64,000 bases of DNA from Gracilimonas sp. (GTDB lineage: Bacteria > Bacteroidota > Rhodothermia > Balneolales > Balneolaceae). The position numbers were made by a program, and so were the translations under genes. The DNA lies in NCBI GenBank assembly GCA_022450045.1, contig JAKURD010000010.1, positions 41,699-105,698 of the forward strand, given 5' to 3'. Below, one piece after another: positions 1 to 64,000 of this stretch (position 1 is its first letter; each line of letters begins with the position of its first letter). A model generated the notes under the pieces. It was not told the DNA's origin. It saw nothing but the letters and a program-made list of their open reading frames with translations, and searched no databases.

Positions 1-2702
1 AAGGTATATTTTTCATCCCAATATCCGCCCAGTGGATAGCCTTCAACGTGGCGCTGAACACTGCTGATGATAACAGGCTCAATTCCATTTCCTAACTCCT
101 TGAGTTCGTTATTTATCAATGATCCTACAATATCGAAGTCGAAATAAGCAGTTTCATTTTGAAGTACGGTGGTACTTAAAGAAAGCTCAAAGCCAGTATT
201 GGCAACAGAACCGAGATTCTCAAATCGGCCGCCTCCTGCGCCAAGCGAAGGAGGAAGCTGCCTGAATATCAGGGCATCCTGAGTTTGCTTGTTAAAATAG
301 GTAGCTTCAAGAGCAACACGGTCTGAAAGCATGGTTGCATCCATACCGATTTCAAATTCTCCTGAACGCTCTGGTTTAAGATCAGAATTACCGACCCCGC
401 CAAAGGTTACCCCGGTTACACTTTCCCCATTAACTGTAGCTGCAACAGGGATAAAAAACCTCAAGGCATCGTTTGTGCCCGGCTGTACTCCTGATTCGCC
501 CCAAGCGCTTCGAAGGCGAAGTGAAGATAGCCAACGGCCTGTACTAAAAAATGACTCTTCCGAAATAAGCCAGGAAGCACTGATTTTGGGATAGAATACC
601 GCATTAAATTGGGCGCCAAAGGCGCTTCCACGGTCGGCCCGGACAGCACCGGTTACAAACAGTTTATCTTGAAAGCTAAGCCTTTCTTCTAAAAACACAC
701 CAACGGTACGTTGTTCGGTAGTTTGCTCGGTGCTTGTAGTATTTGCTGCACCTGCAATTGATTCACTTCCTGCTACTATCTGGCGGCCGGTAGCGAGCGT
801 TCCTCGAGTCAAATCCTGCAGATATTGAAATCCTACAGAAGTACGGGAAGATAAATTCTCAGATACTTCCTTACTATATGTTCCATTTGCATCCAAAGTG
901 TAGTTAAACACATCGAATCGATTGGATATACGTACTCCATCTTTAAAATCAAGAAAATCCGGTGCTGTTCCAGTCGGAAAAAATTGATTGTCCCAGCGGG
1001 AGGTATAATCCAGCCCACCCGACAACCGGAAATTCAGATTTTGGGAAGGAACCCACTCTGTTTCAAGCCCAGTGGTGAAACGATTGATCTGCTGGCGTGA
1101 ATCAACAGTGAACAATTGTGCGGGGGTAAATTCACCCCATCCGTTATTGATATCAGGTGTGGCCTGCCCGTTAAGGCCTTGTCCCAAAAGGCCAATAGAA
1201 AAAGTACCATTCATGGGGAGCTCCAAATTACTGTTTGTATATCCGGTATTTAGAGTAACCTTCAGGTCTTCGTTAATATAAGATTGAAAATTACCTCTTA
1301 AACTTGCCTTTTTAAGGTTGTTAACAGGAAGAGTTCCTTCATTGTCAGCATAATTCCCAGATATAAAGTAGTTCAGTGTTTCGCTTCCTCCAGATACACT
1401 TAAACCTAACCCATAGGTATTTCCTGTTCGGTAAGGGGAACTAACAGATTCGTTAAGTGGCTGATAGGAGCTAATGCTGCTCTGAGTACAGGTCCCTTCT
1501 GCTGCTTCGAAAGTAAAACAAGGATTACCTGATGCATCAACTGCACGAAAATTAGCAGGGTAGGTAGTCACATTATTTACGATCCCGGTTTCTGTAAAAG
1601 CAGCCCATCTTGGTTCACCAGATTGGCCTTTTTTTGTTGTAATACGAATAACCCCATTGGCGGCTACCGAACCATATAAGGTTGCCGCAGAGGGCCCCTT
1701 AATAACTTCGATAGATTCAATATTTTCCGGATTGAGGTCGCCTAACCGAGACGGTGCTTGTCCACCCGTTTCAAAAGAGATAGAGTTAGGGTCGTTGTTA
1801 ATTCTGACACCATCAACATAAATCACCGGTTCGTTAGAGAGTGAGGCACTATTCGAACCGCGAATTCTAATCCGGGTTCCCATTCCGGTAGCTCCGCCAC
1901 TATTTACAATTTGTACTCCTGCTGCCTGGCCTTGCAGCAATCCGGCAACATCACTAATAGGCCGCGTTTTAACATCATTAACGGCATCAATACGGGAAAT
2001 AGCGTTCCCAATTTCGACCTTTCTACGCACACCAGTTGCCGTTACAAATAATTCATCCATATCTAAAACGGAAGATTCTAGTTGAAAATTAACCGTTACT
2101 TCTCCCCCGGATACATTTACAGATTTACTTGTCGTTTTAAAACCCAGGAATTTTGCAGTAATTATGTATGATCCATCTGGAACATTATTGATAGAATAGT
2201 TACCATCGGCATTGGTAGAGGTACCGAGAATAGGGTCCGTTTCCTCAACAACAATATTTACACCCGCCAGTGGCTCCCCTGCTTTGGCATCGGTCACCTT
2301 ACCAGTAATACTCCCTTGAAATATTACAGGAACGGGTTTCTTTCTAATCACAATCTGCCCATTGGGCGATGCCACCATTTCTAACTTCGTATCTTTTAAT
2401 ACTTGTTCAAGAGCTTCTTTAGCGGTTATACCCTCCACAACCATAGTTATTTTTTGTACGGGTATGATTTTTTTATTGTAAGCCAGCCTTATGTTTCCTT
2501 TTTTAGCTATCATAAGAAGTGCTTTTTCGACAGGCACTTCTTTTAGGTCAAGCGAAATTTTTTGCTCATAAGGTGAATAATCCTGGTCATACCAAGACAG
2601 AGAAACAAACTGCCTGCTTTGGTCTTGTGCGTAAATGTTCGACACCATTAAAAGTACCAAACATGCCGGTAATAATAGAGTTAGTAGCTTTTGTTTTTTC
2701 AT
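1..2702 (-). CDS. SusC/RagA-type TonB-dependent receptor with STN domain (partial, C-terminus outside window)
   Basis: About 900 residues are visible and the frame is still open at the left edge, so the end of the barrel is missing. The protein starts with a lysine-rich signal peptide (ATG at 2700-2702, MKKQKLLTLL) ending near NIYAQ. Next come an STN (secretin/TonB N-terminal) domain at about residues 40-115, a CarboxypepD-reg-like domain (GKVTDAKAGEPLAGVNI) at about 125-200, a TonB plug with the typical IRIRGSNS and YVDGVRINND motifs, and the start of the beta-barrel. Proteins of this family import glycans, peptides or siderophores across the outer membrane; an STN domain is known to signal to a FecR anti-sigma factor. 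The fecR and ECF sigma genes directly upstream fit that. A SusD partner would lie beyond the left edge. The substrate cannot be read from the sequence. Confidence 0.93.
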   Translation of the reverse strand, partial: MKKQKLLTLLLPACLVLLMVSNIYAQDQSRQFVSLSWYDQDYSPYEQKISLDLKEVPVEKALLMIAKKGNIRLAYNKKIIPVQKITMVVEGITAKEALEQVLKDTKLEMVASPNGQIVIRKKPVPVIFQGSITGKVTDAKAGEPLAGVNIVVEETDPILGTSTNADGNYSINNVPDGSYIITAKFLGFKTTSKSVNVSGGEVTVNFQLESSVLDMDELFVTATGVRRKVEIGNAISRIDAVNDVKTRPISDVAGLLQGQAAGVQIVNSGGATGMGTRIRIRGSNSASLSNEPVIYVDGVRINNDPNSISFETGGQAPSRLGDLNPENIESIEVIKGPSAATLYGSVAANGVIRITTKKGQSGEPRWAAFTETGIVNNVTTYPANFRAVDASGNPCFTFEAAEGTCTQSSISSYQPLNESVSSPYRTGNTYGLGLSVSGGSETLNYFISGNYADNEGTLPVNNLKKASLRGNFQSYINEDLKVTLNTGYTNSNLELPMNGTFSIGLLGQGLNGQATPDINNGWGEFTPAQLFTVDSRQQINRFTTGLETEWVPSQNLNFRLSGGLDYTSRWDNQFFPTGTAPDFLDFKDGVRISNRFDVFNYTLDANGTYSKEVSENLSSRTSVGFQYLQDLTRGTLATGRQIVAGSESIAGAANTTSTEQTTEQRTVGVFLEERLSFQDKLFVTGAVRADRGSAFGAQFNAVFYPKISASWLISEESFFSTGRWLSSLRLRSAWGESGVQPGTNDALRFFIPVAATVNGESVTGVTFGGVGNSDLKPERSGEFEIGMDATMLSDRVALEATYFNKQTQDALIFRQLPPSLGAGGGRFENLGSVANTGFELSLSTTVLQNETAYFDFDIVGSLINNELKELGNGIEPVIISSVQRHVEGYPLGGYWDEKYT

Positions 2703-2739
2703 AGGTATATTATTGACAGGTTTCTATTACTGTTATCAA

Positions 2740-3783
2740 TTATTGTTTAAAGGTGAAAGAGCCATCATGTTTCACATAGGTCAGGTCAAGGGACATTGCT
2801 ATAGCGTCAAGCACCTCTTCCAACGGCTGTCGTTGGCTGAACGTAGCAGTAAGCTTACGCTCTCTAATGTTAGCACCTTCGACATTAAAGGTTAGATCAT
2901 ACCATCTTTCCAGCCTGGTTACTACTTTGCTAAGTGGCTGGTTTTCAAAAATCAATTTTCCGCTCATCCATCCTATATAGGCATTTACATCTACCTTTTT
3001 AGTAGTTAATATTTGATCGGAGGAAGTATAGCTGCCAAGCTCGCCAGGTTTCAATAGAATTTGTCTATTTGTTCTTTCGGCTCTTAATTCGACGCTTCCT
3101 TCAACTACAACTACCTGCACTTTTTCGTCATCAGGATAGGAAACAATATTAAATTGCGTTCCCAGTACTTCCGTAGTGGTTTCATTTACATGAACTCTAA
3201 AGGGATGATCTGGGTCCACTGTTACATCAAAAAATGCTTCTCCTTCTAAAAAAACTTCTCTTGAGCCGGATATATACTCACTTGAAAGCCGGATTTTACT
3301 TTCCGGGGCCAGTGTAATTTCAGTACCGTCACTCAAATGGAATTTTTTGTGTTCTCCCTTCCTGGCAATAAATTCTTTTAGCTGTTGTTGGTTCTGAACT
3401 TGTTCACCTGCGGTATGCTCTGAAAATTGATAAAACAGGATACCCGTAATAGCACTAATCAAAAGAATAGCAGCAATTCTGGCTATATAATTTATAGAAA
3501 AACCGGTATTTCGATTTTTCTTTTTATTGAATGTGTAAGAACTATTAATAGACCGCACATTTTCGGGGGCATTGAGTTTTTGAAGAACATTATTCCATGC
3601 TTTATTAGTATCCCATTTACCCGTTCGGCTAACCGATAGCTCCCATGCCTTCCGAACTTCATTTACGGTATTTTTGAAATCTTCGTCAGATAACATCTTG
3701 TTTTCTACGGTCTTTTTTTTCTCAATACTGCAATTTCCGGTAACGTATTTAGCAACTTCAATCCACTCATTATTCTTTAGCAT
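2740..3783 (-). CDS. FecR-family anti-sigma factor
   Basis: The 347-aa protein has a cytoplasmic N-terminal part of about 98 residues, one transmembrane helix near residues 99-119, a periplasmic FecR domain at about 130-240 (SDGTEITLAPESKIRLSS, GEAFFDVT) and a C-terminal DUF4974 domain at about 275-345 (FENQPLSKVVTRLERWYD). This is the standard Bacteroidota FecR layout. By family knowledge it senses the STN domain of a TonB receptor and holds an ECF sigma factor at the membrane. It lies 37 bp upstream of the SusC-type gene on the same strand. The sigma gene is about 670 bp further upstream, an unusually long gap that holds a MITE-like element. The ATG at 3783 is well supported. Confidence 0.93.
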   Translation of the reverse strand: MLKNNEWIEVAKYVTGNCSIEKKKTVENKMLSDEDFKNTVNEVRKAWELSVSRTGKWDTNKAWNNVLQKLNAPENVRSINSSYTFNKKKNRNTGFSINYIARIAAILLISAITGILFYQFSEHTAGEQVQNQQQLKEFIARKGEHKKFHLSDGTEITLAPESKIRLSSEYISGSREVFLEGEAFFDVTVDPDHPFRVHVNETTTEVLGTQFNIVSYPDDEKVQVVVVEGSVELRAERTNRQILLKPGELGSYTSSDQILTTKKVDVNAYIGWMSGKLIFENQPLSKVVTRLERWYDLTFNVEGANIRERKLTATFSQRQPLEEVLDAIAMSLDLTYVKHDGSFTFKQ

Positions 3784-3971
3784 GCAACAATTTCAGTAAT
3801 TTTAATGGTCGTCTCACTAACTAATACAACTGAATAAGGTGGCACCCTTACAAAAATATTTTTTTCTATGTTGATTTGTTACGGGGAGTGAATATCTAAT
3901 CGATAAATATAAATTGCCGAAAGGCAGACTAAGTATTTCCGCCGTAATAGCTGGCGAACAGATTTATTCTT

Positions 3972-4106
3972 ATGGCAAAATCAAAAAAAGATATTGAGCG
4001 AATGCACTATTGGAAGGTTATACGCGAAATGAATTTCCCTGCGGATATAATTTGGTTTTTATACAGAAATTGGCTTGGAGCCAAATTTTTAATCAACAGA
4101 AGTTGA
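3972..4106 (+). CDS. Possible small protein, 44 aa, unknown
   Basis: A short ORF starts ATG GCA AAA TCA and ends TGA, giving a 44-residue peptide that is basic at its start (MAKSKKDIERMHYW) and aromatic later (DIIWFLYRNW). There is no strong ribosome binding site, and the ORF lies in the gap between the sigma-factor and fecR genes on the opposite strand. I do not recognise the sequence. The composition is protein-like, but a chance ORF or the remnant of a lost gene is equally possible. Confidence 0.22.
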   Translation: MAKSKKDIERMHYWKVIREMNFPADIIWFLYRNWLGAKFLINRS

Positions 4107-4158
4107 GCAGACTTTGCCAGTAATACCAACTGGATGGGAGCAGTTGCAGTTTAGATTA

Positions 4159-4349
4159 ACGTGAATTCGAGATAAAGACCATCGCTTGAATACGTTGAGA
4201 GGGCATTTCGCAGCGAATGCCTATAATCCTGGGGTTGGTCAGGTATCGAATACGGAATGAATGGCCATCATTAGATTCCCATTTCCACGGGAATGACTAC
4301 AAAAATCAATTTTTATCCTTTTAACTTAGTTCTTATCTCGAACTCACGT
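4159..4349. mobile_element. MITE-like element, 191 bp, with terminal inverted repeats and 7-bp target duplication
   Basis: The left end reads ACGTGAATTCGAGATAA and the right end, on the other strand, ACGTGAGTTCGAGATAA: 16 of 17 bases match. The element is flanked on both sides by the same 7 bases, TAGATTA (4152-4158 and 4350-4356), which looks like a target-site duplication. It contains no ORF of note. A longer relative lies at 47108-47471. The size, paired ends and duplication fit a non-autonomous transposable element moved by a transposase encoded elsewhere. It sits between the ECF sigma and fecR genes. Confidence 0.72.
4275..4294. repeat. ATTCCC-N8-GGGAAT palindrome (dRS3-like)
   Basis: The 20 bases have 6-bp inverted ends ATTCCC and GGGAAT with an 8-bp core. 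This is the same outline as the dRS3 repeat of Neisseria and similar dispersed repeats of other bacteria. Here it lies inside the MITE-like element. Similarity of outline is seen; common origin is not shown. Confidence 0.5.
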
Positions 4350-4456
4350 TAGATTAATAAAAACATTCCCTTATTGCCAATAATAACCAAATAAGAGAGG
4401 CCATACAATAGACTAAGGTGTGACTTGGTTTTGGTTGGTTATGGTTCTGCGTAGAA

Positions 4457-5005
4457 TTAGTCGAGTTTTTGTTTTAGATAACTTCTAAGGTGTTTTAAAG
4501 ATCGACCCATTTGTGTTTCAACAGTTTTAATCGAGATGTCAAGTGTCTTAGAAATTTCCATATACGTTAGCCCGTGATTGCGACTCAGTTCATAAATGGC
4601 ACGGCGCTTCTCGGGAAGCTGATGAATGGCTTCTTGCACCCATTTTATTACTTGTTCCGGGTCAGTCTCTTTTATTGCAGGCGGGTTAAAGCTGGTGGTT
4701 GAATGGGTGGCTTTCTTTTGCTTCCACTCTTCCACAATCTGCTTGTGTTTTAAATAATTTAACGACTGATTTCTAACGGCTTTATATAAGTAAGATTTGA
4801 TTAATCCGTTAGGATGCCAGTCCTCTCTTTTCTCCCATATATTTACAAAAACTTCTTGTACTTGGTCTTCAGCAATAGCGGAACTTTTAACAAACTTGAA
4901 TGCATAATCACAGAGAGGAGCATAAAAATTTCTAAACAAGATCTCAAACGAGGCTCCATCACCTTCGCGAATTTTTTTGATTAATATATCGTCAGATATT
5001 TGCAT
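4457..5005 (-). CDS. ECF-type RNA polymerase sigma-70 factor
   Basis: The 182-aa protein has region 2 near residues 20-85 (FEILFRNFYAPLCDYAFKFV, then DQVQEVFVNIWEKR) and region 4 near 120-175 (QLPEKRRAIYELSRNHGLTY, then SIKTVETQMGRSLKHLR). This matches the Bacteroidota RpoE/FecI-like ECF group that works with FecR and SusC-type receptors. The frame is also open to an upstream TTG, but the ATG at 5005 has AAGGA 11 bases ahead, so I start there. It is predicted to direct transcription of the neighbouring receptor operon and to be released by FecR when ligand binds the STN receptor. Confidence 0.92.
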   Translation of the reverse strand: MQISDDILIKKIREGDGASFEILFRNFYAPLCDYAFKFVKSSAIAEDQVQEVFVNIWEKREDWHPNGLIKSYLYKAVRNQSLNYLKHKQIVEEWKQKKATHSTTSFNPPAIKETDPEQVIKWVQEAIHQLPEKRRAIYELSRNHGLTYMEISKTLDISIKTVETQMGRSLKHLRSYLKQKLD

Positions 5006-5189
5006 AGGAAATAAGTTCCTTAACAAAGACTTACGGGCATTTCACTAACTGATGCCATCATTTCCATTATATTTTTCTAAAAGGTTATGACAGGACTGTT
5101 CAGTCTTGCAACAATTTTTTTGCAATAACTATAAAAGGCTTATTACCCTATTTTTTTTGAGCTTTTATAACAAGAATGGACGGGTTTTT

Positions 5190-6356
5190 CTATAGTTGTG
5201 TTAGGCTCATCTTTTGAAGTGCAAGAGTTCCACTTCCTTCTACTTTGAGGCCTACACTACCCGCTTTAGGTGCATCGCCATGGCCATGAACAACCATTTC
5301 TTTGTTGATATATCCGCGGAAGTGCGTTCCATTCCCTACTACCCGAACAAACATTGACTTTGAAACATCTGTGGTTCCTTCTTCAAATATTTCTTCTTCT
5401 CCGTTAACTAAACGCCCTTGTTTCACGGTGCCATCAGAAGCAACGGATACAAAATCAAAATTAGACTCGTCCTGCACATTATTTGTTAACATTACCATTC
5501 CATCAAGAGCTGAGATGTCCACATAATAATCGACTTGTACAGTTTTGTAAGATTCGTGTCCTACAAAGAAACCATTTAAATTATCTCCGCTAAAGGAAAG
5601 AATATAATTGCCATTATTAGTTTGTACTGTTTCGGCATTTACCTCTTCTAAACTTCCTGTTAGCCAATGGAAATTACTCTTCAAATCTGAAATAGCATTC
5701 ATATCTATGTCCCATTCCCAATTTCCATTACCTGTAATTTTAAAGGCTGTAGCCCCCCCCATCGAACTCTCATCATGGCTTTCTCCTGCGGCTTCTGAAT
5801 GTTCTTCCATTCCTTCATCATGATCGTCCGCAGCCTCACTGGATTCATCATGATCTGTTTCATGATCGTGCTGTACCGGATTTTCGATATCAACATTTTG
5901 GACTCCAACTCCGTACTTAAAAACCATTTTTGCTCCATTATCTCCTGTCTGGAAAAGCATGAATAAACCTGCAAGGGAAAGTGCAAAAAATCCAATATGA
6001 TATTTCAAACGATGCTCTTCACGTCCTTTCCATGTTGCCAAAAGCCGTGCAACGGCATAAATTCCATAAAACCATACCGTGTAAAGTGCCCAGTCGGCAT
6101 GTGTTGTAAGCACAGATTGTGCTTCGGCAGGTAAGAAAACGCTATCAGCCGCTGCTTTACCGGTAAAATAAACACCTACGGCTATAGCTGCTCCTACGGC
6201 ATATAGAAAAGCAGTGGCCTCCTCTGTCCACCATTTCTTCTTCTTCGGAAGAAAGAAAGAGACAAAATCAAAAAAAATGGCAATAGCTAAGATAGCCACC
6301 GGAAAGTGTACCACCAGCGGATGTATGTTGGGTGCCCATTCGGGAATCAAATTCAT
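5190..6356 (-). CDS. DUF2231 membrane protein with acidic His-rich linker and C-terminal LamG-like domain
   Basis: The 388-aa protein begins with a DUF2231 module of four membrane helices (about residues 1-150; HPLVVHFPVAILAIAIFFDF). A strongly acidic, His-containing linker follows at about 160-205 (HDHETDHDESSEAADDHDE) and then a soluble beta-rich domain at about 210-385 resembling LamG/DUF1080-like jelly rolls. The ATG at 6356 is preceded by GAGGATT at good spacing; a TTG 12 bases upstream is less likely. DUF2231 proteins are often linked to metal or haem-containing membrane proteins but have no firm function. The linker may bind metal. The gene follows a TonB receptor and has its own TTTAAGG direct repeat upstream, shared with copA. 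A run of eight C lies in the linker coding region. Confidence 0.8.
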   Translation of the reverse strand: MNLIPEWAPNIHPLVVHFPVAILAIAIFFDFVSFFLPKKKKWWTEEATAFLYAVGAAIAVGVYFTGKAAADSVFLPAEAQSVLTTHADWALYTVWFYGIYAVARLLATWKGREEHRLKYHIGFFALSLAGLFMLFQTGDNGAKMVFKYGVGVQNVDIENPVQHDHETDHDESSEAADDHDEGMEEHSEAAGESHDESSMGGATAFKITGNGNWEWDIDMNAISDLKSNFHWLTGSLEEVNAETVQTNNGNYILSFSGDNLNGFFVGHESYKTVQVDYYVDISALDGMVMLTNNVQDESNFDFVSVASDGTVKQGRLVNGEEEIFEEGTTDVSKSMFVRVVGNGTHFRGYINKEMVVHGHGDAPKAGSVGLKVEGSGTLALQKMSLTQL

Positions 6357-6432
6357 AATAATCCTCAATTATTTGGTTTTTAAATAATGATTTAATAAAA
6401 CAGCCTGCGAAATTTAGAAGGTAATCAACCAA

Positions 6433-6450
6433 CCTTAAATTAAACTTAAA
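6433..6450 (-). promoter_or_regulatory. Direct-repeat operator TTTAAG(T/G)-N4-TTTAAGG upstream of DUF2231 gene
   Basis: On the plus strand this reads CCTTAAATTAAACTTAAA, so on the minus strand it is two 7-mers, TTTAAGT and TTTAAGG, with 4 bases between. A 7-4-7 direct repeat with an 11-bp period is the known binding geometry of OmpR/PhoB-type regulators. The same 18 bases occur upstream of copA (12461-12478). The site lies about 77 bp upstream of the start codon, suitable for activation. Confidence 0.62.
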
Positions 6451-6504
6451 TTAAATTTTTGGATCACTTTATGGTGTAATCTATCCGAGAGGCAATAGAG
6501 CAAA

Positions 6505-6521
6505 GTAGCAGCGGGCTGCTA
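6505..6521 (-). terminator. Weak hairpin after TonB receptor gene
   Basis: TAGCAGC pairs with GCTGCTA over a very short loop, 30 to 50 bases past the receptor stop codon on the minus strand, followed by only a short T tract. It may be a weak terminator separating the receptor from the DUF2231 promoter. Confidence 0.3.
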
Positions 6522-6552
6522 TCTCTCATCCTACTTAAAGTGAGCCCCCGTT

Positions 6553-8772
6553 CTACTCGGCAATGGTAAACGGAATGTTGATTTTCAGCTTTATATTTCG
6601 CCCGGGATTAAGGGCATACTCCTTATATCGACTCAAATGTGATCGATAGGCCTTGTTAAACAGGTTTTCAGCCTGAAGGATTATATTCAGTTTTTTAGAG
6701 CCTATCTGAAATTTACTCCCCATACTCAGGTCTACAAGAGTGTAGCCGCCGGTTGGGGTTTCAAATCCAGCTATTCGGTCTTGTTTGGCTAAAATATAGG
6801 TATCTACCGAAACGTATGGCTCGTAAATAAGTCCCAGTTTAGGCCTGGTAAGCTTTGCTCCCAGTTTCAGTTGGTCTGCAGGCATCAAGGGCAAAGGGGT
6901 GTCAATACGCTGGTTCGTGCCTCTTACAATGCTGTACCCTCCGGACAAAATTAACCACGAGAATGTCTGAGCTTGCAATGAATATTCCAATCCGTAGATA
7001 CGGGCGTTGGCCTGTTCATATTGATACTTTCTAAAACCGGATTCGGGATCAAATTCACTGGTTGGATTTGGGAATATGTAATTGTTGAGTCGGTTATTAT
7101 AGATCGATAGTTCGCTCTGAAAAGCTCCGGAAATATATTTGGCTGAAGCATCGATATTAAAGGAAGATTCCGGGTCCATGCTGCTATCCCCGATTTCAAA
7201 GCGCGCAGTCCCTTCGTGAACTCCGTCAACATATAGCTCGAACGCGGTTGGCGCCCTCCATGCACGCCCAACATTTACAGAAAGAGCAACCGGGTTGGAA
7301 ACCCGCCAAACGCCACCGATGTTTCCGCTGAAGGCGTTATAATTTTTGTTTTGTGCCTCGACGCCAAGCTCCGGGGTAGTACCAATATTCAGCGTTCGCC
7401 TGTCGAACCGTAGCCCGGCTGAAAAATTAAAAGGATCCAGCTTCAGCTCCTCATAGATAAAGCCGGCAACATTATAGAGTACGTATTCAGGGATAAGTTT
7501 TTCTTCGGCAAGCGTCTGATTCCGTTGTGCCATGCCGGAAATACCAAAAGTACCGAACAAATTGCCCACGGGTTTGTGGTGTATTTTTATATCGGTTGTA
7601 CCTGTTTTAAGCAGCAGATTTAGCTCCGGATCGGTTGCATCTTTTACTTCAAACTCCTTGCGGTTATTATTTTGATAGGCCGTTTGGGCTTCCAGCCTAA
7701 ATCCAGAAAAGTGTATATCCAGGTCCGATTGAAGCCGGTCATGAACAACCGTTTGATAGGGGGTTGCTTCCAGATCTTCAGCCGGATCTTCAAAAATTTC
7801 AAGCCGCTGATCTACCCGTGAATAGTCGAGGGTAAACTCGCCCCAGTTCTGTTTAGTGCCCAACATGAAACTCCCGTTTGTTTCTTCCATGGCCGTATTT
7901 TCCAGCGTTTCTCGTGCTGTTTCAACATTGCCCGAATTTCGTTTGGTAAACGAACCGCGATACCCCACTGTACCCTGAGCCCCGGACAGGGACATGGAGC
8001 TGCCCAGTAAATTGTTATTTGAATATCCACTTACGTTCATGCGTCCTGCTACAACAGGATCGCTCTCGGTAGTTGGCAATCCCGGTTTAATTACGTTTAT
8101 GACCCCTCCCAAAGCATCCGAGCCATATAAAACACTACCGGGCCCTTTTACTACTTCAATGCGTTCGGCACTATACGTATCAATTTCAGGAGAATGTTCA
8201 TCACCCCACTGCTGACCTTCCTGCCTAACTCCATTCACCACAACTAAAACACGTTGTGAGCTTAATCCCCTTATGACCGGTTTGGCAATACCGTTGCCGG
8301 TGGTGTACGTACTGATCCCCGGAATATCTTCCAGAGACTCCATAATGGCATCACCCCGGTTCCTGAACAACTGCTCTTCATCCAGCGAGGCGATGGACTG
8401 AGACGAACTGAGAGCATCGCTGGGCTGTGGGCTGGAAGTGACCGTTATGGAGGGCAGGTCCAGCGAGGTTTCTTCCATTACGATCCGGAGAGAATCTTCA
8501 TTTTTAGAAAAATTAATCTGACGAGTTTCGGTTCGGTATCCTAAAAATGAAAATTGAACTGCATAGATACCCTGGGGTAGATTAGTTAACCGGAAGTTGC
8601 CATTTATATCGGTTGTTGCACCCTTATGAATAGCCGGAATGTGAACCTGTATACCTGGCAGTGGAGTATTCGTTTCATCATAAACAGCCCCGGTTAATGT
8701 TTGGGCTTTCAGGCTGCTGGTTAGTAAAAACAGTAACAGGAAATAGAATAATAACATAAAAGAAGATTTCAT
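6553..8772 (-). CDS. TonB-dependent outer-membrane receptor, metal-uptake type
   Basis: The 739-aa protein has a signal peptide, a CarboxypepD-reg-like domain (about residues 25-110), a plug domain (about 120-230; VIRGLSSQRVLVVVNGVRQE, then GPGSVLYGSDALGGVINVI) and a 22-strand-type barrel ending in a short aromatic-poor tail (INIPFTIAE). The plug stretch GDEHSPEID next to the VVKGPGS motif resembles ZnuD-like and other metal-linked receptors, so zinc or copper are candidate cargoes; this is inference. It lies 113 bp downstream of a small HTHH/CPIC protein and upstream of the DUF2231 gene, all on the minus strand within the copper region. Confidence 0.9.
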   Translation of the reverse strand: MKSSFMLLFYFLLLFLLTSSLKAQTLTGAVYDETNTPLPGIQVHIPAIHKGATTDINGNFRLTNLPQGIYAVQFSFLGYRTETRQINFSKNEDSLRIVMEETSLDLPSITVTSSPQPSDALSSSQSIASLDEEQLFRNRGDAIMESLEDIPGISTYTTGNGIAKPVIRGLSSQRVLVVVNGVRQEGQQWGDEHSPEIDTYSAERIEVVKGPGSVLYGSDALGGVINVIKPGLPTTESDPVVAGRMNVSGYSNNNLLGSSMSLSGAQGTVGYRGSFTKRNSGNVETARETLENTAMEETNGSFMLGTKQNWGEFTLDYSRVDQRLEIFEDPAEDLEATPYQTVVHDRLQSDLDIHFSGFRLEAQTAYQNNNRKEFEVKDATDPELNLLLKTGTTDIKIHHKPVGNLFGTFGISGMAQRNQTLAEEKLIPEYVLYNVAGFIYEELKLDPFNFSAGLRFDRRTLNIGTTPELGVEAQNKNYNAFSGNIGGVWRVSNPVALSVNVGRAWRAPTAFELYVDGVHEGTARFEIGDSSMDPESSFNIDASAKYISGAFQSELSIYNNRLNNYIFPNPTSEFDPESGFRKYQYEQANARIYGLEYSLQAQTFSWLILSGGYSIVRGTNQRIDTPLPLMPADQLKLGAKLTRPKLGLIYEPYVSVDTYILAKQDRIAGFETPTGGYTLVDLSMGSKFQIGSKKLNIILQAENLFNKAYRSHLSRYKEYALNPGRNIKLKINIPFTIAE

Positions 8773-8885
8773 GGCTCCAAGCTGATTTTAAAATGAATAG
8801 ATCAATTTATTTATTTAAATAAGACGCAAGATGAAGGAAATATCACTTCGCGTTTATAAATAGATAATTTTGTTAAAGACGGGAG

Positions 8886-9203
8886 TTAGCTTGAAGCAGG
8901 TGGAGCTCGACCTAAAATTGAAGAAAAAGATGAAGGTAAAAAAGTAAATGATCCCGTAACCGGAACAAGAAAAGATTCGGCCATGATCTGTTTAAAAGAA
9001 ATGCCCTGAATGGGATTAGCATTAAACAAGTAGCCACAAATAGGGCACTGGGCAGCATCATTTGCTATATAATGGCCGGTATCTGCAAACTTTTGAGGGG
9101 AGTTCCATTGAATATTATGGTGCGTATGAAATGTAGAAACAGCCATGCTCATACTAATGAGCACTATAAAAATGCAATTAAGGCAAATATATAGTCTTCG
9201 CAT
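8886..9203 (-). CDS. Small exported protein with HTHH and CPIC motifs
   Basis: The 105-aa protein has an N-terminal hydrophobic segment (residues 8-24), then HTHHN near residue 27 and CPICGYLFNANP near residue 55, followed by a second weakly hydrophobic part. Histidine plus a CxxC pair suggests zinc or copper binding in the periplasm. Small proteins of this kind commonly stand just upstream of metal TonB receptors in Bacteroidota-like genomes and recall DUF2946, but I cannot assign a family with certainty. It is followed by the TonB receptor on the same strand. Confidence 0.7.
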   Translation of the reverse strand: MRRLYICLNCIFIVLISMSMAVSTFHTHHNIQWNSPQKFADTGHYIANDAAQCPICGYLFNANPIQGISFKQIMAESFLVPVTGSFTFLPSSFSSILGRAPPASS

Positions 9204-9750
9204 CGCTGTATTTTAAAAAAGGCAGTATACACCTTTTCATTGAAAATAAAATCACAAACACCTGGGGTTGATCATCAGTTACAAACAATTTGGAAGATCC
9301 GCATTTTTCCCAAAAATTTTTTACCGCTCCAACAAGTCTATCTTTTTTAGCTGTAGCCAATACTCTTCTTCCTTCTAATAATTGGATTTTCATCTCAGGT
9401 CTTAGACCATAAGCAAAAAAGAAAGAAGCTTCTACAGAATCATTACAAATATTTGATGAAATTATCTTAGACCGAATTCAGGTTGTTGGAAAAGCCAAGT
9501 GGATTTATGTAATACCACTTTTCGTCATTTTCAGCAATCAGGTCCAATGGCAAAAGCAATATGATATTAGTTGAGTTCCGTCCACGTTTCCAGAAATTAA
9601 TATCCAGAAAGAAGATGGATTCAAACTTTGTCCCGGTATAGACTCAAGCGGAACGGAGTTTTAAGATTATCCTAATGTGAAACGGAATATTAAATGCACC
9701 GGCACCCTTTTTGGGCCCGGCCGCTTATTAAATGAACTATAATTACATAA
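9204..9750. other. Gene-poor gap
   Basis: No convincing gene is visible. An ORF of 71 codons on the minus strand (9178-9393) overlaps the start of the neighbouring gene and resembles nothing I know. Near 9698-9720 a GC-rich imperfect hairpin (CCGG..CCC / GGG..CCGG) follows copB but lacks a T tract. The rest is AT-rich sequence with scattered stops. Confidence 0.5.
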
Positions 9751-10563
9751 TTACAACCATAATCTAACTCCGGCTACCAGGCCGAAGGTATTTGCATCTC
9801 CACTTTCGGCTCGGGTAAAGTCGGCCGTTTCGCCCAGTTTACGGTTCCAGGATATGCCTACATAAGGGGCAAATTCACGTCGGATTTCATACCTGAGTCT
9901 GAAACCGAGCTGAACATCATTAATGCCGGAACCAACCCCCCATTCTTCAACTTCCTGTAAGGCCAAATTAGTTGCAAAACGTGGTTGTGCAATCAACCTT
10001 TGTGTTACTAATAAATCAATTTCCCCTTCAAAAGAAGCAGAAATATCTCCATCTTCACTAAGCTGAACACTTCCGTCCACTTCGAATAAGTAAGGCGCAA
10101 GCCCCTGAATTCCAATGACTGCAAAGCCTCTGGAATTATCTTCTGTATCGTTATAAGCCAGATCATATCTTAAACCAGCCTGGAAATCGAAATAGGAGGT
10201 TATTGCCCGGCTATATAACCCTTGAAATTCCATTTCGCCTTCACGCTCAGTAGTAAGGGCTTCACCTTCTGCCTTAAACCAGAACTTGTTTATGTCTTTT
10301 CCAATCCAACCCTGGGCATCCCAAACAATCGGACTTGGATCCCCAATTGAGTAATACTCAAAACGATCCGCTATTAAAAAGATATAGGTTTTATTATCCG
10401 GGAGGATTTTATTGCTAAAGGGCGGAGCTTTCTGGGCCTTCGCGACATTTAGTCCCAGAAATAATGTTAACATTAAAATACCGATAATACGACGAGTATA
10501 GTTAATAAAAACGTTCATATTAGGCTGTAATAATTTTCTGTTAGTGTTTGTTGCTGACTTCAT
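9751..10563 (-). CDS. copB: Copper resistance protein B (outer-membrane CopB/PcoB)
   Basis: The 270-aa protein ends in a typical CopB barrel: FEYYSIGDPSPIVWDAQGWI, then EGEMEFQGLYSR, GLRYDLAYNDTEDNSRGF, the APYVGISWNRKLGETADFT motif and a terminal GLVAGVRLWL. It is shorter than proteobacterial CopB because the Met/His-rich N-terminal part is missing. The family sits in the outer membrane and works with the multicopper oxidase CopA. Its ATG overlaps the copA stop by 4 bases (ATGA), which shows translational coupling; an internal Met at about residue 16 is an alternative start with a cleaner signal peptide. Confidence 0.93.
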   Translation of the reverse strand: MKSATNTNRKLLQPNMNVFINYTRRIIGILMLTLFLGLNVAKAQKAPPFSNKILPDNKTYIFLIADRFEYYSIGDPSPIVWDAQGWIGKDINKFWFKAEGEALTTEREGEMEFQGLYSRAITSYFDFQAGLRYDLAYNDTEDNSRGFAVIGIQGLAPYLFEVDGSVQLSEDGDISASFEGEIDLLVTQRLIAQPRFATNLALQEVEEWGVGSGINDVQLGFRLRYEIRREFAPYVGISWNRKLGETADFTRAESGDANTFGLVAGVRLWL

Positions 10564-12377
10564 CCGTAAATATCTCCCTTTTCATCGCTTACCTGAACGA
10601 CTCTGAACATTCCCATTTCCATGTGATACAAGATATGACAATGGAAGGCCCATCGCCCTTTATCGCGTGGAGTAACTAAAGAGGAAATCCGCTGTGCAGG
10701 TTGAAGTAAAAGGGTGTGTTTTCTTGGATTATAGATTCCGTTTCCGTTTTCAAGTTCCATCCACATTCCGTGTAAGTGAATGGGGTGTTCCATCATAGTA
10801 TCATTGACCATTGTTAAGCGCAATCGTTCATTGTGCTTAAACTCAATCGGCCCATCTACTTCCCGGAATTTTTTCCCATCAAACGACCACATGTAACGCT
10901 CCATATTACCGGTGAGGTGCAACTCCACTTCACGGGCTGGCTGCCGCTTGTCTTTATTGGGTTTCAGGCTTTTCAGATCTCTATACACCAGTACTTTACG
11001 GCCATCTTTCCCTAATCCGATACCGGGTTCATCCAGCCGGTCGTACTGGTAGTCTGCAATGGCAGCAGCGCCTATACCATGATCATCAGGTCCATGTTTA
11101 ACGGGGTCTGCAGTCTTTTTAGGCATCTGCATGTTTCCGTGATCCATATTCATATTTCCATGTCCTTTGTGATCCATGCCTTGCATGTCCATATTGCTAT
11201 CCATGTCCATGTCCATTCCATCCATATCCTCCATGTTCATTCCCATGTCTTTCATGGAGCGTTTGGGACGATCGCGGAGGGCAGGTACAGGTGCAACCAT
11301 TCCCTCTCGTGGAGATAAAGTGCCTCGGATATATCCGCTTCGATCTATTGATTCAGCAAAAAGCGTGTACGCTTTATCCTCATCCGGTTCCACAATCACA
11401 TCATAGGTTTCTGCGATTCCAATACGAAATTCATCAACCATAACAGGTTCAATATTCTGTCCGTCAGCTTGAACTACCGTCATCTTCAGTCCGGGTATTC
11501 TAAAATCAAACATGGATCCCGCCGCGGCATTTATGACTCGCAATCGGATTTTTTCACCTTTTTTGAACAATGCATTCCAGTTTGAGCCTGGGGCTTTACC
11601 ATTCATAAGATAGGTATAATTAGCACCGGTAATATCTGCGAGATCGGTCGCACTCATTCTCATTTTTGCAAATGAAAGGTAATTCCTCATTGCATCGCCA
11701 AAGCCCATATTTTTAACATCGTTAAAAAACTCTCCAAAATCTCGCTGTTGATAGTTATAGTAACCCTCAGCTTTTTTTAGTTTATTAAGTACTTTATAGG
11801 GACTATCAAACGTCCAGTCAGAGAGTATGACGGGATATTCTCGGTCAAATTCAACAGGATCTTCATCAGCCGGATCAATAATCAATGGCCCATAATGGCC
11901 AAGTTGTTCTTGTAATTTTGAGTGGCTGTGATACCAATAGGTGCCATTTTGAGCAACCGGATATCTGTATTCAAATGTTTCGCCTGGTTTAATACCTTCA
12001 AAGCTCACGCCGGGCACACCGTCCATCTGGAATGGCAGTAAGATACCATGCCAGTGTATAGAGGTATCCTCATCCAGATCATTTTTTACCCGGATAATAA
12101 CATCGGTTCCCTCTTTAAGCCGAATTAGCGGACCTGGAACCTGTCCGTTAATGGCCGTTGCCTTAGTCGTTTTTCCATCAATATTTAGGGATATCTCGCT
12201 AATGGTTAAATCAAGTATATTGTCTTTTCCAACAGGTGTTAATACTTCTTTAGGCTTATTATTAAAACCCGTAAAGGCATAGGCCGGCAAAATAGAACTT
12301 ACTCCGGCCACGGCACCCATCGCGGCTGAATAACGCAGAAAGGTCTTACGGGATATGGTTTTTTTTTCTTCCTTCAT
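10560..12377 (-). CDS. copA: Copper resistance multicopper oxidase CopA
   Basis: The 605-aa protein carries a Tat-type signal (SRKTFL, residues 9-14) and the four copper motifs: HWHG (108-111), HSH (150-152), HPIHLHG (about 535) and HCHILYHMEMGM (about 583). A Met/Asp/His-rich segment (about residues 375-425; NMEDMDGMDMDMD) is typical of PcoA/CopA and binds extra copper. It is exported folded to the periplasm, where it oxidises Cu(I) to the less toxic Cu(II). It is the first gene of a copA-copB pair and is preceded at 84 bp by a perfect copy of the TTTAAG direct repeat also found before the DUF2231 gene, so metal-dependent control by an OmpR-type regulator is likely. Confidence 0.96.
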   Translation of the reverse strand: MKEEKKTISRKTFLRYSAAMGAVAGVSSILPAYAFTGFNNKPKEVLTPVGKDNILDLTISEISLNIDGKTTKATAINGQVPGPLIRLKEGTDVIIRVKNDLDEDTSIHWHGILLPFQMDGVPGVSFEGIKPGETFEYRYPVAQNGTYWYHSHSKLQEQLGHYGPLIIDPADEDPVEFDREYPVILSDWTFDSPYKVLNKLKKAEGYYNYQQRDFGEFFNDVKNMGFGDAMRNYLSFAKMRMSATDLADITGANYTYLMNGKAPGSNWNALFKKGEKIRLRVINAAAGSMFDFRIPGLKMTVVQADGQNIEPVMVDEFRIGIAETYDVIVEPDEDKAYTLFAESIDRSGYIRGTLSPREGMVAPVPALRDRPKRSMKDMGMNMEDMDGMDMDMDSNMDMQGMDHKGHGNMNMDHGNMQMPKKTADPVKHGPDDHGIGAAAIADYQYDRLDEPGIGLGKDGRKVLVYRDLKSLKPNKDKRQPAREVELHLTGNMERYMWSFDGKKFREVDGPIEFKHNERLRLTMVNDTMMEHPIHLHGMWMELENGNGIYNPRKHTLLLQPAQRISSLVTPRDKGRWAFHCHILYHMEMGMFRVVQVSDEKGDIYG

Positions 12378-12460
12378 AGTGGGTGTAACTTCTTCTTGCT
12401 TTACTATTAATTGATAAGAGTTTGGTTTTAATCTATTACAATCAGAATGTAAGGAACAAA

Positions 12461-12478
12461 CCTTAAATTAAACTTAAA
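12461..12478 (-). promoter_or_regulatory. Direct-repeat operator upstream of copA
   Basis: CCTTAAATTAAACTTAAA on the plus strand is identical over 18 bases to the site at 6433-6450. On the minus strand it gives TTTAAGT, 4 bases, TTTAAGG, pointing toward copA, 84 bp upstream of its start. The 11-bp period fits an OmpR-family dimer. Confidence 0.65.
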
Positions 12479-12525
12479 ATGTAAGATAAATTTTTGTACG
12501 ATGATATATAGGCCAATTCATGGGC

Positions 12526-13092
12526 TTAGTCAGTTATCATCCATATCATCATACCGGTCATTACAACACCACCGGCTATCCAGGGAAGAGAATTGTAACG
12601 ATGACCGATTGTATATGATTCCGAAACCGGCCGGTTAGCCGATATAGTAACGGTATTTACCGGTTGCTTCTGGGATTGGTAATCAATGATGAAGATGATA
12701 TTGTAGTCTCCGGGTTCATAAAAACGATAGGAAAACACCCACAAGCCACGAGTGGAAAGAGAAGGGTCAGGTGATATTTTTGTATAATTGTTTGTGTCAC
12801 TACTTGCTGCATTTCTACGTATCTCAAGTGATGCCGATGAAAATATATCTTCTTGATTAGAATCATTAGAGACCAATTGGAGCTCGAATCGCACCTGTTT
12901 GCCCGCTTCAGCTGATGGGAAAGTTGCCCTCAGGGTTTGGTTCGCTACCTGTTGTTCTTTCACCAGCACCTGCTGCGATTTCTGGCCTGGGCGATTGGTA
13001 TTGTGATTACCTCCCCACCCCATAGTCATACAGCCTTTAAAAAAAAGAGACAATATGATTAGCGAAAGTAGAAAGTGACTACTGTTCTTCAT
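12526..13092 (-). CDS. Lipoprotein with FixH/YtkA-like domain and C-terminal membrane helix
   Basis: The 188-aa protein has a lipoprotein signal (LSLFFKGC, Cys21), a low-complexity stretch, then an immunoglobulin-like beta domain at about residues 50-150 (LRATFPSAEAGKQVRFELQL; GLWVFSYRFYEPGDYNIIFI) like FixH/YtkA periplasmic domains. A hydrophobic helix ends the protein (WIAGGVVMTGMMIWMITD). YtkA-like domains occur in copper handling and cytochrome assembly, which suits the neighbours, but no function is established. It belongs to the minus-strand run leading to copA, although copA has its own predicted operator in between. Confidence 0.65.
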   Translation of the reverse strand: MKNSSHFLLSLIILSLFFKGCMTMGWGGNHNTNRPGQKSQQVLVKEQQVANQTLRATFPSAEAGKQVRFELQLVSNDSNQEDIFSSASLEIRRNAASSDTNNYTKISPDPSLSTRGLWVFSYRFYEPGDYNIIFIIDYQSQKQPVNTVTISANRPVSESYTIGHRYNSLPWIAGGVVMTGMMIWMITD

Positions 13093-13134
13093 TATTTGTG
13101 AGTGGTGTTAAATTATGAGTACTGATTATTACAG

Positions 13135-13353
13135 TTAATTTTGGCTACCTTCCATCATACCACCGTGGCCACGTCCGCTATTTTCCCAATGGTCACTCAT
13201 GCCATTGTTGTTGCTGTCTACAAAACCGGGGCCGTACCAGATGGGGCTGCCGTTCTGGGCATAATCGCTCATGCTGTTTGCATTGTTATCCACAAACATG
13301 GAATATACAGGTTCATCCTCTTCCAATGCCGTGAGGTTACTGCCTATCAACAC
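13135..13353 (-). CDS. Small protein with DxNxNxMxDxW calcium-type repeats
   Basis: The readable part has 72 residues with two repeats of the form VDNNANSMSDYAQNG and VDSNNNGMSDHWENS, which look like Asp/Asn-rich calcium-binding loops, and ends with a short HGGMMEG tail. The frame opens with GTG at 13353 and stays open further upstream without an ATG or clear signal peptide, so the start is uncertain. A frameshift is possible, because another frame has an ATG at about 13410 that runs only 20 codons. It lies between a c-type cytochrome lipoprotein and the FixH-like gene. Function unknown. Confidence 0.5.
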   Translation of the reverse strand: MLIGSNLTALEEDEPVYSMFVDNNANSMSDYAQNGSPIWYGPGFVDSNNNGMSDHWENSGRGHGGMMEGSQN

Positions 13354-13429
13354 AAGCGGGCCCGGGACAAATGAAGGCGATTGGCTTTGTACTTTGCATA
13401 ACGTTCGTAGGCGGCAAGTAAGTTTACTG

Positions 13430-13747
13430 TTAATTACTTTGCTGAAGAAATGTGACGATTTTCTCGGTCTCCTCGGCTGTTAGGCCGGCACGGATTCGCA
13501 TGTGAGAGCCAATGGCATCCCATTGCCGGTCACTGAAAGCCGTTGGATCTGGCGCGTTATGGCATCGCCCGCAAGTTTCACCCCACAAAACAGCTCCCGA
13601 TTTCTCTAAAGTAAATGACAAATCGTCAAGGCCATCATTAGAGGTAGCTTCGGTGGTTTCTTTACTTGTGCTGCAACTATAGGTCGTAAAAGCCAAGGTT
13701 GTTAAAATTACTAGTGTCAATAATTTTGATATGCCTGAAAATTTCAT
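13430..13747 (-). CDS. c-type cytochrome lipoprotein
   Basis: The 105-aa protein has a lipobox (TTYSCS, Cys25) and one haem motif CGRCH at residues 59-63 followed by NAPDP, with a likely Met ligand near residue 83 (SHMRIRAG) and a C-terminal TAEETEKIVTFLQ helix. Small single-haem proteins of this class carry electrons at the periplasmic side of a membrane. It sits between an outer-membrane barrel gene and small metal-linked genes, so it may exchange electrons with the multicopper oxidase or a partner oxidoreductase; that is inference. Confidence 0.85.
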   Translation of the reverse strand: MKFSGISKLLTLVILTTLAFTTYSCSTSKETTEATSNDGLDDLSFTLEKSGAVLWGETCGRCHNAPDPTAFSDRQWDAIGSHMRIRAGLTAEETEKIVTFLQQSN

Positions 13748-13766
13748 AGTGATTATTTTTTAAGTG

Positions 13767-15047
13767 TTAAAATCCTAAAGCGTAATGAAGGTACATGCCC
13801 GAAAAAGTATCTTCATTATTGTCGGTTATTTGATAGCTGAATTTTATAACCGAACGCCATGATATCCAGTAGTTAATACCGAATGCTATTTGGGTACGGT
13901 CACCCTCATTGTGAACTTCCTCTTCTTCCCCGCCACCAACAACTTCCGGGGTAAATAAAGATTTTAACCGCAAGCTGTTACTGGTGCCATTTTCTGATAC
14001 TTTGGGCGAGGTGGTTTCGGGTTCATCCCCATGTTCCTCAGAAGCTTCTGGTAAGTCGATACCTGAGTATCGGCCTACAAATTCAAGTTTACTAAGGAAT
14101 GGGCTGCTTGAGAGTGAGGGGCGGTAAGCTATTTGAGTGTAATAGGCACTGCTTTTTTGATCAAAAATAAGCTCGTCGCCGTCGGGTAAAACCAATTCAA
14201 ATTCATCAATATTTGATTGGTTCCATTGAGCCTTAATATCAATATTACCTTTAATTGGCTGGATGCTGTTTTTTACAAAAGATAGATCAAACGCATAATT
14301 TAACATACCTACCTTGCCATAATCAAAGTCTTTATTTGCAATGTTGGAAGTGTATTGCGCAGATACCCCTAATTCCAGGGCAGAATTATTAAAGGGTAAA
14401 AAGCCAAATCTTCCACCAATAGCCTTTTCATTATTATTATCCTCAAAGTTCAACCCACTCAGGCTGACTTCCGGGGCCGATGTTGAATCTTCATCATGTA
14501 CCGAAAGTATGGAACCATTCGACAAATATAGTGAGTAATTAAACTTTGAATTTCCAAGATCAGCAGCGCCTCTTAGTTCTGCCCCAAACTCGTTGGTTGG
14601 CCCCACAGGGTCGTGCCCCATTCCCAGGGGTGCGGTTGGCAATTTGTTTATCCATGCCGGGTGAATCCTGTCGTTAAAAGCACCAAATGGGGTAAGAAAA
14701 TTACCTACTCTAAGTATAGCATAATCATTTAAGATATAAGATATATTGGCATACTCCAGGGCAAACTGAACACCATCGCCTTCAAATTCAATTTCGAGCT
14801 CACTCTCGAAAAGTATTCTATCTCCTTGTTTCCACATTAAGATAGGGGCGTATTGCCCGCTTACAAAAGAGCTGTTGCCATCAATGGATTGAAATCCGGC
14901 ATGTGAATAGCCCCTCGCTAAAAAATTGGAAGTGCCGGGTTTAAGGGATTCCAGATCTTGCTTTGCCTCTTCATTATAGGTTTGCGCAAGTAAGGGGCCT
15001 GCAGATAACAAAAGAGTACAGATTAGTAATAGTAATTTTTTTCCCAT
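13767..15047 (-). CDS. Outer-membrane beta-barrel (porin-like) protein
   Basis: The 426-aa protein has a signal peptide cut near LLAQ, followed by alternating amphipathic strands (GYSHAGFQSIDGNSSF, VQFALEYANISYILNDYAIL, RVGNFLTPFGAFND) and a final strand ending in F (MYLHYALGF), as outer-membrane barrels do. The VGNFLTPFG motif occurs in a family of porin-like proteins of Bacteroidota and Balneolota. A loop near residues 335-380 is rich in Glu and His (EEHGDEPETTSP; GGGEEEEVHNEGD). It lies between two cytochrome genes on the same strand. Substrate unknown. Confidence 0.78.
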   Translation of the reverse strand: MGKKLLLLICTLLLSAGPLLAQTYNEEAKQDLESLKPGTSNFLARGYSHAGFQSIDGNSSFVSGQYAPILMWKQGDRILFESELEIEFEGDGVQFALEYANISYILNDYAILRVGNFLTPFGAFNDRIHPAWINKLPTAPLGMGHDPVGPTNEFGAELRGAADLGNSKFNYSLYLSNGSILSVHDEDSTSAPEVSLSGLNFEDNNNEKAIGGRFGFLPFNNSALELGVSAQYTSNIANKDFDYGKVGMLNYAFDLSFVKNSIQPIKGNIDIKAQWNQSNIDEFELVLPDGDELIFDQKSSAYYTQIAYRPSLSSSPFLSKLEFVGRYSGIDLPEASEEHGDEPETTSPKVSENGTSNSLRLKSLFTPEVVGGGEEEEVHNEGDRTQIAFGINYWISWRSVIKFSYQITDNNEDTFSGMYLHYALGF

Positions 15048-15085
15048 CGTTGACTTCCTTAGTTAATGAATTATGATTGAATGTG

Positions 15086-15493
15086 TTATTTGTCTGTATT
15101 TAAAGATCGGATGTAGTGTACAACAGCCCAGGCCTGCTGCTCGGAAAGTTGACTTTTAAAGCCTGGCATTGGTGGGCGCCCCTCCTGTAATTTCCAGTAA
15201 ATGGCTCCATCAGTTTGTGCCTGCATCGCTTCTGAGGTCAGATCTGCCGGTTTGGGTTGTAAGGCTGATGCAGTTACCCCATCTCCTTTTCCTGCCTTGC
15301 CATGGCAGACTGTGCAAAGCTGAGCAAAGATTTGTTTACCTGCATTGAGTACACGGTCAGATTTATCTAACGGGTTTTCCAGCTGTTGGGCTTCTTTGGG
15401 GGCTTCCCAGTTGTTTTGGGCAAGCGCCAGTACCGGTGACAGCGACCACAAAGCCACTATCAGAATTGGCGTAATATATTTTAGCTGTACCAT
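15086..15493 (-). CDS. Periplasmic class I cytochrome c
   Basis: The 135-aa protein has a signal peptide (residues 1-25, ending LALAQ), a haem motif CTVCH at 60-64, the sequence GKAGKGDGVTASALQPKPAD typical of cytochrome c553/c6-like and nitrite/copper-linked carriers, and a Met ligand in RPPMPGF near residue 109. It is the first gene of a minus-strand run with the porin-like gene (38 bp away) and the cytochrome lipoprotein. A periplasmic electron carrier is well supported; its partner is not identified. Confidence 0.93.
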   Translation of the reverse strand: MVQLKYITPILIVALWSLSPVLALAQNNWEAPKEAQQLENPLDKSDRVLNAGKQIFAQLCTVCHGKAGKGDGVTASALQPKPADLTSEAMQAQTDGAIYWKLQEGRPPMPGFKSQLSEQQAWAVVHYIRSLNTDK

Positions 15494-15970
15494 ATGTTTA
15501 CGATGTTTTTATTTGTTTTTTTGATTTAAAATTCTGTTTTATACAAATCAGTAAAGGTCTTGCAAAACTATATTTATCTGTCATTGAACTTGATTCAGGA
15601 TGCCCCCTCTGGGTTTTACACAGCCTTCCTCTATTTAGCCATTACTGAAATACAAACATTATGCCAAACTAATCAAAATGACTGAAATCAATTTTTAAAG
15701 CGTTATAAGAGATATTAATGTACTTAGATGATAAGAAGTAAAGCCAGATAATTATAAATTTATGACAAAATAAAAAAGTTATACAGAATGTAATCTCCTG
15801 TAAATGTGCATTTGTAATCTCTAAGCTTGATATTCACAATAATGAAACAAAAAAATATCTTTTGTCACAACTATGTTACAGTTGAATAGCGATAAAATAA
15901 GTTAGCTTGAATGAGACAGGAAAATCGTTTTTAGACTTGAAGATAGAAAGCTGAAAGTAGATTGGATGTT
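15494..15970. other. Intergenic region between cytochrome operon and ntrC-type gene
   Basis: AT-rich, with no ORF I can support. It must hold the promoter of the cytochrome-porin run. Because a sigma-54 activator gene is next door I looked for a -24/-12 element (TGGC-N8-TTGC) on the minus strand and did not find a convincing one. No TTTAAGG direct repeat is present. Confidence 0.5.
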
Positions 15971-17359
15971 TCAGGGCCGGAAATCAGCCGGGTCAAAATT
16001 GTTCTTTTTCAGTAACCGGTACATGGTTCCGCGAGGTATTTTTGCCTGTTCAGCCGCTTTGGTAACATCTCCTTTATGGGCCTCCAAAAGTTCGGCAAAA
16101 TATTGTTTTTCAAAATCTGCAATATGTTGGTCTCGCAGCTCGAAAAAACCGGCACTCTCACTTTCCGAATAATCTCCCGCTGCGGTTATAATGTCATCAG
16201 GCAGGTCTTCAACCCCGATTGGGTTGTTTTGTGTCATAACCAGCGTTTTCTTGAGCACATTTTGTAATTCACGAACATTGCCCGGCCAGTGATAATATTT
16301 TAATACCTCGAGCGCTTCTGGATCCATCTCAATAGAATCACGTTTCAATTGCCACGATTGTAATTCCAGAAAATGAGACACCAGCAAAGGTATATCTTCA
16401 ACACGTTTTCGTAGTGGAGGTAAATCTACCTGTGCCACGTTAATACGATGGTAGAGATCCATCCGGAAACGTTCCTCACGGATTTCTTTTTCCAGGTCAA
16501 GTGAGGTGGCCGCTATAATACGCACATCTATCTCTCGTTCACGGTTGCCGCCAACCCGGCGGATCTTTCGTTCCTGTAGCACGCGAAGTAATTTTGCCTG
16601 CAATTTGAGTGGAAGATGGCCAATCTCATCGAGAAAAAAAGTGCCTTTATCCGCAAATTCTAAAAGTCCCATATTTTTTTGGGCAGCCCCGGTGAAGGCT
16701 CCTTTTTCATGGCCGAAAAATTCACTTTCCATCAGATCTTGTGGGATGGCTCCGCAGTCTATCGGAACAAAATTATTGTTTTTGCGGTTGCTATTCTGAT
16801 GGATATTTCGGGCCACTAATTCTTTGCCTGTACCGGTTTCTCCGAGTATCAAGACGTCAATATCCGCGTTGGCAATGCGCCGGATAGTTTCAAATACTTT
16901 TTGCATGGGAGGACATTTGCCGATCATTTCACCCATGCGATGATCTTGCTTGACCTGTCGGCGCAGGAGGCGATTCTCTTCTTGTAATTTTTTTTCAATG
17001 AGGAGCCGTTCCACTTTATGTTGCAAATCGTCGGGAAGAAATGGTTTGGTAATATAGTCTGCGGCTCCCAATTTCATACTCGCAACGGCTGTTTCCACAG
17101 ATGGATAGGCCGTTAGCATCAGTACCAGTGTTTCAGCATCTTGCCGGCGTGCTAATCGAAGTAACTCAATACCGTCTGTTCCGGGCATTTTAATATCGGT
17201 GATTAAGATATCCCACGGTTCCGACAACAAAAGTTTTGCAGCCTTTGAACTATCTTGTTCCGACAACACATCCGTGTCAGGAAGATCATTCAGCGTGTCT
17301 ACACACACTTCCAGCATTCCCGGTTCGTCATCTACGACCAAAATTCTTGCATTAGCCAT
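15971..17359 (-). CDS. Sigma-54-dependent response regulator, NtrC family
   Basis: The 462-aa protein has a receiver domain (residues 1-120, phospho-acceptor Asp in DILITDIKMPG), an AAA+ sigma-54 activator domain with Walker A GETGTGKE, the GAFTGA loop that contacts sigma-54, and FLDEIGHLP as Walker B, and a Fis-type helix-turn-helix at the end (GDVTKAAEQAKIPRGTMYRL). It activates promoters of RNA polymerase with sigma-54 after phosphorylation. Its start overlaps the end of the histidine-kinase gene by 8 bases, so the two form one operon. The target promoters are not evident in this window. Confidence 0.95.
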   Translation of the reverse strand: MANARILVVDDEPGMLEVCVDTLNDLPDTDVLSEQDSSKAAKLLLSEPWDILITDIKMPGTDGIELLRLARRQDAETLVLMLTAYPSVETAVASMKLGAADYITKPFLPDDLQHKVERLLIEKKLQEENRLLRRQVKQDHRMGEMIGKCPPMQKVFETIRRIANADIDVLILGETGTGKELVARNIHQNSNRKNNNFVPIDCGAIPQDLMESEFFGHEKGAFTGAAQKNMGLLEFADKGTFFLDEIGHLPLKLQAKLLRVLQERKIRRVGGNREREIDVRIIAATSLDLEKEIREERFRMDLYHRINVAQVDLPPLRKRVEDIPLLVSHFLELQSWQLKRDSIEMDPEALEVLKYYHWPGNVRELQNVLKKTLVMTQNNPIGVEDLPDDIITAAGDYSESESAGFFELRDQHIADFEKQYFAELLEAHKGDVTKAAEQAKIPRGTMYRLLKKNNFDPADFRP

Positions 17360-19343
17360 TTTTTTTCACTCCTTCCTGAAAGGGTGCGGTTGGTATTTTG
17401 ATGGTGAATGTTGTTCCCTGCCCTGGTTTGCTGCCTACATTAATGCTGCCTTCGTGGCTTCGAATAATTCCGGAGCAGATGGATAGCCCCAGCCCCGTCC
17501 CATGTTCTTTTTCTTTTGTGGTAAAAAAGGGTTCAAAAATTTTGTTCTGTATATTCTGTGGTATTCCGTCTCCGGTATCTTGAATCCATAGAATCAAAAA
17601 TCCGGTCGCCTCTTTTCCCTCATTAGTTGGTTGATCAGCCTTAATAATCAGACGTCCGCCTTCGGGCATGGCATCAAGGGCATTTAAGAAGAGATTCAGG
17701 AATACCTGCTGCATTTCGTCTGCATTTGCCATCACCGGGAGCAGTGAATCCGGGAGGTGATTTTCTATTGAAATCCCATTTTTTTGAGCTGTCTGTTCAA
17801 TCATTGATAGTGCATTTTGTATGGGAATGCAGAGGTCAAGTTTGTTTCGGAAAGCTACAGAGGGGCGACAATAGGAAAGCAACCCTTTGGCTATATCGGA
17901 AACCCGGTCTGCGGCATCGATGATTTTTATCATCTCTTGCTTCATTTTCTCCGACATCTCATCAGCCCGCCGAAACAATAACAGGCGGCTTTTGGCACTA
18001 ATGATAGTTATGGGGTTGTTCACTTCATGGGCAATTTTTCCGGCCAATTCTCCAACAGCAGCCAGTTTACCGGCACGCAGCATTTGTTGTTGGGCTTCCT
18101 TTTGTTCGGTTATATCCATAGCCAGTGAAACAGCACGGTCGTAATTACCGTCTTTATCCAGAAGTGCAGCAGTCGTTATGCGGAAAGTTCGGGATTCATT
18201 TCCGTGGCCGGTATCATTCACTGTTATCTCATTCGTACGTGTTTTTCCATCCTTCAATGTTTTGGCAATAAAACCTGCTTCATCAGATGCACTGTCTGAT
18301 ACCGTACCGTTGATGAATGTTTGGTCGAACCATATTTCCCAAATCAAATTTGCCCACAAAGGAATCCCCTTTTTGCTGCTAACCAGGAGGCCGGTTTTGG
18401 TAGTTTCCAATGATTTTTCAATCAGTTGACGTTGTTCCAGCGATTGATCTGCAAATAGGGCAAGCTGTTGTTCATCGCTGCGTATTCTGCTCATAATGGT
18501 ATCAATAAAAAAAGCACTCAATAAAAATATCGTAGCCATCAATCCTACAACGCTGCTTACATAAAGAGGTTTTTGCGACGCATGTACGGTCGTTCCGTAA
18601 TCTTCGAAATGAGGGAATACCGTGAGCGTATAGTGCTCAAAAATTCCGGTGATCTCTCCCGCCGCCATCACGATCAATAGAATAATGGCTGTTGCAGTAA
18701 CTGCATAGAATTGCTTTTGGCTTAATAAAATACCCGCAATTAATACATGAATAAGCAGTATAAATGTGAACGGGTTTTCAATACCACCGGAAAAATGCAG
18801 TAAAATCGTCAACAGTACCAGGTCAACGTAGGCTTGGACAGGTAGTAAAAACCTATCGAAATTATGGTGGCGATCCAAAATCATAAATATCACATTAAAG
18901 ACCCCGAGGCAGCCAATAGTAATAATCACCGGCCACCATACCTCCATCGGCAGCCATTTATAGACAAAAATTACCAGATATACCAATACCAAAGCCAGGA
19001 AAACCGCAACCCAGCGCATAATAATGAACCAATTTATAAATTTTTCCAATCGTTTTCTTTGGTTCGGGCGTTCACCGAGAGTCCATTTTTGAGCTGACAG
19101 CAGCGAATCGGAGGCTTTGACTACCAGCCAACCGACCAAAATAACGGAAACCAATGCGATGAAAATCCCCCTGAACAAATGAAATGGTTGCAATTCTTCT
19201 GCTGTAAAATCATCAAGCCAAAAAGACTCAGTAATTTCAAACAGGCCAAATAAAGCAATGACAACACCACAGGCCAATAAAACAGATCGCAAGATTGCCC
19301 TTCGAAAAGTAGGAGGATCCGGATTTGAAGAAGTCAGATTCAT
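17352..19343 (-). CDS. Membrane-bound PAS sensor histidine kinase
   Basis: The 663-aa protein starts with two membrane helices, a cytoplasmic stretch, and a block of about five more helices (residues 105-285), then a PAS domain (about 300-420), a HisKA dimerisation domain with the phospho-acceptor His in KIAHEVNNP, and a HATPase domain with NLFLNALDAM, DTGDGIP and GTGLGLSI boxes. This is an NtrB-like kinase with a large membrane sensor. It is the upstream gene of the ntrC-type pair, with an 8-bp overlap. The signal is unknown; the position next to cytochrome and copper genes suggests redox or metal status, as inference. Confidence 0.94.
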   Translation of the reverse strand: MNLTSSNPDPPTFRRAILRSVLLACGVVIALFGLFEITESFWLDDFTAEELQPFHLFRGIFIALVSVILVGWLVVKASDSLLSAQKWTLGERPNQRKRLEKFINWFIIMRWVAVFLALVLVYLVIFVYKWLPMEVWWPVIITIGCLGVFNVIFMILDRHHNFDRFLLPVQAYVDLVLLTILLHFSGGIENPFTFILLIHVLIAGILLSQKQFYAVTATAIILLIVMAAGEITGIFEHYTLTVFPHFEDYGTTVHASQKPLYVSSVVGLMATIFLLSAFFIDTIMSRIRSDEQQLALFADQSLEQRQLIEKSLETTKTGLLVSSKKGIPLWANLIWEIWFDQTFINGTVSDSASDEAGFIAKTLKDGKTRTNEITVNDTGHGNESRTFRITTAALLDKDGNYDRAVSLAMDITEQKEAQQQMLRAGKLAAVGELAGKIAHEVNNPITIISAKSRLLLFRRADEMSEKMKQEMIKIIDAADRVSDIAKGLLSYCRPSVAFRNKLDLCIPIQNALSMIEQTAQKNGISIENHLPDSLLPVMANADEMQQVFLNLFLNALDAMPEGGRLIIKADQPTNEGKEATGFLILWIQDTGDGIPQNIQNKIFEPFFTTKEKEHGTGLGLSICSGIIRSHEGSINVGSKPGQGTTFTIKIPTAPFQEGVKKNG

Positions 19344-20022
19344 TGGCGGTTACAAATTCCTGCTATATTTTGTTGCAAATTGTTAATTTTAAATTGTTGA
19401 ATAAATTAATAATGAAAGCTGAGAATTAATATATGGCCTAAGTATGCAAACAATCAAAGTGAATAGACTACCCGAGGCAGAGCCGTCGAGGTATTAATCT
19501 GATTTTGCTCTGCAAATTTTTTGGTACCAGACCTATAATTAAACCCCTGCACTTAAAATGCGGCATTTTTTAGTGTTTTGAAAAATCTGAGAAGTTGTAT
19601 TTTGGGTGATGGACAAGACAATGTACAAGGGTCTTGATACAGTTACCGGGTTGACGCGTCACGCGGATTTCGCTGTCGAAATTAATTCAGCAGGTGAAGG
19701 GAAGTACCTCACGGTAGTTGCATACCGAGTTTCTGATGTTGGGTGAGCGGTTATGGAGCTTGAAGCACGGAGAATATTACAGACGATATGATTCAGCAAT
19801 ATTTAGAACTTCACTGGAAGAAAGAGTCCAATTGATGACTCGGATTTTATTCTGAAGCAGGACTCTCAGTCTCAAGTCAAACCCCTGTATTTTCAGTACA
19901 GGATGGTTTAGTATAATCAGCATGAGAGAATTTAAATAAGTCTACTGTAGGATAAATCTCCCCATGATGGTTTTCCCATCTTTATTCCTATCTTTCGAAA
20001 AACAAAAATACATTTTTTGATC
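19344..20022. other. Intergenic region between the two regulatory pairs
   Basis: The divergent promoters of the ntrB-like kinase (minus) and the OmpR-type regulator (plus) must lie here. Apart from a doubtful 45-codon ORF at 19609-19746 the sequence is AT-rich with stops in all frames. No copy of the TTTAAGG direct repeat is seen. Confidence 0.5.
19609..19746 (+). CDS. Doubtful short ORF, 45 aa, possibly a gene remnant
   Basis: ATG GAC AAG ACA starts a 45-residue frame containing TGLTRHADFAVEINSAGEGK and ending in YRVSDVG. Its composition looks coding and GC content is higher than in the flanks, but there is no clear ribosome binding site and I know no family. It could be a small protein or the eroded end of a former gene. 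Short open frames follow it without continuity. Confidence 0.2.
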   Translation: MDKTMYKGLDTVTGLTRHADFAVEINSAGEGKYLTVVAYRVSDVG

Positions 20023-20751
20023 ATGTGGATACTATTAGTTGAGGACGAAAAGCAGCTGGCAAACTCGTTAAAAAGAGGATTGGAAGAAGAAGGGTACGTA
20101 GTAGAAGTACAACATGATGGTGAGGAAGCGGAACTGCAAGGATTGGTTAATGATTACGATATGGTGGTTTTAGACTGGAGACTGCCCCATCGTGACGGAA
20201 AAGAAATATTGGAACATTGGCGTGCAGAAGACCGGAATTTCCCTGTATTAATGCTCACAGCACTTGCCGATCTGGACCACAAAGTATCCGGCTTGGATGC
20301 CGGCGCCGATGACTATATGAGCAAGCCCTTTTCTTTTGATGAACTACTGGCGCGAATAAGAGCGCTGTCACGGCGGGCTGCAGATATTTCAAATACCGAA
20401 ATAGTGAAAATGGGTCCTATAGTAATTGACGCCCGAAAGCATAAAGTAATGGTGGAAGGAATGTCTCTGACTTTGAGACAAAAAGAGTTCATTTTACTCG
20501 AGTTGCTAATGACCCATCTGGGCACTGTTTTCTCAAAAACCCAGATTGCAGAGCGGGTTTGGGGTTCAGCCTACTATGTATCCGATAACACGATAGAGGC
20601 TACTATATCAACTCTTCGCCAAAAACTTAGCGAGACTTTTGAGGATCTTGATAACTATAAACTTGGAAAAAATGATCAGATTATAGAAACCATACGGGGA
20701 GCAGGTTACCGGTTTAACATTGACTTATTTAATGATGATAAAGAATCATGA
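20023..20751 (+). CDS. OmpR-family response regulator (CusR/CopR-like)
   Basis: The 242-aa protein has a receiver domain (WILLVEDEKQLANSL; phospho-acceptor in MVVLDWRLPHRDG; conserved Lys in YMSKPFSFDELLAR) and a C-terminal winged-helix DNA-binding domain (LTLRQKEFILLELL; GAGYRFNI). The frame can begin at TTG 20017, but the ATG at 20023 gives the canonical start of the receiver. It overlaps the kinase gene by 4 bases. In metal regions such pairs usually sense periplasmic copper or silver. It is the best candidate in the window for binding the TTTAAGG direct repeats, since OmpR-type proteins bind 7-4-7 repeats; that link is inference. Confidence 0.93.
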   Translation: MWILLVEDEKQLANSLKRGLEEEGYVVEVQHDGEEAELQGLVNDYDMVVLDWRLPHRDGKEILEHWRAEDRNFPVLMLTALADLDHKVSGLDAGADDYMSKPFSFDELLARIRALSRRAADISNTEIVKMGPIVIDARKHKVMVEGMSLTLRQKEFILLELLMTHLGTVFSKTQIAERVWGSAYYVSDNTIEATISTLRQKLSETFEDLDNYKLGKNDQIIETIRGAGYRFNIDLFNDDKES

Positions 20752-22175
20752 AGTCAAATTTTTCTTTGTATAATGAGCTTTCCATATCAAAAAAACTGGC
20801 TTTCTGGTATGGATTAAGCTTATTTTTGATGCTTAGTTTGTTCGGCTACTTTTTATATGAAACGTTTCATCAATCGATCCACCACAATTATGACCGTCAC
20901 CTGCTATTTGAAGCTGAACAGTTGCTCCCATACATACAAACCGAAAACTCCTTATCCATAGACCTGACCGGGTACAGCAGAAATGAAGCACTTAGAAGCG
21001 GTGTGGAGTATGGTACGTATGTTCGATTATACGATAAAAAGGGCAATATGATCTACAGAAGCCCGAATTTCTCTGGTGTAGAAGAATCACTTGAACGTCA
21101 GATACCTGATGAGGAGCAGGAAAATTCTCTCAGTAGTGAGTGGCAGTCATTGCCTGCTCGCACACTTTACTACCCAATAAAAGACAACAACGGAAATCTG
21201 GGCGGCTGGCTGGAACTTACCGGATTTGAATGGACCCTTCATGAAGAATTAAACAGGTTCAGACAGTATTTATTTATTCTTATAGCAATAAGCGTTGCTT
21301 TTTCTATACTCGGGGGATACTGGCTGTCAAGAAGGGCGATGTCTCCGGTAGCCTCAATTATTGATGCGGCGAAATCAATTACAGCCACTGATCTGGATAA
21401 ACGAATACCTGTAAATTATCAGGTCCGGGACGAGCTTACAGACCTGGCAGAAACCTTTAATATAATGCTCAATCGGCTTCAACAAGGCTTTGAACGGGAA
21501 AAACGATTTACCTCAGATGCCTCTCATGAGCTGATGACCCCCCTATCCTCTCTGCAAAGTGAAGCCGAAATAATGCTTAGAAAACCCCGATCAAATGAAG
21601 AGTACCAGGAAACAATTGAACGAATGCTGGTGGAAGTGAGACGAATGAGTGAAATGGTGCACTTGCTTTTACAGCTATCCAGGGTAGAGTCGGCCCACCG
21701 AGCAAAACCTGATACCGTTAATTTTAGTCGCATTTCGGAAATGGTGTTAGACAAATACCGGGAACATGCTCAAGAAAAAAATATAAATATTCAATCACAG
21801 ATTGCGTCCAACCTGGACGTTCGGGCGCATGGTGCTTATATCGAGGAGGTTATCAATAACCTGCTGCAAAATACCTTAAAATATACACCAGAAGGAGGCA
21901 CCATTAATCTGGAGCTTAAACGATCCAGCAGTAAAGCCGTACTTCATCTCAGCGATACCGGTGCCGGGTTTGATGGTGACACCAAGGACCGCCTGTTTGA
22001 GCGATTTTACCGTGCTACGCAGCAGCAAGTGCAGGAACAGCCCGGAAGCGGTTTGGGCCTTCCGCTGGTGAAAGCAATCATAGAATTATATGGTGGTAAA
22101 ATAGGGGCATACAGTGACGGCCCCGGAAAAGGGTGTACATTTGTAGTGGAACTTCCATTAGCTAAAGAACAATAA
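20748..22175 (+). CDS. HAMP-containing sensor histidine kinase (CusS-like)
   Basis: The 475-aa protein has two membrane helices (about residues 17-40 and 175-195) around a periplasmic sensor domain of about 130 residues, a HAMP linker (SRRAMSPVASIIDAAKSITA), HisKA with the phospho-acceptor in SDASHELMTP, and a HATPase domain (NNLLQNTLKYT; DTGAGFDG; GSGLGLPLVKA). This is the layout of CusS and related heavy-metal kinases. It is translationally coupled (ATGA) to the response regulator, with which it forms a pair, and ends 2 bp from a convergent methyltransferase gene. Confidence 0.94.
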   Translation: MKSNFSLYNELSISKKLAFWYGLSLFLMLSLFGYFLYETFHQSIHHNYDRHLLFEAEQLLPYIQTENSLSIDLTGYSRNEALRSGVEYGTYVRLYDKKGNMIYRSPNFSGVEESLERQIPDEEQENSLSSEWQSLPARTLYYPIKDNNGNLGGWLELTGFEWTLHEELNRFRQYLFILIAISVAFSILGGYWLSRRAMSPVASIIDAAKSITATDLDKRIPVNYQVRDELTDLAETFNIMLNRLQQGFEREKRFTSDASHELMTPLSSLQSEAEIMLRKPRSNEEYQETIERMLVEVRRMSEMVHLLLQLSRVESAHRAKPDTVNFSRISEMVLDKYREHAQEKNINIQSQIASNLDVRAHGAYIEEVINNLLQNTLKYTPEGGTINLELKRSSSKAVLHLSDTGAGFDGDTKDRLFERFYRATQQQVQEQPGSGLGLPLVKAIIELYGGKIGAYSDGPGKGCTFVVELPLAKEQ

Positions 22176-22177
22176 TC

Positions 22178-22816
22178 TTAATGGGATTTGACAGCCTCAA
22201 TCCGTTTAAAAATTTCGCCCATAGTCAAATTCTTCACTTGTTCTACTTTCCATCCCGCAGCTTCAACATTTTCCACCGTTTGCCGGGCTATATGGACACC
22301 ACTCATATAATGAATGGGGCCATCCAGCTTGTCCATCGCGGCACCAAATAACGGGTTCCCAGACCGCATATGTTCCAGCAGGTGGAGTTTACCTCCCGGT
22401 TTTGTTACACGGAGGACCTCTTTCAAACCCAATACGGGATCGGGTACCGAACAAAACACAAAAGTGGCCACTACCTCGTCAAAATGATTGTCCGGAAAAT
22501 CCAACTCCTGGACATCCATTTCTTGCAGTGTAACCCGTTCTTTCTGCTCTTCCGCCAGTAATCTTTTTGCCTGTTTTAGCATATTTGGTGATAGATCGAT
22601 ACCGGTCAGTTTGATCTTATCGGGATGGTATGGGATATTTTTACCTGTACCAACCCCGATCTCCAGTACCTTTGGTCCGTTAACCCGTCTCCAAAGTTTT
22701 TTTCTCCATTTTTTATACCAAAGCTGCTCCATCGGCCACTCAAACAGGTTGTAGATAGTCGATGCAGTGTCATATCGTTTTTTGGTGAATTGCGTCTGTT
22801 GAGTGTCTGGTTTCAT
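22178..22816 (-). CDS. Class I SAM-dependent methyltransferase (UbiE/PmtA-like)
   Basis: The 212-aa protein shows the Rossmann motif I LEIGVGTGKNIPYHP, motif II TGIDLSPNML and motif IV LDFPDNHFDEVVATFVFCSV, then LRVTKPGGKLHLLEHM. It resembles small phospholipid or quinone methyltransferases and arsenite-type enzymes in outline but lacks a Cys trio for arsenic. The substrate cannot be set. It lies 1 bp downstream of a Met-rich cytochrome-like gene, so both are probably cotranscribed. Confidence 0.85.
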   Translation of the reverse strand: MKPDTQQTQFTKKRYDTASTIYNLFEWPMEQLWYKKWRKKLWRRVNGPKVLEIGVGTGKNIPYHPDKIKLTGIDLSPNMLKQAKRLLAEEQKERVTLQEMDVQELDFPDNHFDEVVATFVFCSVPDPVLGLKEVLRVTKPGGKLHLLEHMRSGNPLFGAAMDKLDGPIHYMSGVHIARQTVENVEAAGWKVEQVKNLTMGEIFKRIEAVKSH

Positions 22817-22817
22817 C

Positions 22818-23750
22818 CTAATTACCTCTTTTACCTCTTAGTTCACCGGCAGTCCATGGTCTTGTACGATCTCTAAACATTTGTCCAATCCGAATTATCT
22901 CCTCTTGCGTTATCTCAGGAAGCTCTTCATCACTTATTGTACGAGGATAATTCAATATGGCCGCCATTTCAGCAGCGCTTAACCGAGCTCTGAAAGAAGG
23001 CATCGTTCCCGAGTAGGATTGGCTGTTAACGCCGATGCTTCCGGTCAGCCCGTTCATCAAAATACGGTTGGGGATTGACTTCTCTTCAGTAATCCATTCC
23101 GAATTGACAAGCGGGGGAAAAGTATTAGCCAGCCCATTTCCATCGGTCCCATAGCAAGAAGCACAATTTTGAGTAAAAAGATTCTCCCCGTTTAACATTG
23201 TATAATCTCCGTCTTCATTGAACAGAGTCTCTTTCGGTTCATCCAAACCCGGAACCAGATCCATTACGTCACCATATTCCTCTGAAAGTCGTCGGTTCAT
23301 CTCAGCCATTTGATGTTCGCCCTGTTGATTGTGCATAGCGGCCACCCGGTCGTGCATGCTCATCATCTGTTGATACCACTCCCCGGTCTGGTTGCTTCGC
23401 ATTTGCCTCATCATATGCAGTCTGTTTCCCATCATACCATTTTTACTGCCCATCATGCGGTTGCTTTTGTCCTGCATGTTACCCGACATCATCTGCTGGT
23501 ATGAGGCCTCCATCCTACCGTGCATCTGCTGCATCTGGGTATAAAGTGAGTGTAGATTGGCAGGCGCGGAATTCAGAGATGCTTGGTATTTCGCCAGCAT
23601 TGTTTTGTAAGCCGTCTGCAACGAGTCGTAAGCGGTTTCGATCTGCCGTCGTTGTTCCCCGGTCATATAGTCCGAGCGCCCCATCTGGCAGGAAACTGAA
23701 AGTACGGTTAGAAAAACAAGTAAAATAAATTTCAGGGCTGGGTTTTTCAT
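22818..23750 (-). CDS. Met-rich lipoprotein with cytochrome c-like domain lacking the haem histidine
   Basis: The 310-aa protein has a lipobox (SVSCQ, Cys21), a helical segment very rich in Met, Gln and His (about residues 40-155; MMSGNMQDKSNRMMGSK) like copper-binding Met-rich proteins, and a C-terminal cytochrome c fold (about 185-285). The haem motif is CASCY (196-200) and not CASCH: the codon at 23151-23153 is TAT on the minus strand. Other cytochrome marks remain, including GTDGNG and the axial Met in SGTMPSF (Met250). Haem attachment would be abnormal or lost. It sits ahead of the methyltransferase gene and near the GntR gene. A role in copper binding in the periplasm is plausible. Confidence 0.82.
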   Translation of the reverse strand: MKNPALKFILLVFLTVLSVSCQMGRSDYMTGEQRRQIETAYDSLQTAYKTMLAKYQASLNSAPANLHSLYTQMQQMHGRMEASYQQMMSGNMQDKSNRMMGSKNGMMGNRLHMMRQMRSNQTGEWYQQMMSMHDRVAAMHNQQGEHQMAEMNRRLSEEYGDVMDLVPGLDEPKETLFNEDGDYTMLNGENLFTQNCASCYGTDGNGLANTFPPLVNSEWITEEKSIPNRILMNGLTGSIGVNSQSYSGTMPSFRARLSAAEMAAILNYPRTISDEELPEITQEEIIRIGQMFRDRTRPWTAGELRGKRGN

Positions 23751-23814
23751 GGCTATTAAAAACTTGTAGTATTAGTTTTTTGCCGTACAGAAGAATACTT
23801 TTTCAACCTTATCT

Positions 23815-24603
23815 TCAGGCATTAATGTGCGTGGTAAACTCATTGACCGGCGCACCCTGCGATCTCTTTTGGTCTGAGCTACCCCGCTGGGTACGTACCT
23901 CAAACACAATCTTATCATTTCTATAATACCGTTTCTGAAAATAGATTGGTTTATCCCTGATGGTGTACGATATCCTGTCGATCAACAGCACGGGAGTTTG
24001 TTTTTTTATATCAAGGTAGTTAGCTATTGTTGTGTCTGCTGCTGCTGCTTCCAGACGGTAGCATCCCTTATCGATAGGAATTTCAAATTCGTTTTCCAAA
24101 ATTTTAAACAGGGTTGTCTTTTGCAGATCATATCCATCTATAAGCTGCCCATAGAATACGGGCAGCCAGGTTATGTCATAAGCAATAGGCTGCTCGTTCC
24201 CGAGCCTGATGCGCTCAAGTTTAACCACGATAGTGTTTTCTTTAACACCCAGGTAAGAGCAGATTTCCGGTGTCACTTTCTCCTGCCGAAAAGATATTAC
24301 TTTAGAGGACGCCTGCAATCCGGTTCCGGATAACTCTTCCTCGAAATCTTTTAGTTCAGCAAATGACTGGTGAGTTCTTTGATCACTCACAAACGAACCC
24401 AGCCCCTGGCAGCGATAAATGAGTTGCTCATTCTCCAGCGTCTGCAGAGCACGCCTAACCGTAACACGGCTGACGTCAAAGCTATCACTCAGCTCATTCT
24501 CAGAGGGTAGTTTTTCATTCTCTTTCAGCAAACCATCCTGAATCTGCCCACGCAGCCAGTTGCTGATTTGCTTATGTAGCGGCGTACCATCTTGTAATTC
24601 CAT
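23815..24603 (-). CDS. GntR-family transcriptional regulator with UTRA domain
   Basis: The 262-aa protein has an N-terminal winged helix-turn-helix (PSENELSDSFDVSRVTVRRA, residues about 38-57, then LGSFV) and a UTRA ligand-binding domain (about 95-240; QEKVTPEICSYLGVKE; LERIRLGNEQPIAYDITWLP). HutC-type regulators bind short palindromes as dimers and are released by a small ligand. It is divergent from the DUF302-RND cluster, with 229 bp between. Two CYTGT-ATTA-ACARG palindromes in that gap are its likely operators. The effector is unknown. Confidence 0.93.
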   Translation of the reverse strand: MELQDGTPLHKQISNWLRGQIQDGLLKENEKLPSENELSDSFDVSRVTVRRALQTLENEQLIYRCQGLGSFVSDQRTHQSFAELKDFEEELSGTGLQASSKVISFRQEKVTPEICSYLGVKENTIVVKLERIRLGNEQPIAYDITWLPVFYGQLIDGYDLQKTTLFKILENEFEIPIDKGCYRLEAAAADTTIANYLDIKKQTPVLLIDRISYTIRDKPIYFQKRYYRNDKIVFEVRTQRGSSDQKRSQGAPVNEFTTHINA

Positions 24604-24666
24604 AAATCGATTGTCTTAAGTATCCATTAATTCTAATAATAACTATAAACAATCAAACATGCCATA

Positions 24667-24680
24667 CCTGTATTAACAAG
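24667..24680. promoter_or_regulatory. Putative GntR operator 1 (CCTGTATTAACAAG)
   Basis: The site is an inverted repeat, CCTGT-ATTA-ACAAG, differing from its mate at 24772-24785 only by an exchange of Y/R at the matching positions of each arm. It lies in the divergent region 64 bp upstream of the GntR gene, suited to autoregulation. GntR/HutC proteins typically bind YTGT-N4-ACAR-like sites. Confidence 0.62.
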
Positions 24681-24724
24681 CAATTAACATAAGATTATTC
24701 AGGAATTTCAAATGGACATGAATT

Positions 24725-24742
24725 TTTAAGGTTTATTTAAGG
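24725..24742 (+). promoter_or_regulatory. Direct-repeat operator TTTAAGG-N4-TTTAAGG upstream of the RND cluster
   Basis: Two perfect TTTAAGG 7-mers separated by TTTA point toward the DUF302 gene, 91 bp ahead of its start. The geometry matches the sites before copA, DUF2231 and the nuo-like operon, so the pump cluster seems to share their OmpR-type activator as well as the local GntR repressor. Confidence 0.65.
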
Positions 24743-24771
24743 TTTATCCCTTATATTCGGATTAGTATTTA

Positions 24772-24785
24772 CTTGTATTAACAGG
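24772..24785. promoter_or_regulatory. Putative GntR operator 2 (CTTGTATTAACAGG)
   Basis: Second copy of the CYTGT-ATTA-ACARG palindrome, 105 bp from the first (ten helical turns) and 48 bp upstream of the DUF302 start, where it could block the promoter of the RND cluster. The even spacing would allow looping between the two sites. Confidence 0.62.
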
Positions 24786-24832
24786 TAATTATAAAATTAA
24801 AAATACATTCTACAACATAAGGAAAGAATACC

Positions 24833-25219
24833 ATGGAATATTTCAATTCAAAGAAAGTAGAACTTCCTTTCGAGCAAGCCATTACCAAAGTGACCGAACT
24901 TCTTAAGGAAGAGGGATTCGGCGTGTTGACGGAAATCGATGTCAAAGACACGTTGAAAAAGAAACTGGATGTGGACTTCAAAAAATACAGAATCTTGGGT
25001 GCCTGCAACCCCAACTTCGCCTACCAGGCTTTGCAGGCTGAAGACAAAATCGGCGTGATGCTGCCCTGCAATGTTATTGTGGAGGAGCACGAAGACGGCA
25101 CTATAGAAGTTTCGGCCGTTGACCCGGTGGCTTCCATGCAGGCCGTGGAAAATGACAGTTTGGAACCGATCGCCGAGCAGGTGCGGGCTAATCTGAAGAA
25201 GGTAATTGATAGTCTTTAA
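24833..25219 (+). CDS. DUF302 protein
   Basis: The 128-aa protein has the DUF302 pattern: an N-terminal FEQAITKVTELLKEEGFGVL helix, ILGACNPNFAYQALQAE in the middle (Cys58), IGVMLPCNVIVEE (Cys79), and VAVDP-type VSAVDPVASMQ. DUF302 proteins are small alpha-beta proteins seen in sulfur-oxidation and efflux neighbourhoods, without a proven activity; the two conserved Cys may be redox-active or bind metal. No signal peptide is present, so it is cytoplasmic. It is the first gene after the divergent promoter region and leads the cluster. Confidence 0.88.
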   Translation: MEYFNSKKVELPFEQAITKVTELLKEEGFGVLTEIDVKDTLKKKLDVDFKKYRILGACNPNFAYQALQAEDKIGVMLPCNVIVEEHEDGTIEVSAVDPVASMQAVENDSLEPIAEQVRANLKKVIDSL

Positions 25220-25302
25220 TACTGCGATAAGAATACTATCCAAAAATTGACTCTAAATAGAATATTTAACTCTCAATAAAAATTAAACCAACGGTGACAA
25301 TT

Positions 25303-25794
25303 ATGAAACGCTTAACCACTACACTCGCACTCATGTTCTCTTTGATGCTGATCGCAAGCACCGGCTTTGCACAGCAGAAAAAAACTGACGTGCCTCAAAA
25401 GAAACAACAAATGATGGAAATGATGCAAGACTCAACCATGCGCTCTATGATGATGGATCAAATGACCCAAAACCCTGAAATGCGCAAGCAGATAATGCAA
25501 AAAATGATGGGTACCATGAAAATGGACAGCACCATGAAGATGGGCAACATGGAAAAAATGATGGATAATCCTGAAATGAAAGAGCGCATGCAAAAGCATA
25601 TGGAAATGATGCAGTCTATGATGGACGGCAACATGGATCAGTCTAAAATGAAGGACATGATGGCTGATTCATCCATGATGAAGATGATGTGCATGCAAAT
25701 GATGATGCAGGGCGACATGATGGATGGGAAAGGCATGATGGATAAAGACGGTATGAAGTCCGGCAATGGCATCCATGAGCAACATCATAACTAA
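25303..25794 (+). CDS. Exported Met-rich protein
   Basis: The 163-aa protein has a signal peptide (MKRLTTTLALMFSLMLIAST) and a mature part in which about a quarter of residues are methionine, in MMxxM and MDxSMM patterns (SMMKMMCMQMMMQGDMM), ending in HEQHHN. Met clusters in the periplasm bind Cu(I) or Ag(I) through thioethers, so a copper/silver sponge or chaperone for the pump is likely. I take the ATG at 25303; a GTG 9 bases earlier is less likely. It is followed by a GC-rich hairpin. Confidence 0.8.
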   Translation: MKRLTTTLALMFSLMLIASTGFAQQKKTDVPQKKQQMMEMMQDSTMRSMMMDQMTQNPEMRKQIMQKMMGTMKMDSTMKMGNMEKMMDNPEMKERMQKHMEMMQSMMDGNMDQSKMKDMMADSSMMKMMCMQMMMQGDMMDGKGMMDKDGMKSGNGIHEQHHN

Positions 25795-25806
25795 CTAATA
25801 ATGAAA

Positions 25807-25836
25807 AGTCATCCCCGGTCAATTACCGGGGTGACT
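25807..25836 (+). other. Intra-operon hairpin
   Basis: AGTCATCCCCGGT pairs with ACCGGGGTGACT with one bulged base and a 5-base loop. It is not followed by a T tract, so it is more likely an RNA-processing or stability element that protects the Met-rich mRNA than a full terminator. Confidence 0.5.
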
Positions 25837-25863
25837 CTTAAACTTTAAAATTATGGAGCAATT

Positions 25864-26097
25864 ATGCATGGATTTAACGGATTCGGAGGCGGTTGGATGA
25901 TGATTTTCTGGTGGATATTGATAATCGCCGCAGTAGTAGTACTGGTGAAATGGACCGCCACATCAACCGGTGGCTGGCCCGGCAACGGCAATAACAGGCA
26001 AAACAAAAGTGCCTTAGACATCCTGGAAGAACGATATGCCCGGGGTGAAATTGACAAGGAAGAATACGAAGAGAAAAAAATGGATCTGATAAGTTAG
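25864..26097 (+). CDS. SHOCT-domain membrane protein
   Basis: The 77-aa protein has a glycine-rich start, one membrane helix (about residues 12-32; MIFWWILIIAAVVVLVKW) and a C-terminal SHOCT motif, ALDILEERYARGEIDKEEYE. SHOCT tails are short oligomerisation elements of unknown role; this form with a preceding helix is common next to metal efflux genes. It is the third gene of the cluster. Confidence 0.85.
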   Translation: MHGFNGFGGGWMMIFWWILIIAAVVVLVKWTATSTGGWPGNGNNRQNKSALDILEERYARGEIDKEEYEEKKMDLIS

Positions 26098-26148
26098 CAA
26101 TACGAAATTCATACCCGAATAATCAAATATATAAATAGAATCAAAATT

Positions 26149-27516
26149 ATGAGTACCCCTTTATACACACTGCATCGGATTCTACTTGCTGTACTGTTTG
26201 TAGCGGCATCAATTCAACCCTTGGCGGCCCAAAACAGGGACAACGACAACCAAAATATCCGCGAGATGAGCCTCGAAGAAGCACTTGCTATAGCAGAGAA
26301 AGAGAATTTTCAGATTCGTATGGCTGCATCCGACATTGAAATAACACGGTCGCAATACCGGCAAACGAATGCCGTCTTTTTGCCTCAAATTTCACTGGAA
26401 GAGACGGGGGTTAGCACTAATGACCCGCTGAGCGTCTTTGGATTTAAACTGAAACAGGAATCGGTAACAACTGCCGATTTTAACCCGGCAAGGTTAAATG
26501 CTCCCGATCCGTATGAGAATTTCACGACTAAACTACAAATACAACAACCGCTGTTTAACCCCGACCAGCTATTTCGTCGCAGTGCGGTGAAGAACCAATT
26601 ACGTGCGGCAGAAGAGCAACTAAAGGGCACCACAAGCTATGCCCGGTTTCAGGTTAAGGATACCTATTATCAGCTTCTGCTTACCGATGAAAGGCTGTCG
26701 GTTATTAATATTTCCCTAAAGGCTGTGCAAAGAAACGAAGAACAGGCCCGTGATTTACGTGAACAGGGCATGATAAGTAAGGCTGACTACCTGGCTGCGT
26801 CTGTACGGGTACGGGATTTGGAGAGCCGTCAGTCTGAAGCAGAAGATCAGCTGCAGTTGGTTCGGGAAAACCTGCGGTTCTTGCTGGGGATGGGCGAAAA
26901 GGTAGTTATAAGGCCTACAGACAGCCTGCGGTTGGCATCAGCAGGTGTTGCTTCAATAACCGACGATTCGGCCGTGGAAAATTCAACCCTTAAAGCTCTG
27001 CGATACCGGATTGAGGCCGCCGAAGAAATGGTAAAATCCTCGAAATTCAGTTTTATACCGAGTTTAAACGCCTTTGGGAGTTACGAATTTAATGACAATG
27101 TGATGTTCGGCACCCGAGGCGAAAGTTACTTCGTGGGTGCTACTCTGAAATGGGACATGTTCAGTGGGTTCAGCAACGCAGGCAAAGTGATGCAGTCGCG
27201 AGCGGAGCTGAAAAAAGCCACAGTGGCTTATCGGAGCCAATCGCTGAAAACACAAATGGAAATTAAACAAGCCCGCCGGTCGGTAATTCAGGCCCAAAAA
27301 CAGTTCAACTTTGCCGAGGCTTCCGCAGAACAGGCAGCCGAAGATTTTCGCATCCGCTTAGACCGCTATGAGCAAGGCATGGAAACAACTTCCGATCTAC
27401 TCCTGGCAGAGGCACGGCTGTCAAAAAACCGCCTGCAAAGGCTCAATGCTTTGTATCAGTATAATATAAGTCTGGCAAGACTGGAACTGCTGCTCGAACA
27501 GGAGCTTCCTAACTAA
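26149..27516 (+). CDS. TolC-family outer-membrane efflux protein
   Basis: The 455-aa protein has a signal peptide and two OEP repeats, each with long amphipathic coiled helices (SLEEALAIAEKENFQIRMAA; DTYYQLLLTDERLSVINISL; SADYLAA-type hairpins) and beta strands such as SYFVGATLKWDMFSGF. It forms the outer-membrane channel of a three-part pump with the adaptor and RND genes that follow by 22 and 23 bp. The length is normal for TolC/CusC-like proteins. Confidence 0.93.
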   Translation: MSTPLYTLHRILLAVLFVAASIQPLAAQNRDNDNQNIREMSLEEALAIAEKENFQIRMAASDIEITRSQYRQTNAVFLPQISLEETGVSTNDPLSVFGFKLKQESVTTADFNPARLNAPDPYENFTTKLQIQQPLFNPDQLFRRSAVKNQLRAAEEQLKGTTSYARFQVKDTYYQLLLTDERLSVINISLKAVQRNEEQARDLREQGMISKADYLAASVRVRDLESRQSEAEDQLQLVRENLRFLLGMGEKVVIRPTDSLRLASAGVASITDDSAVENSTLKALRYRIEAAEEMVKSSKFSFIPSLNAFGSYEFNDNVMFGTRGESYFVGATLKWDMFSGFSNAGKVMQSRAELKKATVAYRSQSLKTQMEIKQARRSVIQAQKQFNFAEASAEQAAEDFRIRLDRYEQGMETTSDLLLAEARLSKNRLQRLNALYQYNISLARLELLLEQELPN

Positions 27517-27538
27517 TCCCAAATTATTTTAAGATAAA

Positions 27539-28657
27539 ATGAACATCAAAACGATCAATACAATGAAAAGGAATCGAATATTTATGGCTATTAGCAAGCT
27601 GTTAGCAGTCGTACTGCTTTCTTTTTCTGCCTACGCGTGCAGCTCACCAGAAAAAAACTCTCAGGACCCTGAAAATCCGGTCTCGGTGACCGCAGAGACA
27701 GCAAAATTTAGTCAAATTTCAGCTTTAAACCATTTTTCGGGAACTGTTAAAAGCGAACATACGGTGGAACTCAGTACCAAGGTGATGGGAAGGATTACGC
27801 AACTCAATGTGGAGGCTGGGGATTTTGCCCGGAAAGGAGACATGCTGGTTCGGATTAAAGACGATAACCTGCAGGCACAGAAAAATCAGGTGGAGGCCAA
27901 TCTGTCACAAGCCCGTTCAGTCCTGCAGAATACAGAAACAAACTACAACCGCCTGAAGGCTCTGCATGAAAAAGGGAGCGCCACCCAAAAGGAATTTGAT
28001 GATATAAGCACGCAGTATGAGGCGGCTAAGGCAAACGTAACCGTCCTCAACGGAAAACTACTGGAGATTGAAGACATGCTGGCCTATACGGTGCTGGAAG
28101 CTCCCTTCGACGGCTATGTGGTCGCCAAAAGAGTTTCACAGGGCGACATGGCAGCCCCCGGGCAACCGCTTGTTTCTTTCGAGCAGGCAAACGGAATGAA
28201 GGTGGAAGTAACGGTTCCAGAAACGGAAATTACCTTGTTTAGTCTTAATGACAAGGTTTCGGTGGATGTTAAGGCAGCCGGCCGCCAGCGTCTTACGGGA
28301 GTGGTTTCGAGTGTACATCCTTCAGGCAACCGAGTTAGCCGACAATTTATGGTGGAGGTCAGCTTACCGGATATGGGCAGAAGTCACGGCCTTAAATCCG
28401 GAATGTTTGCTGAAGTCGGACTCTCCTCCACCTCAGACTCCGCATTAACAGTGCCGAAAACTGCGGTTATAGAACGTGGGCAGCTTACCGGCCTGTATGC
28501 GCTTACCGACGATTCAGAGGTACTACTTCGCTGGGTTCGCCTTGGAGATACAATCGGAAATCAGGTTGAGATATTGTCTGGTCTGAAACAGGGTGAAAAA
28601 TATGTATCGTCTTTTGAAGCCCCGCTTCGCGAAGGACAAAAAGTAAACGTACAGTAA
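27539..28657 (+). CDS. RND efflux periplasmic adaptor (HlyD/AcrA family), lipoprotein
   Basis: The 372-aa protein has a lipobox (SAYACSS, Cys about 32), a lipoyl/barrel-sandwich hybrid (HFSGTVKSEHTVELSTKVMG; VEAGDFARKGDMLVRI), an alpha-hairpin (about residues 100-170), a beta-barrel (QGDMAAPGQPLVSFEQ; VTVPETEITLF) and a membrane-proximal domain (VPKTAVIERGQLTGLYAL). It joins the inner-membrane pump to TolC. Two ATGs are available near the start; the upstream one (27539) gives an N-region of suitable length. It lies 23 bp ahead of the pump gene. Confidence 0.94.
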   Translation: MNIKTINTMKRNRIFMAISKLLAVVLLSFSAYACSSPEKNSQDPENPVSVTAETAKFSQISALNHFSGTVKSEHTVELSTKVMGRITQLNVEAGDFARKGDMLVRIKDDNLQAQKNQVEANLSQARSVLQNTETNYNRLKALHEKGSATQKEFDDISTQYEAAKANVTVLNGKLLEIEDMLAYTVLEAPFDGYVVAKRVSQGDMAAPGQPLVSFEQANGMKVEVTVPETEITLFSLNDKVSVDVKAAGRQRLTGVVSSVHPSGNRVSRQFMVEVSLPDMGRSHGLKSGMFAEVGLSSTSDSALTVPKTAVIERGQLTGLYALTDDSEVLLRWVRLGDTIGNQVEILSGLKQGEKYVSSFEAPLREGQKVNVQ

Positions 28658-28680
28658 AAGCAGAAAACGAAAGATATATT

Positions 28681-31600
28681 ATGAAAACCGGAATAGCAGG
28701 AAAAATTGCAAATGCCTTCATCGACTCTAAACTGACACCGTTGCTGATGGTGTTATTTTTGGGACTGGGTTTCTATGGCACGTATTTAACACCCCGCGAA
28801 GAAGAACCCCAAATTGATGTGCCGATGGCTGATATCTTCGTTGGTTACCCAGGTGCTTCACCAGATGAGGTCGAAAAAAGAATCTCCATACCACTCGAAA
28901 AAGTACTCTCCAACATTGAAGGAGTGGAATATGTCTATTCTACCTCCATGCCCGATCAGGCGATGGTTTCGGCGCGCTTCTATGTGGGCGAAGATGTGGA
29001 ACGAAGCCTGGTACGCCTGTATAATGAGCTGATGAAAAATATAGACCGCCTGCCGGAGGGAGCCACCATGCCGATGGTCAAGTCGCGCTCCATCGACGAT
29101 GTTCCCATCATGACGCTGACGCTCTGGAGCAAATCATACAGCGATTATGAGATCCGCCGTGTGGCCGACGAGCTGGCGCTGGAGGTAAAAAAGATTGAGA
29201 ATGTTGCCCAAACCAACATCCACGGCGGACGAACGCGCCAGGTTGGGGTATTCCTCGATAAAAATAAGATGGCCTCTTATGGTATTGACCCGATGAAGGT
29301 TGCAGGACAGATACAGGCGGCCAATCAGGAGCTTTCCTCCGGATCGTTCAGTAAAAATGACAGGCAGTACTTGGTAGAAACCGGCAGTTTCTTTCGCAAT
29401 ACCGAAGAGGTTCGAAACCTTATTATTGATGTGCAGGGTGGAGATCCGATTTATCTGAAAAGTATTGCAGAAGTTACGGACGGGCCGGAAGAACCCGCAG
29501 AATATGTTGCTTACGGGGTGGGAAATGCCAAAGCGGAACTATCCGGAATGAACGCAGGTGAATCCTATCCTGCGGTAACGCTTTCGATAGCCAAACGGCC
29601 GGGATCAGACGCTATGAACATTGCTGAAAACGTTCAGAAAAAAGTGGATAAACTGAATGGCACCCTTATTCCTGCAGGTATAACTGTGACGACCACACGT
29701 AATTACGGTGAAACCGCAGCTTCTAAGGTACTTTCACTACTGGAACACTTGTTCGGTGCAATACTTGCGGTGACCGTGGTCGTGGCGTTGGCAATGGGAT
29801 GGCGGGGCGGTCTGGTAGTCTTTTTATCGGTACCGGTAACCTTTGCCTTAACCCTCTTCCTTTACTATATATTTGGCTATACGCTGAACCGCATCACACT
29901 TTTTGCCTTAATTTTTGTAACAGGTATTGTGGTAGATGACTCCATTATTATAGCCGAAAACATGTATAGGCACTTTAAGATGCGCAAATTGCCATTTAAG
30001 CAGGCAGCAATAACGGCGATCAACGAGGTGGGGAACCCGACTATCCTGGCTACCTTTACGGTTATTTCGGCCGTGTTGCCGATGGCGTTTGTATCGGGGT
30101 TGATGGGACCGTATATGAGTCCCATGCCCATTGGCGCGTCGCTGGCTATGATCTTTTCACTCATCGTAGCACTGATTATCACCCCCTGGCTGGCATATAT
30201 GCTGCTGCCACACGTGAAGCCGGAAAAAGACGAGAGTGGTGCTGACAAGGAGTACCGGCTTGAAGATACCCGCATCTACAAATGGTACTCGCAGGTTATG
30301 AAGCCACTGCTGGAAAGTGTAACCAAACGATGGGTGTTTATCGGCGGGGTAACCGCGTTGTTGCTCGCTTCTACACTGCTGTTCGTATTCCGCATGGTGG
30401 AAGTGAAGATGCTGCCTTTTGATAATAAGAATGAAGTGCAGCTGATCATCGATATGCCGGAAGGCACCACCCTGGAGCGTACCAACGCCGTGGCTCGCGA
30501 AGTGGGTCTTAGCCTGAAAGAAATTCCGGAAATTCTTGATTATCAGATTTACGCAGGAACCAATGCTCCTATTAATTTCAACGGCCTGGTGCGGCACTAC
30601 GATCTGCGAAAAGGAGCCAATATCGCCGATGTACAGGTGAACCTGGTGGATAAAGGAGAGCGTGATGACCAGAGCCATGCCATTGCCAAGCGCATCCGCC
30701 CTATCGTGCAGGAAGTAGGAAAAAAATTCAACGCAAACATCAAAGTGGTGGAAGTGCCGCCGGGTCCGCCCGTGTTATCTACGCTGGTTACCGAAATATA
30801 TGGCCCGGATGAAGATCAGCGTCAGCGGGTGGGAAGCAAAGTGAAACAAATCTTCGAAGAAATGGAGGGTGTTGTTGATGTGGACTGGATGATAGAAGCA
30901 CCCCAGACGAAATATAAGATGGATGTGAATACCGAAAAAGCAACGCTTTCCGGCATATCATCCCGCCAGGTGGTACAGGCGGTCAGGATGGCGCTGAGTG
31001 GTAACCCTGTTTCACGACTGTACAGCGAAAAGGAGATCAATGATGTTCCCGTCGTTTTAAAACTACCTGAAAAAGAACGTTCAGGCATAGAACAGTTAAG
31101 CCAGCTTTATATGCAGTCGGCTTCCGGCACTATGATTCCGGTAACAGACCTGGTAACGGTTTCCGAAGAAACCCTGGAGCCAAGCATCTATCGAAAAAAC
31201 CAGCGCCGCGTGTTGTATGTAACAGCCGAGGTGGCCGGGGCCATCGAGAGCCCGGTTTATGCCATCCTGGATACTGGCGAAAAGATCGATGCCATTGATA
31301 TGCCCGCCGATTACAGTTTGGACCAGATTTTTGCCGGCCAGCCCTTCATGCAGGAAGATTACACGCTGAAATGGGACGGGGAATGGCAAATTACTTACGA
31401 GGTATTTCGTGATTTGGGAATTGCCTTTGCGGTCGTATTGGTGATCATTTATATGCTCATTATCGGCTGGTTCCAGGATTTTAAGGTTCCCATTATTATG
31501 ATGATTGCCATTCCGCTTTCACTGGTCGGTATTCTAATCGGGCACTGGCTGCTGGGGGCATTCTTCACGGCTACATCGATGATCGGAATGATTGCCCTGG

Positions 31601-31911
31601 CAGGGATCATGGTCCGTAACTCCGTATTGTTAATTGACTTTATAGAAATACGGCTTAATGACGGTGAACCACTGAAGCAGGCGGTCATAGAGGCCGGAGC
31701 CGTACGCAGCATGCCCATTCTATTGACGGCTGGTACAGTAGTTATCGGTGCGTTTGTAATACTGTTCGATCCCATTTTCCAGGGATTGGCGATTTCCCTG
31801 ATGGGCGGAGCAATAGCGTCAACCGCTCTTACGCTCCTGATGGTCCCGCTTATTTATTACATGGTGGAAAAGCCCGGTGAGCTAAAAGATAATAACAACA
31901 CGGAAGCATAG
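28681..31911 (+). CDS. RND efflux pump, HAE1-like inner-membrane permease
   Basis: The 1076-aa protein has the full RND form: TM1, a large periplasmic loop, TM2-6, TM7, a second loop and TM8-12. TM4 contains the proton-relay pair Asp419-Asp420 in GIVVDDSIIIAEN. The TM10-11 region reads IALAGIMVRNSVLLID. The Met/Glu set that defines CusA-type Cu/Ag pumps is not visible, so it is closer to the HAE1 group and its substrate is open. Neighbour genes (DUF302, Met-rich protein, DUF2892, thioredoxin-fold protein, rhodanese) recur with this pump type in sulfur-metabolising bacteria as I recall, which hints at thiol, sulfide or metal-thiolate export. That part is inference. Confidence 0.95.
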   Translation: MKTGIAGKIANAFIDSKLTPLLMVLFLGLGFYGTYLTPREEEPQIDVPMADIFVGYPGASPDEVEKRISIPLEKVLSNIEGVEYVYSTSMPDQAMVSARFYVGEDVERSLVRLYNELMKNIDRLPEGATMPMVKSRSIDDVPIMTLTLWSKSYSDYEIRRVADELALEVKKIENVAQTNIHGGRTRQVGVFLDKNKMASYGIDPMKVAGQIQAANQELSSGSFSKNDRQYLVETGSFFRNTEEVRNLIIDVQGGDPIYLKSIAEVTDGPEEPAEYVAYGVGNAKAELSGMNAGESYPAVTLSIAKRPGSDAMNIAENVQKKVDKLNGTLIPAGITVTTTRNYGETAASKVLSLLEHLFGAILAVTVVVALAMGWRGGLVVFLSVPVTFALTLFLYYIFGYTLNRITLFALIFVTGIVVDDSIIIAENMYRHFKMRKLPFKQAAITAINEVGNPTILATFTVISAVLPMAFVSGLMGPYMSPMPIGASLAMIFSLIVALIITPWLAYMLLPHVKPEKDESGADKEYRLEDTRIYKWYSQVMKPLLESVTKRWVFIGGVTALLLASTLLFVFRMVEVKMLPFDNKNEVQLIIDMPEGTTLERTNAVAREVGLSLKEIPEILDYQIYAGTNAPINFNGLVRHYDLRKGANIADVQVNLVDKGERDDQSHAIAKRIRPIVQEVGKKFNANIKVVEVPPGPPVLSTLVTEIYGPDEDQRQRVGSKVKQIFEEMEGVVDVDWMIEAPQTKYKMDVNTEKATLSGISSRQVVQAVRMALSGNPVSRLYSEKEINDVPVVLKLPEKERSGIEQLSQLYMQSASGTMIPVTDLVTVSEETLEPSIYRKNQRRVLYVTAEVAGAIESPVYAILDTGEKIDAIDMPADYSLDQIFAGQPFMQEDYTLKWDGEWQITYEVFRDLGIAFAVVLVIIYMLIIGWFQDFKVPIIMMIAIPLSLVGILIGHWLLGAFFTATSMIGMIALAGIMVRNSVLLIDFIEIRLNDGEPLKQAVIEAGAVRSMPILLTAGTVVIGAFVILFDPIFQGLAISLMGGAIASTALTLLMVPLIYYMVEKPGELKDNNNTEA

Positions 31912-31939
31912 TATCTAATAAATCTTAAATCACAGACTT

Positions 31940-32257
31940 ATGAAATTACTGATTATTTTAAGTATCGAAGAGTATGCGGATGAGGTACGCCGCATACTGG
32001 TTAATCAACGCATACCTATCTACAGTGAGACTGAAATCAAGGGTTGCCGGTGTGATACGAAAGACAAGGCAGTCGACCTAACGAACTGGTTTGCCAATAC
32101 GGATACAACGGTGTATTCCCATCTGTTCTTTGCCTTCCAGGATGAGACGTTGGTCGAACAACTTCTTTCGGAAGTAGATCATTATAATCGGATGCAAGGC
32201 GAAGACCAGCCAAACCCGCTTCACGCATATCAATTGAACGTAGAGAAATCAGTATAA
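31940..32257 (+). CDS. Small ferredoxin-fold protein, possibly PII/CutA-like
   Basis: The 105-aa protein begins with a beta strand MKLLIILSIEEYADEVRRIL and has a GCRCD motif (Cys37, Cys39) and a C-terminal strand-helix that resembles the PII/CutA ferredoxin-like fold. No nucleotide-binding T-loop signature is seen. It follows the RND gene by 28 bp and could act as a trimeric sensor that touches the pump. The assignment rests on fold-like pattern only. Confidence 0.6.
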   Translation: MKLLIILSIEEYADEVRRILVNQRIPIYSETEIKGCRCDTKDKAVDLTNWFANTDTTVYSHLFFAFQDETLVEQLLSEVDHYNRMQGEDQPNPLHAYQLNVEKSV

Positions 32258-32300
32258 CAGAGGCCTTTAACAACAATCCATAACCTATAACTAAAATATT

Positions 32301-32549
32301 ATGAGAAAAATGGAACGCATTATACGAGCTGTCGCAGGAAGTTTTGTCACCATCAGCCTGATACTGGGCTACTTTGTAAGTCCCTATTGGTACCTCTTTA
32401 CCCTATTTGTGGGATTGAACCTGTTCCAATCGGCCTTTACCAAGTGGTGCCTGGCCGAGGAGATACTAAAAAGGTTTGGTATCGGCGTGCCCTGCTCTTC
32501 GGAAGGAAGTATGAACTCAGAATTTGAACCCAAAAAACAGAAAGTTTAA
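32301..32549 (+). CDS. DUF2892 (YgaP-like) membrane protein
   Basis: The 82-aa protein has two membrane helices (RAVAGSFVTISLILGYFV and WYLFTLFVGLNLFQSAFT) then KWCLAEEILKRFGI, which is the DUF2892 signature seen as the membrane part of the rhodanese YgaP. Cys residues follow the second helix and occur again in GVPCSSEG. DUF2892 with separate rhodanese, as here, is a frequent set in sulfur-linked clusters. A membrane-side sulfur relay is plausible. Confidence 0.85.
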   Translation: MRKMERIIRAVAGSFVTISLILGYFVSPYWYLFTLFVGLNLFQSAFTKWCLAEEILKRFGIGVPCSSEGSMNSEFEPKKQKV

Positions 32550-32551
32550 AA

Positions 32552-32788
32552 ATGAATGTACTTATTTTAGCAACTGAAAACTGTAATCACCGCCCGTTAG
32601 TGGAGAAGCAGCTGAAGAAAATGAACATATCGTACGAGGTGCAATATGTGGATAAACAGCCGGAGCTGATCAGAAGGTTCAGCATTTTTTCTTCCCCCAA
32701 TATTATTGTAAATGGAGAAATCGCGTTCCGGGCTAATGAGGAGCGGTCGCTACCCACGAAAGCAGACCTGGAGGCAATGTTTTCTTAA
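32552..32788 (+). CDS. Thioredoxin/glutaredoxin-fold protein with single Cys
   Basis: The 78-aa protein has the fold order of a glutaredoxin: strand MNVLILATENCNHR, helix PLVEKQLKKMNI, strand YEVQYVDKQPEL, cis-Pro motif SSPNIIVNGEIAF. The active site is CNHR (Cys11), one cysteine only, so it cannot do classical dithiol exchange; monothiol or metal/persulfide carriage is possible. It starts 2 bp after the DUF2892 stop. Confidence 0.75.
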   Translation: MNVLILATENCNHRPLVEKQLKKMNISYEVQYVDKQPELIRRFSIFSSPNIIVNGEIAFRANEERSLPTKADLEAMFS

Positions 32789-32794
32789 AAACTG

Positions 32795-32826
32795 TATGAC
32801 GGCAGCTTGCCCGTCCGGCCGTCGTA
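32795..32826 (+). repeat. Inverted repeat after thioredoxin-fold gene
   Basis: TATGACGGC pairs with GCCGTCGTA, one G-T pair, around a 14-base loop. It follows the last gene of the tight cluster and precedes the rhodanese gene by 140 bp. No T run follows, so it may be a weak terminator or an operator. Confidence 0.35.
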
Positions 32827-32965
32827 TAATAATGTTACCCGGTGTTACACGTAAAAGATGCGTCGGCCATCCTTATCATTAACCATTTTTAGTGAATTAC
32901 TCATTTGATGAAGCAATGATGGTTAGTATTCACAGAACAAAATTATAATATAAAAACATATTCCT

Positions 32966-33427
32966 ATGAAAAACTCAATAGAACGTATCTCTCGGAGAGA
33001 TGAAACACAAATGATTCCCGAATATGTAGCAGATAAAAAAGGATTGGTGACTGTCGATATCACGTGGGGCAAAATTCAACCTATTCAGGCCGCCGAAGGA
33101 GTACAGACCGTCAGTGAACTTGAGGTTATTGATCATATAGAGAAAGAGCGGCCCATTGTAGATGTAAGGGTTCCTGGTACCAGATTTGGGAAAAGCATCC
33201 CCGGATCAGTTAGTATTCCATTGAATGAATTTTCAGATCGTTTGGATGAATTGGACCGCTCCCGCCCCACGATTTTTTTCTGCAACGGACCCCAATGTCC
33301 GCAGTCGCAAAAGGCTATCAATTATCTGCTGGATAAGGGATATCCGGCTGATAAGCTAAGATACTACCGCGGAGGCATGCACAATTGGATCACCCTCGGG
33401 CTACCGGTTCTGAAAGACAATGAATAA
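32966..33427 (+). CDS. Rhodanese-like sulfurtransferase
   Basis: The 153-aa protein has a rhodanese domain at about residues 45-145: PIVDVRVPGTRFGKSIPGSV (CH2A-like), active-site loop FFCNGPQCPQSQKA (Cys106, with a second Cys at 111) and YYRGGMHNWITLGLPV. It carries sulfane sulfur on Cys106. The first 45 residues are an unassigned extension and there is no signal peptide, so it is cytoplasmic. It is separated by 177 bp from the gene before and ends 9 bp from a convergent gene. Confidence 0.9.
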   Translation: MKNSIERISRRDETQMIPEYVADKKGLVTVDITWGKIQPIQAAEGVQTVSELEVIDHIEKERPIVDVRVPGTRFGKSIPGSVSIPLNEFSDRLDELDRSRPTIFFCNGPQCPQSQKAINYLLDKGYPADKLRYYRGGMHNWITLGLPVLKDNE

Positions 33428-33436
33428 TGATTTAGA

Positions 33437-34135
33437 TCAAATCAGCCGTATCACAAAATAGCTGCCGTCATCCTTGCTGTTAAATTTTTGCCATATAATG
33501 CCTCGGCCCTTTTCAATGATCTCAATAACATGGTACCCAAATCCTTTCATTTTAATGCCCAGCACGTACACACTTATATCTACTTCTGAGTTGATTTGAT
33601 ACTGTCCTACCTGTAGCGTATCGTTTGATACCAGCCTTCTATCTTTGATTGTTATTTTGCTTTTTCCTCCTAAAAAACCCACCAAGCCTTTATCAATATT
33701 CAAGGCAAATTCAATAGGTTCCATCTCCCAGCCGGGTTCAGGAGCAGTCGGGTAAAAAGCTTTCGTATCCAGCAGATTAACCTTGATTTCACTGCCTTTG
33801 CCATAGTCTGTAAAAGGGATGACATTCAACAGCACTTTCTGCTCTTCCGGCCGACAGGTATAGATGGTTTTTGTGCTGTCCTGAAGTTCGCCTTCGTCAT
33901 TATATGAAAACAATTCTACCGGAAGGCGGTAGAGATTAGATTGTTCCTCGATGGAACCAACAATAAGTTTTTCATAGGATTGTAGTTCATCTTTATCATT
34001 GTAGTTACATTTTTTATACTGATTACCGTCGATTTCAAACAACAGCATCTCCCTGGATTGTTGAGCTCGCAGGTCCACACCAAGAATCAGAATGATTAGA
34101 AAAAAAACACAGGAAAAATAAGTTGATAAACGCAT
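33437..34135 (-). CDS. Secreted protein of unknown function (DUF3108-like outline)
   Basis: The 232-aa protein has a signal peptide (MRLSTYFSCVFFLIILILGV) and an all-beta mature part rich in paired strands (YRLPVELFSYNDEGELQDST; GEIKVNLLDTKAFYPTAPE-like). The outline recalls DUF3108-type periplasmic proteins, without certainty. I start at the ATG at 34135; the frame opens at a TTG 15 bases before. It is downstream of the channel gene by 33 bp, so both may be cotranscribed. Confidence 0.65.
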   Translation of the reverse strand: MRLSTYFSCVFFLIILILGVDLRAQQSREMLLFEIDGNQYKKCNYNDKDELQSYEKLIVGSIEEQSNLYRLPVELFSYNDEGELQDSTKTIYTCRPEEQKVLLNVIPFTDYGKGSEIKVNLLDTKAFYPTAPEPGWEMEPIEFALNIDKGLVGFLGGKSKITIKDRRLVSNDTLQVGQYQINSEVDISVYVLGIKMKGFGYHVIEIIEKGRGIIWQKFNSKDDGSYFVIRLI

Positions 34136-34168
34136 AGAGAGCTGAATCAAATATTATTGTTACTTTTG

Positions 34169-35173
34169 TTATGTTGAATAAATGTCATTCCATCTCCATC
34201 CGCTGCTTTGGAGCAGCCCCGCCAACAATGATCTTCTTTCTGAAACCGATGCGGCATAATCTTCTGCAGCATGCGTGTCGGGTAGCGTTACCTGCTGTTC
34301 TTTCAGGCGTTGAAAATCAGGGGTATGATTTATTTCATGCCTGATGGGAGTAAAAAAATTGTGCCCGATGGAGTCCAAATAACTGTCGATAGCCTTTCTG
34401 AGTGCACGGAGCTCATGGGGGGCAGAAGCCGGGGTTTCGCCAATGTGGGAAATGATGGACAACGCCTCATCAAGGTTGGTGATATTGACGGAAAGAGACT
34501 CTTTTCTGGAAGTACTGTAAAAATAGTGTACCGCGGGATGGGCGAAGTGATTCTGATTATGCTTGTTGATCATCTCACGAAGTGTGGGAGCGACGTTGAC
34601 CAATCCCGGAAAGCTTTCTCCATCATGACTGTTGGCAACAATTTCTTCGGGGGATTCTCCCATATTTGCTATAAACAGGCTGAGATTTCTCTTGTGGATC
34701 ACTGCGCTGGTAAGACTCATCAGGTAGGTCATGGCGGTAGTTATGAAAATAAAACCGGCAAACGAAAAGGCAGCCATAATAATTTGCCACCCTTCGGTGC
34801 CCGGTATATAATCACCCACTCCCAGGGTGGACAGGGTATATCCGCTTACATACAGTTTGGTGAGAGCGCTCGCTGTAGATCCGGAACCGGCCTCTACTAC
34901 CGAGCCGGGATCGCTCATAAGTAACAAGAAAAAGCCAGCCCACAAAAGCCCGATCCACAGGAGGATTAAAGTCAGAATATGCGTCAACCCTGAATACCGG
35001 AATAATTTTCTGTGTTTTGTTCTTTCGTTCACCCATAGAAAGACAGCGGCAAGGGCCGAGGAGGTATTCCGGGCAACGACTCCGGCACCGTTAAAAGATA
35101 CCGTGGTATAGAAAAAATCGCAGGCTGTAATGATGACAATCGCGATCCCCGGAATAAGATAAAATTCATGCAT
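34169..35173 (-). CDS. Two-pore-domain-style potassium channel protein
   Basis: The 334-aa protein has about four membrane helices in the first 165 residues. The pore loop contains the K+ selectivity filter TLGVGDYIPGTEG (about residues 116-128), between helices LLWIGLLWAGFFLLLM and FAGFIFITTAMTYLM. A long cytoplasmic part (about 170-334) has no RCK nucleotide motif I can see. It should move potassium across the inner membrane. It heads a minus-strand pair with the secreted protein gene. Confidence 0.85.
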   Translation of the reverse strand: MHEFYLIPGIAIVIITACDFFYTTVSFNGAGVVARNTSSALAAVFLWVNERTKHRKLFRYSGLTHILTLILLWIGLLWAGFFLLLMSDPGSVVEAGSGSTASALTKLYVSGYTLSTLGVGDYIPGTEGWQIIMAAFSFAGFIFITTAMTYLMSLTSAVIHKRNLSLFIANMGESPEEIVANSHDGESFPGLVNVAPTLREMINKHNQNHFAHPAVHYFYSTSRKESLSVNITNLDEALSIISHIGETPASAPHELRALRKAIDSYLDSIGHNFFTPIRHEINHTPDFQRLKEQQVTLPDTHAAEDYAASVSERRSLLAGLLQSSGWRWNDIYST

Positions 35174-35344
35174 TATTGCTTATTTAACAGGTAGTATAAA
35201 AAAATTTTCAATCGCTAATGTATCATTTAGTTGGTTTCTATAAAAATGAATTAACTTCAGTTGAACAAAAACAGTTTATACCCCATCTGCTGTGTGATGC
35301 ACCTTGTTAGTTTTAGCAATTTTATAAAACTTACTTCTTCCAGC

Positions 35345-35368
35345 TAATTTAACGTGAGTTCAATACAA
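35345..35368 (+). repeat. Degenerate copy of the MITE-like terminal repeat
   Basis: TAATTTAACGTGAGTTC is nearly the same as the ends of the elements at 4159-4349 and 47108-47471 (consensus TAATYTAACGTGAGTTC). The following bases diverge and no partner end is visible nearby, so this is a single decayed end. Confidence 0.45.
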
Positions 35369-35420
35369 GCAATCAGTTCATATATTCTGTAAAGTAAAAA
35401 CTCTGCTCTGAATTTTTGTC

Positions 35421-35468
35421 GGAAAAAAATAAGCTGGTGAAAGACTTTAAATCTTCCACCAGCTTATT
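35421..35468 (-). terminator. Strong rho-independent terminator (minus strand)
   Basis: A 17-bp stem, AATAAGCTGGTGGAAGA with TCTTTCACCAGCTTATT on the minus strand (one G-U pair, which would be a mismatch on the plus strand), is followed by a run of seven T. It sits 7 bases after the stop of the 42-aa gene at 35476-35604 and ends the minus-strand transcript that includes the NmrA-like locus. Confidence 0.85.
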
Positions 35469-35475
35469 CTCCTTT

Positions 35476-35604
35476 TTAACCTATCGTTGGCCTTAAATCA
35501 AACCTGTCTGTTCCTTTGGGGTCAGTATCTGTAGGTCCCAAAGGGTTGATGAACGGCACGCAGACAGGATCCGGAGTAACTACCGGAACACTGTCAAGTG
35601 CCAT
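35476..35604 (-). CDS. Small 42-aa proline-rich protein, unknown
   Basis: An ATG at 35604 is preceded by AGAGG at 7 bases, and the frame ends just before a strong terminator, so this looks like a real gene. The 42-residue product begins MALDSVPVVTPDPVC, has one Cys, six or more prolines and acidic pairs (PTDTDPKGTDRFD), and no signal peptide. I do not recognise it. It lies 29 bp downstream of the NmrA-like pseudogene and should be on the same transcript. A peptide precursor or a small regulatory protein are options; nothing in the window decides. Confidence 0.6.
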   Translation of the reverse strand: MALDSVPVVTPDPVCVPFINPLGPTDTDPKGTDRFDLRPTIG

Positions 35605-35633
35605 TTTTTAGCCTCTACATTGCGTAATACCCA

Positions 35634-36560
35634 TTAATCACGGGCCATCTGCATCCCTTTGACCCAGCCTGGTATAGCATCGGGGGCGGATTTATCTTCC
35701 CATCCATGTTTCTTCAGATATTCATCAAGCTTGGTCAGTCTGAACCCCACCTCGTCTTCCAGCGCCTGAATATCCGTACTGTATCCGACTTCGTTAAACC
35801 AGTCGCACATGGTGGCCCATTCATCACCGGCCTGTTTACGAGCATCTTCAATTGAGACATAGTAAGGTTGTACATCTGCTCCCGTAATTACAGAGAAGCG
35901 TTCCGCTGTTCCCTTTAGGGTGTGTTCATCTCCCGCCAGATTTATACTCTTACCTATAAAACGACGGGGTTCCGAAAAAGCCAGGGCGGCAATCCGGCCT
36001 ACATCATCGATATCAATCATTTGCAGATTGACTCCTTCTTTGAGTGGAAAGGCAAGAGTGCCGTCCAGTATACCTTCCACCATAGCTTCAAAGTTTTGCA
36101 TAAAGAAGACAGGCTTCAGGATCGTTGCCGGAAGTCCGAGTCGCTATATATGCTGATCAACCTCCCATGCGGATTCAAAGTGGGGAATACCCGTATGTTC
36201 ATCATGGCTGCCAACTCCCGAAAATACAAAGTGGCCTACTCCGGTTTCGCTGGCGACTTCAGCCAGGTTTTGGCAATATTGAACCTGACGGTCGTACCCC
36301 AGTGTCCAGAAGTTTGCCACACAAAAGACCGCATCCACCTGTTCTACCAGAGGTTTAAGAGACGAAGGGTCGGAAAGATCCCCTTTGACAACTCTGGCGC
36401 CTTTTTTGGAGAGGGTCTGGGCCTCCTGCTTCTGAGGATCCCGCGTTAATGCATGAACTTCGAATTGATCTTTTTTTGAAAGCAGATGATTTACCACTGC
36501 TCCGCCTTGGTTCCCCGTCGCTCCTGCGACAAGTACTCGTTTTTTTGATAGTGTTTTCAT
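35634..36560 (-). pseudogene. NmrA-like NAD(P)-binding protein, interrupted by in-frame TAG
   Basis: The 309-codon frame encodes a full NmrA/HSCARG-type protein: NAD(P) motif VAGATGNQGGAVVNHLL at the start, ALTRDPQKQEAQTLSKKGAR, VDAVFCVANFWT, and later GLPATILKPVFFMQNFEAM and the C-terminal fold. Codon 139 (36144-36146) is TAG, between EVDQHI and RLGLPATI, where relatives carry an ordinary residue. The two halves are in the same frame without indel, so this is a single nonsense mutation, CAG, AAG or GAG to TAG being the simplest. Both halves also keep good coding sequence, so the mutation is recent, or the TAG is read through. These proteins act as redox sensors of NADP/NADPH or as oxidoreductases. 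Confidence 0.85.
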
Positions 36561-37330
36561 AATTAACCTGTTTTTAGGTGATAATTTAAATTTGAGAACC
36601 TGAAAGCCTTCCCAATTCTTTACTGCCTGGTTCCAGGTTCTCTCAGTTGAAAAGAGGGTTTTGTTATAATATCATGTGTGATATTCTTTATGGGTCAAGA
36701 CAATTTAAGGTAATTTAAAAAGCCGTAAGTTGTTGTATGCCATTATTTTATATCAAAATTAATTTTTGAAATAGAGTGAAATTTTTAGTTAAAAGAAAGA
36801 GGTGTTTATGGAGAAGAAAAATATCAGGAACTTTGTAAATCTTTCCCTCAACGAGAAATAGCAAGCCAATTCTAAATAAAAGCATATCTTTACCCGTTTT
36901 GTATCTTCTAAAAACAAGAAGAGGAGCAAGGGTTTGCCTGTATCTATGAAGGCGGTCTATGGAGTGGTTGGCCAAAATCATGTGTCAATTGTTAGGCAGC
37001 TAACACATTTAGACCGCATTCTTCACAAGAAAAAAGGAATTGCCGGAAGGGTTTGATGCCTCATGTAATAGCGGATATTTAAATCATTAGCTATCGATAT
37101 GCACTCTCTGGTGCCTTCAATTTCTGTCCGTGTGCTACGTTTGAGTTGTAGAAAACGCTTTTATGTCACGCTCACCGACAGTCAGCCTATGTTGTAGCCT
37201 GCTATTTCGGCGTAATAGGCCCTTGGGGTAGGAATGGCACACCTGCTGAATCCACCGGTTCGCAGAGTACGTTGTTGGTTCAGGGCGACATAGGAAATTT
37301 GCTGAAAATGCATTTCTCAATTCAGATTAT
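36561..37330. other. Intergenic region downstream of the nuo-like operon
   Basis: No gene can be supported in these 770 bases. A 17-codon ORF at 36808-36861 has an AGAGGTG ahead of its ATG but is too short to judge. A half-matching TTTAAGG pair (36704-36720, spacing 10) is seen. The stretch next to nuoN (37050-37320) has a GC content like coding DNA but only frames without any recognisable protein; it could be the remains of an old gene. No terminator hairpin is obvious after nuoN. Confidence 0.5.
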
Positions 37331-38698
37331 TCAACCCCCCCCGAGAAACCACTGTACGCCGATTCCTGCAACTATTGTCAGGATGAAGGTGCTTATCCAC
37401 ACAAAGGATGTTCCCGGAGCATAAAGTTTGGTTTGCTCCTCTTCGGCCTCCTGAAAAAACATGGGTACCACAATACGCATATAAACCGCCAGGGAAATAG
37501 CGCTGTTCAGAATGGCAATTACGGCCAGCCAAGTATATCCACTTTCAATAGCTGAACCGAAGAGCAGAAATTTGCCGACAAATCCTGCCAAAGGTGGCAT
37601 GCCCACCAGGGAGAGCAGGAAAATGGTCATGCCTACGGCATGCCAGGGACGCCGCCTTCCCACCCCTTTAAAATCATCCAGCCGGGTACCTTCGGCCAGA
37701 GTAATGGCAAAGGCACCGGTGTTCATCAACGCATACGCTACACCGAATACCACGAGAGAATCAATAGCCAGCCCGCTCTGTCCCATGCCTATTACTCCCA
37801 ACAGAAAGTAACCCGATTGTGCAATGGTCGAATAAGCAAGAAGCCGGATCACGTTATCCTGCCACAAAGCAACCACGTTGCCAAAGGTCATGGAAAGCAC
37901 AGCCAATACAGCCAAAATCAGTGGCCAGTCGACTACCGAAACAGGTATTTCTCTGACAACCTGGGCCAGTACAAAGAGCGCACCTATTTTAGGAACTACC
38001 GAGAGGTAAGCGGCAACAGAAACCGGAGCGCCTTCGAAGGTATCGGGAATCCAGAAGTGAAAGGGAAAAAGGGAGGCCGTATAGCCAATACCTGCCAGAA
38101 GGGTGATAAACCCAAACATCACAATAACCGGGGATAAGTCAGGATTTATCAGCGCTGAAATCAGTGTGGTTCCGGTAAGGCCTACCCAGTACGTTAAGCC
38201 GAAGAGCATTATGGCTCCTGCGACCGATCCGTAAATAAAATATTTCATCGCCCCTTCGCTGGAGGGGTCGTTCCTGGGATGGGCGGCCATGGCCATGCCT
38301 GCAAGGGTTCCAATTAAAATACCCAGTACAAGGAACATGACATCTCCGCTGCCCGCTAAAATCATGGCTCCCAACGCAGCAAATACCATCAAACTATAAA
38401 TCGTGCCTTCCCGGACTTGGTCCTTCAGTTCCGCTCTGGCAAGCAACGCAAAAAGAATAGTGGCCGGAGATAAAATCGCTGCTGCCCAAAGGCTCAGAGC
38501 ATCTACACGAAAAGTGGTTGAAAAAGCCGTTGTTTCCGTTCCCAGCATATCTACGGCGACGCCTGTTGCCGCGGACATTCCTATGACCAGGCACCAAAGC
38601 CCCGCCAGCGGTCGCCGGGCCATCTCCAGGCACAATACGGTTACCGCTGTAACCAAAACAATAAGCTGTGGTAAAATATTAAGTAAATCTGTAGCCAT
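37331..38698 (-). CDS. nuoN: Complex I-like membrane subunit NuoN, with lost channel residues
   Basis: The 455-aa protein has about 13-14 membrane helices and the antiporter-like core (FPFHFWIPDTFEGAP at 211-225; VPKIGAL, Lys237). Two hallmark residues are missing. The TM5 stretch 121-137 has no Glu where E. coli has GIELISLPLF (here GILIGTLAG). The TM7 Lys of FKLSLVPFH is Thr207 (YTASLFPFH). The NuoN proton path is therefore probably altered or closed while NuoL and NuoM look intact. It is the last gene of the operon, 5 bp after nuoM. The stop follows a run of G8 that encodes the final glycines. Confidence 0.88.
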   Translation of the reverse strand: MATDLLNILPQLIVLVTAVTVLCLEMARRPLAGLWCLVIGMSAATGVAVDMLGTETTAFSTTFRVDALSLWAAAILSPATILFALLARAELKDQVREGTIYSLMVFAALGAMILAGSGDVMFLVLGILIGTLAGMAMAAHPRNDPSSEGAMKYFIYGSVAGAIMLFGLTYWVGLTGTTLISALINPDLSPVIVMFGFITLLAGIGYTASLFPFHFWIPDTFEGAPVSVAAYLSVVPKIGALFVLAQVVREIPVSVVDWPLILAVLAVLSMTFGNVVALWQDNVIRLLAYSTIAQSGYFLLGVIGMGQSGLAIDSLVVFGVAYALMNTGAFAITLAEGTRLDDFKGVGRRRPWHAVGMTIFLLSLVGMPPLAGFVGKFLLFGSAIESGYTWLAVIAILNSAISLAVYMRIVVPMFFQEAEEEQTKLYAPGTSFVWISTFILTIVAGIGVQWFLGGG

Positions 38699-38703
38699 CG
38701 GGC

Positions 38704-40182
38704 TTATAGTCCAAAGAAGTTAGTGGTAGCGTGAATGAGCGAAAGCAGTGAGTTGGGATAAATACCGATAATCACGGTACCCGCTATAAGCGGAACAATA
38801 GCCCAGAGCTCTCTCCGGTTTAAATCAGACACTCCGCTGAATTCTTTAGGCAGTGTGCCAAGAAATACTTTTTGTATAGCTCGCAGGTATAGAGCCGTTG
38901 TGAGCGGCAAGCCGATAATAATGATGCCAACGGCTACCGGATACACATCGAAGCCCCCCAGAAAGATTTGAAACTCCGCGGGAAAATGGGCCAGACCCGG
39001 TAACCCCAGCGAGGCAAAAGCTGCCACTATAAAGAGCCAGCCAAGAATGGGATAGACTTTTAGCAGCCCGCTCATTTCGCTCATCTCACGGGTGCCAGTA
39101 CGATCCTGAAGGGCACCTACCAATAAGAAAAGTACTCCGGTAACTACGCCGTGACTTATCATCTGCAGCACCGCTCCGTCCAGGGCTATCATGCCGCTGG
39201 TGGTGGTGGTAACAGCCGCAATGGCTATACCAAACACCAAATAGCCCATGTGGTTTACACTGGTATAGGCTACCATCCGTTTGATGTCGGTCTGTGCCAG
39301 CCCCACGAAAGCCCCATATAGTGCCGTGAAAACGGCAATAACGATGACATAAGGCGAAAATTCACGGAATGCATCGGGCGTCATCTGCAGGGGAAAGCGT
39401 ATAAAACCGTAGGTTCCCAGCTTCAGTAACACACCCGCCAGGATCGCGCTGCCCGCTGCCGGCGCTTCGGTATGAGCCAAGGGAAGCCAGGTATGAAAGG
39501 GAAATAGCGGCGTTTTAATAGCAAAAGCTATAAATAGACCCCAGAACGTGAGCGTAGCTGCCAGTCCTGTAATCTGGGGATTTGCAATTAGCTCCCGCAT
39601 GTCAAACGTATTGGGATCAGAGAAAAGATACAGTGCCAAAAACGCCAGCAGCAGAAACAGGCTGCCTACCAGGGTATAGATAAAGAAGGTAAGAGCTGCT
39701 TTCTTACGGTGTTCGTGACCCCATTTGGCAATCACAAAGTACATCCCTACCAGAGTAATCTCAAAAAATACGTAGAACAGAAAGAGGTCGAGTGAAAGGA
39801 ACACTCCTAAACTGGCCGTCTCCAGCATTAGAACCAGTTGTATAAAAATATTGGCCTTCTCTTTAATTTTTGCCGAGAAAATGAGTGCCGTTAAAAAGAG
39901 TAAGGCAGTAAGCAGCACCAGTGGAAAACTAATGCCGTCAATTCCAAGCCTGTAAGCAATACCTATGGAAGGAATCCAGCTGAATTCCTCGATCAGTGAC
40001 AGACCGGGGCCAAAACCTCGAATCCAGATTAGAATAGCGGAGAGCAAGGTTAAAGCTGTTGTGGCTATACCAATTGCGTAGGCAGTTTCCGTTTTTTTAG
40101 GGCGCAGTACCATAACGACCAATGCCCCCACTACGGGTAAAAAGGTGGTTATAGTAAGTAAAGGTATTGATGAAAAATCCAT
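38704..40182 (-). CDS. nuoM: Complex I-like membrane subunit NuoM
   Basis: The 492-aa protein is a normal-length antiporter-like subunit with 14 helices. The TM5 Glu141 (FFEITLVGMYF) and TM7 Lys223 (FAIKTPLFPFHTWLPLAH) are present, and the later IKRMVAYTSVNHMGYL and PAEFQIFLGGF segments (with Glu in TM12) are conserved. In complex I this subunit moves one proton. It lies 3 bp after nuoL and 5 bp before nuoN, so the genes are strictly cotranscribed. Confidence 0.93.
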   Translation of the reverse strand: MDFSSIPLLTITTFLPVVGALVVMVLRPKKTETAYAIGIATTALTLLSAILIWIRGFGPGLSLIEEFSWIPSIGIAYRLGIDGISFPLVLLTALLFLTALIFSAKIKEKANIFIQLVLMLETASLGVFLSLDLFLFYVFFEITLVGMYFVIAKWGHEHRKKAALTFFIYTLVGSLFLLLAFLALYLFSDPNTFDMRELIANPQITGLAATLTFWGLFIAFAIKTPLFPFHTWLPLAHTEAPAAGSAILAGVLLKLGTYGFIRFPLQMTPDAFREFSPYVIVIAVFTALYGAFVGLAQTDIKRMVAYTSVNHMGYLVFGIAIAAVTTTTSGMIALDGAVLQMISHGVVTGVLFLLVGALQDRTGTREMSEMSGLLKVYPILGWLFIVAAFASLGLPGLAHFPAEFQIFLGGFDVYPVAVGIIIIGLPLTTALYLRAIQKVFLGTLPKEFSGVSDLNRRELWAIVPLIAGTVIIGIYPNSLLSLIHATTNFFGL

Positions 40183-40185
40183 AGT

Positions 40186-42075
40186 TTACAAATAGGTTAA
40201 TAATATTATGATAAAAGCGAAAACCATCCCGTAGACTGACCAAGCCAACTCACGGTGTACTAGCCCTGATTGCATCTTGCGACCATAGTGCCCCAAGCGT
40301 TGCACTGAATCTACAAGTCCGGCAATACCCTCTACGATACCCTTGTCATCAGTAAAGCTGGACATACGGGCAATATTCAAATTGAAGGCTCCGATGCTGT
40401 CTATAACATAAGCGGTAGCACGGTCTATACCTTCCGACAGCCAGCGGGCTATGGCTAAAAAAGCGGTGCCTATTACAAAAACAGCCTGCAGCAGACTGGT
40501 TTCAATTGCGTTAAACCCTTTTGCAAGTGCAAGCATGGGCTGTACTACAACCCGATTATATCCTCCGGCTACCGGGTAATTGTCTCTGAAAAACATCCAG
40601 ATGCGTTTCTTAAAAGCAGGGGCAGGAGCAAACCATCCAATCGGCAGTCCTGAGGCAGCCGCAACTAAACCGCTTATCATAGCCAGCGTCCCTTTTGGGA
40701 TACTAAAGCCTGCCTCCTCAACCAGTGGATCTAAAAACAAACCTCCCACAGCTGTGGCAGCAGCAAGTGTCAGCAGGCCGGTATGCATCCATGGAAGAGA
40801 GCGTTGGGGTGTTTCGTCCGGTCTGGCTTTGCCGTTCCATAAAATACCGAACGCACGGCCCATATATATAGCCGTAAAAAAGGCTCCGATTAAAGCCGCA
40901 GGAAAGTACCATGCGGCCGGATCAGCCTGCAGACCAGCTGCCAGGATAGCGTCTTTTGACCAAAATCCAATTAAAGGGGGAATACCAGCAAGGGCAAGCC
41001 CGGCCACGGCGAAGCCGGAAAATGTCACTATTAGTTTTTTACCTGCACCGCCAAGATCCTTATATCGTGTGGAACCTGTTTCATGTTGAAAAATACCGGC
41101 TCCCAGAAATAAGCTGCTTTTCATAAAGGCATGGGCAATCAGGTGGGCAATAGCTGCGGCCGGGTATCCGGCTCCTACAGCCAGTACCATAAAACCGAGC
41201 TGGCTCGATGTGGAAGCCGCGAGCATGCGTTTGATGTCTTCGGAAAAGACAGCGGTTGCCCCGGTGAGCAGAATCGTTACACCTCCTACAGTACCGACCC
41301 AAATTAGCGCATCGGGCGAAAATAAAGGGAAAGCTTTGAGCAGTAAAATGATACCTGCCGCCACCATAGTGGCTGAGTGCAGCAGGGCTGAAACGGGGGT
41401 GGGACCCGCCATTGCCGCCGACAGCCAGCTTTGGAAGGGGACCTGCGCCGATTTACCCATAACTGCAAGCAGCAGGGCCAGCGCACCTGCCATAGAAATG
41501 CCCTGCAGCGGTTCGGCTACAATCTGGCTGGACCCGCTGGTAAGGATAATAACAAACACCCCTACATAGAGTCCCAGGTCGGCCACGCGGTTCATAAGAA
41601 AAGCCTTGGTTGAAGCGTCACCGGCTTCTTTTTTCCAGTACCAGGTGCCGATCAGTAAATAGGAGGCAAAGCCCATGATTTCCCAGGCCATAACAAAAAG
41701 GATCCAGTCTCCGGCCAGCACCAGCAGCTGCATCGCCCCCAGAAACAGGGAGATGCCGGACCAAAACCGGAGTTTTCCTTTTTCTTCTGCCATATACCCG
41801 ATGGCGTAGATAAAAATGAAGGTGGTGATGACGGAAACGACCAGGGCCAGCACCGCGGAAAGTTCGGTAACCTCGAGGCGGAACGGAAAGTTGGGAAGTC
41901 CTGCAAAAGTTGCGGTAATGATTTTTCCTTCAATCATATACAGAAACAGAAAAAACGAACCTGCCAGCGATGCCAGGCTTCCCGTGAGCGCGGCATAGCC
42001 AATCTGCTTCCTTGTAGCTGTTATCCAGACAGTTGCTGCCAGAGGACCGAGTATGGTAAGTAAAAGTGCAATCAT
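40186..42075 (-). CDS. nuoL: Complex I-like membrane subunit NuoL
   Basis: The 629-aa protein has the antiporter-like core with Glu132 (MAWEIMGFASYLL), Lys208 (VMGKSAQVPFQSWL), the LHSATMVAAG helix, EDIKRMLAASTSSQLG, and GFWSKDAIL with the TM12 Lys. A C-terminal extension (about 500-629) fits the lateral helix HL and the last TM. This is a complete, apparently functional ion channel subunit at the distal end of the arm. In the operon it follows nuoK by 7 bp and overlaps nothing. Confidence 0.94.
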   Translation of the reverse strand: MIALLLTILGPLAATVWITATRKQIGYAALTGSLASLAGSFFLFLYMIEGKIITATFAGLPNFPFRLEVTELSAVLALVVSVITTFIFIYAIGYMAEEKGKLRFWSGISLFLGAMQLLVLAGDWILFVMAWEIMGFASYLLIGTWYWKKEAGDASTKAFLMNRVADLGLYVGVFVIILTSGSSQIVAEPLQGISMAGALALLLAVMGKSAQVPFQSWLSAAMAGPTPVSALLHSATMVAAGIILLLKAFPLFSPDALIWVGTVGGVTILLTGATAVFSEDIKRMLAASTSSQLGFMVLAVGAGYPAAAIAHLIAHAFMKSSLFLGAGIFQHETGSTRYKDLGGAGKKLIVTFSGFAVAGLALAGIPPLIGFWSKDAILAAGLQADPAAWYFPAALIGAFFTAIYMGRAFGILWNGKARPDETPQRSLPWMHTGLLTLAAATAVGGLFLDPLVEEAGFSIPKGTLAMISGLVAAASGLPIGWFAPAPAFKKRIWMFFRDNYPVAGGYNRVVVQPMLALAKGFNAIETSLLQAVFVIGTAFLAIARWLSEGIDRATAYVIDSIGAFNLNIARMSSFTDDKGIVEGIAGLVDSVQRLGHYGRKMQSGLVHRELAWSVYGMVFAFIIILLTYL

Positions 42076-42082
42076 AGACTCA

Positions 42083-42391
42083 TCACCCCTTTAATTCTGC
42101 TGATTCTTCCATCTCAACCGTACCTGAAGTACGAAACCGTTGGGTGGCAATAGCAAATCCAACAGCTCCTTCCAGGGCCATCACCGTCATGGCTACCAAT
42201 ACAAACATTTGGAGAGAAAAGGCCTCAGGGTGCAGGTATCGCCAAAAAGCCACAAGATTTATCATGGCAGCCCCCAGCATCAGTTCAATACCCATCATAA
42301 TCATTACCAAATTGGTCTGGCTTAAGGCACCGTATAATCCTATACCGAAAAGTACAGCGGCAATAATTAAGGCTGTAATCAATAGTTCCAT
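42083..42391 (-). CDS. nuoK: Complex I-like membrane subunit NuoK
   Basis: The 102-aa protein has three helices with the two conserved Glu: Glu36 in MMGIELMLG and Glu74 in MALEGAVGFA (canonical position 72). These residues carry protons across the central membrane water wire in complex I. Length is normal. It lies 5 bp after nuoJ. Confidence 0.93.
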   Translation of the reverse strand: MELLITALIIAAVLFGIGLYGALSQTNLVMIMMGIELMLGAAMINLVAFWRYLHPEAFSLQMFVLVAMTVMALEGAVGFAIATQRFRTSGTVEMEESAELKG

Positions 42392-42396
42392 AGTGC

Positions 42397-42915
42397 TTAC
42401 TTCTCCATGCTTTTTTTAATTGATAATGCGACTGCAATAGAGGCAATCATTCCGGTAAGAATGGTCACCCCAGCCGTTTCGAAGATCATCATTGACCGTT
42501 TCAAAATTTCCATTCCCAACAGGCGATTTTGTTCGTGGGGTCCGGGGAACTGAGTAGCTATTGTACCCCAGTCGGTGGCAAGAGCGGCACCGATTATCAA
42601 TACGGTTACAATTACACCCGCTGCTATGGAGATATTTTTCTGATGGCTCATATCCATATTGCCCAGGCCACCCGGATCCATCATATACATCATCATAAAG
42701 ATAGCCATGATGCTCATCTCCGTTCCCATCATCATAATTTGCAGTACCCCCAAAAACTCAGCTTCCATGACAAGAAACAAAGCACCGATGGCTACCATGG
42801 AAGCCAGCAGCGAGAGCGCAGACCGAACCATGGAACTGGTCATAAAGACGCGCCATCCGAACCAGATAGCCGCCAGGCCAAAAATAATAAGGAATATGAG
42901 TTGTATAGATATCAT
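42397..42915 (-). CDS. nuoJ: Complex I-like membrane subunit NuoJ
   Basis: The 172-aa protein has five membrane helices (LIFLIIFGLAAIWFG; SALSLLASMVAIGALFLVME; VLQIMMMGTEMSIMAIFMMM). The TM3 region that contains the pi-bulge Tyr in canonical NuoJ reads GVLQIMMMGTEMS, which is Met-rich and not the usual LVYVGAVMVLF. Its start overlaps nuoH by 4 bases. Confidence 0.88.
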   Translation of the reverse strand: MISIQLIFLIIFGLAAIWFGWRVFMTSSMVRSALSLLASMVAIGALFLVMEAEFLGVLQIMMMGTEMSIMAIFMMMYMMDPGGLGNMDMSHQKNISIAAGVIVTVLIIGAALATDWGTIATQFPGPHEQNRLLGMEILKRSMMIFETAGVTILTGMIASIAVALSIKKSMEK

Positions 42916-43814
42916 AACAGCAAGACTACTCCTACCTGAAATATGTTATAAAGGGCTAAAGGCACACCGTACTTCCAGTTGTATTCCAGCAGGTGGTCGT
43001 GCCGGATGCGGGGCATAAAATGACCGACAGCAAAAAAAGAGGCCGCTACCAGTAAGGTTTTCAGAAAAGTCCAGACAAAACCGGGCAGCCAGGGGCCCAT
43101 CCATCCACCCAGGTACAGCACAACCACAGCTACCGACAAAGTTAACACCAAGGCAAGCCGGCCCAGACGAAACAACAGCTTGCGGGCCCCGGTAAGATCT
43201 GCCCAGACCCCTCCTGCCAGCTCACCTTCTGCTACCGGAAGGTCGAAAGGGGGAAGAAAAGCGATGGCCAACGCCGAAATATAAAACAAAATGAAACCCA
43301 CCGGCTGATATAGAATATTCCACAAAGACTGTTGGGATTCGACGATGTCTGTCAGAAACATTGATTCAGCCCGCATTACCGTGGCCGTCAATGCCATTAC
43401 CACCGGCATGGAGTAGGCGATAAGCTGTGCCAGCGCACGCCAGCCGCCAACCATGGCGTACACCCCGTTAACGGCCCATCCGGCCATCAGCAGAGACACC
43501 ATTATATAGACCAGCGCCGCATTGATAAAGAGGGCGCCGGTTCCCAGATCGATTATCACGCTTCCCCGGCCGAACGGCAGGATGGAAATCGTTAGCAAAA
43601 TCACTCCGATAAAGAGGACCGGCGCCGTTTCAAAAAAGACCTTGTCGTGCTTCCGGGTTTTGATCTCCTCTTGGGCAAACAGTAGCAAAAATGACCGGGC
43701 CGGACCGCTCCAACTTACGTTTCCCGTCATCGAGCAGCGTTCCAGTACTGCTACAAAATATACTCCTCCCACAAAAAGGAGGGTAATCATAAAACCGCTT
43801 AAAAAAGGCGTCAT
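42912..43814 (-). CDS. nuoH: Complex I-like membrane subunit NuoH with degenerate quinone loop
   Basis: The 300-aa protein has 8 helices and the tail end of the canonical fold (LGGWMGPWLPGFVWTFLKT). The first cytoplasmic loop, normally ERR-GR-GPNRVGP with a quinone-site role, reads ERCSMTGNVSWSGPA (25-39). The second, [21 protein letters not shown] in relatives, is PFDLPVAEGELAGGVWADLT (189-208) and keeps Glu196 and Glu198 only. The quinone tunnel is therefore unlikely to work in the usual way. The proton-path carboxylates in the membrane are partly kept. The gene follows the His-rich BD fusion by 12 bp. Confidence 0.88.
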   Translation of the reverse strand: MTPFLSGFMITLLFVGGVYFVAVLERCSMTGNVSWSGPARSFLLLFAQEEIKTRKHDKVFFETAPVLFIGVILLTISILPFGRGSVIIDLGTGALFINAALVYIMVSLLMAGWAVNGVYAMVGGWRALAQLIAYSMPVVMALTATVMRAESMFLTDIVESQQSLWNILYQPVGFILFYISALAIAFLPPFDLPVAEGELAGGVWADLTGARKLLFRLGRLALVLTLSVAVVVLYLGGWMGPWLPGFVWTFLKTLLVAASFFAVGHFMPRIRHDHLLEYNWKYGVPLALYNIFQVGVVLLL

Positions 43815-43826
43815 AACAACTATCTG

Positions 43827-46412
43827 TTAAGGGTTAATTTCCCAGGGTGAAATATCCAGTGAGTTCACGGCTATCAGTGCATCGGCCAGCTCCTGCTGTT
43901 CGGTTATCGGCTTTACCAGCCCCGCCAGTGCCACGGAGGGGGTTGTCAGGTGCATATGAGCCAGTTTACCCTCATGAATATGAAATTTTAGTGTTACTAT
44001 ACCACGGGGGCTCTCAGTGTGTGCAATACCATTCCCCATTCCGACAGATGGTATGTTGATCTTTCGTGAAGATTCTTTGCCGGAATCGTTACCCGCTTTT
44101 TCTATAAATCGCAGGCTTTGTTCAATTTCATCCAGCCGTACCATCAGCCGGCTCCAGGCATTGTTTCCGGCAGCGGTTACGGGAGTCCACCCGGCTTGCT
44201 GATACACAGCTTCCTCTAACCGATGGTCTTTCTCAATTCCTGCAGCCCGGGCTACCGGCCCTGTGATATCGTCTGGCAGCTGGCCAGGCACAGCACCGGT
44301 AACTTTGTTTTTTTCATCTTTGCTTGCATGATCGTGATGAACATGTTCATGATGGTCATGGGTCTCATGCCCGGTGTGCTGATGCATTTCATGGCTATGA
44401 TGATCGTGCTCACCATGTTGATGACCTCCGTGGTCATGACCTTCATGGCTATGCCCATGTTTTTCGTGATGCTTATGATCTTCTCCGTGTCCCTGAGCTC
44501 CGTGATGATGTTCGTGGCCTTCATGCCCACCATGGTCATGAGGTTTCTGCTCGTCACTTTCTTCATGACAGTGACCTGAATGGGAATCCGCATTATGTTC
44601 GTGGTGATGGTTTTTATGAGTGCCGGCAGCTTCCTGGTTATGTTTCCCAGTTCCCCCGGGGTTGTGGACGGCGGCACTTAATTTCAATTTCAGATACGGC
44701 ATCTTTTTTATCCGGCGGATAAACCCAGAGAGCTGCCCCCTATTTCCGGTATCGTTTTGGAAAAGATGATAATGTTTTATAGCCTGGTCGCGCATCCAGC
44801 TGCTGCCAAGCGTTGAAGCGAAAACGGTCAGCCAGTTCAAATGGCTGGTTATTCGTTCTTTTTCCAACAGCACTGCCTCGGACAGGGTTAGCGCAGAATT
44901 ACCCGCTTTATCAGAAAAATTTAATAGTGCTTTTTGTGCCAATAACCGGTAGGTAACCGGCGCCATAGGGTTGATCGCTTCAAGATATTCCGGCAATGCG
45001 GCAGGGTCCTCAGGTATGGATGCAAGCAAGTTACGGCTTGGGAGCTCTTGGTCTGCTTCCGCTTCGGCAACCGTATCGCCGTCCATCTTCATAGAGAGAC
45101 GCAGCCCGCCGGGCAGGCCAGGATGAAAGGGACCAAACTGCACGTCACTCCACTCCATCGGCAGTCCATCCGAACTACGTGGGAGATCTTTGGTCATGGC
45201 TATCATCGACATAAAGCCCGAACCGTGATCGTGGCCTCCATGCCCGTGATCTCCATGTTGATGGGCTCCGTGGTCATGACCGCCGTGACTATGCCCATGT
45301 TCTTCGTGCTGAGAGTGATCATGTTCTCCATGTCTATGACCTTCATGGCCATGGCTGTGTTCACCGTGCTGATGCCCTGAGTGTTCATGATCTTCTTGCT
45401 CGTGTCCATGATCATGATGGTGGGCTCCGTGATCGTGGCCGCTATGGCCGTGCCCCTCGTGCCGGTGTTTTTGATGTGCACTATGTGAGCCGTGTTGATG
45501 GCCACTATGGGAATCTTTTTTTTCTCCGCTTTGCTGGCCATGGGAATGACTATGCCCTTCGCTGCCATGATTGTGTTCACCGTGTTGCTCATGACCTTCA
45601 TGTCCATGTTCTCCATGATCGTGACCGCTGTGGTCGTGCCCTTCATGCTGGTGTTTGGTATCTTGTGAGTGATCATGGCCGGGTTTGTCCGATGCTCCAT
45701 GGCAGCCTTTAGACTCTTCTGCTTCCCCTGAATGGCTGTGACCGTGATTTTTATGCTCTTCGTGACTGTGGTCATGGCCTTCGTGAGCAGAATGTGTGTG
45801 AGCCGAATGATCATGCCCTTCCTCTGCATTACCGTGTTGATGGGCAGAAGGATCGTGGCCTTCGTGGCTGTGACCGTGTCCACTATGCTGTGAGTGATCA
45901 TGATCTCCATGGCCGTGATGGTGATGATGGTGCATGTGGCCCTGCTGCTTACCGGCTTCTTCTATTTCGTTTACCAAGGCTTCCGGCTGATATGGTTCCG
46001 GCTCATCTATCCAAGCAAGATTGCTCAGGCACTCCCTGACAGCAGGCAATGCGGTTTGAAGAAAATCTTTTTCCAGAGCAACGTGTACATCAGGGTGAGG
46101 CAGTGGGTCAAGATGTTTCGGCCCGGCCAGCACCAGCATCCGCGGGCGCGGCATCTGGGCGTAAACAATAGCGGCCTGTTCTGCCATATCCGGGTTCATA
46201 TCACCAATAATCAGCAAAACATTAGCTTCTCTTGGATTGGCTGTCAGTCGTGCTTCGCCGTTCAGGGGGCCAGACTGATAGATACGCAATATATCGGGAC
46301 CCGGGACAGGAAACAGGCAAAGCTCCCGCGAAGCAGCCTTTGCCATCCATCTCCGAAAAAAATTCATTTTGCCTTTTCGCGCTCCGTATTTCATCGTCAT
46401 TTCCATAGTCAT
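43827..46412 (-). CDS. NuoB-NuoD fusion-like protein with two giant His-rich segments and no Fe-S ligands
   Basis: The 861-aa protein has five parts. Residues 20-135 match NuoB: LTANPREANVLLIIGDMNPD aligns with [20 protein letters not shown], but all the N2-cluster cysteines of the canonical motifs are lost (GTC is GDM, GACA is AGPKH). Residues 155-400 are almost only His, Gly, Asp, Glu and Ser in HxHxxH patterns. Residues 420-580 match the first half of NuoD (FGPFHPGLPGGLRLSMKMDG, with the quinone-site THG changed to LPG; KERITSHLNWLT). Residues 590-700 are a second His-rich segment. Residues 705-861 match the rest of NuoD (ARAAGIEKDHRLEEA; SRLMVRLDEIEQSLRFIEKA; NSLDISPWEIN). It starts directly after the nuoA stop. 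A cytoplasmic metal-binding docking module on the membrane arm is the best reading; redox activity looks impossible. Confidence 0.88.
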   Translation of the reverse strand: MTMEMTMKYGARKGKMNFFRRWMAKAASRELCLFPVPGPDILRIYQSGPLNGEARLTANPREANVLLIIGDMNPDMAEQAAIVYAQMPRPRMLVLAGPKHLDPLPHPDVHVALEKDFLQTALPAVRECLSNLAWIDEPEPYQPEALVNEIEEAGKQQGHMHHHHHHGHGDHDHSQHSGHGHSHEGHDPSAHQHGNAEEGHDHSAHTHSAHEGHDHSHEEHKNHGHSHSGEAEESKGCHGASDKPGHDHSQDTKHQHEGHDHSGHDHGEHGHEGHEQHGEHNHGSEGHSHSHGQQSGEKKDSHSGHQHGSHSAHQKHRHEGHGHSGHDHGAHHHDHGHEQEDHEHSGHQHGEHSHGHEGHRHGEHDHSQHEEHGHSHGGHDHGAHQHGDHGHGGHDHGSGFMSMIAMTKDLPRSSDGLPMEWSDVQFGPFHPGLPGGLRLSMKMDGDTVAEAEADQELPSRNLLASIPEDPAALPEYLEAINPMAPVTYRLLAQKALLNFSDKAGNSALTLSEAVLLEKERITSHLNWLTVFASTLGSSWMRDQAIKHYHLFQNDTGNRGQLSGFIRRIKKMPYLKLKLSAAVHNPGGTGKHNQEAAGTHKNHHHEHNADSHSGHCHEESDEQKPHDHGGHEGHEHHHGAQGHGEDHKHHEKHGHSHEGHDHGGHQHGEHDHHSHEMHQHTGHETHDHHEHVHHDHASKDEKNKVTGAVPGQLPDDITGPVARAAGIEKDHRLEEAVYQQAGWTPVTAAGNNAWSRLMVRLDEIEQSLRFIEKAGNDSGKESSRKINIPSVGMGNGIAHTESPRGIVTLKFHIHEGKLAHMHLTTPSVALAGLVKPITEQQELADALIAVNSLDISPWEINP

Positions 46413-46775
46413 TTACTGGCGTTTGAGTCCGAGTTGGGTCCAGGTGTAAACTAAGCCCAGAAACAAGATCATCAAAAATACTCCCATATCCAGCAGGGCC
46501 AGAAGCCCTACTTCTTGATAGACTACCGCCCAGGGATACATGTAGGCCATCTCCATATCGAAAGCCAGGAAGAGGAGGGCATATCCGTAATAACGCACGT
46601 GGTAACGAAGCCAGGCGGGTTTGGGCACCAGGTTACCGCTTTCTGCGGGAATATCCTTGCCCGGCTCCTCAAGTGTTTTGCCCAGCGATTGTTTGATGAG
46701 GTATAACATCCAAACAAATCCTGCTGTGGCAATCAGCATTCCAAATAATAATAGATATTGCAGTATGGGCGTCAT
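46413..46775 (-). CDS. nuoA: Complex I-like membrane subunit NuoA
   Basis: The 120-aa protein has three helices. The conserved FDxE in TM2 is present (Asp73 and Glu75 in LLFLAFDMEMAYMYPWAV). The TM1-2 loop, ECG with a reactive Cys in ordinary NuoA/ND3, reads ESGNLVPKP (45-53), so the Cys is gone. That loop senses the quinone cavity in redox complex I. It is the first gene of the operon, 290 bp downstream of a perfect TTTAAGG direct repeat. Confidence 0.9.
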   Translation of the reverse strand: MTPILQYLLLFGMLIATAGFVWMLYLIKQSLGKTLEEPGKDIPAESGNLVPKPAWLRYHVRYYGYALLFLAFDMEMAYMYPWAVVYQEVGLLALLDMGVFLMILFLGLVYTWTQLGLKRQ

Positions 46776-47064
46776 TGCTATAGTTAAAGTAATAGGGTTA
46801 GCTAAAAGGGATAATTTTTATAATTTTGTTTGACTTAATGTTGACCGATATCATACGAATTAAGGTGACGAAATTAAAGTAAGAATATTCGAAAAAAACT
46901 AGGGGCTTATGAAGCAAACGACTTAGAGCGGGTCTTCTCTGAGTCTTTTTAGCAAGACGTTGTATAAGTTTTTATTTCGATGATTAAAACGGTAACAGCA
47001 CTTGAAGCCTTTTTAAAGCCCTTAACTTGCGGGCTCCGCCTAAGGGTTAAAATACGTTGTTATA

Positions 47065-47082
47065 CCTTAAAATAACCTTAAA
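47065..47082 (-). promoter_or_regulatory. Direct-repeat operator upstream of nuo-like operon
   Basis: The plus strand reads CCTTAAAATAACCTTAAA. On the minus strand it is TTTAAGG-TTAT-TTTAAGG, two perfect 7-mers pointing toward nuoA. It is 290 bp from the nuoA start, further than in the other three sites (77-91 bp), so a long leader or an upstream activation site would be needed. Confidence 0.58.
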
Positions 47083-47107
47083 TAGAAGTTTAGAAAAAGC
47101 ATAAATA

Positions 47108-47471
47108 ACGTCAGTTCGATATAATCATTCTCGCTAAAGCTTTTGAAGTACGGTCTGACAGCTCCAGGTCTGTCTGACCGGTTGTTTGATTTGGGGACCA
47201 AAGCTTGTTCTTATTCCAATCCAACACCCTGCGCCTGTATCATCGATCAGATGGGTAATCCATCAGATCGAGTTCGCGGTTGTGTGTAATCTGCCCCTCG
47301 GTCTGATGGCTCTAAGTCCATCTGACCGATTGCCTGATTAGGACACCACGTTCAGTTCGTAACCTAATACAACACCCTGCGCCTGTATCATCGATCAGCC
47401 CAATCGATCAGGCGGGGTTCCATCAGATGGATCTTTCAGCTATTCTAACATTCTTTATCTCAAACTCACAT
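47108..47471. mobile_element. MITE-like element, 364 bp, with internal 148-bp duplication
   Basis: The left end ACGTCAGTTCGATATAA and the right end (other strand) ATGTGAGTTTGAGATAA match the ends of the element at 4159-4349 in 14-15 of 17 positions. No clear target duplication remains (left flank ATAAATA, right flank TTGAATTA). The inside consists mainly of two 148-bp units (47151-47298 and 47299-47446). There is no ORF. It lies between the operator of the nuo-like operon and a GNAT gene. Confidence 0.6.
47151..47446. repeat. Two tandem 148-bp imperfect units with covarying hairpins
   Basis: Each unit starts with a hairpin: CGGTCTGACAG/CTGTCTGACCG at 47151-47180 and CGGTCTGATGG/CCATCTGACCG at 47299-47328. 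Paired bases change together, so the stem is kept. Each unit also holds the identical 28 bases at 47223-47250 and 47371-47398 (ACACCCTGCGCC, then TGTATCATCGATCAG). The units differ elsewhere at many positions. Confidence 0.7.
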
Positions 47472-47541
47472 TGAATTAATAACAAGATTAGAGACCGGAT
47501 TCAACCACCTCGTCGATAACTTAAAACATAAAGCGGAAGAA

Positions 47542-47973
47542 TTAGCGTAAGGTCATTTGCAGATGATCGATATCATCTACAGAATATATTTCCCCCTCTT
47601 CCCGAAACCCTAACTTATTATAATATCCCTTGAGTGCTGCTTGAGCTTCTATCCGAATAGCATCACCTTTACACAATTCTATGCCCTTTTCAATGAGTTT
47701 CAGCCCCAAGCCTGTCCCCCGGTACTCGGGAGCAACGACAATTCTACCTAAGCTGGCTTCATTATCATACTTCACGCCACGCGCGAAAAGCCTCAAATAA
47801 GCGGCCAACCTATCATTGTCATAAAAGAAAAGATGGCCTGCCTTATCATCGTACCCGTCAATGTCTTCATAAAAGCAGTGTTGTTCGATAATAAATATTT
47901 GCTGCCGAAGCCGAAATGCATCTTCGATCTGTTTCGAAGACAAATTTTCAAAACCTTCAAATACTACATTCAT
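47542..47973 (-). CDS. GNAT-family N-acetyltransferase (ElaA-like)
   Basis: The 143-aa protein has the ElaA/GNAT pattern: DAFRLRQQIFIIEQHCFYED at the start, LGRIVVAPEYRGTGLGLKLI as the acetyl-CoA binding motif A (RGTGLG), and AALKGYYNKLGFREEGEIY. It transfers an acetyl group from acetyl-CoA to an unknown amine. It is a single gene on the minus strand. Confidence 0.92.
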   Translation of the reverse strand: MNVVFEGFENLSSKQIEDAFRLRQQIFIIEQHCFYEDIDGYDDKAGHLFFYDNDRLAAYLRLFARGVKYDNEASLGRIVVAPEYRGTGLGLKLIEKGIELCKGDAIRIEAQAALKGYYNKLGFREEGEIYSVDDIDHLQMTLR

Positions 47974-48051
47974 GAATTTTTTCTTTTAAATGTAACCATT
48001 TTCTGTTCTCAATCGTACGGAAAGCAAACATTTAACAAAAAAACCACTGTC

Positions 48052-48381
48052 ATGATCTGGGCCTGGCTATTAAATAGTATTTCCGTTTACGCAACCTCCA
48101 GCTTACTAAGGGGAGTAGAGATTAAAAATTTTTGGAGTGCTGTTTTTGTTGCAGCCTTGCTTGCGTTAATAAATGTATTCGTAAAACCGATCCTTTTGAT
48201 ATTGAGCTTACCCATAACCATCATAACTTTTGGATTATTTGTATGGGTGATCAATGCAGCCCTTATCATGCTGGTTGATGCCTTGGTTGAAGGATTTAAA
48301 GTAAGAAACTTTGGCTGGGCGTTACTTTTTGGAATGGTGATGTCAGTGATCAGCTGGGTACTTTTCAAACTTCTTGGATAA
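48052..48381 (+). CDS. Phage holin 4 superfamily (M4 PHLP-type) membrane protein
   Basis: The 109-aa protein has four membrane helices: WAWLLNSISVYATSSLL, FVAALLALINVFVKPILLIL, LPITIITFGLFVWVINAALIML and WALLFGMVMSVISWVLFKLL. The VKPILLILSLPITIITFGLF block is the signature of the 4-TMS Phage_holin_4_2 family, which is widespread on chromosomes and not necessarily a phage gene. I choose the ATG at 48052 and not the open frame further upstream, because the signature starts there. It is followed by a strong terminator. Confidence 0.88.
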   Translation: MIWAWLLNSISVYATSSLLRGVEIKNFWSAVFVAALLALINVFVKPILLILSLPITIITFGLFVWVINAALIMLVDALVEGFKVRNFGWALLFGMVMSVISWVLFKLLG

Positions 48382-48402
48382 ACGAATGCTTTTGACCATA
48401 AT

Positions 48403-48436
48403 AAAGACTGCTTAAAAGCAGCCTTTATTTTTTTAA
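48403..48436 (+). terminator. Rho-independent terminator after holin-family gene
   Basis: AAAGACTGCTT pairs with AAGCAGCCTTT with one mismatch and a 2-base loop, followed by ATTTTTTT. It lies 22 bp after the stop of the holin-family gene and also faces the convergent end of the dehydrogenase gene. Confidence 0.8.
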
Positions 48437-48452
48437 TAAGGTTCTTTCCGAA

Positions 48453-49463
48453 TCAAATATTATCACAAACAGCTTGTGTAAATGTAGAAGTTGTGCCTTC
48501 CCCGCCAATATCAGGAGTACAGTACACTTTTTTCTCTACCAAAGTTTTATATATAGCTTTTCTAATATTCTCAGCAATTTGTTTCTGACCGATATGCTCT
48601 AACAACATCAAAGATGAAAAAAGTAATGCCATCGGGTTAGCTACATTTTTACCTACAATATCAGGGGCCGACCCGTGGACAGCTTCAAACATAGCAGCAT
48701 CATCACCGATATTTGCAGCGCCGGTTACTCCAAGCCCACCTACCAGACCGGAAGCGAGATCAGACAAGATATCTCCAAACAAGTTCGTGGTCACAACCAC
48801 ATCAAACTGTTGCGGACGAAGCACCATCTGCATTGCCATGTTATCAACGATAAGGTCCTGAAATTCAACATCAGGATATTCCTTTGCGATCTTTTGGCCA
48901 ACCTCAAGAAACAGACCGGTCGTTAATTTCAGGATATTAGCTTTATGAACCAGTGTCACTTTCTTACGCTCATTCTGAACAGCATAATCAAAAGCAGCTC
49001 GAATAATTTTCTTACTTGCTTCTTCAGTAACCACTGCGATTGCTTCAGAATGTCGTTTGTTTTCTCCTTCATTGATCCATTTTTCTTTACCGATATAAAG
49101 TCCCTGAGTATTTTCTCGGAAGAGAACCATATTTACGTTTCTAAACGGTGTATCAATACTAGGGAGCGTACGCGCAGGACGAATATTACTATATAGATTA
49201 AATTTTTGACGAAGGGCTACATTTACGGATCTGAAACCTGATCCTACGGGTGTAGTCAGTGGTCCTTTTAAAGCAACCCTATGTTCTTCTATAGCTTCAA
49301 CGGTATCATCAGGAAGAGGGTTATCGGTTTCTTCATAAGCTTTTAAACCGGCCGATTTTTCTATCCAATTGATCTCGGCACCGGCTTTTTCTAAAATTGT
49401 AGTAACGGAATTTGTAATCTCAGAACCGATTCCATCACCGGGCATTAACACAACGTTTTTCAT
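48453..49463 (-). CDS. Isocitrate/isopropylmalate dehydrogenase family, likely NAD-dependent isocitrate dehydrogenase
   Basis: The 336-aa protein has the beta-decarboxylating dehydrogenase fold: PGDGIGSEI at the start, LKGPLTTPVGSGFRSVNVAL with the isocitrate-type Ser, LYSNIRPARTLP, FRENTQGLYIGKE, the metal site IVDNMAMQMV and NLFGDILSDLASGL, and AVHGSAPDIVGKNVANPMAL. A Ser after GFRS and no LeuB-type loop point to isocitrate. The NAD/NADP choice is from the family outline (short form, about 335 aa, usually NAD). It acts in the citric acid cycle. Monocistronic. Confidence 0.9.
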   Translation of the reverse strand: MKNVVLMPGDGIGSEITNSVTTILEKAGAEINWIEKSAGLKAYEETDNPLPDDTVEAIEEHRVALKGPLTTPVGSGFRSVNVALRQKFNLYSNIRPARTLPSIDTPFRNVNMVLFRENTQGLYIGKEKWINEGENKRHSEAIAVVTEEASKKIIRAAFDYAVQNERKKVTLVHKANILKLTTGLFLEVGQKIAKEYPDVEFQDLIVDNMAMQMVLRPQQFDVVVTTNLFGDILSDLASGLVGGLGVTGAANIGDDAAMFEAVHGSAPDIVGKNVANPMALLFSSLMLLEHIGQKQIAENIRKAIYKTLVEKKVYCTPDIGGEGTTSTFTQAVCDNI

Positions 49464-49642
49464 TCAAACAGGATTTTATTTCTTCAAATTTTAAGAGCCC
49501 GAATATATTGATTTAAAAGCCCAAATGTGAATTGTATTCCACTCGGATCTTAGATCATACGATTCCAAAGAATTATTGATCTTCAAGATATTTGGAATGA
49601 ATAGAGCCCCAAAAGAATTTCTCCCAAAAAAGGTAAAATCCT

Positions 49643-51067
49643 ATGAAACGATCTTTGATCTGGTTCAGAAATGATCTCAGAATTCATGACAATGAAGCAC
49701 TTATAAAAGCATCTCAAGCGGATGAGATTCTGCCTGTCTGTATCTTCGATCCGCGTCAATTCGAATCTACCTCTTTTGGTTTTCCCAAGACGGGTGCTTT
49801 TAGGACACAGTTCTTAATTGAATCCCTTCAAAATCTTAAAAAGAAACTAAACACTATTGGCTGCGATTTGATTGTATTGAAAGGCAAGCCAGAAGTACTG
49901 ATTCCTGAACTGGTACAAAAACATGAGATCGAACTTGTTTTCGCACATAAAGAAATTACCCGCGACGAAATTGAGATCGAGAATACTTTAAAAGATAAAC
50001 TTGGCTCAACACTCATTTTTTCCTGGGGAAGCACGCTTTTTCATATCAATAACATTCCCTTCACTCAAAATGAAATACCGGATGTTTTTACCAATTTCAG
50101 AAAGAAAACAGAAAAGCAGGCTAAGGTTCGAAAAGAATATGAGATCCCCAGTTCTTTACAATTAATAGACGAAATAGAAAAAACGAATATTCCTTCTCTT
50201 AAAGATTTAGGTTTGGAAGAAATCACGATTCACGAACAGGCTGTCCTTCAATTCAAAGGCGGAGAAGATGAAGCTTTGAAGCGCCTTAAAGAATATTTTT
50301 GGGGAGGCGATCATCTAAAAAATTATAAATTTACAAGAAATGACCTTCTCGGGGCAAACTACTCTTCGAAATTCTCGCCTTGGTTGGCTAACGGCTGCTT
50401 CTCTCCCCGAAAGATCTATTGGGAAGTAAATAGATATGAAGAAAAACGAAAAAAGAATGTCTCCACCTATTGGATGATCTTTGAATTAATATGGAGAGAT
50501 TACTTTCGATTTTCAGCTTGGAAGCATGGTGACAGGATCTTTTGGCCATCTGGAATTCAAGGGAAAAAACGAGACTGGAGGCATAGTAAAAATGATTTTC
50601 AAAAATGGGCTGAAGGTAACACAGGAATTCCTTTTATTGATGCTAACATGCGCGAACTAAATGCCACCGGTTACATGAGTAATCGTGGCAGACAAAATGT
50701 GGCCAGTTTTCTGGCTCAGAATTTAAATATTGATTGGAGAATGGGTGCTGAGTATTCCGAATCTGTTTTACTCGATTATGATCCGTCGAGCAATTATGGT
50801 AACTGGGCTTATAATACAACAGTAGGCCTTGACCCTCGCAACCGTTACTTCAATATCATCAATCACGCTGAAAAGTATGATACGAAAGGTGATTTTATTA
50901 GAACCTGGATTCCTGAACTAAAAGATGTACCTGGTGAGTTTATTCATAAGCCACACAAAATGAATCCCGAAAAACAAACGTTATTTGGCGTAGAGATCGG
51001 AAACGAATATCCAAAACCTATGATCAATCTGGAAGAAAGTTATGAAGAAATCAAAGCAAGAGATTAG
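49643..51067 (+). CDS. Cryptochrome/photolyase family protein (DASH-like)
   Basis: The 474-aa protein begins with RSLIWFRNDLRIHDNEAL, the alpha-beta antenna domain, and has the FAD-binding helical domain (about 230-450) with WRDYFRFSAWKHGDRIFWP, GNTGIPFIDANMRELNATGY, NRGRQNVASFLAQ and the DYDPSSNYGNWAYNTTVG region. This fits the DASH group, which repairs cyclobutane pyrimidine dimers in single-stranded DNA with blue light and FAD plus an antenna chromophore. It overlaps the following DUF3253 gene by 26 bp. Confidence 0.92.
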   Translation: MKRSLIWFRNDLRIHDNEALIKASQADEILPVCIFDPRQFESTSFGFPKTGAFRTQFLIESLQNLKKKLNTIGCDLIVLKGKPEVLIPELVQKHEIELVFAHKEITRDEIEIENTLKDKLGSTLIFSWGSTLFHINNIPFTQNEIPDVFTNFRKKTEKQAKVRKEYEIPSSLQLIDEIEKTNIPSLKDLGLEEITIHEQAVLQFKGGEDEALKRLKEYFWGGDHLKNYKFTRNDLLGANYSSKFSPWLANGCFSPRKIYWEVNRYEEKRKKNVSTYWMIFELIWRDYFRFSAWKHGDRIFWPSGIQGKKRDWRHSKNDFQKWAEGNTGIPFIDANMRELNATGYMSNRGRQNVASFLAQNLNIDWRMGAEYSESVLLDYDPSSNYGNWAYNTTVGLDPRNRYFNIINHAEKYDTKGDFIRTWIPELKDVPGEFIHKPHKMNPEKQTLFGVEIGNEYPKPMINLEESYEEIKARD

Positions 51068-51308
51068 AAATCGAATTTTAACTTTTACTAAGAAAAGAGG
51101 GCCTGAACGTTCCGTATCTACTTCAGAGGTAACAAGAGATCTTTTTTCGGATGTTTGGAAAAATCATTTGGATGATGTTAAAAACGTAGCCGGTGAACTT
51201 CAAAATGAGAAGCTCATCAAGATCACCCAAAATGGACAGGATGTAAGAATTGATGAGGCAAAAGGCCCCATTCGGTTGTCTATTTTAAAACCCGACCAGG
51301 ACCAATGA
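51042..51308 (+). CDS. DUF3253 domain protein
   Basis: The 88-aa protein is a small winged-helix-like DUF3253 protein: EIRNRILTFTKKRGPERSVS, TSEVTRDLFSDVWKNHLDDV, then a basic helix ENKLIKITQNGQ. It starts inside the end of the photolyase gene and its stop overlaps the next ATG (ATGA). In many bacteria DUF3253 and DUF2256 genes follow photolyase-like genes, so an auxiliary role with the cryptochrome is likely though undefined. Confidence 0.85.
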   Translation: MKKSKQEIRNRILTFTKKRGPERSVSTSEVTRDLFSDVWKNHLDDVKNVAGELQNEKLIKITQNGQDVRIDEAKGPIRLSILKPDQDQ

Positions 51309-51433
51309 AAAAATCGGAATCACTCCAAAAAGTTTGTCCGGTTTGTGACAAGCCATTTTCATGGCGGAAGAAGTGGGCTAAAGATTGGAACCAAGCTAAA
51401 TACTGCAGCGAACGGTATCGGCGAAACAAATGA
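51305..51433 (+). CDS. DUF2256 zinc-finger-like small protein with one missing Cys
   Basis: The 42-aa protein contains CPVCDKPFSWRKKWAKDW and AKYCSERYRRNK, the DUF2256 pattern. Three zinc-ligand Cys remain (11, 14 and 34), but the fourth, expected in YCSERC, is Tyr38 (codon TAT). Its ATG overlaps the DUF3253 stop by 4 bases, so it is translationally coupled. It is a likely small treble-clef-type zinc protein that goes with photolyase and DUF3253. Confidence 0.85.
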   Translation: MKKSESLQKVCPVCDKPFSWRKKWAKDWNQAKYCSERYRRNK

Positions 51434-51445
51434 AATGTCGCCTTA

Positions 51446-52165
51446 CTATATTCTATTCCAGATCCATTCAGGGATGCATTTAACAATCCAGGCCAGTATG
51501 CGCCATCTTTTTGTTACATACAGGTAGTTCTTCTTTTTATCGACCCCCTTCACCATTTGTCTTACTGCCTTTTCAACCGGAGCCACCCAAAACATACCTT
51601 TGGCACGCTCAGTCATTTCCGTCCAGATATAACCGGCTCTTATCTCCGTAATCGTAATATCAGCTTCTACCCTTCTTGCCTTTTGCCGAAAGCCTGTCAT
51701 GTAAACAGAAATGAAGTGTTTGCTCGCGGTATAAGCTGCCGCACGATGGTTATAAAGCAATGAGGCCATAGAGGACATCCCTACGATCTGTCCGCCACCC
51801 TTGTCCCTAAAATAATCGAAAGCGAAATGACAACCATGTGCAAATGCGAGGCAGTTTACTTCTATAAGCTTAGATTCTGCTCTCCAAGGGGGAAGCATTT
51901 GAATTCTTCCAATTCCGGCGTTCAAGACCATAACATCCATTCCGCCCATTTCATCGATAAGCTCTTGATAAACTACTTCTGCTCTTTCGTGATCCGTCAC
52001 ATCCAGCGTTCGGACGTAAGCTAACTCTCCGATCTCCGCTTTAAGCTCCTCCAGCCGTTCCGTACGGCGACCGGTCAAGCCAACTTTATTCCCCTTTGCA
52101 GCATATTGGATGGCCAACTCCCTCCCAATGCCCGAGGTAGCGCCGGTTATGATAATGCTTCTCAT
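51446..52165 (-). CDS. Short-chain dehydrogenase/reductase
   Basis: The 239-aa protein has the SDR motifs: cofactor loop ITGATSGIGRELAIQYA (about residues 5-21), the central VLNAGIGRI, a catalytic Ser in VGMSSMASL and YxxxK in YTASKH. A basic residue in GLTGRRTERL after the second strand suggests NADP(H). The substrate is unknown. The gene stands alone on the minus strand, convergent with DUF2256. Confidence 0.92.
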   Translation of the reverse strand: MRSIIITGATSGIGRELAIQYAAKGNKVGLTGRRTERLEELKAEIGELAYVRTLDVTDHERAEVVYQELIDEMGGMDVMVLNAGIGRIQMLPPWRAESKLIEVNCLAFAHGCHFAFDYFRDKGGGQIVGMSSMASLLYNHRAAAYTASKHFISVYMTGFRQKARRVEADITITEIRAGYIWTEMTERAKGMFWVAPVEKAVRQMVKGVDKKKNYLYVTKRWRILAWIVKCIPEWIWNRI

Positions 52166-52218
52166 AATGAATGCTTAATTAGGTTCTCTTTAAAATCGAA
52201 AACCATCATTCCGGATAC

Positions 52219-52773
52219 TTATTTTGCAATTTGAAGAGCAGGAGTTTTCTGTTTGGCATACTCAAATGCACCGAACATAACTCCTGAATAAAAAAGATCT
52301 CCAATTACTGTGTAGTGGAAGAATGGGATACCGGCCGTATAACTCATCAATAAACCTTCAATGCCCATTGGATACATAGGATTTCCGATCCACGAACCGA
52401 AGTTTGTAACCAGGAAGAAAATAAAGGAGGCACTTAAACTTCCCGCAACTACCGTTTTCACGTTAATTTTTTTAAGGATAAAAACTCCCGCAAGCACAAT
52501 AAGTGCAATAGAGCCGTACATCCAATAGAAGCCGGGGGTAAACAGCGTAAAGCCACCATAAAAATTGGCATAAAGCAGATTGTTCACCAAAAGGTCGCTA
52601 ATAAAGAACGCTGCCAATGGTACTAAAAATGAGAATTTTTTATCCGCAAAATATGCCGCACCAAAAAGAGACATGGCTCCCATAGGGGCAAAATTGTATG
52701 GATGTGGAATTATTCTTGAGAGTGCTGCAATTAGGATAAACCCGGATAAAACTATAAAGCGTTTCTTATTCAT
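52219..52773 (-). CDS. DUF6580 family putative transport protein
   Basis: The 184-aa membrane protein has five or six helices, beginning with SGFILIAALSRIIPHPYNF, then APMGAMSLFGAAYFADKKFSF, and ending LFYSGVMFGAFEYAKQK. The RIIPHPYNFAPMGAM block is typical of DUF6580, related to ECF-type substrate-specific components and cobalamin-related membrane proteins. Substrate unknown. It is preceded by the YceI gene with a terminator between. Confidence 0.85.
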   Translation of the reverse strand: MNKKRFIVLSGFILIAALSRIIPHPYNFAPMGAMSLFGAAYFADKKFSFLVPLAAFFISDLLVNNLLYANFYGGFTLFTPGFYWMYGSIALIVLAGVFILKKINVKTVVAGSLSASFIFFLVTNFGSWIGNPMYPMGIEGLLMSYTAGIPFFHYTVIGDLFYSGVMFGAFEYAKQKTPALQIAK

Positions 52774-52804
52774 TGATCTGATTGTGCTTGGTTTGAACCT
52801 TTAA

Positions 52805-52840
52805 AATAAAAAAAGCATCGCCTCAAATGAAACGATGCTT
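52805..52840 (-). terminator. Rho-independent terminator after YceI gene
   Basis: AAGCATCG and CGATGCTT form an 8-bp stem over a 12-base loop, followed on the minus strand by TTTTTTTATTTTAAA. It lies 26 bp after the stop of the YceI-like gene. Confidence 0.85.
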
Positions 52841-52865
52841 CTAAAATATCCGGAATTTTTTAAAA

Positions 52866-53471
52866 TTACTTTTTGGCGTTAAGCTCAAGATTCAAATCAA
52901 TAGTAACTTCATCGCCTACAACAGCATCAGAAGCCCAGTTTCCGGTACCTACTGTATAATCTGTTCGGTCTATAGCTGTTGACGCAGTAATACCTGCAAC
53001 CAATGTATTTTCTTGCATTGGATTGTCTTTCACTCCGAGCAACGTAAATGGCAAAGATATTTCTCTTGAAACATCTTTGATAGTGAGCGTGCCATTTGCT
53101 ACAAATTTATTGCCGCCGGCAGACTCAATACTTGTACTTTTAAATGTAATATATGGCCATTTTTCTGCATTGAAGAAATCATCAGTTTTTAAATGTCCAT
53201 CCCTTTTTTCATTTTTGGTATCAATGCTGTTTACCATGATCTGGACATCGATCATACTTTCTTCCAGATTCTCCGGATCGAAGTTTACAGTAGCTTCATA
53301 GTCATTGAATTGTCCGTTGACCGGAGTAAAGAAGTGCGTTACTTCAAAGTTGATCGCACTGTGTGCTTTGTCAATAGTCCAGCTTGTGGAAGCAAGTTTG
53401 ACCAGTGCCAGTGACGACACTGTAAATAATGTTAGTGCAATTACAGTTGTTAGTTTGTTTAGCGTCTTCAT
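52866..53471 (-). CDS. YceI family protein
   Basis: The 201-aa protein has a signal peptide (MKTLNKLTTVIALTLFTVSS) and a lipocalin-like YceI fold: WTIDKAHSAINFEVTHFFTP, the VNFDPENLEESMIDVQIMVN block, RDGHLKTDDFFNAEKWPYIT and TIKDVSREISLPFTLLG. YceI proteins bind isoprenoid or other lipids in the periplasm. It is monocistronic with a strong terminator. Confidence 0.93.
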   Translation of the reverse strand: MKTLNKLTTVIALTLFTVSSLALVKLASTSWTIDKAHSAINFEVTHFFTPVNGQFNDYEATVNFDPENLEESMIDVQIMVNSIDTKNEKRDGHLKTDDFFNAEKWPYITFKSTSIESAGGNKFVANGTLTIKDVSREISLPFTLLGVKDNPMQENTLVAGITASTAIDRTDYTVGTGNWASDAVVGDEVTIDLNLELNAKK

Positions 53472-53715
53472 CTTGATTTTTTGAATTTAGGATTTGTGTT
53501 ATGTCGAGCTTTAAACACATTGTTTAACCAATTAATTTCATTTAATATTAAATGATTCTTGCAATGTTACTGTCTTGATGAGCCGCCCCTGCTTTCTCTT
53601 ACCTCTTTTTGTAACATCCTGTAAAACTTATTAGAAAACCGAACAAAATGCGCTTTCTTCTGTTTAGAAAAGTAACTACCTCAAAAAATTAATTATTCAA
53701 TTCAAAATTTCTGTT

Positions 53716-54216
53716 ATGAAGAATTTAATGCGTAATACCCTCGTAGTATTTTTGGGTATGATTTTTAGCACAGCAACTGTTTTTGCTCAACAGCAACAAA
53801 TGCCTCCACAACCGGAGCCTCTTAGCCCTGAAGAAGTTACTGATGAACATTTAGAGAAGATCTCAAATATAACCCAAGCCGGACAAGGCATTCAGGAAGA
53901 AGCAGACAGTAAAATGAAGAATGTTGTTGAAGATGTGGGAATAGAATATCAGCGCTTCCAGCAGATCATGATGGCACAACAAAATCCACAGTTAGCAAAT
54001 CAGCTTCAATTGAGCAGTGAAGAAGAAAAAACACTGCAACAAATTCAGCCCGAACTAATGAAAATAAACCAGGAAGCTCAACAAAAATATATGACCAATA
54101 TTGAAGAAGAGGGGCTTTCAATTCTGGAATTCCAACAGATTGCTCAAGCAATCCAGGCTCATCCTGAGGTAGCTGAGCGGTTTGAAGAGATCAATAGCCC
54201 GGAAGAAGACGGATAA
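53716..54216 (+). CDS. DUF4168 domain exported protein
   Basis: The 166-aa protein has a signal peptide ending ATVFAQ and a Gln/Glu-rich helical mature part in the DUF4168 style: LSPEEVTDEHLEKISNITQA, EEADSKMKNVVEDVGIEYQR, SILEFQQIAQAIQAHPEVAE. The family is periplasmic and of unknown function. It is followed 23 bp later by a strong terminator. Confidence 0.88.
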   Translation: MKNLMRNTLVVFLGMIFSTATVFAQQQQMPPQPEPLSPEEVTDEHLEKISNITQAGQGIQEEADSKMKNVVEDVGIEYQRFQQIMMAQQNPQLANQLQLSSEEEKTLQQIQPELMKINQEAQQKYMTNIEEEGLSILEFQQIAQAIQAHPEVAERFEEINSPEEDG

Positions 54217-54239
54217 AGTTTTAATGAAGTTTCGACCCA

Positions 54240-54270
54240 AGCCTGATGCCGAACGCATCGGGCTTTTTTA
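54240..54270 (+). terminator. Rho-independent terminator after DUF4168 gene
   Basis: AGCCTGATGC pairs with GCATCGGGCT (one G-U pair) over a 5-base loop and is followed by TTTTTTA. Confidence 0.88.
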
Positions 54271-54284
54271 TTAAACGAAGTTTT

Positions 54285-54884
54285 CTATCTGCTTACCCAT
54301 TCAGAGTTTTTAAGAGTAAACCGCCAGGGTAATTCGGCATCCTTTCCGGCATATTCAACGCCGATCCGCTTACTTGCTTTTATTGCACCTTTAGGAATTT
54401 CAATTCCACGATCTTCAACCCAAATAGTATCTCCCAACAGGTCTGTCTTGTCATGGGAAGTGGTAATCCCCAAAGCCTGAGACAACTTTCCCGGCCCATT
54501 GGAAATGATCGGTTTTATGTGCTCTTTTCTTCTTCTTTTGGCCATATCGTTTTCACCCTCCAAAGGTTGTATCGCTCGTATCAATACAGCGTCCGCTAAT
54601 CCTTCCTTATTAGTTACGATGTTGAATAGATGATGGATCCCGTAGCATAAATACACATAAGCTATTCCCGGTCTTGAATAAAGTGTTTCCGTACGCTTGG
54701 TTCGCACATAGGGATAGGCATGGCATGCTCGGTCAGTTCTTCCGTTATAGGCTTCCGTTTCCACGATCATACCTGCTGTAAATACACCGTCAACATTTGT
54801 GCAGAGTGCTTTTCCAACCAACTCCTTACTTATACTGACAACATTATCTTGTTCATAAAAAGATCGCGGTACTTTTTTTACCAT
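54285..54884 (-). CDS. 3-methyladenine DNA glycosylase (AAG/MPG family)
   Basis: The 199-aa protein has the Mpg motifs: VGKALCTNVDGVFTAGMIVE, TEAYNGRTDRACHAY (catalytic Glu in VETEAY), GIAYVYLCYGIHHLFNIVTN and NGPGKLSQALGI. It removes alkylated purines and starts base-excision repair. I take the ATG at 54884, which lies 7 bp after the end of the YihY gene; the frame is also open to a TTG at 54923 that would overlap that gene by 32 bp. Confidence 0.92.
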   Translation of the reverse strand: MVKKVPRSFYEQDNVVSISKELVGKALCTNVDGVFTAGMIVETEAYNGRTDRACHAYPYVRTKRTETLYSRPGIAYVYLCYGIHHLFNIVTNKEGLADAVLIRAIQPLEGENDMAKRRRKEHIKPIISNGPGKLSQALGITTSHDKTDLLGDTIWVEDRGIEIPKGAIKASKRIGVEYAGKDAELPWRFTLKNSEWVSR

Positions 54885-54891
54885 TTTACCA

Positions 54892-55800
54892 TCAGGAAAT
54901 TGCAGTATAGGGGTTTTCTTCAATGGCGGGTTTATTTACCATAAAAATATCTTTATAAGCACGGGCAATAACCGCACTTATCACAAATAGTAGCGCTGTA
55001 TAAAATGTCCAAACTGCCAAAATGATCAACACCGTATATCCTTGATAGAAATAGCGATAGGTTGAAAAGGCATATTCCAGATACATGCTTACCCCGTATT
55101 TGGCCAATTCAAATAACACGGTGTACGTGAGCGCAGCGATGAGTGCTACTTTTGGTTTTATCTTTCGTTCACTTACAAACCGAAATACTACGTACAGCAC
55201 AATAAAGGCTAAAACTATCGGAAGCAGAAAATTCAGAAAATCATAGATCCATGGCAGTTCTAATACGATCTCTGTAAAAGGTATATTAATTCGACTCAGA
55301 TTAAAAAGTGAGATCGTGGAAACGGCAAGACTGAATATCAGGAACACGATACCAATCAGGCTGAATCCAAAGAAATTATAGATCACATCCATCACCGGAT
55401 GTTTGCGTTCCTTGATATCAAAAGTATCAAAAAGTACGTGCTTAAGGCTGTGAAGAAGTCCCTGGGTAAAAAACAGGAGCACAATGATACCGATAATACC
55501 AAAGATCCTTCGGGCCCCGATCAATGGGTTTAACAATGTCTCAATGGTTATCGCACCTCGAAAAACATCATCACTTTGGGTTTCATAAGTAAAGCTCGGA
55601 AAAAACTCCCGACCGTATCGCACGATCTCATTAAACGCTTCCTCAGCAGACAGCAAATACCCGATAATGGAAATGAGGATCAAAACAAAGGGAACAGCAC
55701 AAATAAATAAATTGAAGGTGATAGCTGAGGCATTAAAGAATATGTCTTTTTTGCCTGTCAGCTTTAACACTCGCTTCCAGAATTCTTTATGTTTTTGCAA
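54892..55800 (-). CDS. YihY/BrkB family inner-membrane protein
   Basis: The 302-aa protein has six membrane helices: ITFNLFICAVPFVLILISII, IFGIIGIIVLLFFTQGLLHS, VIYNFFGFSLIGIVFLIFSL and three later ones, with a C-terminal VFTYTALLFVISAVIARAYK-like stretch. This is the YihY pattern (older name ribonuclease BN, now seen as an error). It may take part in export or cell-envelope processes; its exact role is open. It is followed at 7 bp by the mpg gene. Confidence 0.9.
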   Translation of the reverse strand: MQKHKEFWKRVLKLTGKKDIFFNASAITFNLFICAVPFVLILISIIGYLLSAEEAFNEIVRYGREFFPSFTYETQSDDVFRGAITIETLLNPLIGARRIFGIIGIIVLLFFTQGLLHSLKHVLFDTFDIKERKHPVMDVIYNFFGFSLIGIVFLIFSLAVSTISLFNLSRINIPFTEIVLELPWIYDFLNFLLPIVLAFIVLYVVFRFVSERKIKPKVALIAALTYTVLFELAKYGVSMYLEYAFSTYRYFYQGYTVLIILAVWTFYTALLFVISAVIARAYKDIFMVNKPAIEENPYTAIS

Positions 55801-55952
55801 AACCTGCTATTGTTTAGTGAACAGTCAAAATTCGCAGGATGTAAGATGAATTACAAGCAGATATTTCGCACATAGTTTTTCAGTGAATTCATTGGTAAGT
55901 TCCGAACCTAATTTTCAGCAATCTATCAGCATAAAAAAGGTATTTTAAGCGC

Positions 55953-58622
55953 ATGAGTGCTAAGAAAAAGCAAACTCCGCTGATGCGGCAGTATTTCCAG
56001 ATCAAAGACGAACATCCGGGCACTATCCTGCTTTTCCGGGTCGGGGATTTTTATGAAACTTTCGCCGATGATGCTCAGCTTATAAGCAAAGAACTGGGAA
56101 TTACACTTACCAAACGAAATAACGGGGGCGACCAAACTCCCCTTGCCGGATTCCCCTACCATGCTCTCGATAACTACCTGCCAAAGCTGGTAAAAAAAGG
56201 ATATAAAGTTGCGGTTTGTGATCAGACCGAAGATCCGGAAGAAGCCAAAAAAGCCGGGCGTAAAATTGTGAATCGTGAGGTAACTGAGATCACCACTCCC
56301 GGCGTTACCATGTCGGAAAAACTGCTTGATCATAAACGAAACAACTACATCGCTTCCCTTCACTGGGACGGAGATACCATTGGCGTTGCATTCTCTGATA
56401 TTTCCACCGGTGAATTTGCGTTGAGTCACATTCGTGAAGATAATTTGGACAGCATGCTTGCTGCCATTCAGCCTTCAGAAATTCTGGTTCAGCAAAAAAA
56501 GAAAAATAAGCTGGATGGGAACCTCACCCACCACAACATCAGCTACATCGAAGATTGGGTCTATGAAGGAGATTACGGATATAAACTTCTAACGGATCAT
56601 TTTGAAACCCATTCCCTGAAAGGATTTGGGGTTGAAAATCTCAAAATCGCTCATGTTGCAGCCGGTTCCCTGATGCATTATATGCAAGACACTCAAAAAG
56701 CATATCTGCGCCATCTGAGGCGATTGTATGCCTACGAAAGCAACGAATTCATGAGCTTGGATGCCGCTACCAAACGCAATCTTGAATTGACAACAAGCAT
56801 TCAGGAAGGGGGCACCGAGGGTACGCTCATTTCCATTTTAGATGATACCAGCACGGCTATGGGCGGCCGTCTTCTGCGCCGATGGATTATGCGTCCGCTT
56901 AAGCGGCTCAAACCGATTCAGCAACGGCTGGATGCGGTTGACAAATTGTTCAATTCCCACGATATCAGGAAATCTCTTAGGGAAGAACTGGAGCAGATTG
57001 GGGATATGGAGCGCCTTATTTCACGTATTTGTATGGGCCGAACCAATGCCCGGGATGTGGTTCAGCTTAAATTATCCCTTGCTCAGATCCCAAGACTCAA
57101 AAGCCAGATCTCTTCCATTGAGGACCCGCTTCTTCAGAATATTTTGGGGAGATTGAAGCTTCTGGTCGAAGTGCAGGAACGGATTGGAGGAGCCCTGAAA
57201 GAAGATCCGCCGGCCAGTGTTCGGGATGGCGGAATGATCGAGGAAGGCTTTAATGAGGAACTTGATGAACTTCGGGACGTGGCAAAAAATGGGAAGAAAT
57301 ACATTGCTCAGATCAAGGATGAACTTGCCAAGAAGCATAATATCTCATCACTGAAGATCGGCTACAATAAAGTATTTGGCTATTATATTGAAGTCACCAA
57401 TACACATAAAGATAAGGTTCCGGAGAGCTTTATACGTAAGCAAACCTTGGTGAACTCTGAGCGGTATATCACTCCAGAATTAAAGGAAGTGGAAGAGAAA
57501 GTACTATCGGCCGAGGAACGCAGCAAAACGCTGGAGTATGAATTGTTTGAAGAACTTCGTCTGTATGTTGCTGAGTTTGCCGATGACGTTCAGCAAGTTG
57601 CTCAGGCTATTGGGGAACTTGACGTTTTGCAGGGTTTTGCCGAAGTCGCCTTCCGCAATAATTACGCCAAGCCTGAAGTGGGCGATCACGAAAAAATTGA
57701 TATTGAAAAAGGACGCCATCCCGTTGTTGAGAAGTCACTTCCAATGGGTGAGCCCTTTATTCCCAACGATATAAAACTGGATAATGAGCATCAGCAGATC
57801 CTGATCATTACCGGGCCGAACATGGCAGGTAAAAGTATCATTTTACGCCAGACCGGATTGATCGTATTGCTTGCACAAGTTGGGAGTTTTGTTCCCGCAA
57901 AATCAGCCAATATTGGAATGGTTGATAAGATCTTTACGCGTGTTGGAGCTTCCGATAACCTGGCTGCCGGAGAAAGTACTTTTTTAGTTGAGATGAACGA
58001 AGCCGCCAACATTCTCAACAATGCCACGCCTCGATCACTTATTCTCCTGGATGAAGTCGGCCGGGGAACTTCCACTTTTGATGGATTAAGTATTGCCTGG
58101 TCACTAGCGGAATACCTCCACAACCATGCTCCTGTTGCAGCAAAAACCTTATTTGCCACACACTACCACGAGCTGAACGAGCTGGAGCAAATGTATGACC
58201 GCACCAGGAATTTCAACGTTCAGGTAAAAGAACATGATGGAAAAGTGGTCTTTCTCAGAAAACTGGTGCGCGGCGGAGCTGACCACAGCTACGGAATTCA
58301 GGTTGCCGATATGGCAGGATTGCCGCAAGTTGTAATTGAACGCGCCAAGGAAATTCTCAAAAATCTGGAAAGCCACAGCCTCGATATCACCAACAAGAAT
58401 GGCAGCATTGAGAAGGAAGCATCATCCAAAAAAGAAGCTTCAAAAAATCTCTCAGATAAAGTTGAAAAGCAACCGGAGACTTCACAAATGACTATGTTCC
58501 AGACCCATGTAGATCCCCGGATTGAAACCGTGCTAAATAAATTGGAAGCTACTGATCCTAATCGCATGACTCCAATTGAGGCTCTTATGCTTATTACGGA
58601 ATTAAAACGATTGGTTGATTAG
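55953..58622 (+). CDS. mutS: DNA mismatch repair protein MutS
   Basis: The 889-aa protein has the full MutS set: mismatch-binding domain I with FRVGDFYETFADDA (Phe-x-Glu wedge), connector, lever and clamp domains, and the ATPase with Walker A GPNMAGKSI (about 621-629), Walker B ILLDEVGRGTSTFDG and ATHYHEL. A Lys/Ser-rich linker before the C-terminal oligomerisation helix (about 815-860) is normal. It recognises mispairs and starts repair with MutL. A long palindrome follows. Confidence 0.96.
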   Translation: MSAKKKQTPLMRQYFQIKDEHPGTILLFRVGDFYETFADDAQLISKELGITLTKRNNGGDQTPLAGFPYHALDNYLPKLVKKGYKVAVCDQTEDPEEAKKAGRKIVNREVTEITTPGVTMSEKLLDHKRNNYIASLHWDGDTIGVAFSDISTGEFALSHIREDNLDSMLAAIQPSEILVQQKKKNKLDGNLTHHNISYIEDWVYEGDYGYKLLTDHFETHSLKGFGVENLKIAHVAAGSLMHYMQDTQKAYLRHLRRLYAYESNEFMSLDAATKRNLELTTSIQEGGTEGTLISILDDTSTAMGGRLLRRWIMRPLKRLKPIQQRLDAVDKLFNSHDIRKSLREELEQIGDMERLISRICMGRTNARDVVQLKLSLAQIPRLKSQISSIEDPLLQNILGRLKLLVEVQERIGGALKEDPPASVRDGGMIEEGFNEELDELRDVAKNGKKYIAQIKDELAKKHNISSLKIGYNKVFGYYIEVTNTHKDKVPESFIRKQTLVNSERYITPELKEVEEKVLSAEERSKTLEYELFEELRLYVAEFADDVQQVAQAIGELDVLQGFAEVAFRNNYAKPEVGDHEKIDIEKGRHPVVEKSLPMGEPFIPNDIKLDNEHQQILIITGPNMAGKSIILRQTGLIVLLAQVGSFVPAKSANIGMVDKIFTRVGASDNLAAGESTFLVEMNEAANILNNATPRSLILLDEVGRGTSTFDGLSIAWSLAEYLHNHAPVAAKTLFATHYHELNELEQMYDRTRNFNVQVKEHDGKVVFLRKLVRGGADHSYGIQVADMAGLPQVVIERAKEILKNLESHSLDITNKNGSIEKEASSKKEASKNLSDKVEKQPETSQMTMFQTHVDPRIETVLNKLEATDPNRMTPIEALMLITELKRLVD

Positions 58623-58628
58623 TATAGT

Positions 58629-58710
58629 GTTATAGTGCGAGGGTGTTACAGTGTTACGGCTCTTTAAAATTCCGTAACACTGTAACACCAAAACCCTATC
58701 GCACTATAAC
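58629..58710. repeat. Large imperfect palindrome between mutS and era
   Basis: GTTATAGTGCGA and GGGTGTTACAGTGTTACGG on the left are mirrored by CCGTAACACTGTAACACC and TCGCACTATAAC on the right, with a short 12-base loop and a small asymmetric insert. The arms total about 31 bp. No T tract follows, so it is not a standard terminator, though it can fold in RNA. Confidence 0.75.
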
Positions 58711-58746
58711 GATAAGACCACGAAATTTAATAATAATAATGAATGC

Positions 58747-59637
58747 ATGTCTGAAACCAAACCACATAAATCCGGATACGTTGCCATAATTGGAAAACCT
58801 AATGCAGGGAAGTCCACGCTGATGAATTATATCCTCGGCTCCAAGATCTCTATCACTACGCATAAAGCCCAGACTACGCGACATCAAATTGTGGGAATCT
58901 TTTCGGATGACGATACTCAGATCGTTTTCTTGGATACACCGGGAGTTATCTCTCCAAAGTACGAACTGCAAAAGGCTATGATGAAAACGGTGGAGCGTGC
59001 CCGGTCAGATGCAGATCTCATCCTTTTTATCCACGATCCTACCGATAAGCATCCCACCGATGATGTAATAAAATTGATCAGTTCCATTAACAAGCCTGTA
59101 TATCTGGTTGTGAATAAAATGGATTTTGCAGATCAGGAAAAAGCAGAACTGTCAGCGTCTGAAATTCAGGAAAAAATGAAGATCCATTCGGTTCATTATG
59201 TTTCTGCTACCGCAGGAACAGGAGTAAACGAATTGATGGAAGAAATTCGTACCGGATTATTGCCCGGCCCACCCTTCTACCCCAAAGAAGACCTTAGCGA
59301 GCACCCGGTTCGGTTCTTTGTTTCGGAACTGGTACGTGAGCAGATCTTCCTTCAATTTCACCAAGAAATACCCTACTCCTGTACGGTGGAAGTCGTTTCC
59401 TATGATGCAGATCTCGATATTGACAGGATTCATGCAGATATCATAGTGAATCAAAAATCCCAAAAAGGCATGCTGATCGGAAAGGGAGGAAGCGCTATAA
59501 AGGAATTAGGAATACAGTCCCGGGAATCCATCGAAGAGTTTATTGGTAAACAGGTTTATTTGGAACTACACGTGAAAGTAAGAGAGAAATGGAGAGAGAA
59601 AGAAGGTTGGGTACGAAATTTGGGCTACGGAAAGTAA
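58747..59637 (+). CDS. era: GTPase Era
   Basis: The 296-aa protein has the Era GTPase motifs G1 GKPNAGKSTL, G2 TTRHQ, G3 DTPG, G4 NKMD and the C-terminal KH domain with GMLIGKGGSAIKELG. It binds 16S rRNA near the 3-prime end and helps mature the small ribosomal subunit, at the membrane. The ATG at 58747 is supported by the close MSETKPHKSGYVAI start. Monocistronic after the palindrome. Confidence 0.96.
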   Translation: MSETKPHKSGYVAIIGKPNAGKSTLMNYILGSKISITTHKAQTTRHQIVGIFSDDDTQIVFLDTPGVISPKYELQKAMMKTVERARSDADLILFIHDPTDKHPTDDVIKLISSINKPVYLVVNKMDFADQEKAELSASEIQEKMKIHSVHYVSATAGTGVNELMEEIRTGLLPGPPFYPKEDLSEHPVRFFVSELVREQIFLQFHQEIPYSCTVEVVSYDADLDIDRIHADIIVNQKSQKGMLIGKGGSAIKELGIQSRESIEEFIGKQVYLELHVKVREKWREKEGWVRNLGYGK

Positions 59638-59795
59638 TTGAATCTAGTGGAGACGCGCTGGTGGTCTGGAGGATCACAGCATAAGTCTTCTGATCCTTTC
59701 ACTTATTATCGAAGTAAGATCAATCAAATCAACATCCTTAGAATCTTTAAAAAAATTACTTGCACCATCCAAAATCTCCACGTAGCTTTTAAGCC

Positions 59796-59876
59796 ATGAA
59801 ATTATTCCAACAAAATATCACGAACCCTTTTGCAATGATGATGTGTTGCATGTATATGTGTTACGCGCAGACATAA
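59796..59876 (+). CDS. Met/Cys-rich leader peptide of the methionine operon
   Basis: A 26-residue ORF, starting ATG AAA TTA TTC, ends in the run AMMMCCMYMCYAQT: five Met and three Cys in the last thirteen residues. The stop is followed after 31 bases by a rho-independent terminator, and a SAM-I riboswitch and metY follow. This is the classic arrangement of transcription attenuation: scarcity of Met-tRNA or Cys-tRNA would stall the ribosome at the Met/Cys codons and could disturb the terminator. No strong ribosome binding site is visible. The peptide is too short for any other function to be likely. Confidence 0.62.
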   Translation: MKLFQQNITNPFAMMMCCMYMCYAQT

Positions 59877-59907
59877 GGGCTATGATATAAATAAACGATC
59901 TTAGATA

Positions 59908-59940
59908 AAGCCCTTTTGATATAATTCAAACGGGCTTTTT
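59908..59940 (+). terminator. Terminator 1 in the methionine leader
   Basis: AAGCCCTTTTGA pairs with TCAAACGGGCTT (one mismatch) over a 6-base loop and is followed by a T tract. It is placed after the leader peptide and before the riboswitch, as in an attenuator. Confidence 0.8.
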
Positions 59941-59984
59941 TATTGGAATTCAATTTCAATCGTTCTTTAACATACTGTTGCATT

Positions 59985-60120
59985 CTCATTACGAAAGGTG
60001 GAGGGATCAGGTCCTGTGAAGCCTTGGCAACCGTTTCCCGCACATAAATACTTATGTGCAGGAGAAAAGGTGCCACATCCTGTTCCGCACATAACTTGTT
60101 ATGTGCCGGAAAAAGATGAG
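59985..60120 (+). ncRNA. SAM-I (S-box) riboswitch
   Basis: The core GGTGGAGGGATC, CCTGTGAAGCCTTGGCAACC and GGTGCCACATCC are the conserved S-box blocks that form the SAM pocket and kink-turn. P1 pairs CTCAT (59985-59989) with ATGAG (60116-60120), and P3/P4 hairpins contain CGCACATAA...TTATGTGC. When SAM is plentiful the aptamer is closed, the anti-terminator is blocked and the terminator at 60149 forms, shutting off metY. The SAM-I class is well known in front of met genes. Confidence 0.93.
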
Positions 60121-60144
60121 TTCGATAAGACCCGGTTTTTATAA

Positions 60145-61602
<1,458 letters not shown>

Positions 61603-61622
61603 ATCAATACTTGTACTCCATT

Positions 61623-61654
61623 GCGGGCGTGGTGGAAATCCACGCCCGCTTTTT
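61623..61654 (+). terminator. Rho-independent terminator after metY
   Basis: A perfect 10-bp stem, GCGGGCGTGG with CCACGCCCGC, has a 7-base loop and is followed by TTTTT. Some read-through must occur if metX depends on the same promoter; otherwise metX has its own promoter in the 70-bp gap. Confidence 0.92.
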
Positions 61655-61670
61655 ATCAAACTGAACAGAT

Positions 61671-62711
61671 ATGAACAAAGGAATAACAATCACAACGTTG
61701 AATAAAAGCTGGACTACGGAATCCGGCTACACATTCCCTTCGGTTGATATCGCATGGAAAAGCTGGGGGACACTCAATGCAGAACGAGATAATGTGATCC
61801 TGATATGTCATGCACTTACGGGACATGCTGCAGCCGATGAATGGTTCAGCGGCTTGTTCGATGAAGGGGGCATTCTTGATCCTAAGAAGCAATTCATTCT
61901 ATGCATCAATGTGCCGGGAAGTTGTTATGGTTCTACGGGGCCGACCTCCATCAACCCCAAAACAGGAAAAGCATGGCAAGCTGATTTTCCGGAGATTGCC
62001 ATCCGTGATATCGTCACCTTCCAGCAGCTTTTACTGGACCAATGGGATATCAGGGGCATTGAACTGGCATTCGGAGGATCTATGGGAGGAATGACTGCCC
62101 TTGAATTCGCCATCATGGATGAGCGGATCAAGTCGGCTGCCATTTTTGTGGTGGGAAAAGCGCATGCTCCCTGGGCTATCGGAATCAGTCAGGCGCAACG
62201 TTTAGCCATTTACGCAGATGAAAACTGGAAAGAAGGATTTTATGATCTGGAACTACCTCCTGCAAAAGGACTTGCCGCTGCGAGAGCCATGGCCATGATC
62301 ACGTACCGAACTCCCAAAAATTATGACCAAAAGTTTGATCGTCAAATTCATCCTGAAAAAAAGATATATCAGGTTGAGTCTTACCTGAACTATCAGGGAC
62401 AAAAACTAACCGAACGGTTTGACGCCAACACCTACATTATTCTTTCCAAAGCCATGGATTCACATGATGTTTCACGAGGCCGGGGGAGTTTTGAGGAGGT
62501 GCTCGGAGATCTTAACAAACCGGTATTGGTGGTCGGCTTTGAAAGCGACCGCCTGTACCCCATCGAAGAACAGCGGGAATTAGCAGCACTTTTACCTCAT
62601 GCACAACTTGCGGAATTAAAATCTCCTTACGGCCATGATGCCTTTCTCATAGAGTTTGAACAGCTCAACGAACAACTGAACATTTTTTATCACTCATTTA
62701 TCAAGAAATAA
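61671..62711 (+). CDS. metX: Homoserine O-acetyltransferase
   Basis: The 346-aa alpha/beta-hydrolase fold enzyme has nucleophile Ser137 in FGGSMGGMTAL, the catalytic His in GHDAFLIE near the end, and the HALTGHAAADEW pocket. It acetylates homoserine with acetyl-CoA to give the metY substrate. The family also contains succinyltransferases; acetyl is chosen because metY is an O-acetylhomoserine enzyme. It is followed at 2 bp by hom. Confidence 0.94.
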   Translation: MNKGITITTLNKSWTTESGYTFPSVDIAWKSWGTLNAERDNVILICHALTGHAAADEWFSGLFDEGGILDPKKQFILCINVPGSCYGSTGPTSINPKTGKAWQADFPEIAIRDIVTFQQLLLDQWDIRGIELAFGGSMGGMTALEFAIMDERIKSAAIFVVGKAHAPWAIGISQAQRLAIYADENWKEGFYDLELPPAKGLAAARAMAMITYRTPKNYDQKFDRQIHPEKKIYQVESYLNYQGQKLTERFDANTYIILSKAMDSHDVSRGRGSFEEVLGDLNKPVLVVGFESDRLYPIEEQRELAALLPHAQLAELKSPYGHDAFLIEFEQLNEQLNIFYHSFIKK

Positions 62712-62713
62712 TT

Positions 62714-63802
62714 ATGACACTCGCACCGAAGAAATCCATCCCTGAAACTGATTCTGAGAAGAAAAAGCTCTCTCTTTTTATTGCCGGAGTTGGCGCTGTG
62801 GGCGGAACGTTGCTGGAGCAGATCACAGCCCTGACCCATCCACGTTTTGAACTTGAGGTCATTGGCTTTTGCAACAGTAGCTACATCAGCTGGCATCCGA
62901 CCGGTGAGCAGCTTGAACATGCCGGATCGCTTAAAACGGGTGAAGAAACAGACTGGACTAAGATCTCTCAAAAACTTATAAAGGATGCTCCTGAAAACCT
63001 GATCTTTGTTGATGCCACCGGAAGTGAAACCGTTGCCCGAATTTATGGCGAACTTCTGGAAAATGGCATTCATATTACAACGCCAAGTAAGCGTGCCAAT
63101 ACTTTTGAACAGGAATATTTTGACCGCCTTATACAAGCAAATAATGCGTATTTGGCTCAGTACCGATTCGAGACTGCAGTTGGGGCCGGTTTACCGGTGG
63201 TTAGCACAATCAAAACATTACTCAACAGCGGAGATGCGATCACTAAAATATCGGGAGTGGCTTCTGGAACCATGACCTTCTTATTTAATCAATTACAGAA
63301 TGGAGCTTCATTCAGTGCAGCCGTAAGAAAGGCCAAGGAGGACGGCTATTCGGAACCCGATCCACGCGATGACCTTTCCGGGGAAGATGTAGCCCGTAAA
63401 TTCCTGATCCTCGCCAGAACGTGTGGGTACAGATTTGAGCGAGATCAAATTCGTGTTGATACCCTCGTTCCAAAGAATTTAATCTCCCTTTCTATTGAAG
63501 ATTTCCTTCAAAAGATACCGGAGTATGATGCTCATTGGAAAAGCCGAAATGCACAGGCTATAGTCAATAACCGAAAACTGCGCTATGTAGGAGAATTCAC
63601 CCCCGAAGGAATTTCAGTTGGAGTAAAAGAAGTAAAAGCTGATTCCCCGCTGGCTAACCTGAAAGGAACCGATAACTTATTGCAGATCTACACCAAACGG
63701 TATGCTGATTCACCGATCGTAATTCAAGGTCCGGGAGCCGGAAAAGACGTAACCGCTGCCGGAATTTTGGGAGATATTATTGATATTGGCGGGTTGGTTT
63801 AA
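62714..63802 (+). CDS. hom: Homoserine dehydrogenase
   Basis: The 362-aa protein has the nucleotide-binding IAGVGAVGGTLLEQ near residue 22, VDATGSETVARIY, KRANTFEQEYFDRL, ASGTMTFLFNQL and the catalytic Asp/Lys region EPDPRDDLSGEDVARKFLIL. It reduces aspartate semialdehyde to homoserine. It is a short form without the ACT domain, so allosteric control by threonine is not expected through that route. It follows metX closely in one operon, so homoserine is made and directly acetylated by neighbours. Confidence 0.93.
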   Translation: MTLAPKKSIPETDSEKKKLSLFIAGVGAVGGTLLEQITALTHPRFELEVIGFCNSSYISWHPTGEQLEHAGSLKTGEETDWTKISQKLIKDAPENLIFVDATGSETVARIYGELLENGIHITTPSKRANTFEQEYFDRLIQANNAYLAQYRFETAVGAGLPVVSTIKTLLNSGDAITKISGVASGTMTFLFNQLQNGASFSAAVRKAKEDGYSEPDPRDDLSGEDVARKFLILARTCGYRFERDQIRVDTLVPKNLISLSIEDFLQKIPEYDAHWKSRNAQAIVNNRKLRYVGEFTPEGISVGVKEVKADSPLANLKGTDNLLQIYTKRYADSPIVIQGPGAGKDVTAAGILGDIIDIGGLV

Positions 63803-64000
63803 CATAAAATTAAACCTCCGTTTAAACTTAATCATAAATATTCCCTGTATATGTAAAATACAAACTTGTTAATTCTGGAAATTCTTCTATTGGTACAAAG
63901 ACATTATTAACAATTAAATTTGTGGCTGAAGTAGCTAAGGGTTAATGTTTGGTGTGTTTATACCATGATTTTAATTGTTTTAAGAGCTCTGCATGATTGC
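63803..64000. other. Region downstream of hom to the right edge
   Basis: AT-rich intergenic DNA. No terminator or ORF longer than a few codons can be supported, and no gene start is recognisable before the edge. Confidence 0.5.

Follow-up and report, generated by a model that had tools for sequence, protein, structure and literature searches.

The DNA stretch analyzed here (the window, 64,000 nucleotides from Gracilimonas sp.) carries on its minus strand, at 37331-46775, an operon of eight genes in the order A-BD-H-J-K-L-M-N, which encodes a complex I membrane arm together with one soluble protein. All eight genes were confirmed at their positions, with intergenic gaps of -4 to 12 bases. The first gene encodes a NuoA-like subunit of 120 aa (46413..46775; PF00507, E 6.3e-25), and the second a NuoB-NuoD fusion of 861 aa (43827..46412), termed BD, without redox ligands and with inserts rich in metal ligands. 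These are followed by a NuoH-like subunit (300 aa, 42912..43814; PF00146, E 2.2e-59), a NuoJ-like subunit with a Met-rich third transmembrane helix (172 aa, 42397..42915), a NuoK-like subunit (102 aa, 42083..42391; PF00420, E 1.6e-18), and the antiporter subunits NuoL-like (629 aa, 40186..42075; PF00361), NuoM-like (492 aa, 38704..40182; TIGR01972 above cut-off), and NuoN-like (455 aa, 37331..38698). The Pfam families Oxidored_q4 (A), NADHdh (H), q3 (J), q2 (K), and Proton_antipo_M (L, M, and N) were all matched above cut-off. The open reading frames and these matches bear out the first-pass annotation, which had described membrane subunits A, H, J, K, L, M, and N in standard order and had noted the absence of NuoC, E, F, G, and I around them. 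None of the latter was seen among the open reading frames adjoining the operon on inspection by eye, and profiles locate NuoB and NuoI of this genome on a different contig. An assembly accident is excluded, since two genomes of the same genus share the operon, as do named genomes of Fodinibius.

A scan of 84,980 species genomes returned 99 relatives, and further members were found on 13 plasmids. The family spans several phyla, and its Rubrobacter members belong to the Actinomycetota. Loci were fetched for the best 80 of the 99 genome relatives. The same gene order does recur in other genomes: 60 of 93 loci hold the full set of eight in this order, and the remaining 33 are incomplete, without any rearrangement. 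Two weak phylum matches were set aside, one lying in what appears to be an ordinary complex I operon (G202) and the other in a hydrogenase-like operon (G065); none of 20 pattern matches in viral contigs was a relative. Away from the operon, the host genome holds a separate full nuo set. NuoC, E, F, G, and I encoded elsewhere and copurifying with this arm had been named at the outset as evidence that would speak against a redox-silent complex. The genes are indeed present, but they come with an A, B, D, H, J, K, L, M, and N set of their own, and for this reason they more likely belong to a separate ordinary complex I. A second NuoD-type gene (199 bits or more) accompanies BD in all 50 genomes examined (50 of the best 80 of 99), so that the complex I-like machine is accessory. 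The host also has a separate Mrp-like gene cluster, as judged by eye.

Within BD, the NuoD-like part is significant on its own (PF00346, E 3.3e-14), while the NuoB-like stretch gives a weak single-sequence match (Oxidored_q6, E 0.031, below cut-off, residues 54-97). A profile of 44 aligned family proteins, out of 76 fused BD, matched both partners among PDB sequences, NuoD/NdhH at E ~1e-28 and the NuoB-type MbhJ at 3.4e-8. An AlphaFold2 model of the BD of a relative (L045, not the window protein) reached a pLDDT of 84.2 and a pTM of 0.82, and its best fold matches are complex I 49-kDa/NdhH subunits. The columns of the N2 cysteines C63, C64, C129, and C158 hold no Cys in any of 76 NuoB-like domains, the window's included, in an alignment that is gapped there; 45 of 74 family NuoB-like domains have no Cys at all. 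At the quinone site, the GPQHPATHG of the host's own NuoD is replaced by GPFHPGLPG in BD. The NuoB-like domain without cluster cysteines and the NuoD-like domain without THG that the first-pass annotation had described are thus both confirmed, and these losses support, as far as sequence can, its view of the complex as redox-silent. The window's NuoD-like part has one Cys only, and the four Cys ligands (two CxxC) of group 4 [NiFe] hydrogenases and MBH are not found in it.

The 128 His of the window BD sit in two blocks. The first (residues 136-413, 86 His; minus strand, 45174..46007) lies between the NuoB-like and NuoD-like parts, and the second (residues 575-716, 42 His; minus strand, 44265..44690) lies within the NuoD-like part. 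The earlier description of about 350 His/Asp/Gly-rich residues is therefore right as to His and wrong as to extent, the two blocks totaling about 420 residues. Sequence rich in metal ligands occupies the same BD position in all 74 fused BD examined (L035 and L038, the same records as L045 and L057, were left out of this count) and is achieved by different means. By pattern count, the B-D linker carries HMBD motifs in 61/74 proteins; of the remaining 13, nine have at least 15% His and four at least 10% His plus Met. Pfam HMBD was matched in 5/5 plasmid BD proteins, with no such Pfam match in the window BD, and among PDB sequences the family BD profile picks up the HMBD of a copper P-type ATPase (E 9.3e-8). 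The HMBD motifs at one and the same place lend support, stronger than the window by itself could give, to the metal binding in the cytoplasm that had been proposed for this protein. The window BD offers His alone as ligand in its inserts, and this would accommodate Zn, Ni, or Cu(II) no less than Cu(I).

The membrane subunits combine conserved and lost charges. The equivalents of NuoL E144, R175, D178, K229, H254, K342, and K399 are retained in 81/81, NuoK Glu36 in 87/87, and NuoA D79/E81 in 80/80; the NuoM proton-path charges are retained as well. NuoN keeps K158, K247, and K395 in 75/75 and K217 in 66/75 (Thr in the window), and its TM5 Glu133 equivalent is lost in 75/75, so that coupling must differ in some way from that of complex I. 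NuoH retains D213 and R291 in 89/90 and has lost the Arg37 region with the equivalents of R37, D63, E157, and E241 in 90/90. These counts, like those given for gained NuoA Met, NuoJ Met, and N2 Cys, include the duplicate records L035 and L038. One could suppose that Cu(I)/Cu(II) cycling has replaced the Fe-S clusters and that electron flow is still coupled to pumping; the metal-binding inserts and the multicopper oxidases near some loci would fit. The loss of THG and of the four NuoH residues makes such a scheme very improbable, as does the fact that no electron donor or acceptor subunit was seen. The insert of the modeled relative, moreover, is of low confidence (pLDDT under 50) and probably disordered.

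Methionines have been gained chiefly in the heel. Near-invariant gained Met occupy 26 of 308 conserved columns in A, H, J, and K against 8 of 541 in L, M, and N (Fisher p 1.4e-6), and p is 0.011 for the heel subunits without J. NuoA has three gained Met positions, each in 80/80, with an invariant Met in FDMEMAYM. Over the same 28 columns of NuoJ helix 3, 88 of 89 members have 9-11 Met (six in L066), compared with 0-3 in 24 ordinary NuoJ, of which 23 come from 21 genomes also carrying the family and one from E. coli (22 genomes used). One of the NuoJ analyses took 36 of the 89 sequences. In a model of the window NuoJ (pLDDT 74.6, pTM 0.49), helix 3 comprises residues 54-79. A one-faced Met stripe on this helix was rejected (p 0.72), and there is therefore no support there for a pore.

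Two genes follow the operon on the minus strand. The nearer encodes an ion-channel-like protein of 334 aa (34169..35173), a downstream partner in Balneolota loci, named for the Ion_trans_2 match of a homologue (L015:17544-18578), which at 21.7 bits is just under the cut-off of 22.5. Counting the window, 8 of 93 loci carry such a gene on the same strand downstream of the operon; two of these eight come from a single record. The other encodes a 237-aa protein (33437..34150), a downstream partner in the closest loci (5/93, window included), for which no NCBIfam family was found, nor a Pfam family for its homologue. Defence-system profiles do not match BD and match the two downstream proteins only weakly (E 0.003 and 0.0003). 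The channel-like gene bears on the idea of a metal-gated ion channel or pump, in which BD senses the metal and gates a flow of H+ or Na+ (or K+), the metal itself is not carried, and the channel gene assists in Balneolota. This idea would also agree with the retained NuoL and NuoM charges and with helix-3 Met that do not line one face. It is nevertheless unlikely, since a sensor leaves unexplained both the 9-11 Met within a NuoJ membrane helix and the large size of the metal inserts.

Part of the family lies in a copper context. In the window, copB (9751-10563, minus; PF05275, E 1.1e-77) and a multicopper oxidase (10560-12377, minus; Cu-oxidase_3, Cu-oxidase_2, and Cu-oxidase) form a pair at 9751..12377, about 25 kb from the operon. 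On the plus strand there are a two-component system (20017..22175), with a kinase that comes closest to the CztS/SilS/CopS subfamily of heavy-metal sensors (TIGR01386, 253.2 bits, under the cut-off of 292.55), and tripartite RND efflux genes for a TolC-like protein, an adaptor, and a permease (26149..31911). The permease is nearest multidrug RND models, the CusA/CzcA model ranking fourth. Named metal genes occur in the flanks of 24/80 loci (best 80 of 99) versus 1/20 control stretches, a comparison in which the metal queries were taken from the family's own neighborhoods (two of the query sources are identical with the records L045 and L057) and the controls, only 20, were picked about 50 kb from ordinary nuoD and hence are not random. 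For P-type ATPases alone the figures are 15/80 (best 80 of 99) versus 0/20. No match to the metal queries was found in 56/80 loci (best 80 of 99), many of which have short flanks. A P-type ATPase cluster, some members of which may be HMA-domain copper chaperones, is present in 26/93 loci; neighbor counts over 93 loci include the duplicates L035 and L038. Copper or heavy-metal genes are listed in 7 of 9 plasmid regions examined, with no copper gene listed in L030 and L041. Twenty neighbors in 10 mostly gammaproteobacterial loci included no copper gene, one being a HupE/UreJ-type protein. A distant Halomonas plasmid member keeps the Met-rich helix and has copper genes nearby; its BD is without His and HMBD inserts. 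The neighbors found, which are those of metal resistance (P-type ATPase, CopB, multicopper oxidase, and a regulator of CsoR type), make it distinctly improbable that the same machine serves metal uptake or a metal other than Cu or Ag, such as Zn, Ni, or Cd, even though the inserts are His-only in the window's lineage and the direction of transport cannot be read from sequence.

A similar gene order is found in the literature. The partial nuo operon of Streptomyces SM17/SM18 runs nuoA, hypothetical protein, nuoHJKLMN (PMC6676996), and Penn and Jensen (2012) described the marine actinomycete partial nuo operon as a horizontal gain, extra to a full nuo operon (PMC3314556). The likeness noted here is that of the published gene order. 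The figure legend calls the hypothetical proteins devoid of homologues, and neither B/D homology nor metal binding is mentioned as far as these published descriptions go; the first-pass statement that no such complex had been described is wrong in part, as regards the gene order. In the view of their authors, the operon pumps protons or sodium in adaptation to salt (PMC3314556, PMC6676996). That the present family likewise serves in adaptation to salt or pH, as a pump or antiporter of H+ or Na+ with protective or regulatory metal inserts, is quite unlikely: a pump that has lost its redox sites has no energy source, copper genes are neighbors at part of the loci, metal-ligand-rich linkers are found in 74/74, and the host already has the Mrp-like cluster seen by eye. 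Many carriers bear the names of what we take to be marine, vent, or saline organisms, which counts in favor of this explanation. The extra nuo cluster of piezophilic Colwellia, considered as a relative, was taken as ordinary because it is listed as nuoABCEFGHIJKLMN (PMC7542103). Plasmid-borne Nuo sets have been reported in an article whose main text, as consulted, does not contain the terms copper and metal-binding (PMC12361115).

The gene order, the loss of redox and quinone sites, the metal-ligand inserts, the retained pump charges, the Met-rich helix, and the partial copper-gene context can be read directly from the sequences, and together they support redox silence and metal binding. The explanation preferred here, to which we assign an even chance, is that the operon products form a Cu(I)/Ag(I) transporter that is redox-silent and powered by an ion gradient, most likely an exporter belonging to copper/silver resistance. 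We infer from these features the assembly of the products into one complex, the identity of the metal, its transport and direction, and the coupling. The electron-input module of complex I would have been swapped for a metal-collecting module, BD occupying the place of NuoB and NuoD at the cytoplasmic face of the H/A/J/K heel. The His-rich, HMBD, or Met-rich inserts of BD would capture Cu(I) or Ag(I), possibly also other soft metals, and the metal would be passed into the Met-rich heel (NuoJ helix 3 and the gained Met of A, H, and K) and then across the membrane. Inward H+ (or Na+) through the retained NuoL and NuoM half-channels would power this step, which reverses the usual direction of energy flow. 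Among the three roles first suggested for the complex, proton-driven metal export fits best, and nothing was found in favor of zinc-dependent CO2 hydration. More tentatively, and with somewhat less than an even chance, the family may constitute secondary active heavy-metal transporters of a new class with complex I architecture, in which a redox-dead NuoBD collects Cu(I)/Ag(I) for the Met-rich heel of NuoA, H, J, and K, the NuoL/M/N arm provides ion-motive force, and the coupling machinery of complex I works backward with no electron transfer. To our knowledge, and within the open-licence PMC literature, whose silence is weak evidence, no toxic-metal transporter of such architecture has been described.

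This operon family, with its extra complex I membrane half, may represent a membrane transporter of a new type, one that handles toxic metals such as copper. If metal is carried, a partly plasmid-borne toxic-metal transporter is now annotated as pieces of NADH dehydrogenase. The family would also be a natural experiment on complex I coupling, with the charges of L, M, K, and A retained, no redox sites, and altered NuoH, NuoN, and NuoJ, and it would reveal which parts of complex I are needed for long-range coupling. Should the actinomycete operons belong to the same family, partial nuo operons published as genes of marine adaptation could come to be read differently.

Several known systems share features with the operon. 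The MBH and MBS complexes resemble it in the FGPIHPGL of MbhL, close to the family's FGPFFPGLPGG, and in the fold of 6u8y_L, which the L045 BD model matches with a TM of 0.74 by target length. They retain redox centers; the operon's membrane set is that of complex I and includes A and N. What the cyanobacterial NDH-1MS and DAB systems share with the operon is the notion that an arm of complex I type may power a reaction not involving NADH. Zinc-dependent vectorial CO2 hydration of this kind, whose one argument is that they too pair a complex I membrane arm with a metal site, is hardly credible here, given that the host genome has no DabA (PF10070) and that NuoL scores 165.8 bits against an NdhF3 (TIGR01960) cut-off of 588.7. 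Among the Pfam matches of the eight operon products there is no CupA or CupB. Mrp antiporters have antiporter-like subunits in common with the operon and are without A, H, B, and D; the operon does not hold the MrpA-G gene set, and its NuoL scores well short of the MrpA-type cut-offs. Copper P-type ATPases and CusB share the HMBD with the linker of 61/74 family proteins, but no ATPase or adaptor domain was found. Complex I is matched in the order of A, H, J, K, L, M, and N, in the NuoD fold, in NuoB/NuoD homology, and in the key charges of L, M, K, and A. The operon differs from it in being without C, E, F, G, and I, the N2 ligands, THG, several NuoH residues, and the NuoN TM5 Glu, and in having metal-ligand inserts and a Met-rich NuoJ helix.

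On the minus strand of the window, from 46775 to 37331, eight almost abutting genes encode NuoA, an 861-aa NuoB-NuoD fusion (BD) and NuoH, J, K, L, M and N, confirming the first-pass annotation of a complex I membrane arm accompanied by one BD protein. That annotation had also called for a search for separate nuo genes in the host, and the host, whose genome measures 3.5 Mb in 71 contigs, does additionally encode an ordinary complex I elsewhere, NuoC, E, F, G and I included. The genes of this ordinary complex are dispersed: A, B, C, D, E, F, G and H lie together on host contig C1, I on the same contig apart from them, J and K on contig C25 near an Mrp-like cluster, and L, M and N on contig C67. 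Ordinary B, D, I and the antiporter subunits were identified by profile, and the remaining ones from reading translations. Because the host has its own ordinary complex I, and because the operon's A, H, J, K, L, M and N are only 20-43% identical to their ordinary counterparts, the operon looks like a second, separate, incomplete nuo set rather than a broken copy of the first.

A profile of 44 aligned BD sequences matches NuoD/NdhH (E about 1e-28), MbhL, the NuoB-type MbhJ (E 3.4e-8) and the metal-binding motif (HMBD) of a copper P-type ATPase (E 9.3e-8) among PDB sequences. The AlphaFold2 model of BD from a relative, L045, rather than from the window (pLDDT 84.2, pTM 0.82) resembles 49-kDa/NdhH subunits: among the 50 structural matches shown, TM normalised by target length reaches 0.75, and none is a NuoB chain. 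The insert of this protein has pLDDT <50 and is probably disordered. Cys is absent from the four N2-ligand columns of the NuoB-like domain in all 76 rows, the alignment being gapped there, and the quinone motif GPQHPATHG is replaced by FGP[FL][FH]PGLP in the seven family sequences compared. As far as sequence allows, electron transfer by the operon-encoded machine is excluded. The linkers of 74 fused BD proteins contain HMBD motifs in 61 cases, at least 15% His in nine (the window, six Balneolota-lineage relatives including a UBA2664 bin, one Chloroflexia and one gammaproteobacterium) and at least 10% His plus Met in four; with class limits chosen by the analyst, none falls outside these classes. 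Unlike ligand types thus occupy the same place in BD, an argument that binding metal is a requirement common to the family.

The membrane residues followed, in E. coli numbering, are ones that matter in complex I. NuoL E144, R175, D178, K229, H254, K342 and K399 (81/81), NuoM E144 and K234 (76/76), NuoM K265 and E407 (75/76), NuoA D79 and E81 (80/80), NuoH D213 (89/90) and NuoK E36 (87/87) are retained, as is NuoK E72 in 83 sequences, with Asp in the other four. NuoN K217 persists in 66 of 75 sequences but is Thr in the window. Absent throughout are NuoN E133 (75/75) and NuoH R37, D63, E157 and E241 (90/90), and NuoJ Y59 is Met in 89/89. Counted over the 28 columns that correspond to E. coli NuoJ residues 53-80, 88 of 89 family proteins have 9-11 Met and the remaining one (L066, a split gene) has 6, against 0-3 in 24 ordinary controls (E. 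coli plus 23 from 21 genomes bearing the family operon). In the model of the window NuoJ (pLDDT 74.6, pTM 0.49) this Met-rich helix spans residues 54-79; its Met, tested for a single stripe, do not form one. Near-invariant Met that the family has gained are more densely placed in A, H, J and K, at the end of the arm where BD should sit, than in L, M and N; because the rows are related, the p-values are rough.

Searching with the NuoB-like part found the locus in two of the nine other genomes of the genus; none of the additional 47 relatives has it. Among 395 genomes drawn from the phylum, four carry it (the window genome, two congeners and one family member); two further weak matches belong to other systems. 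When 84,980 species genomes were scanned by pattern with the NuoD-like part, 99 relatives emerged, the best 80 of which were analysed, and a NuoJ search gave 13 plasmids, 12 close (at least 69% identity) and one distant (Halomonas). Carriers in the genome scan are Fodinibius, Rubrobacter and other Actinomycetota, Chloroflexota, Hymenobacter, and Alpha- and Gammaproteobacteria. The order A-BD-H-J-K-L-M-N, whose recurrence elsewhere had been proposed as a check, is complete on one strand in 60 of 93 loci; the other 33 are truncated by the locus end or have split or missing genes (e.g. L107, L121), and a different order occurs in none of the 93. In a FastTree tree of six joined subunits (71 rows), Pseudomonadota are separate from all others, yet operons that are nearly identical can belong to different families (Aliihoeflea and Brevundimonas), which mobile genes would be expected to show. 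Its patchy presence, together with carriage on plasmids, marks the operon as accessory.

In 400-column steps, the operon of genome G008 is 88-98% identical to the window from about 46.6 to about 42.8 kb, where BD and H lie, and elsewhere 94-100% identical to that of genome G005. It therefore seems that recombination exchanged BD and H as a unit, the metal-binding subunit travelling along with its partner in the membrane, as would fit a functional contact of BD with H; the stretch concerned is window 42800-46600, compared with loci L015 and L016. Upstream of the operon, at 47151-47398, a 100-nt sequence stands twice in direct orientation, with 77% identity between the copies. Between nuoN and a channel gene lie two ORFs (35634-36560) that by eye make up an NmrA-like NAD(P)-binding gene; the related loci L015 and L016 have no sequence that aligns to this stretch.

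About 25 kb from the operon, the window has copB and a multicopper oxidase gene; it also contains a two-component kinase closest to heavy-metal sensors, and cytochrome c and tripartite RND genes. Upstream of the operon in sister locus L015 are a heavy-metal P-type ATPase-like gene and a cupredoxin-like one (by eye). Copper or heavy-metal genes (P-type ATPase, CsoR-type regulator, CopB, multicopper oxidase, cupredoxin or CusA) occur in seven of nine plasmid regions read and in neither L030 nor L041. At least one gene resembling the named metal set occurs in 24 of 80 loci versus 1 of 20 control stretches, the queries coming from family neighbourhoods and two of them from records also among the 80; for P-type ATPases the counts are 15/80 and 0/20. 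Heavy-metal P-type ATPases and HMA-domain kin form the most frequent neighbour cluster (26/93 loci). Speaking against a copper context, no copper gene is among the 20 neighbours scanned at 10 mostly gammaproteobacterial loci. The distant Halomonas member lies close to a multicopper oxidase and CopB; its 438-aa BD has no His or HMBD insert, and the Met-rich helix is retained. Its NuoJ-like protein (L176, 11929-12555) ends in a natural HQHHHHH tail, beside a BD without metal insert. Three related loci have, in their wider surroundings, genes for small Met-rich proteins that by eye look secreted (window 25294-25794, L016 319-807, L035 568-906). Upstream of nuoA in the Paracoccus and Sulfitobacter plasmid loci L030 and L034, and divergent from the operon, are genes for a sigma-70 factor and for an additional antiporter-like protein of NuoN type.

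The machine would consist of an arm that translocates ions, a part that collects metal and a heel of A, H, J and K that is rich in Met. The initial interpretation, a redox-silent ion-translocating complex that binds metal, is partly supported: redox silence and metal ligands are predicted from the sequences, and its range of roles is sharpened, as ion-driven export of Cu(I)/Ag(I), beside other copper-resistance genes, is now the simplest reading. The main rival is a metal-gated channel, in which the metal would control the ion path. For the export reading, we infer direction, metal and coupling.

Partial nuo operons have been described in actinomycetes. Penn and Jensen (2012, PMC3314556) describe a second NDH-1 operon of Salinispora, a partial one that was probably acquired horizontally and that they interpret as a sodium or proton pump. 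In PMC6676996, the order in Streptomyces SM17/SM18 is nuoA, hypothetical, nuoHJKLMN, the hypothetical proteins being without homologues in UniProt or PDB according to a figure legend; the operon is also noted in a strain from copper-rich mine fluid and read as related to osmotic stress. PMC8622039 restates the partial-operon finding. Titles and abstract openings of the literature searched contain no link of such an operon to metal binding. Judged by these published descriptions, the actinomycete operon probably belongs to the same family as that of the window, which itself is a variant member of the complex I superfamily and would probably have a new function.
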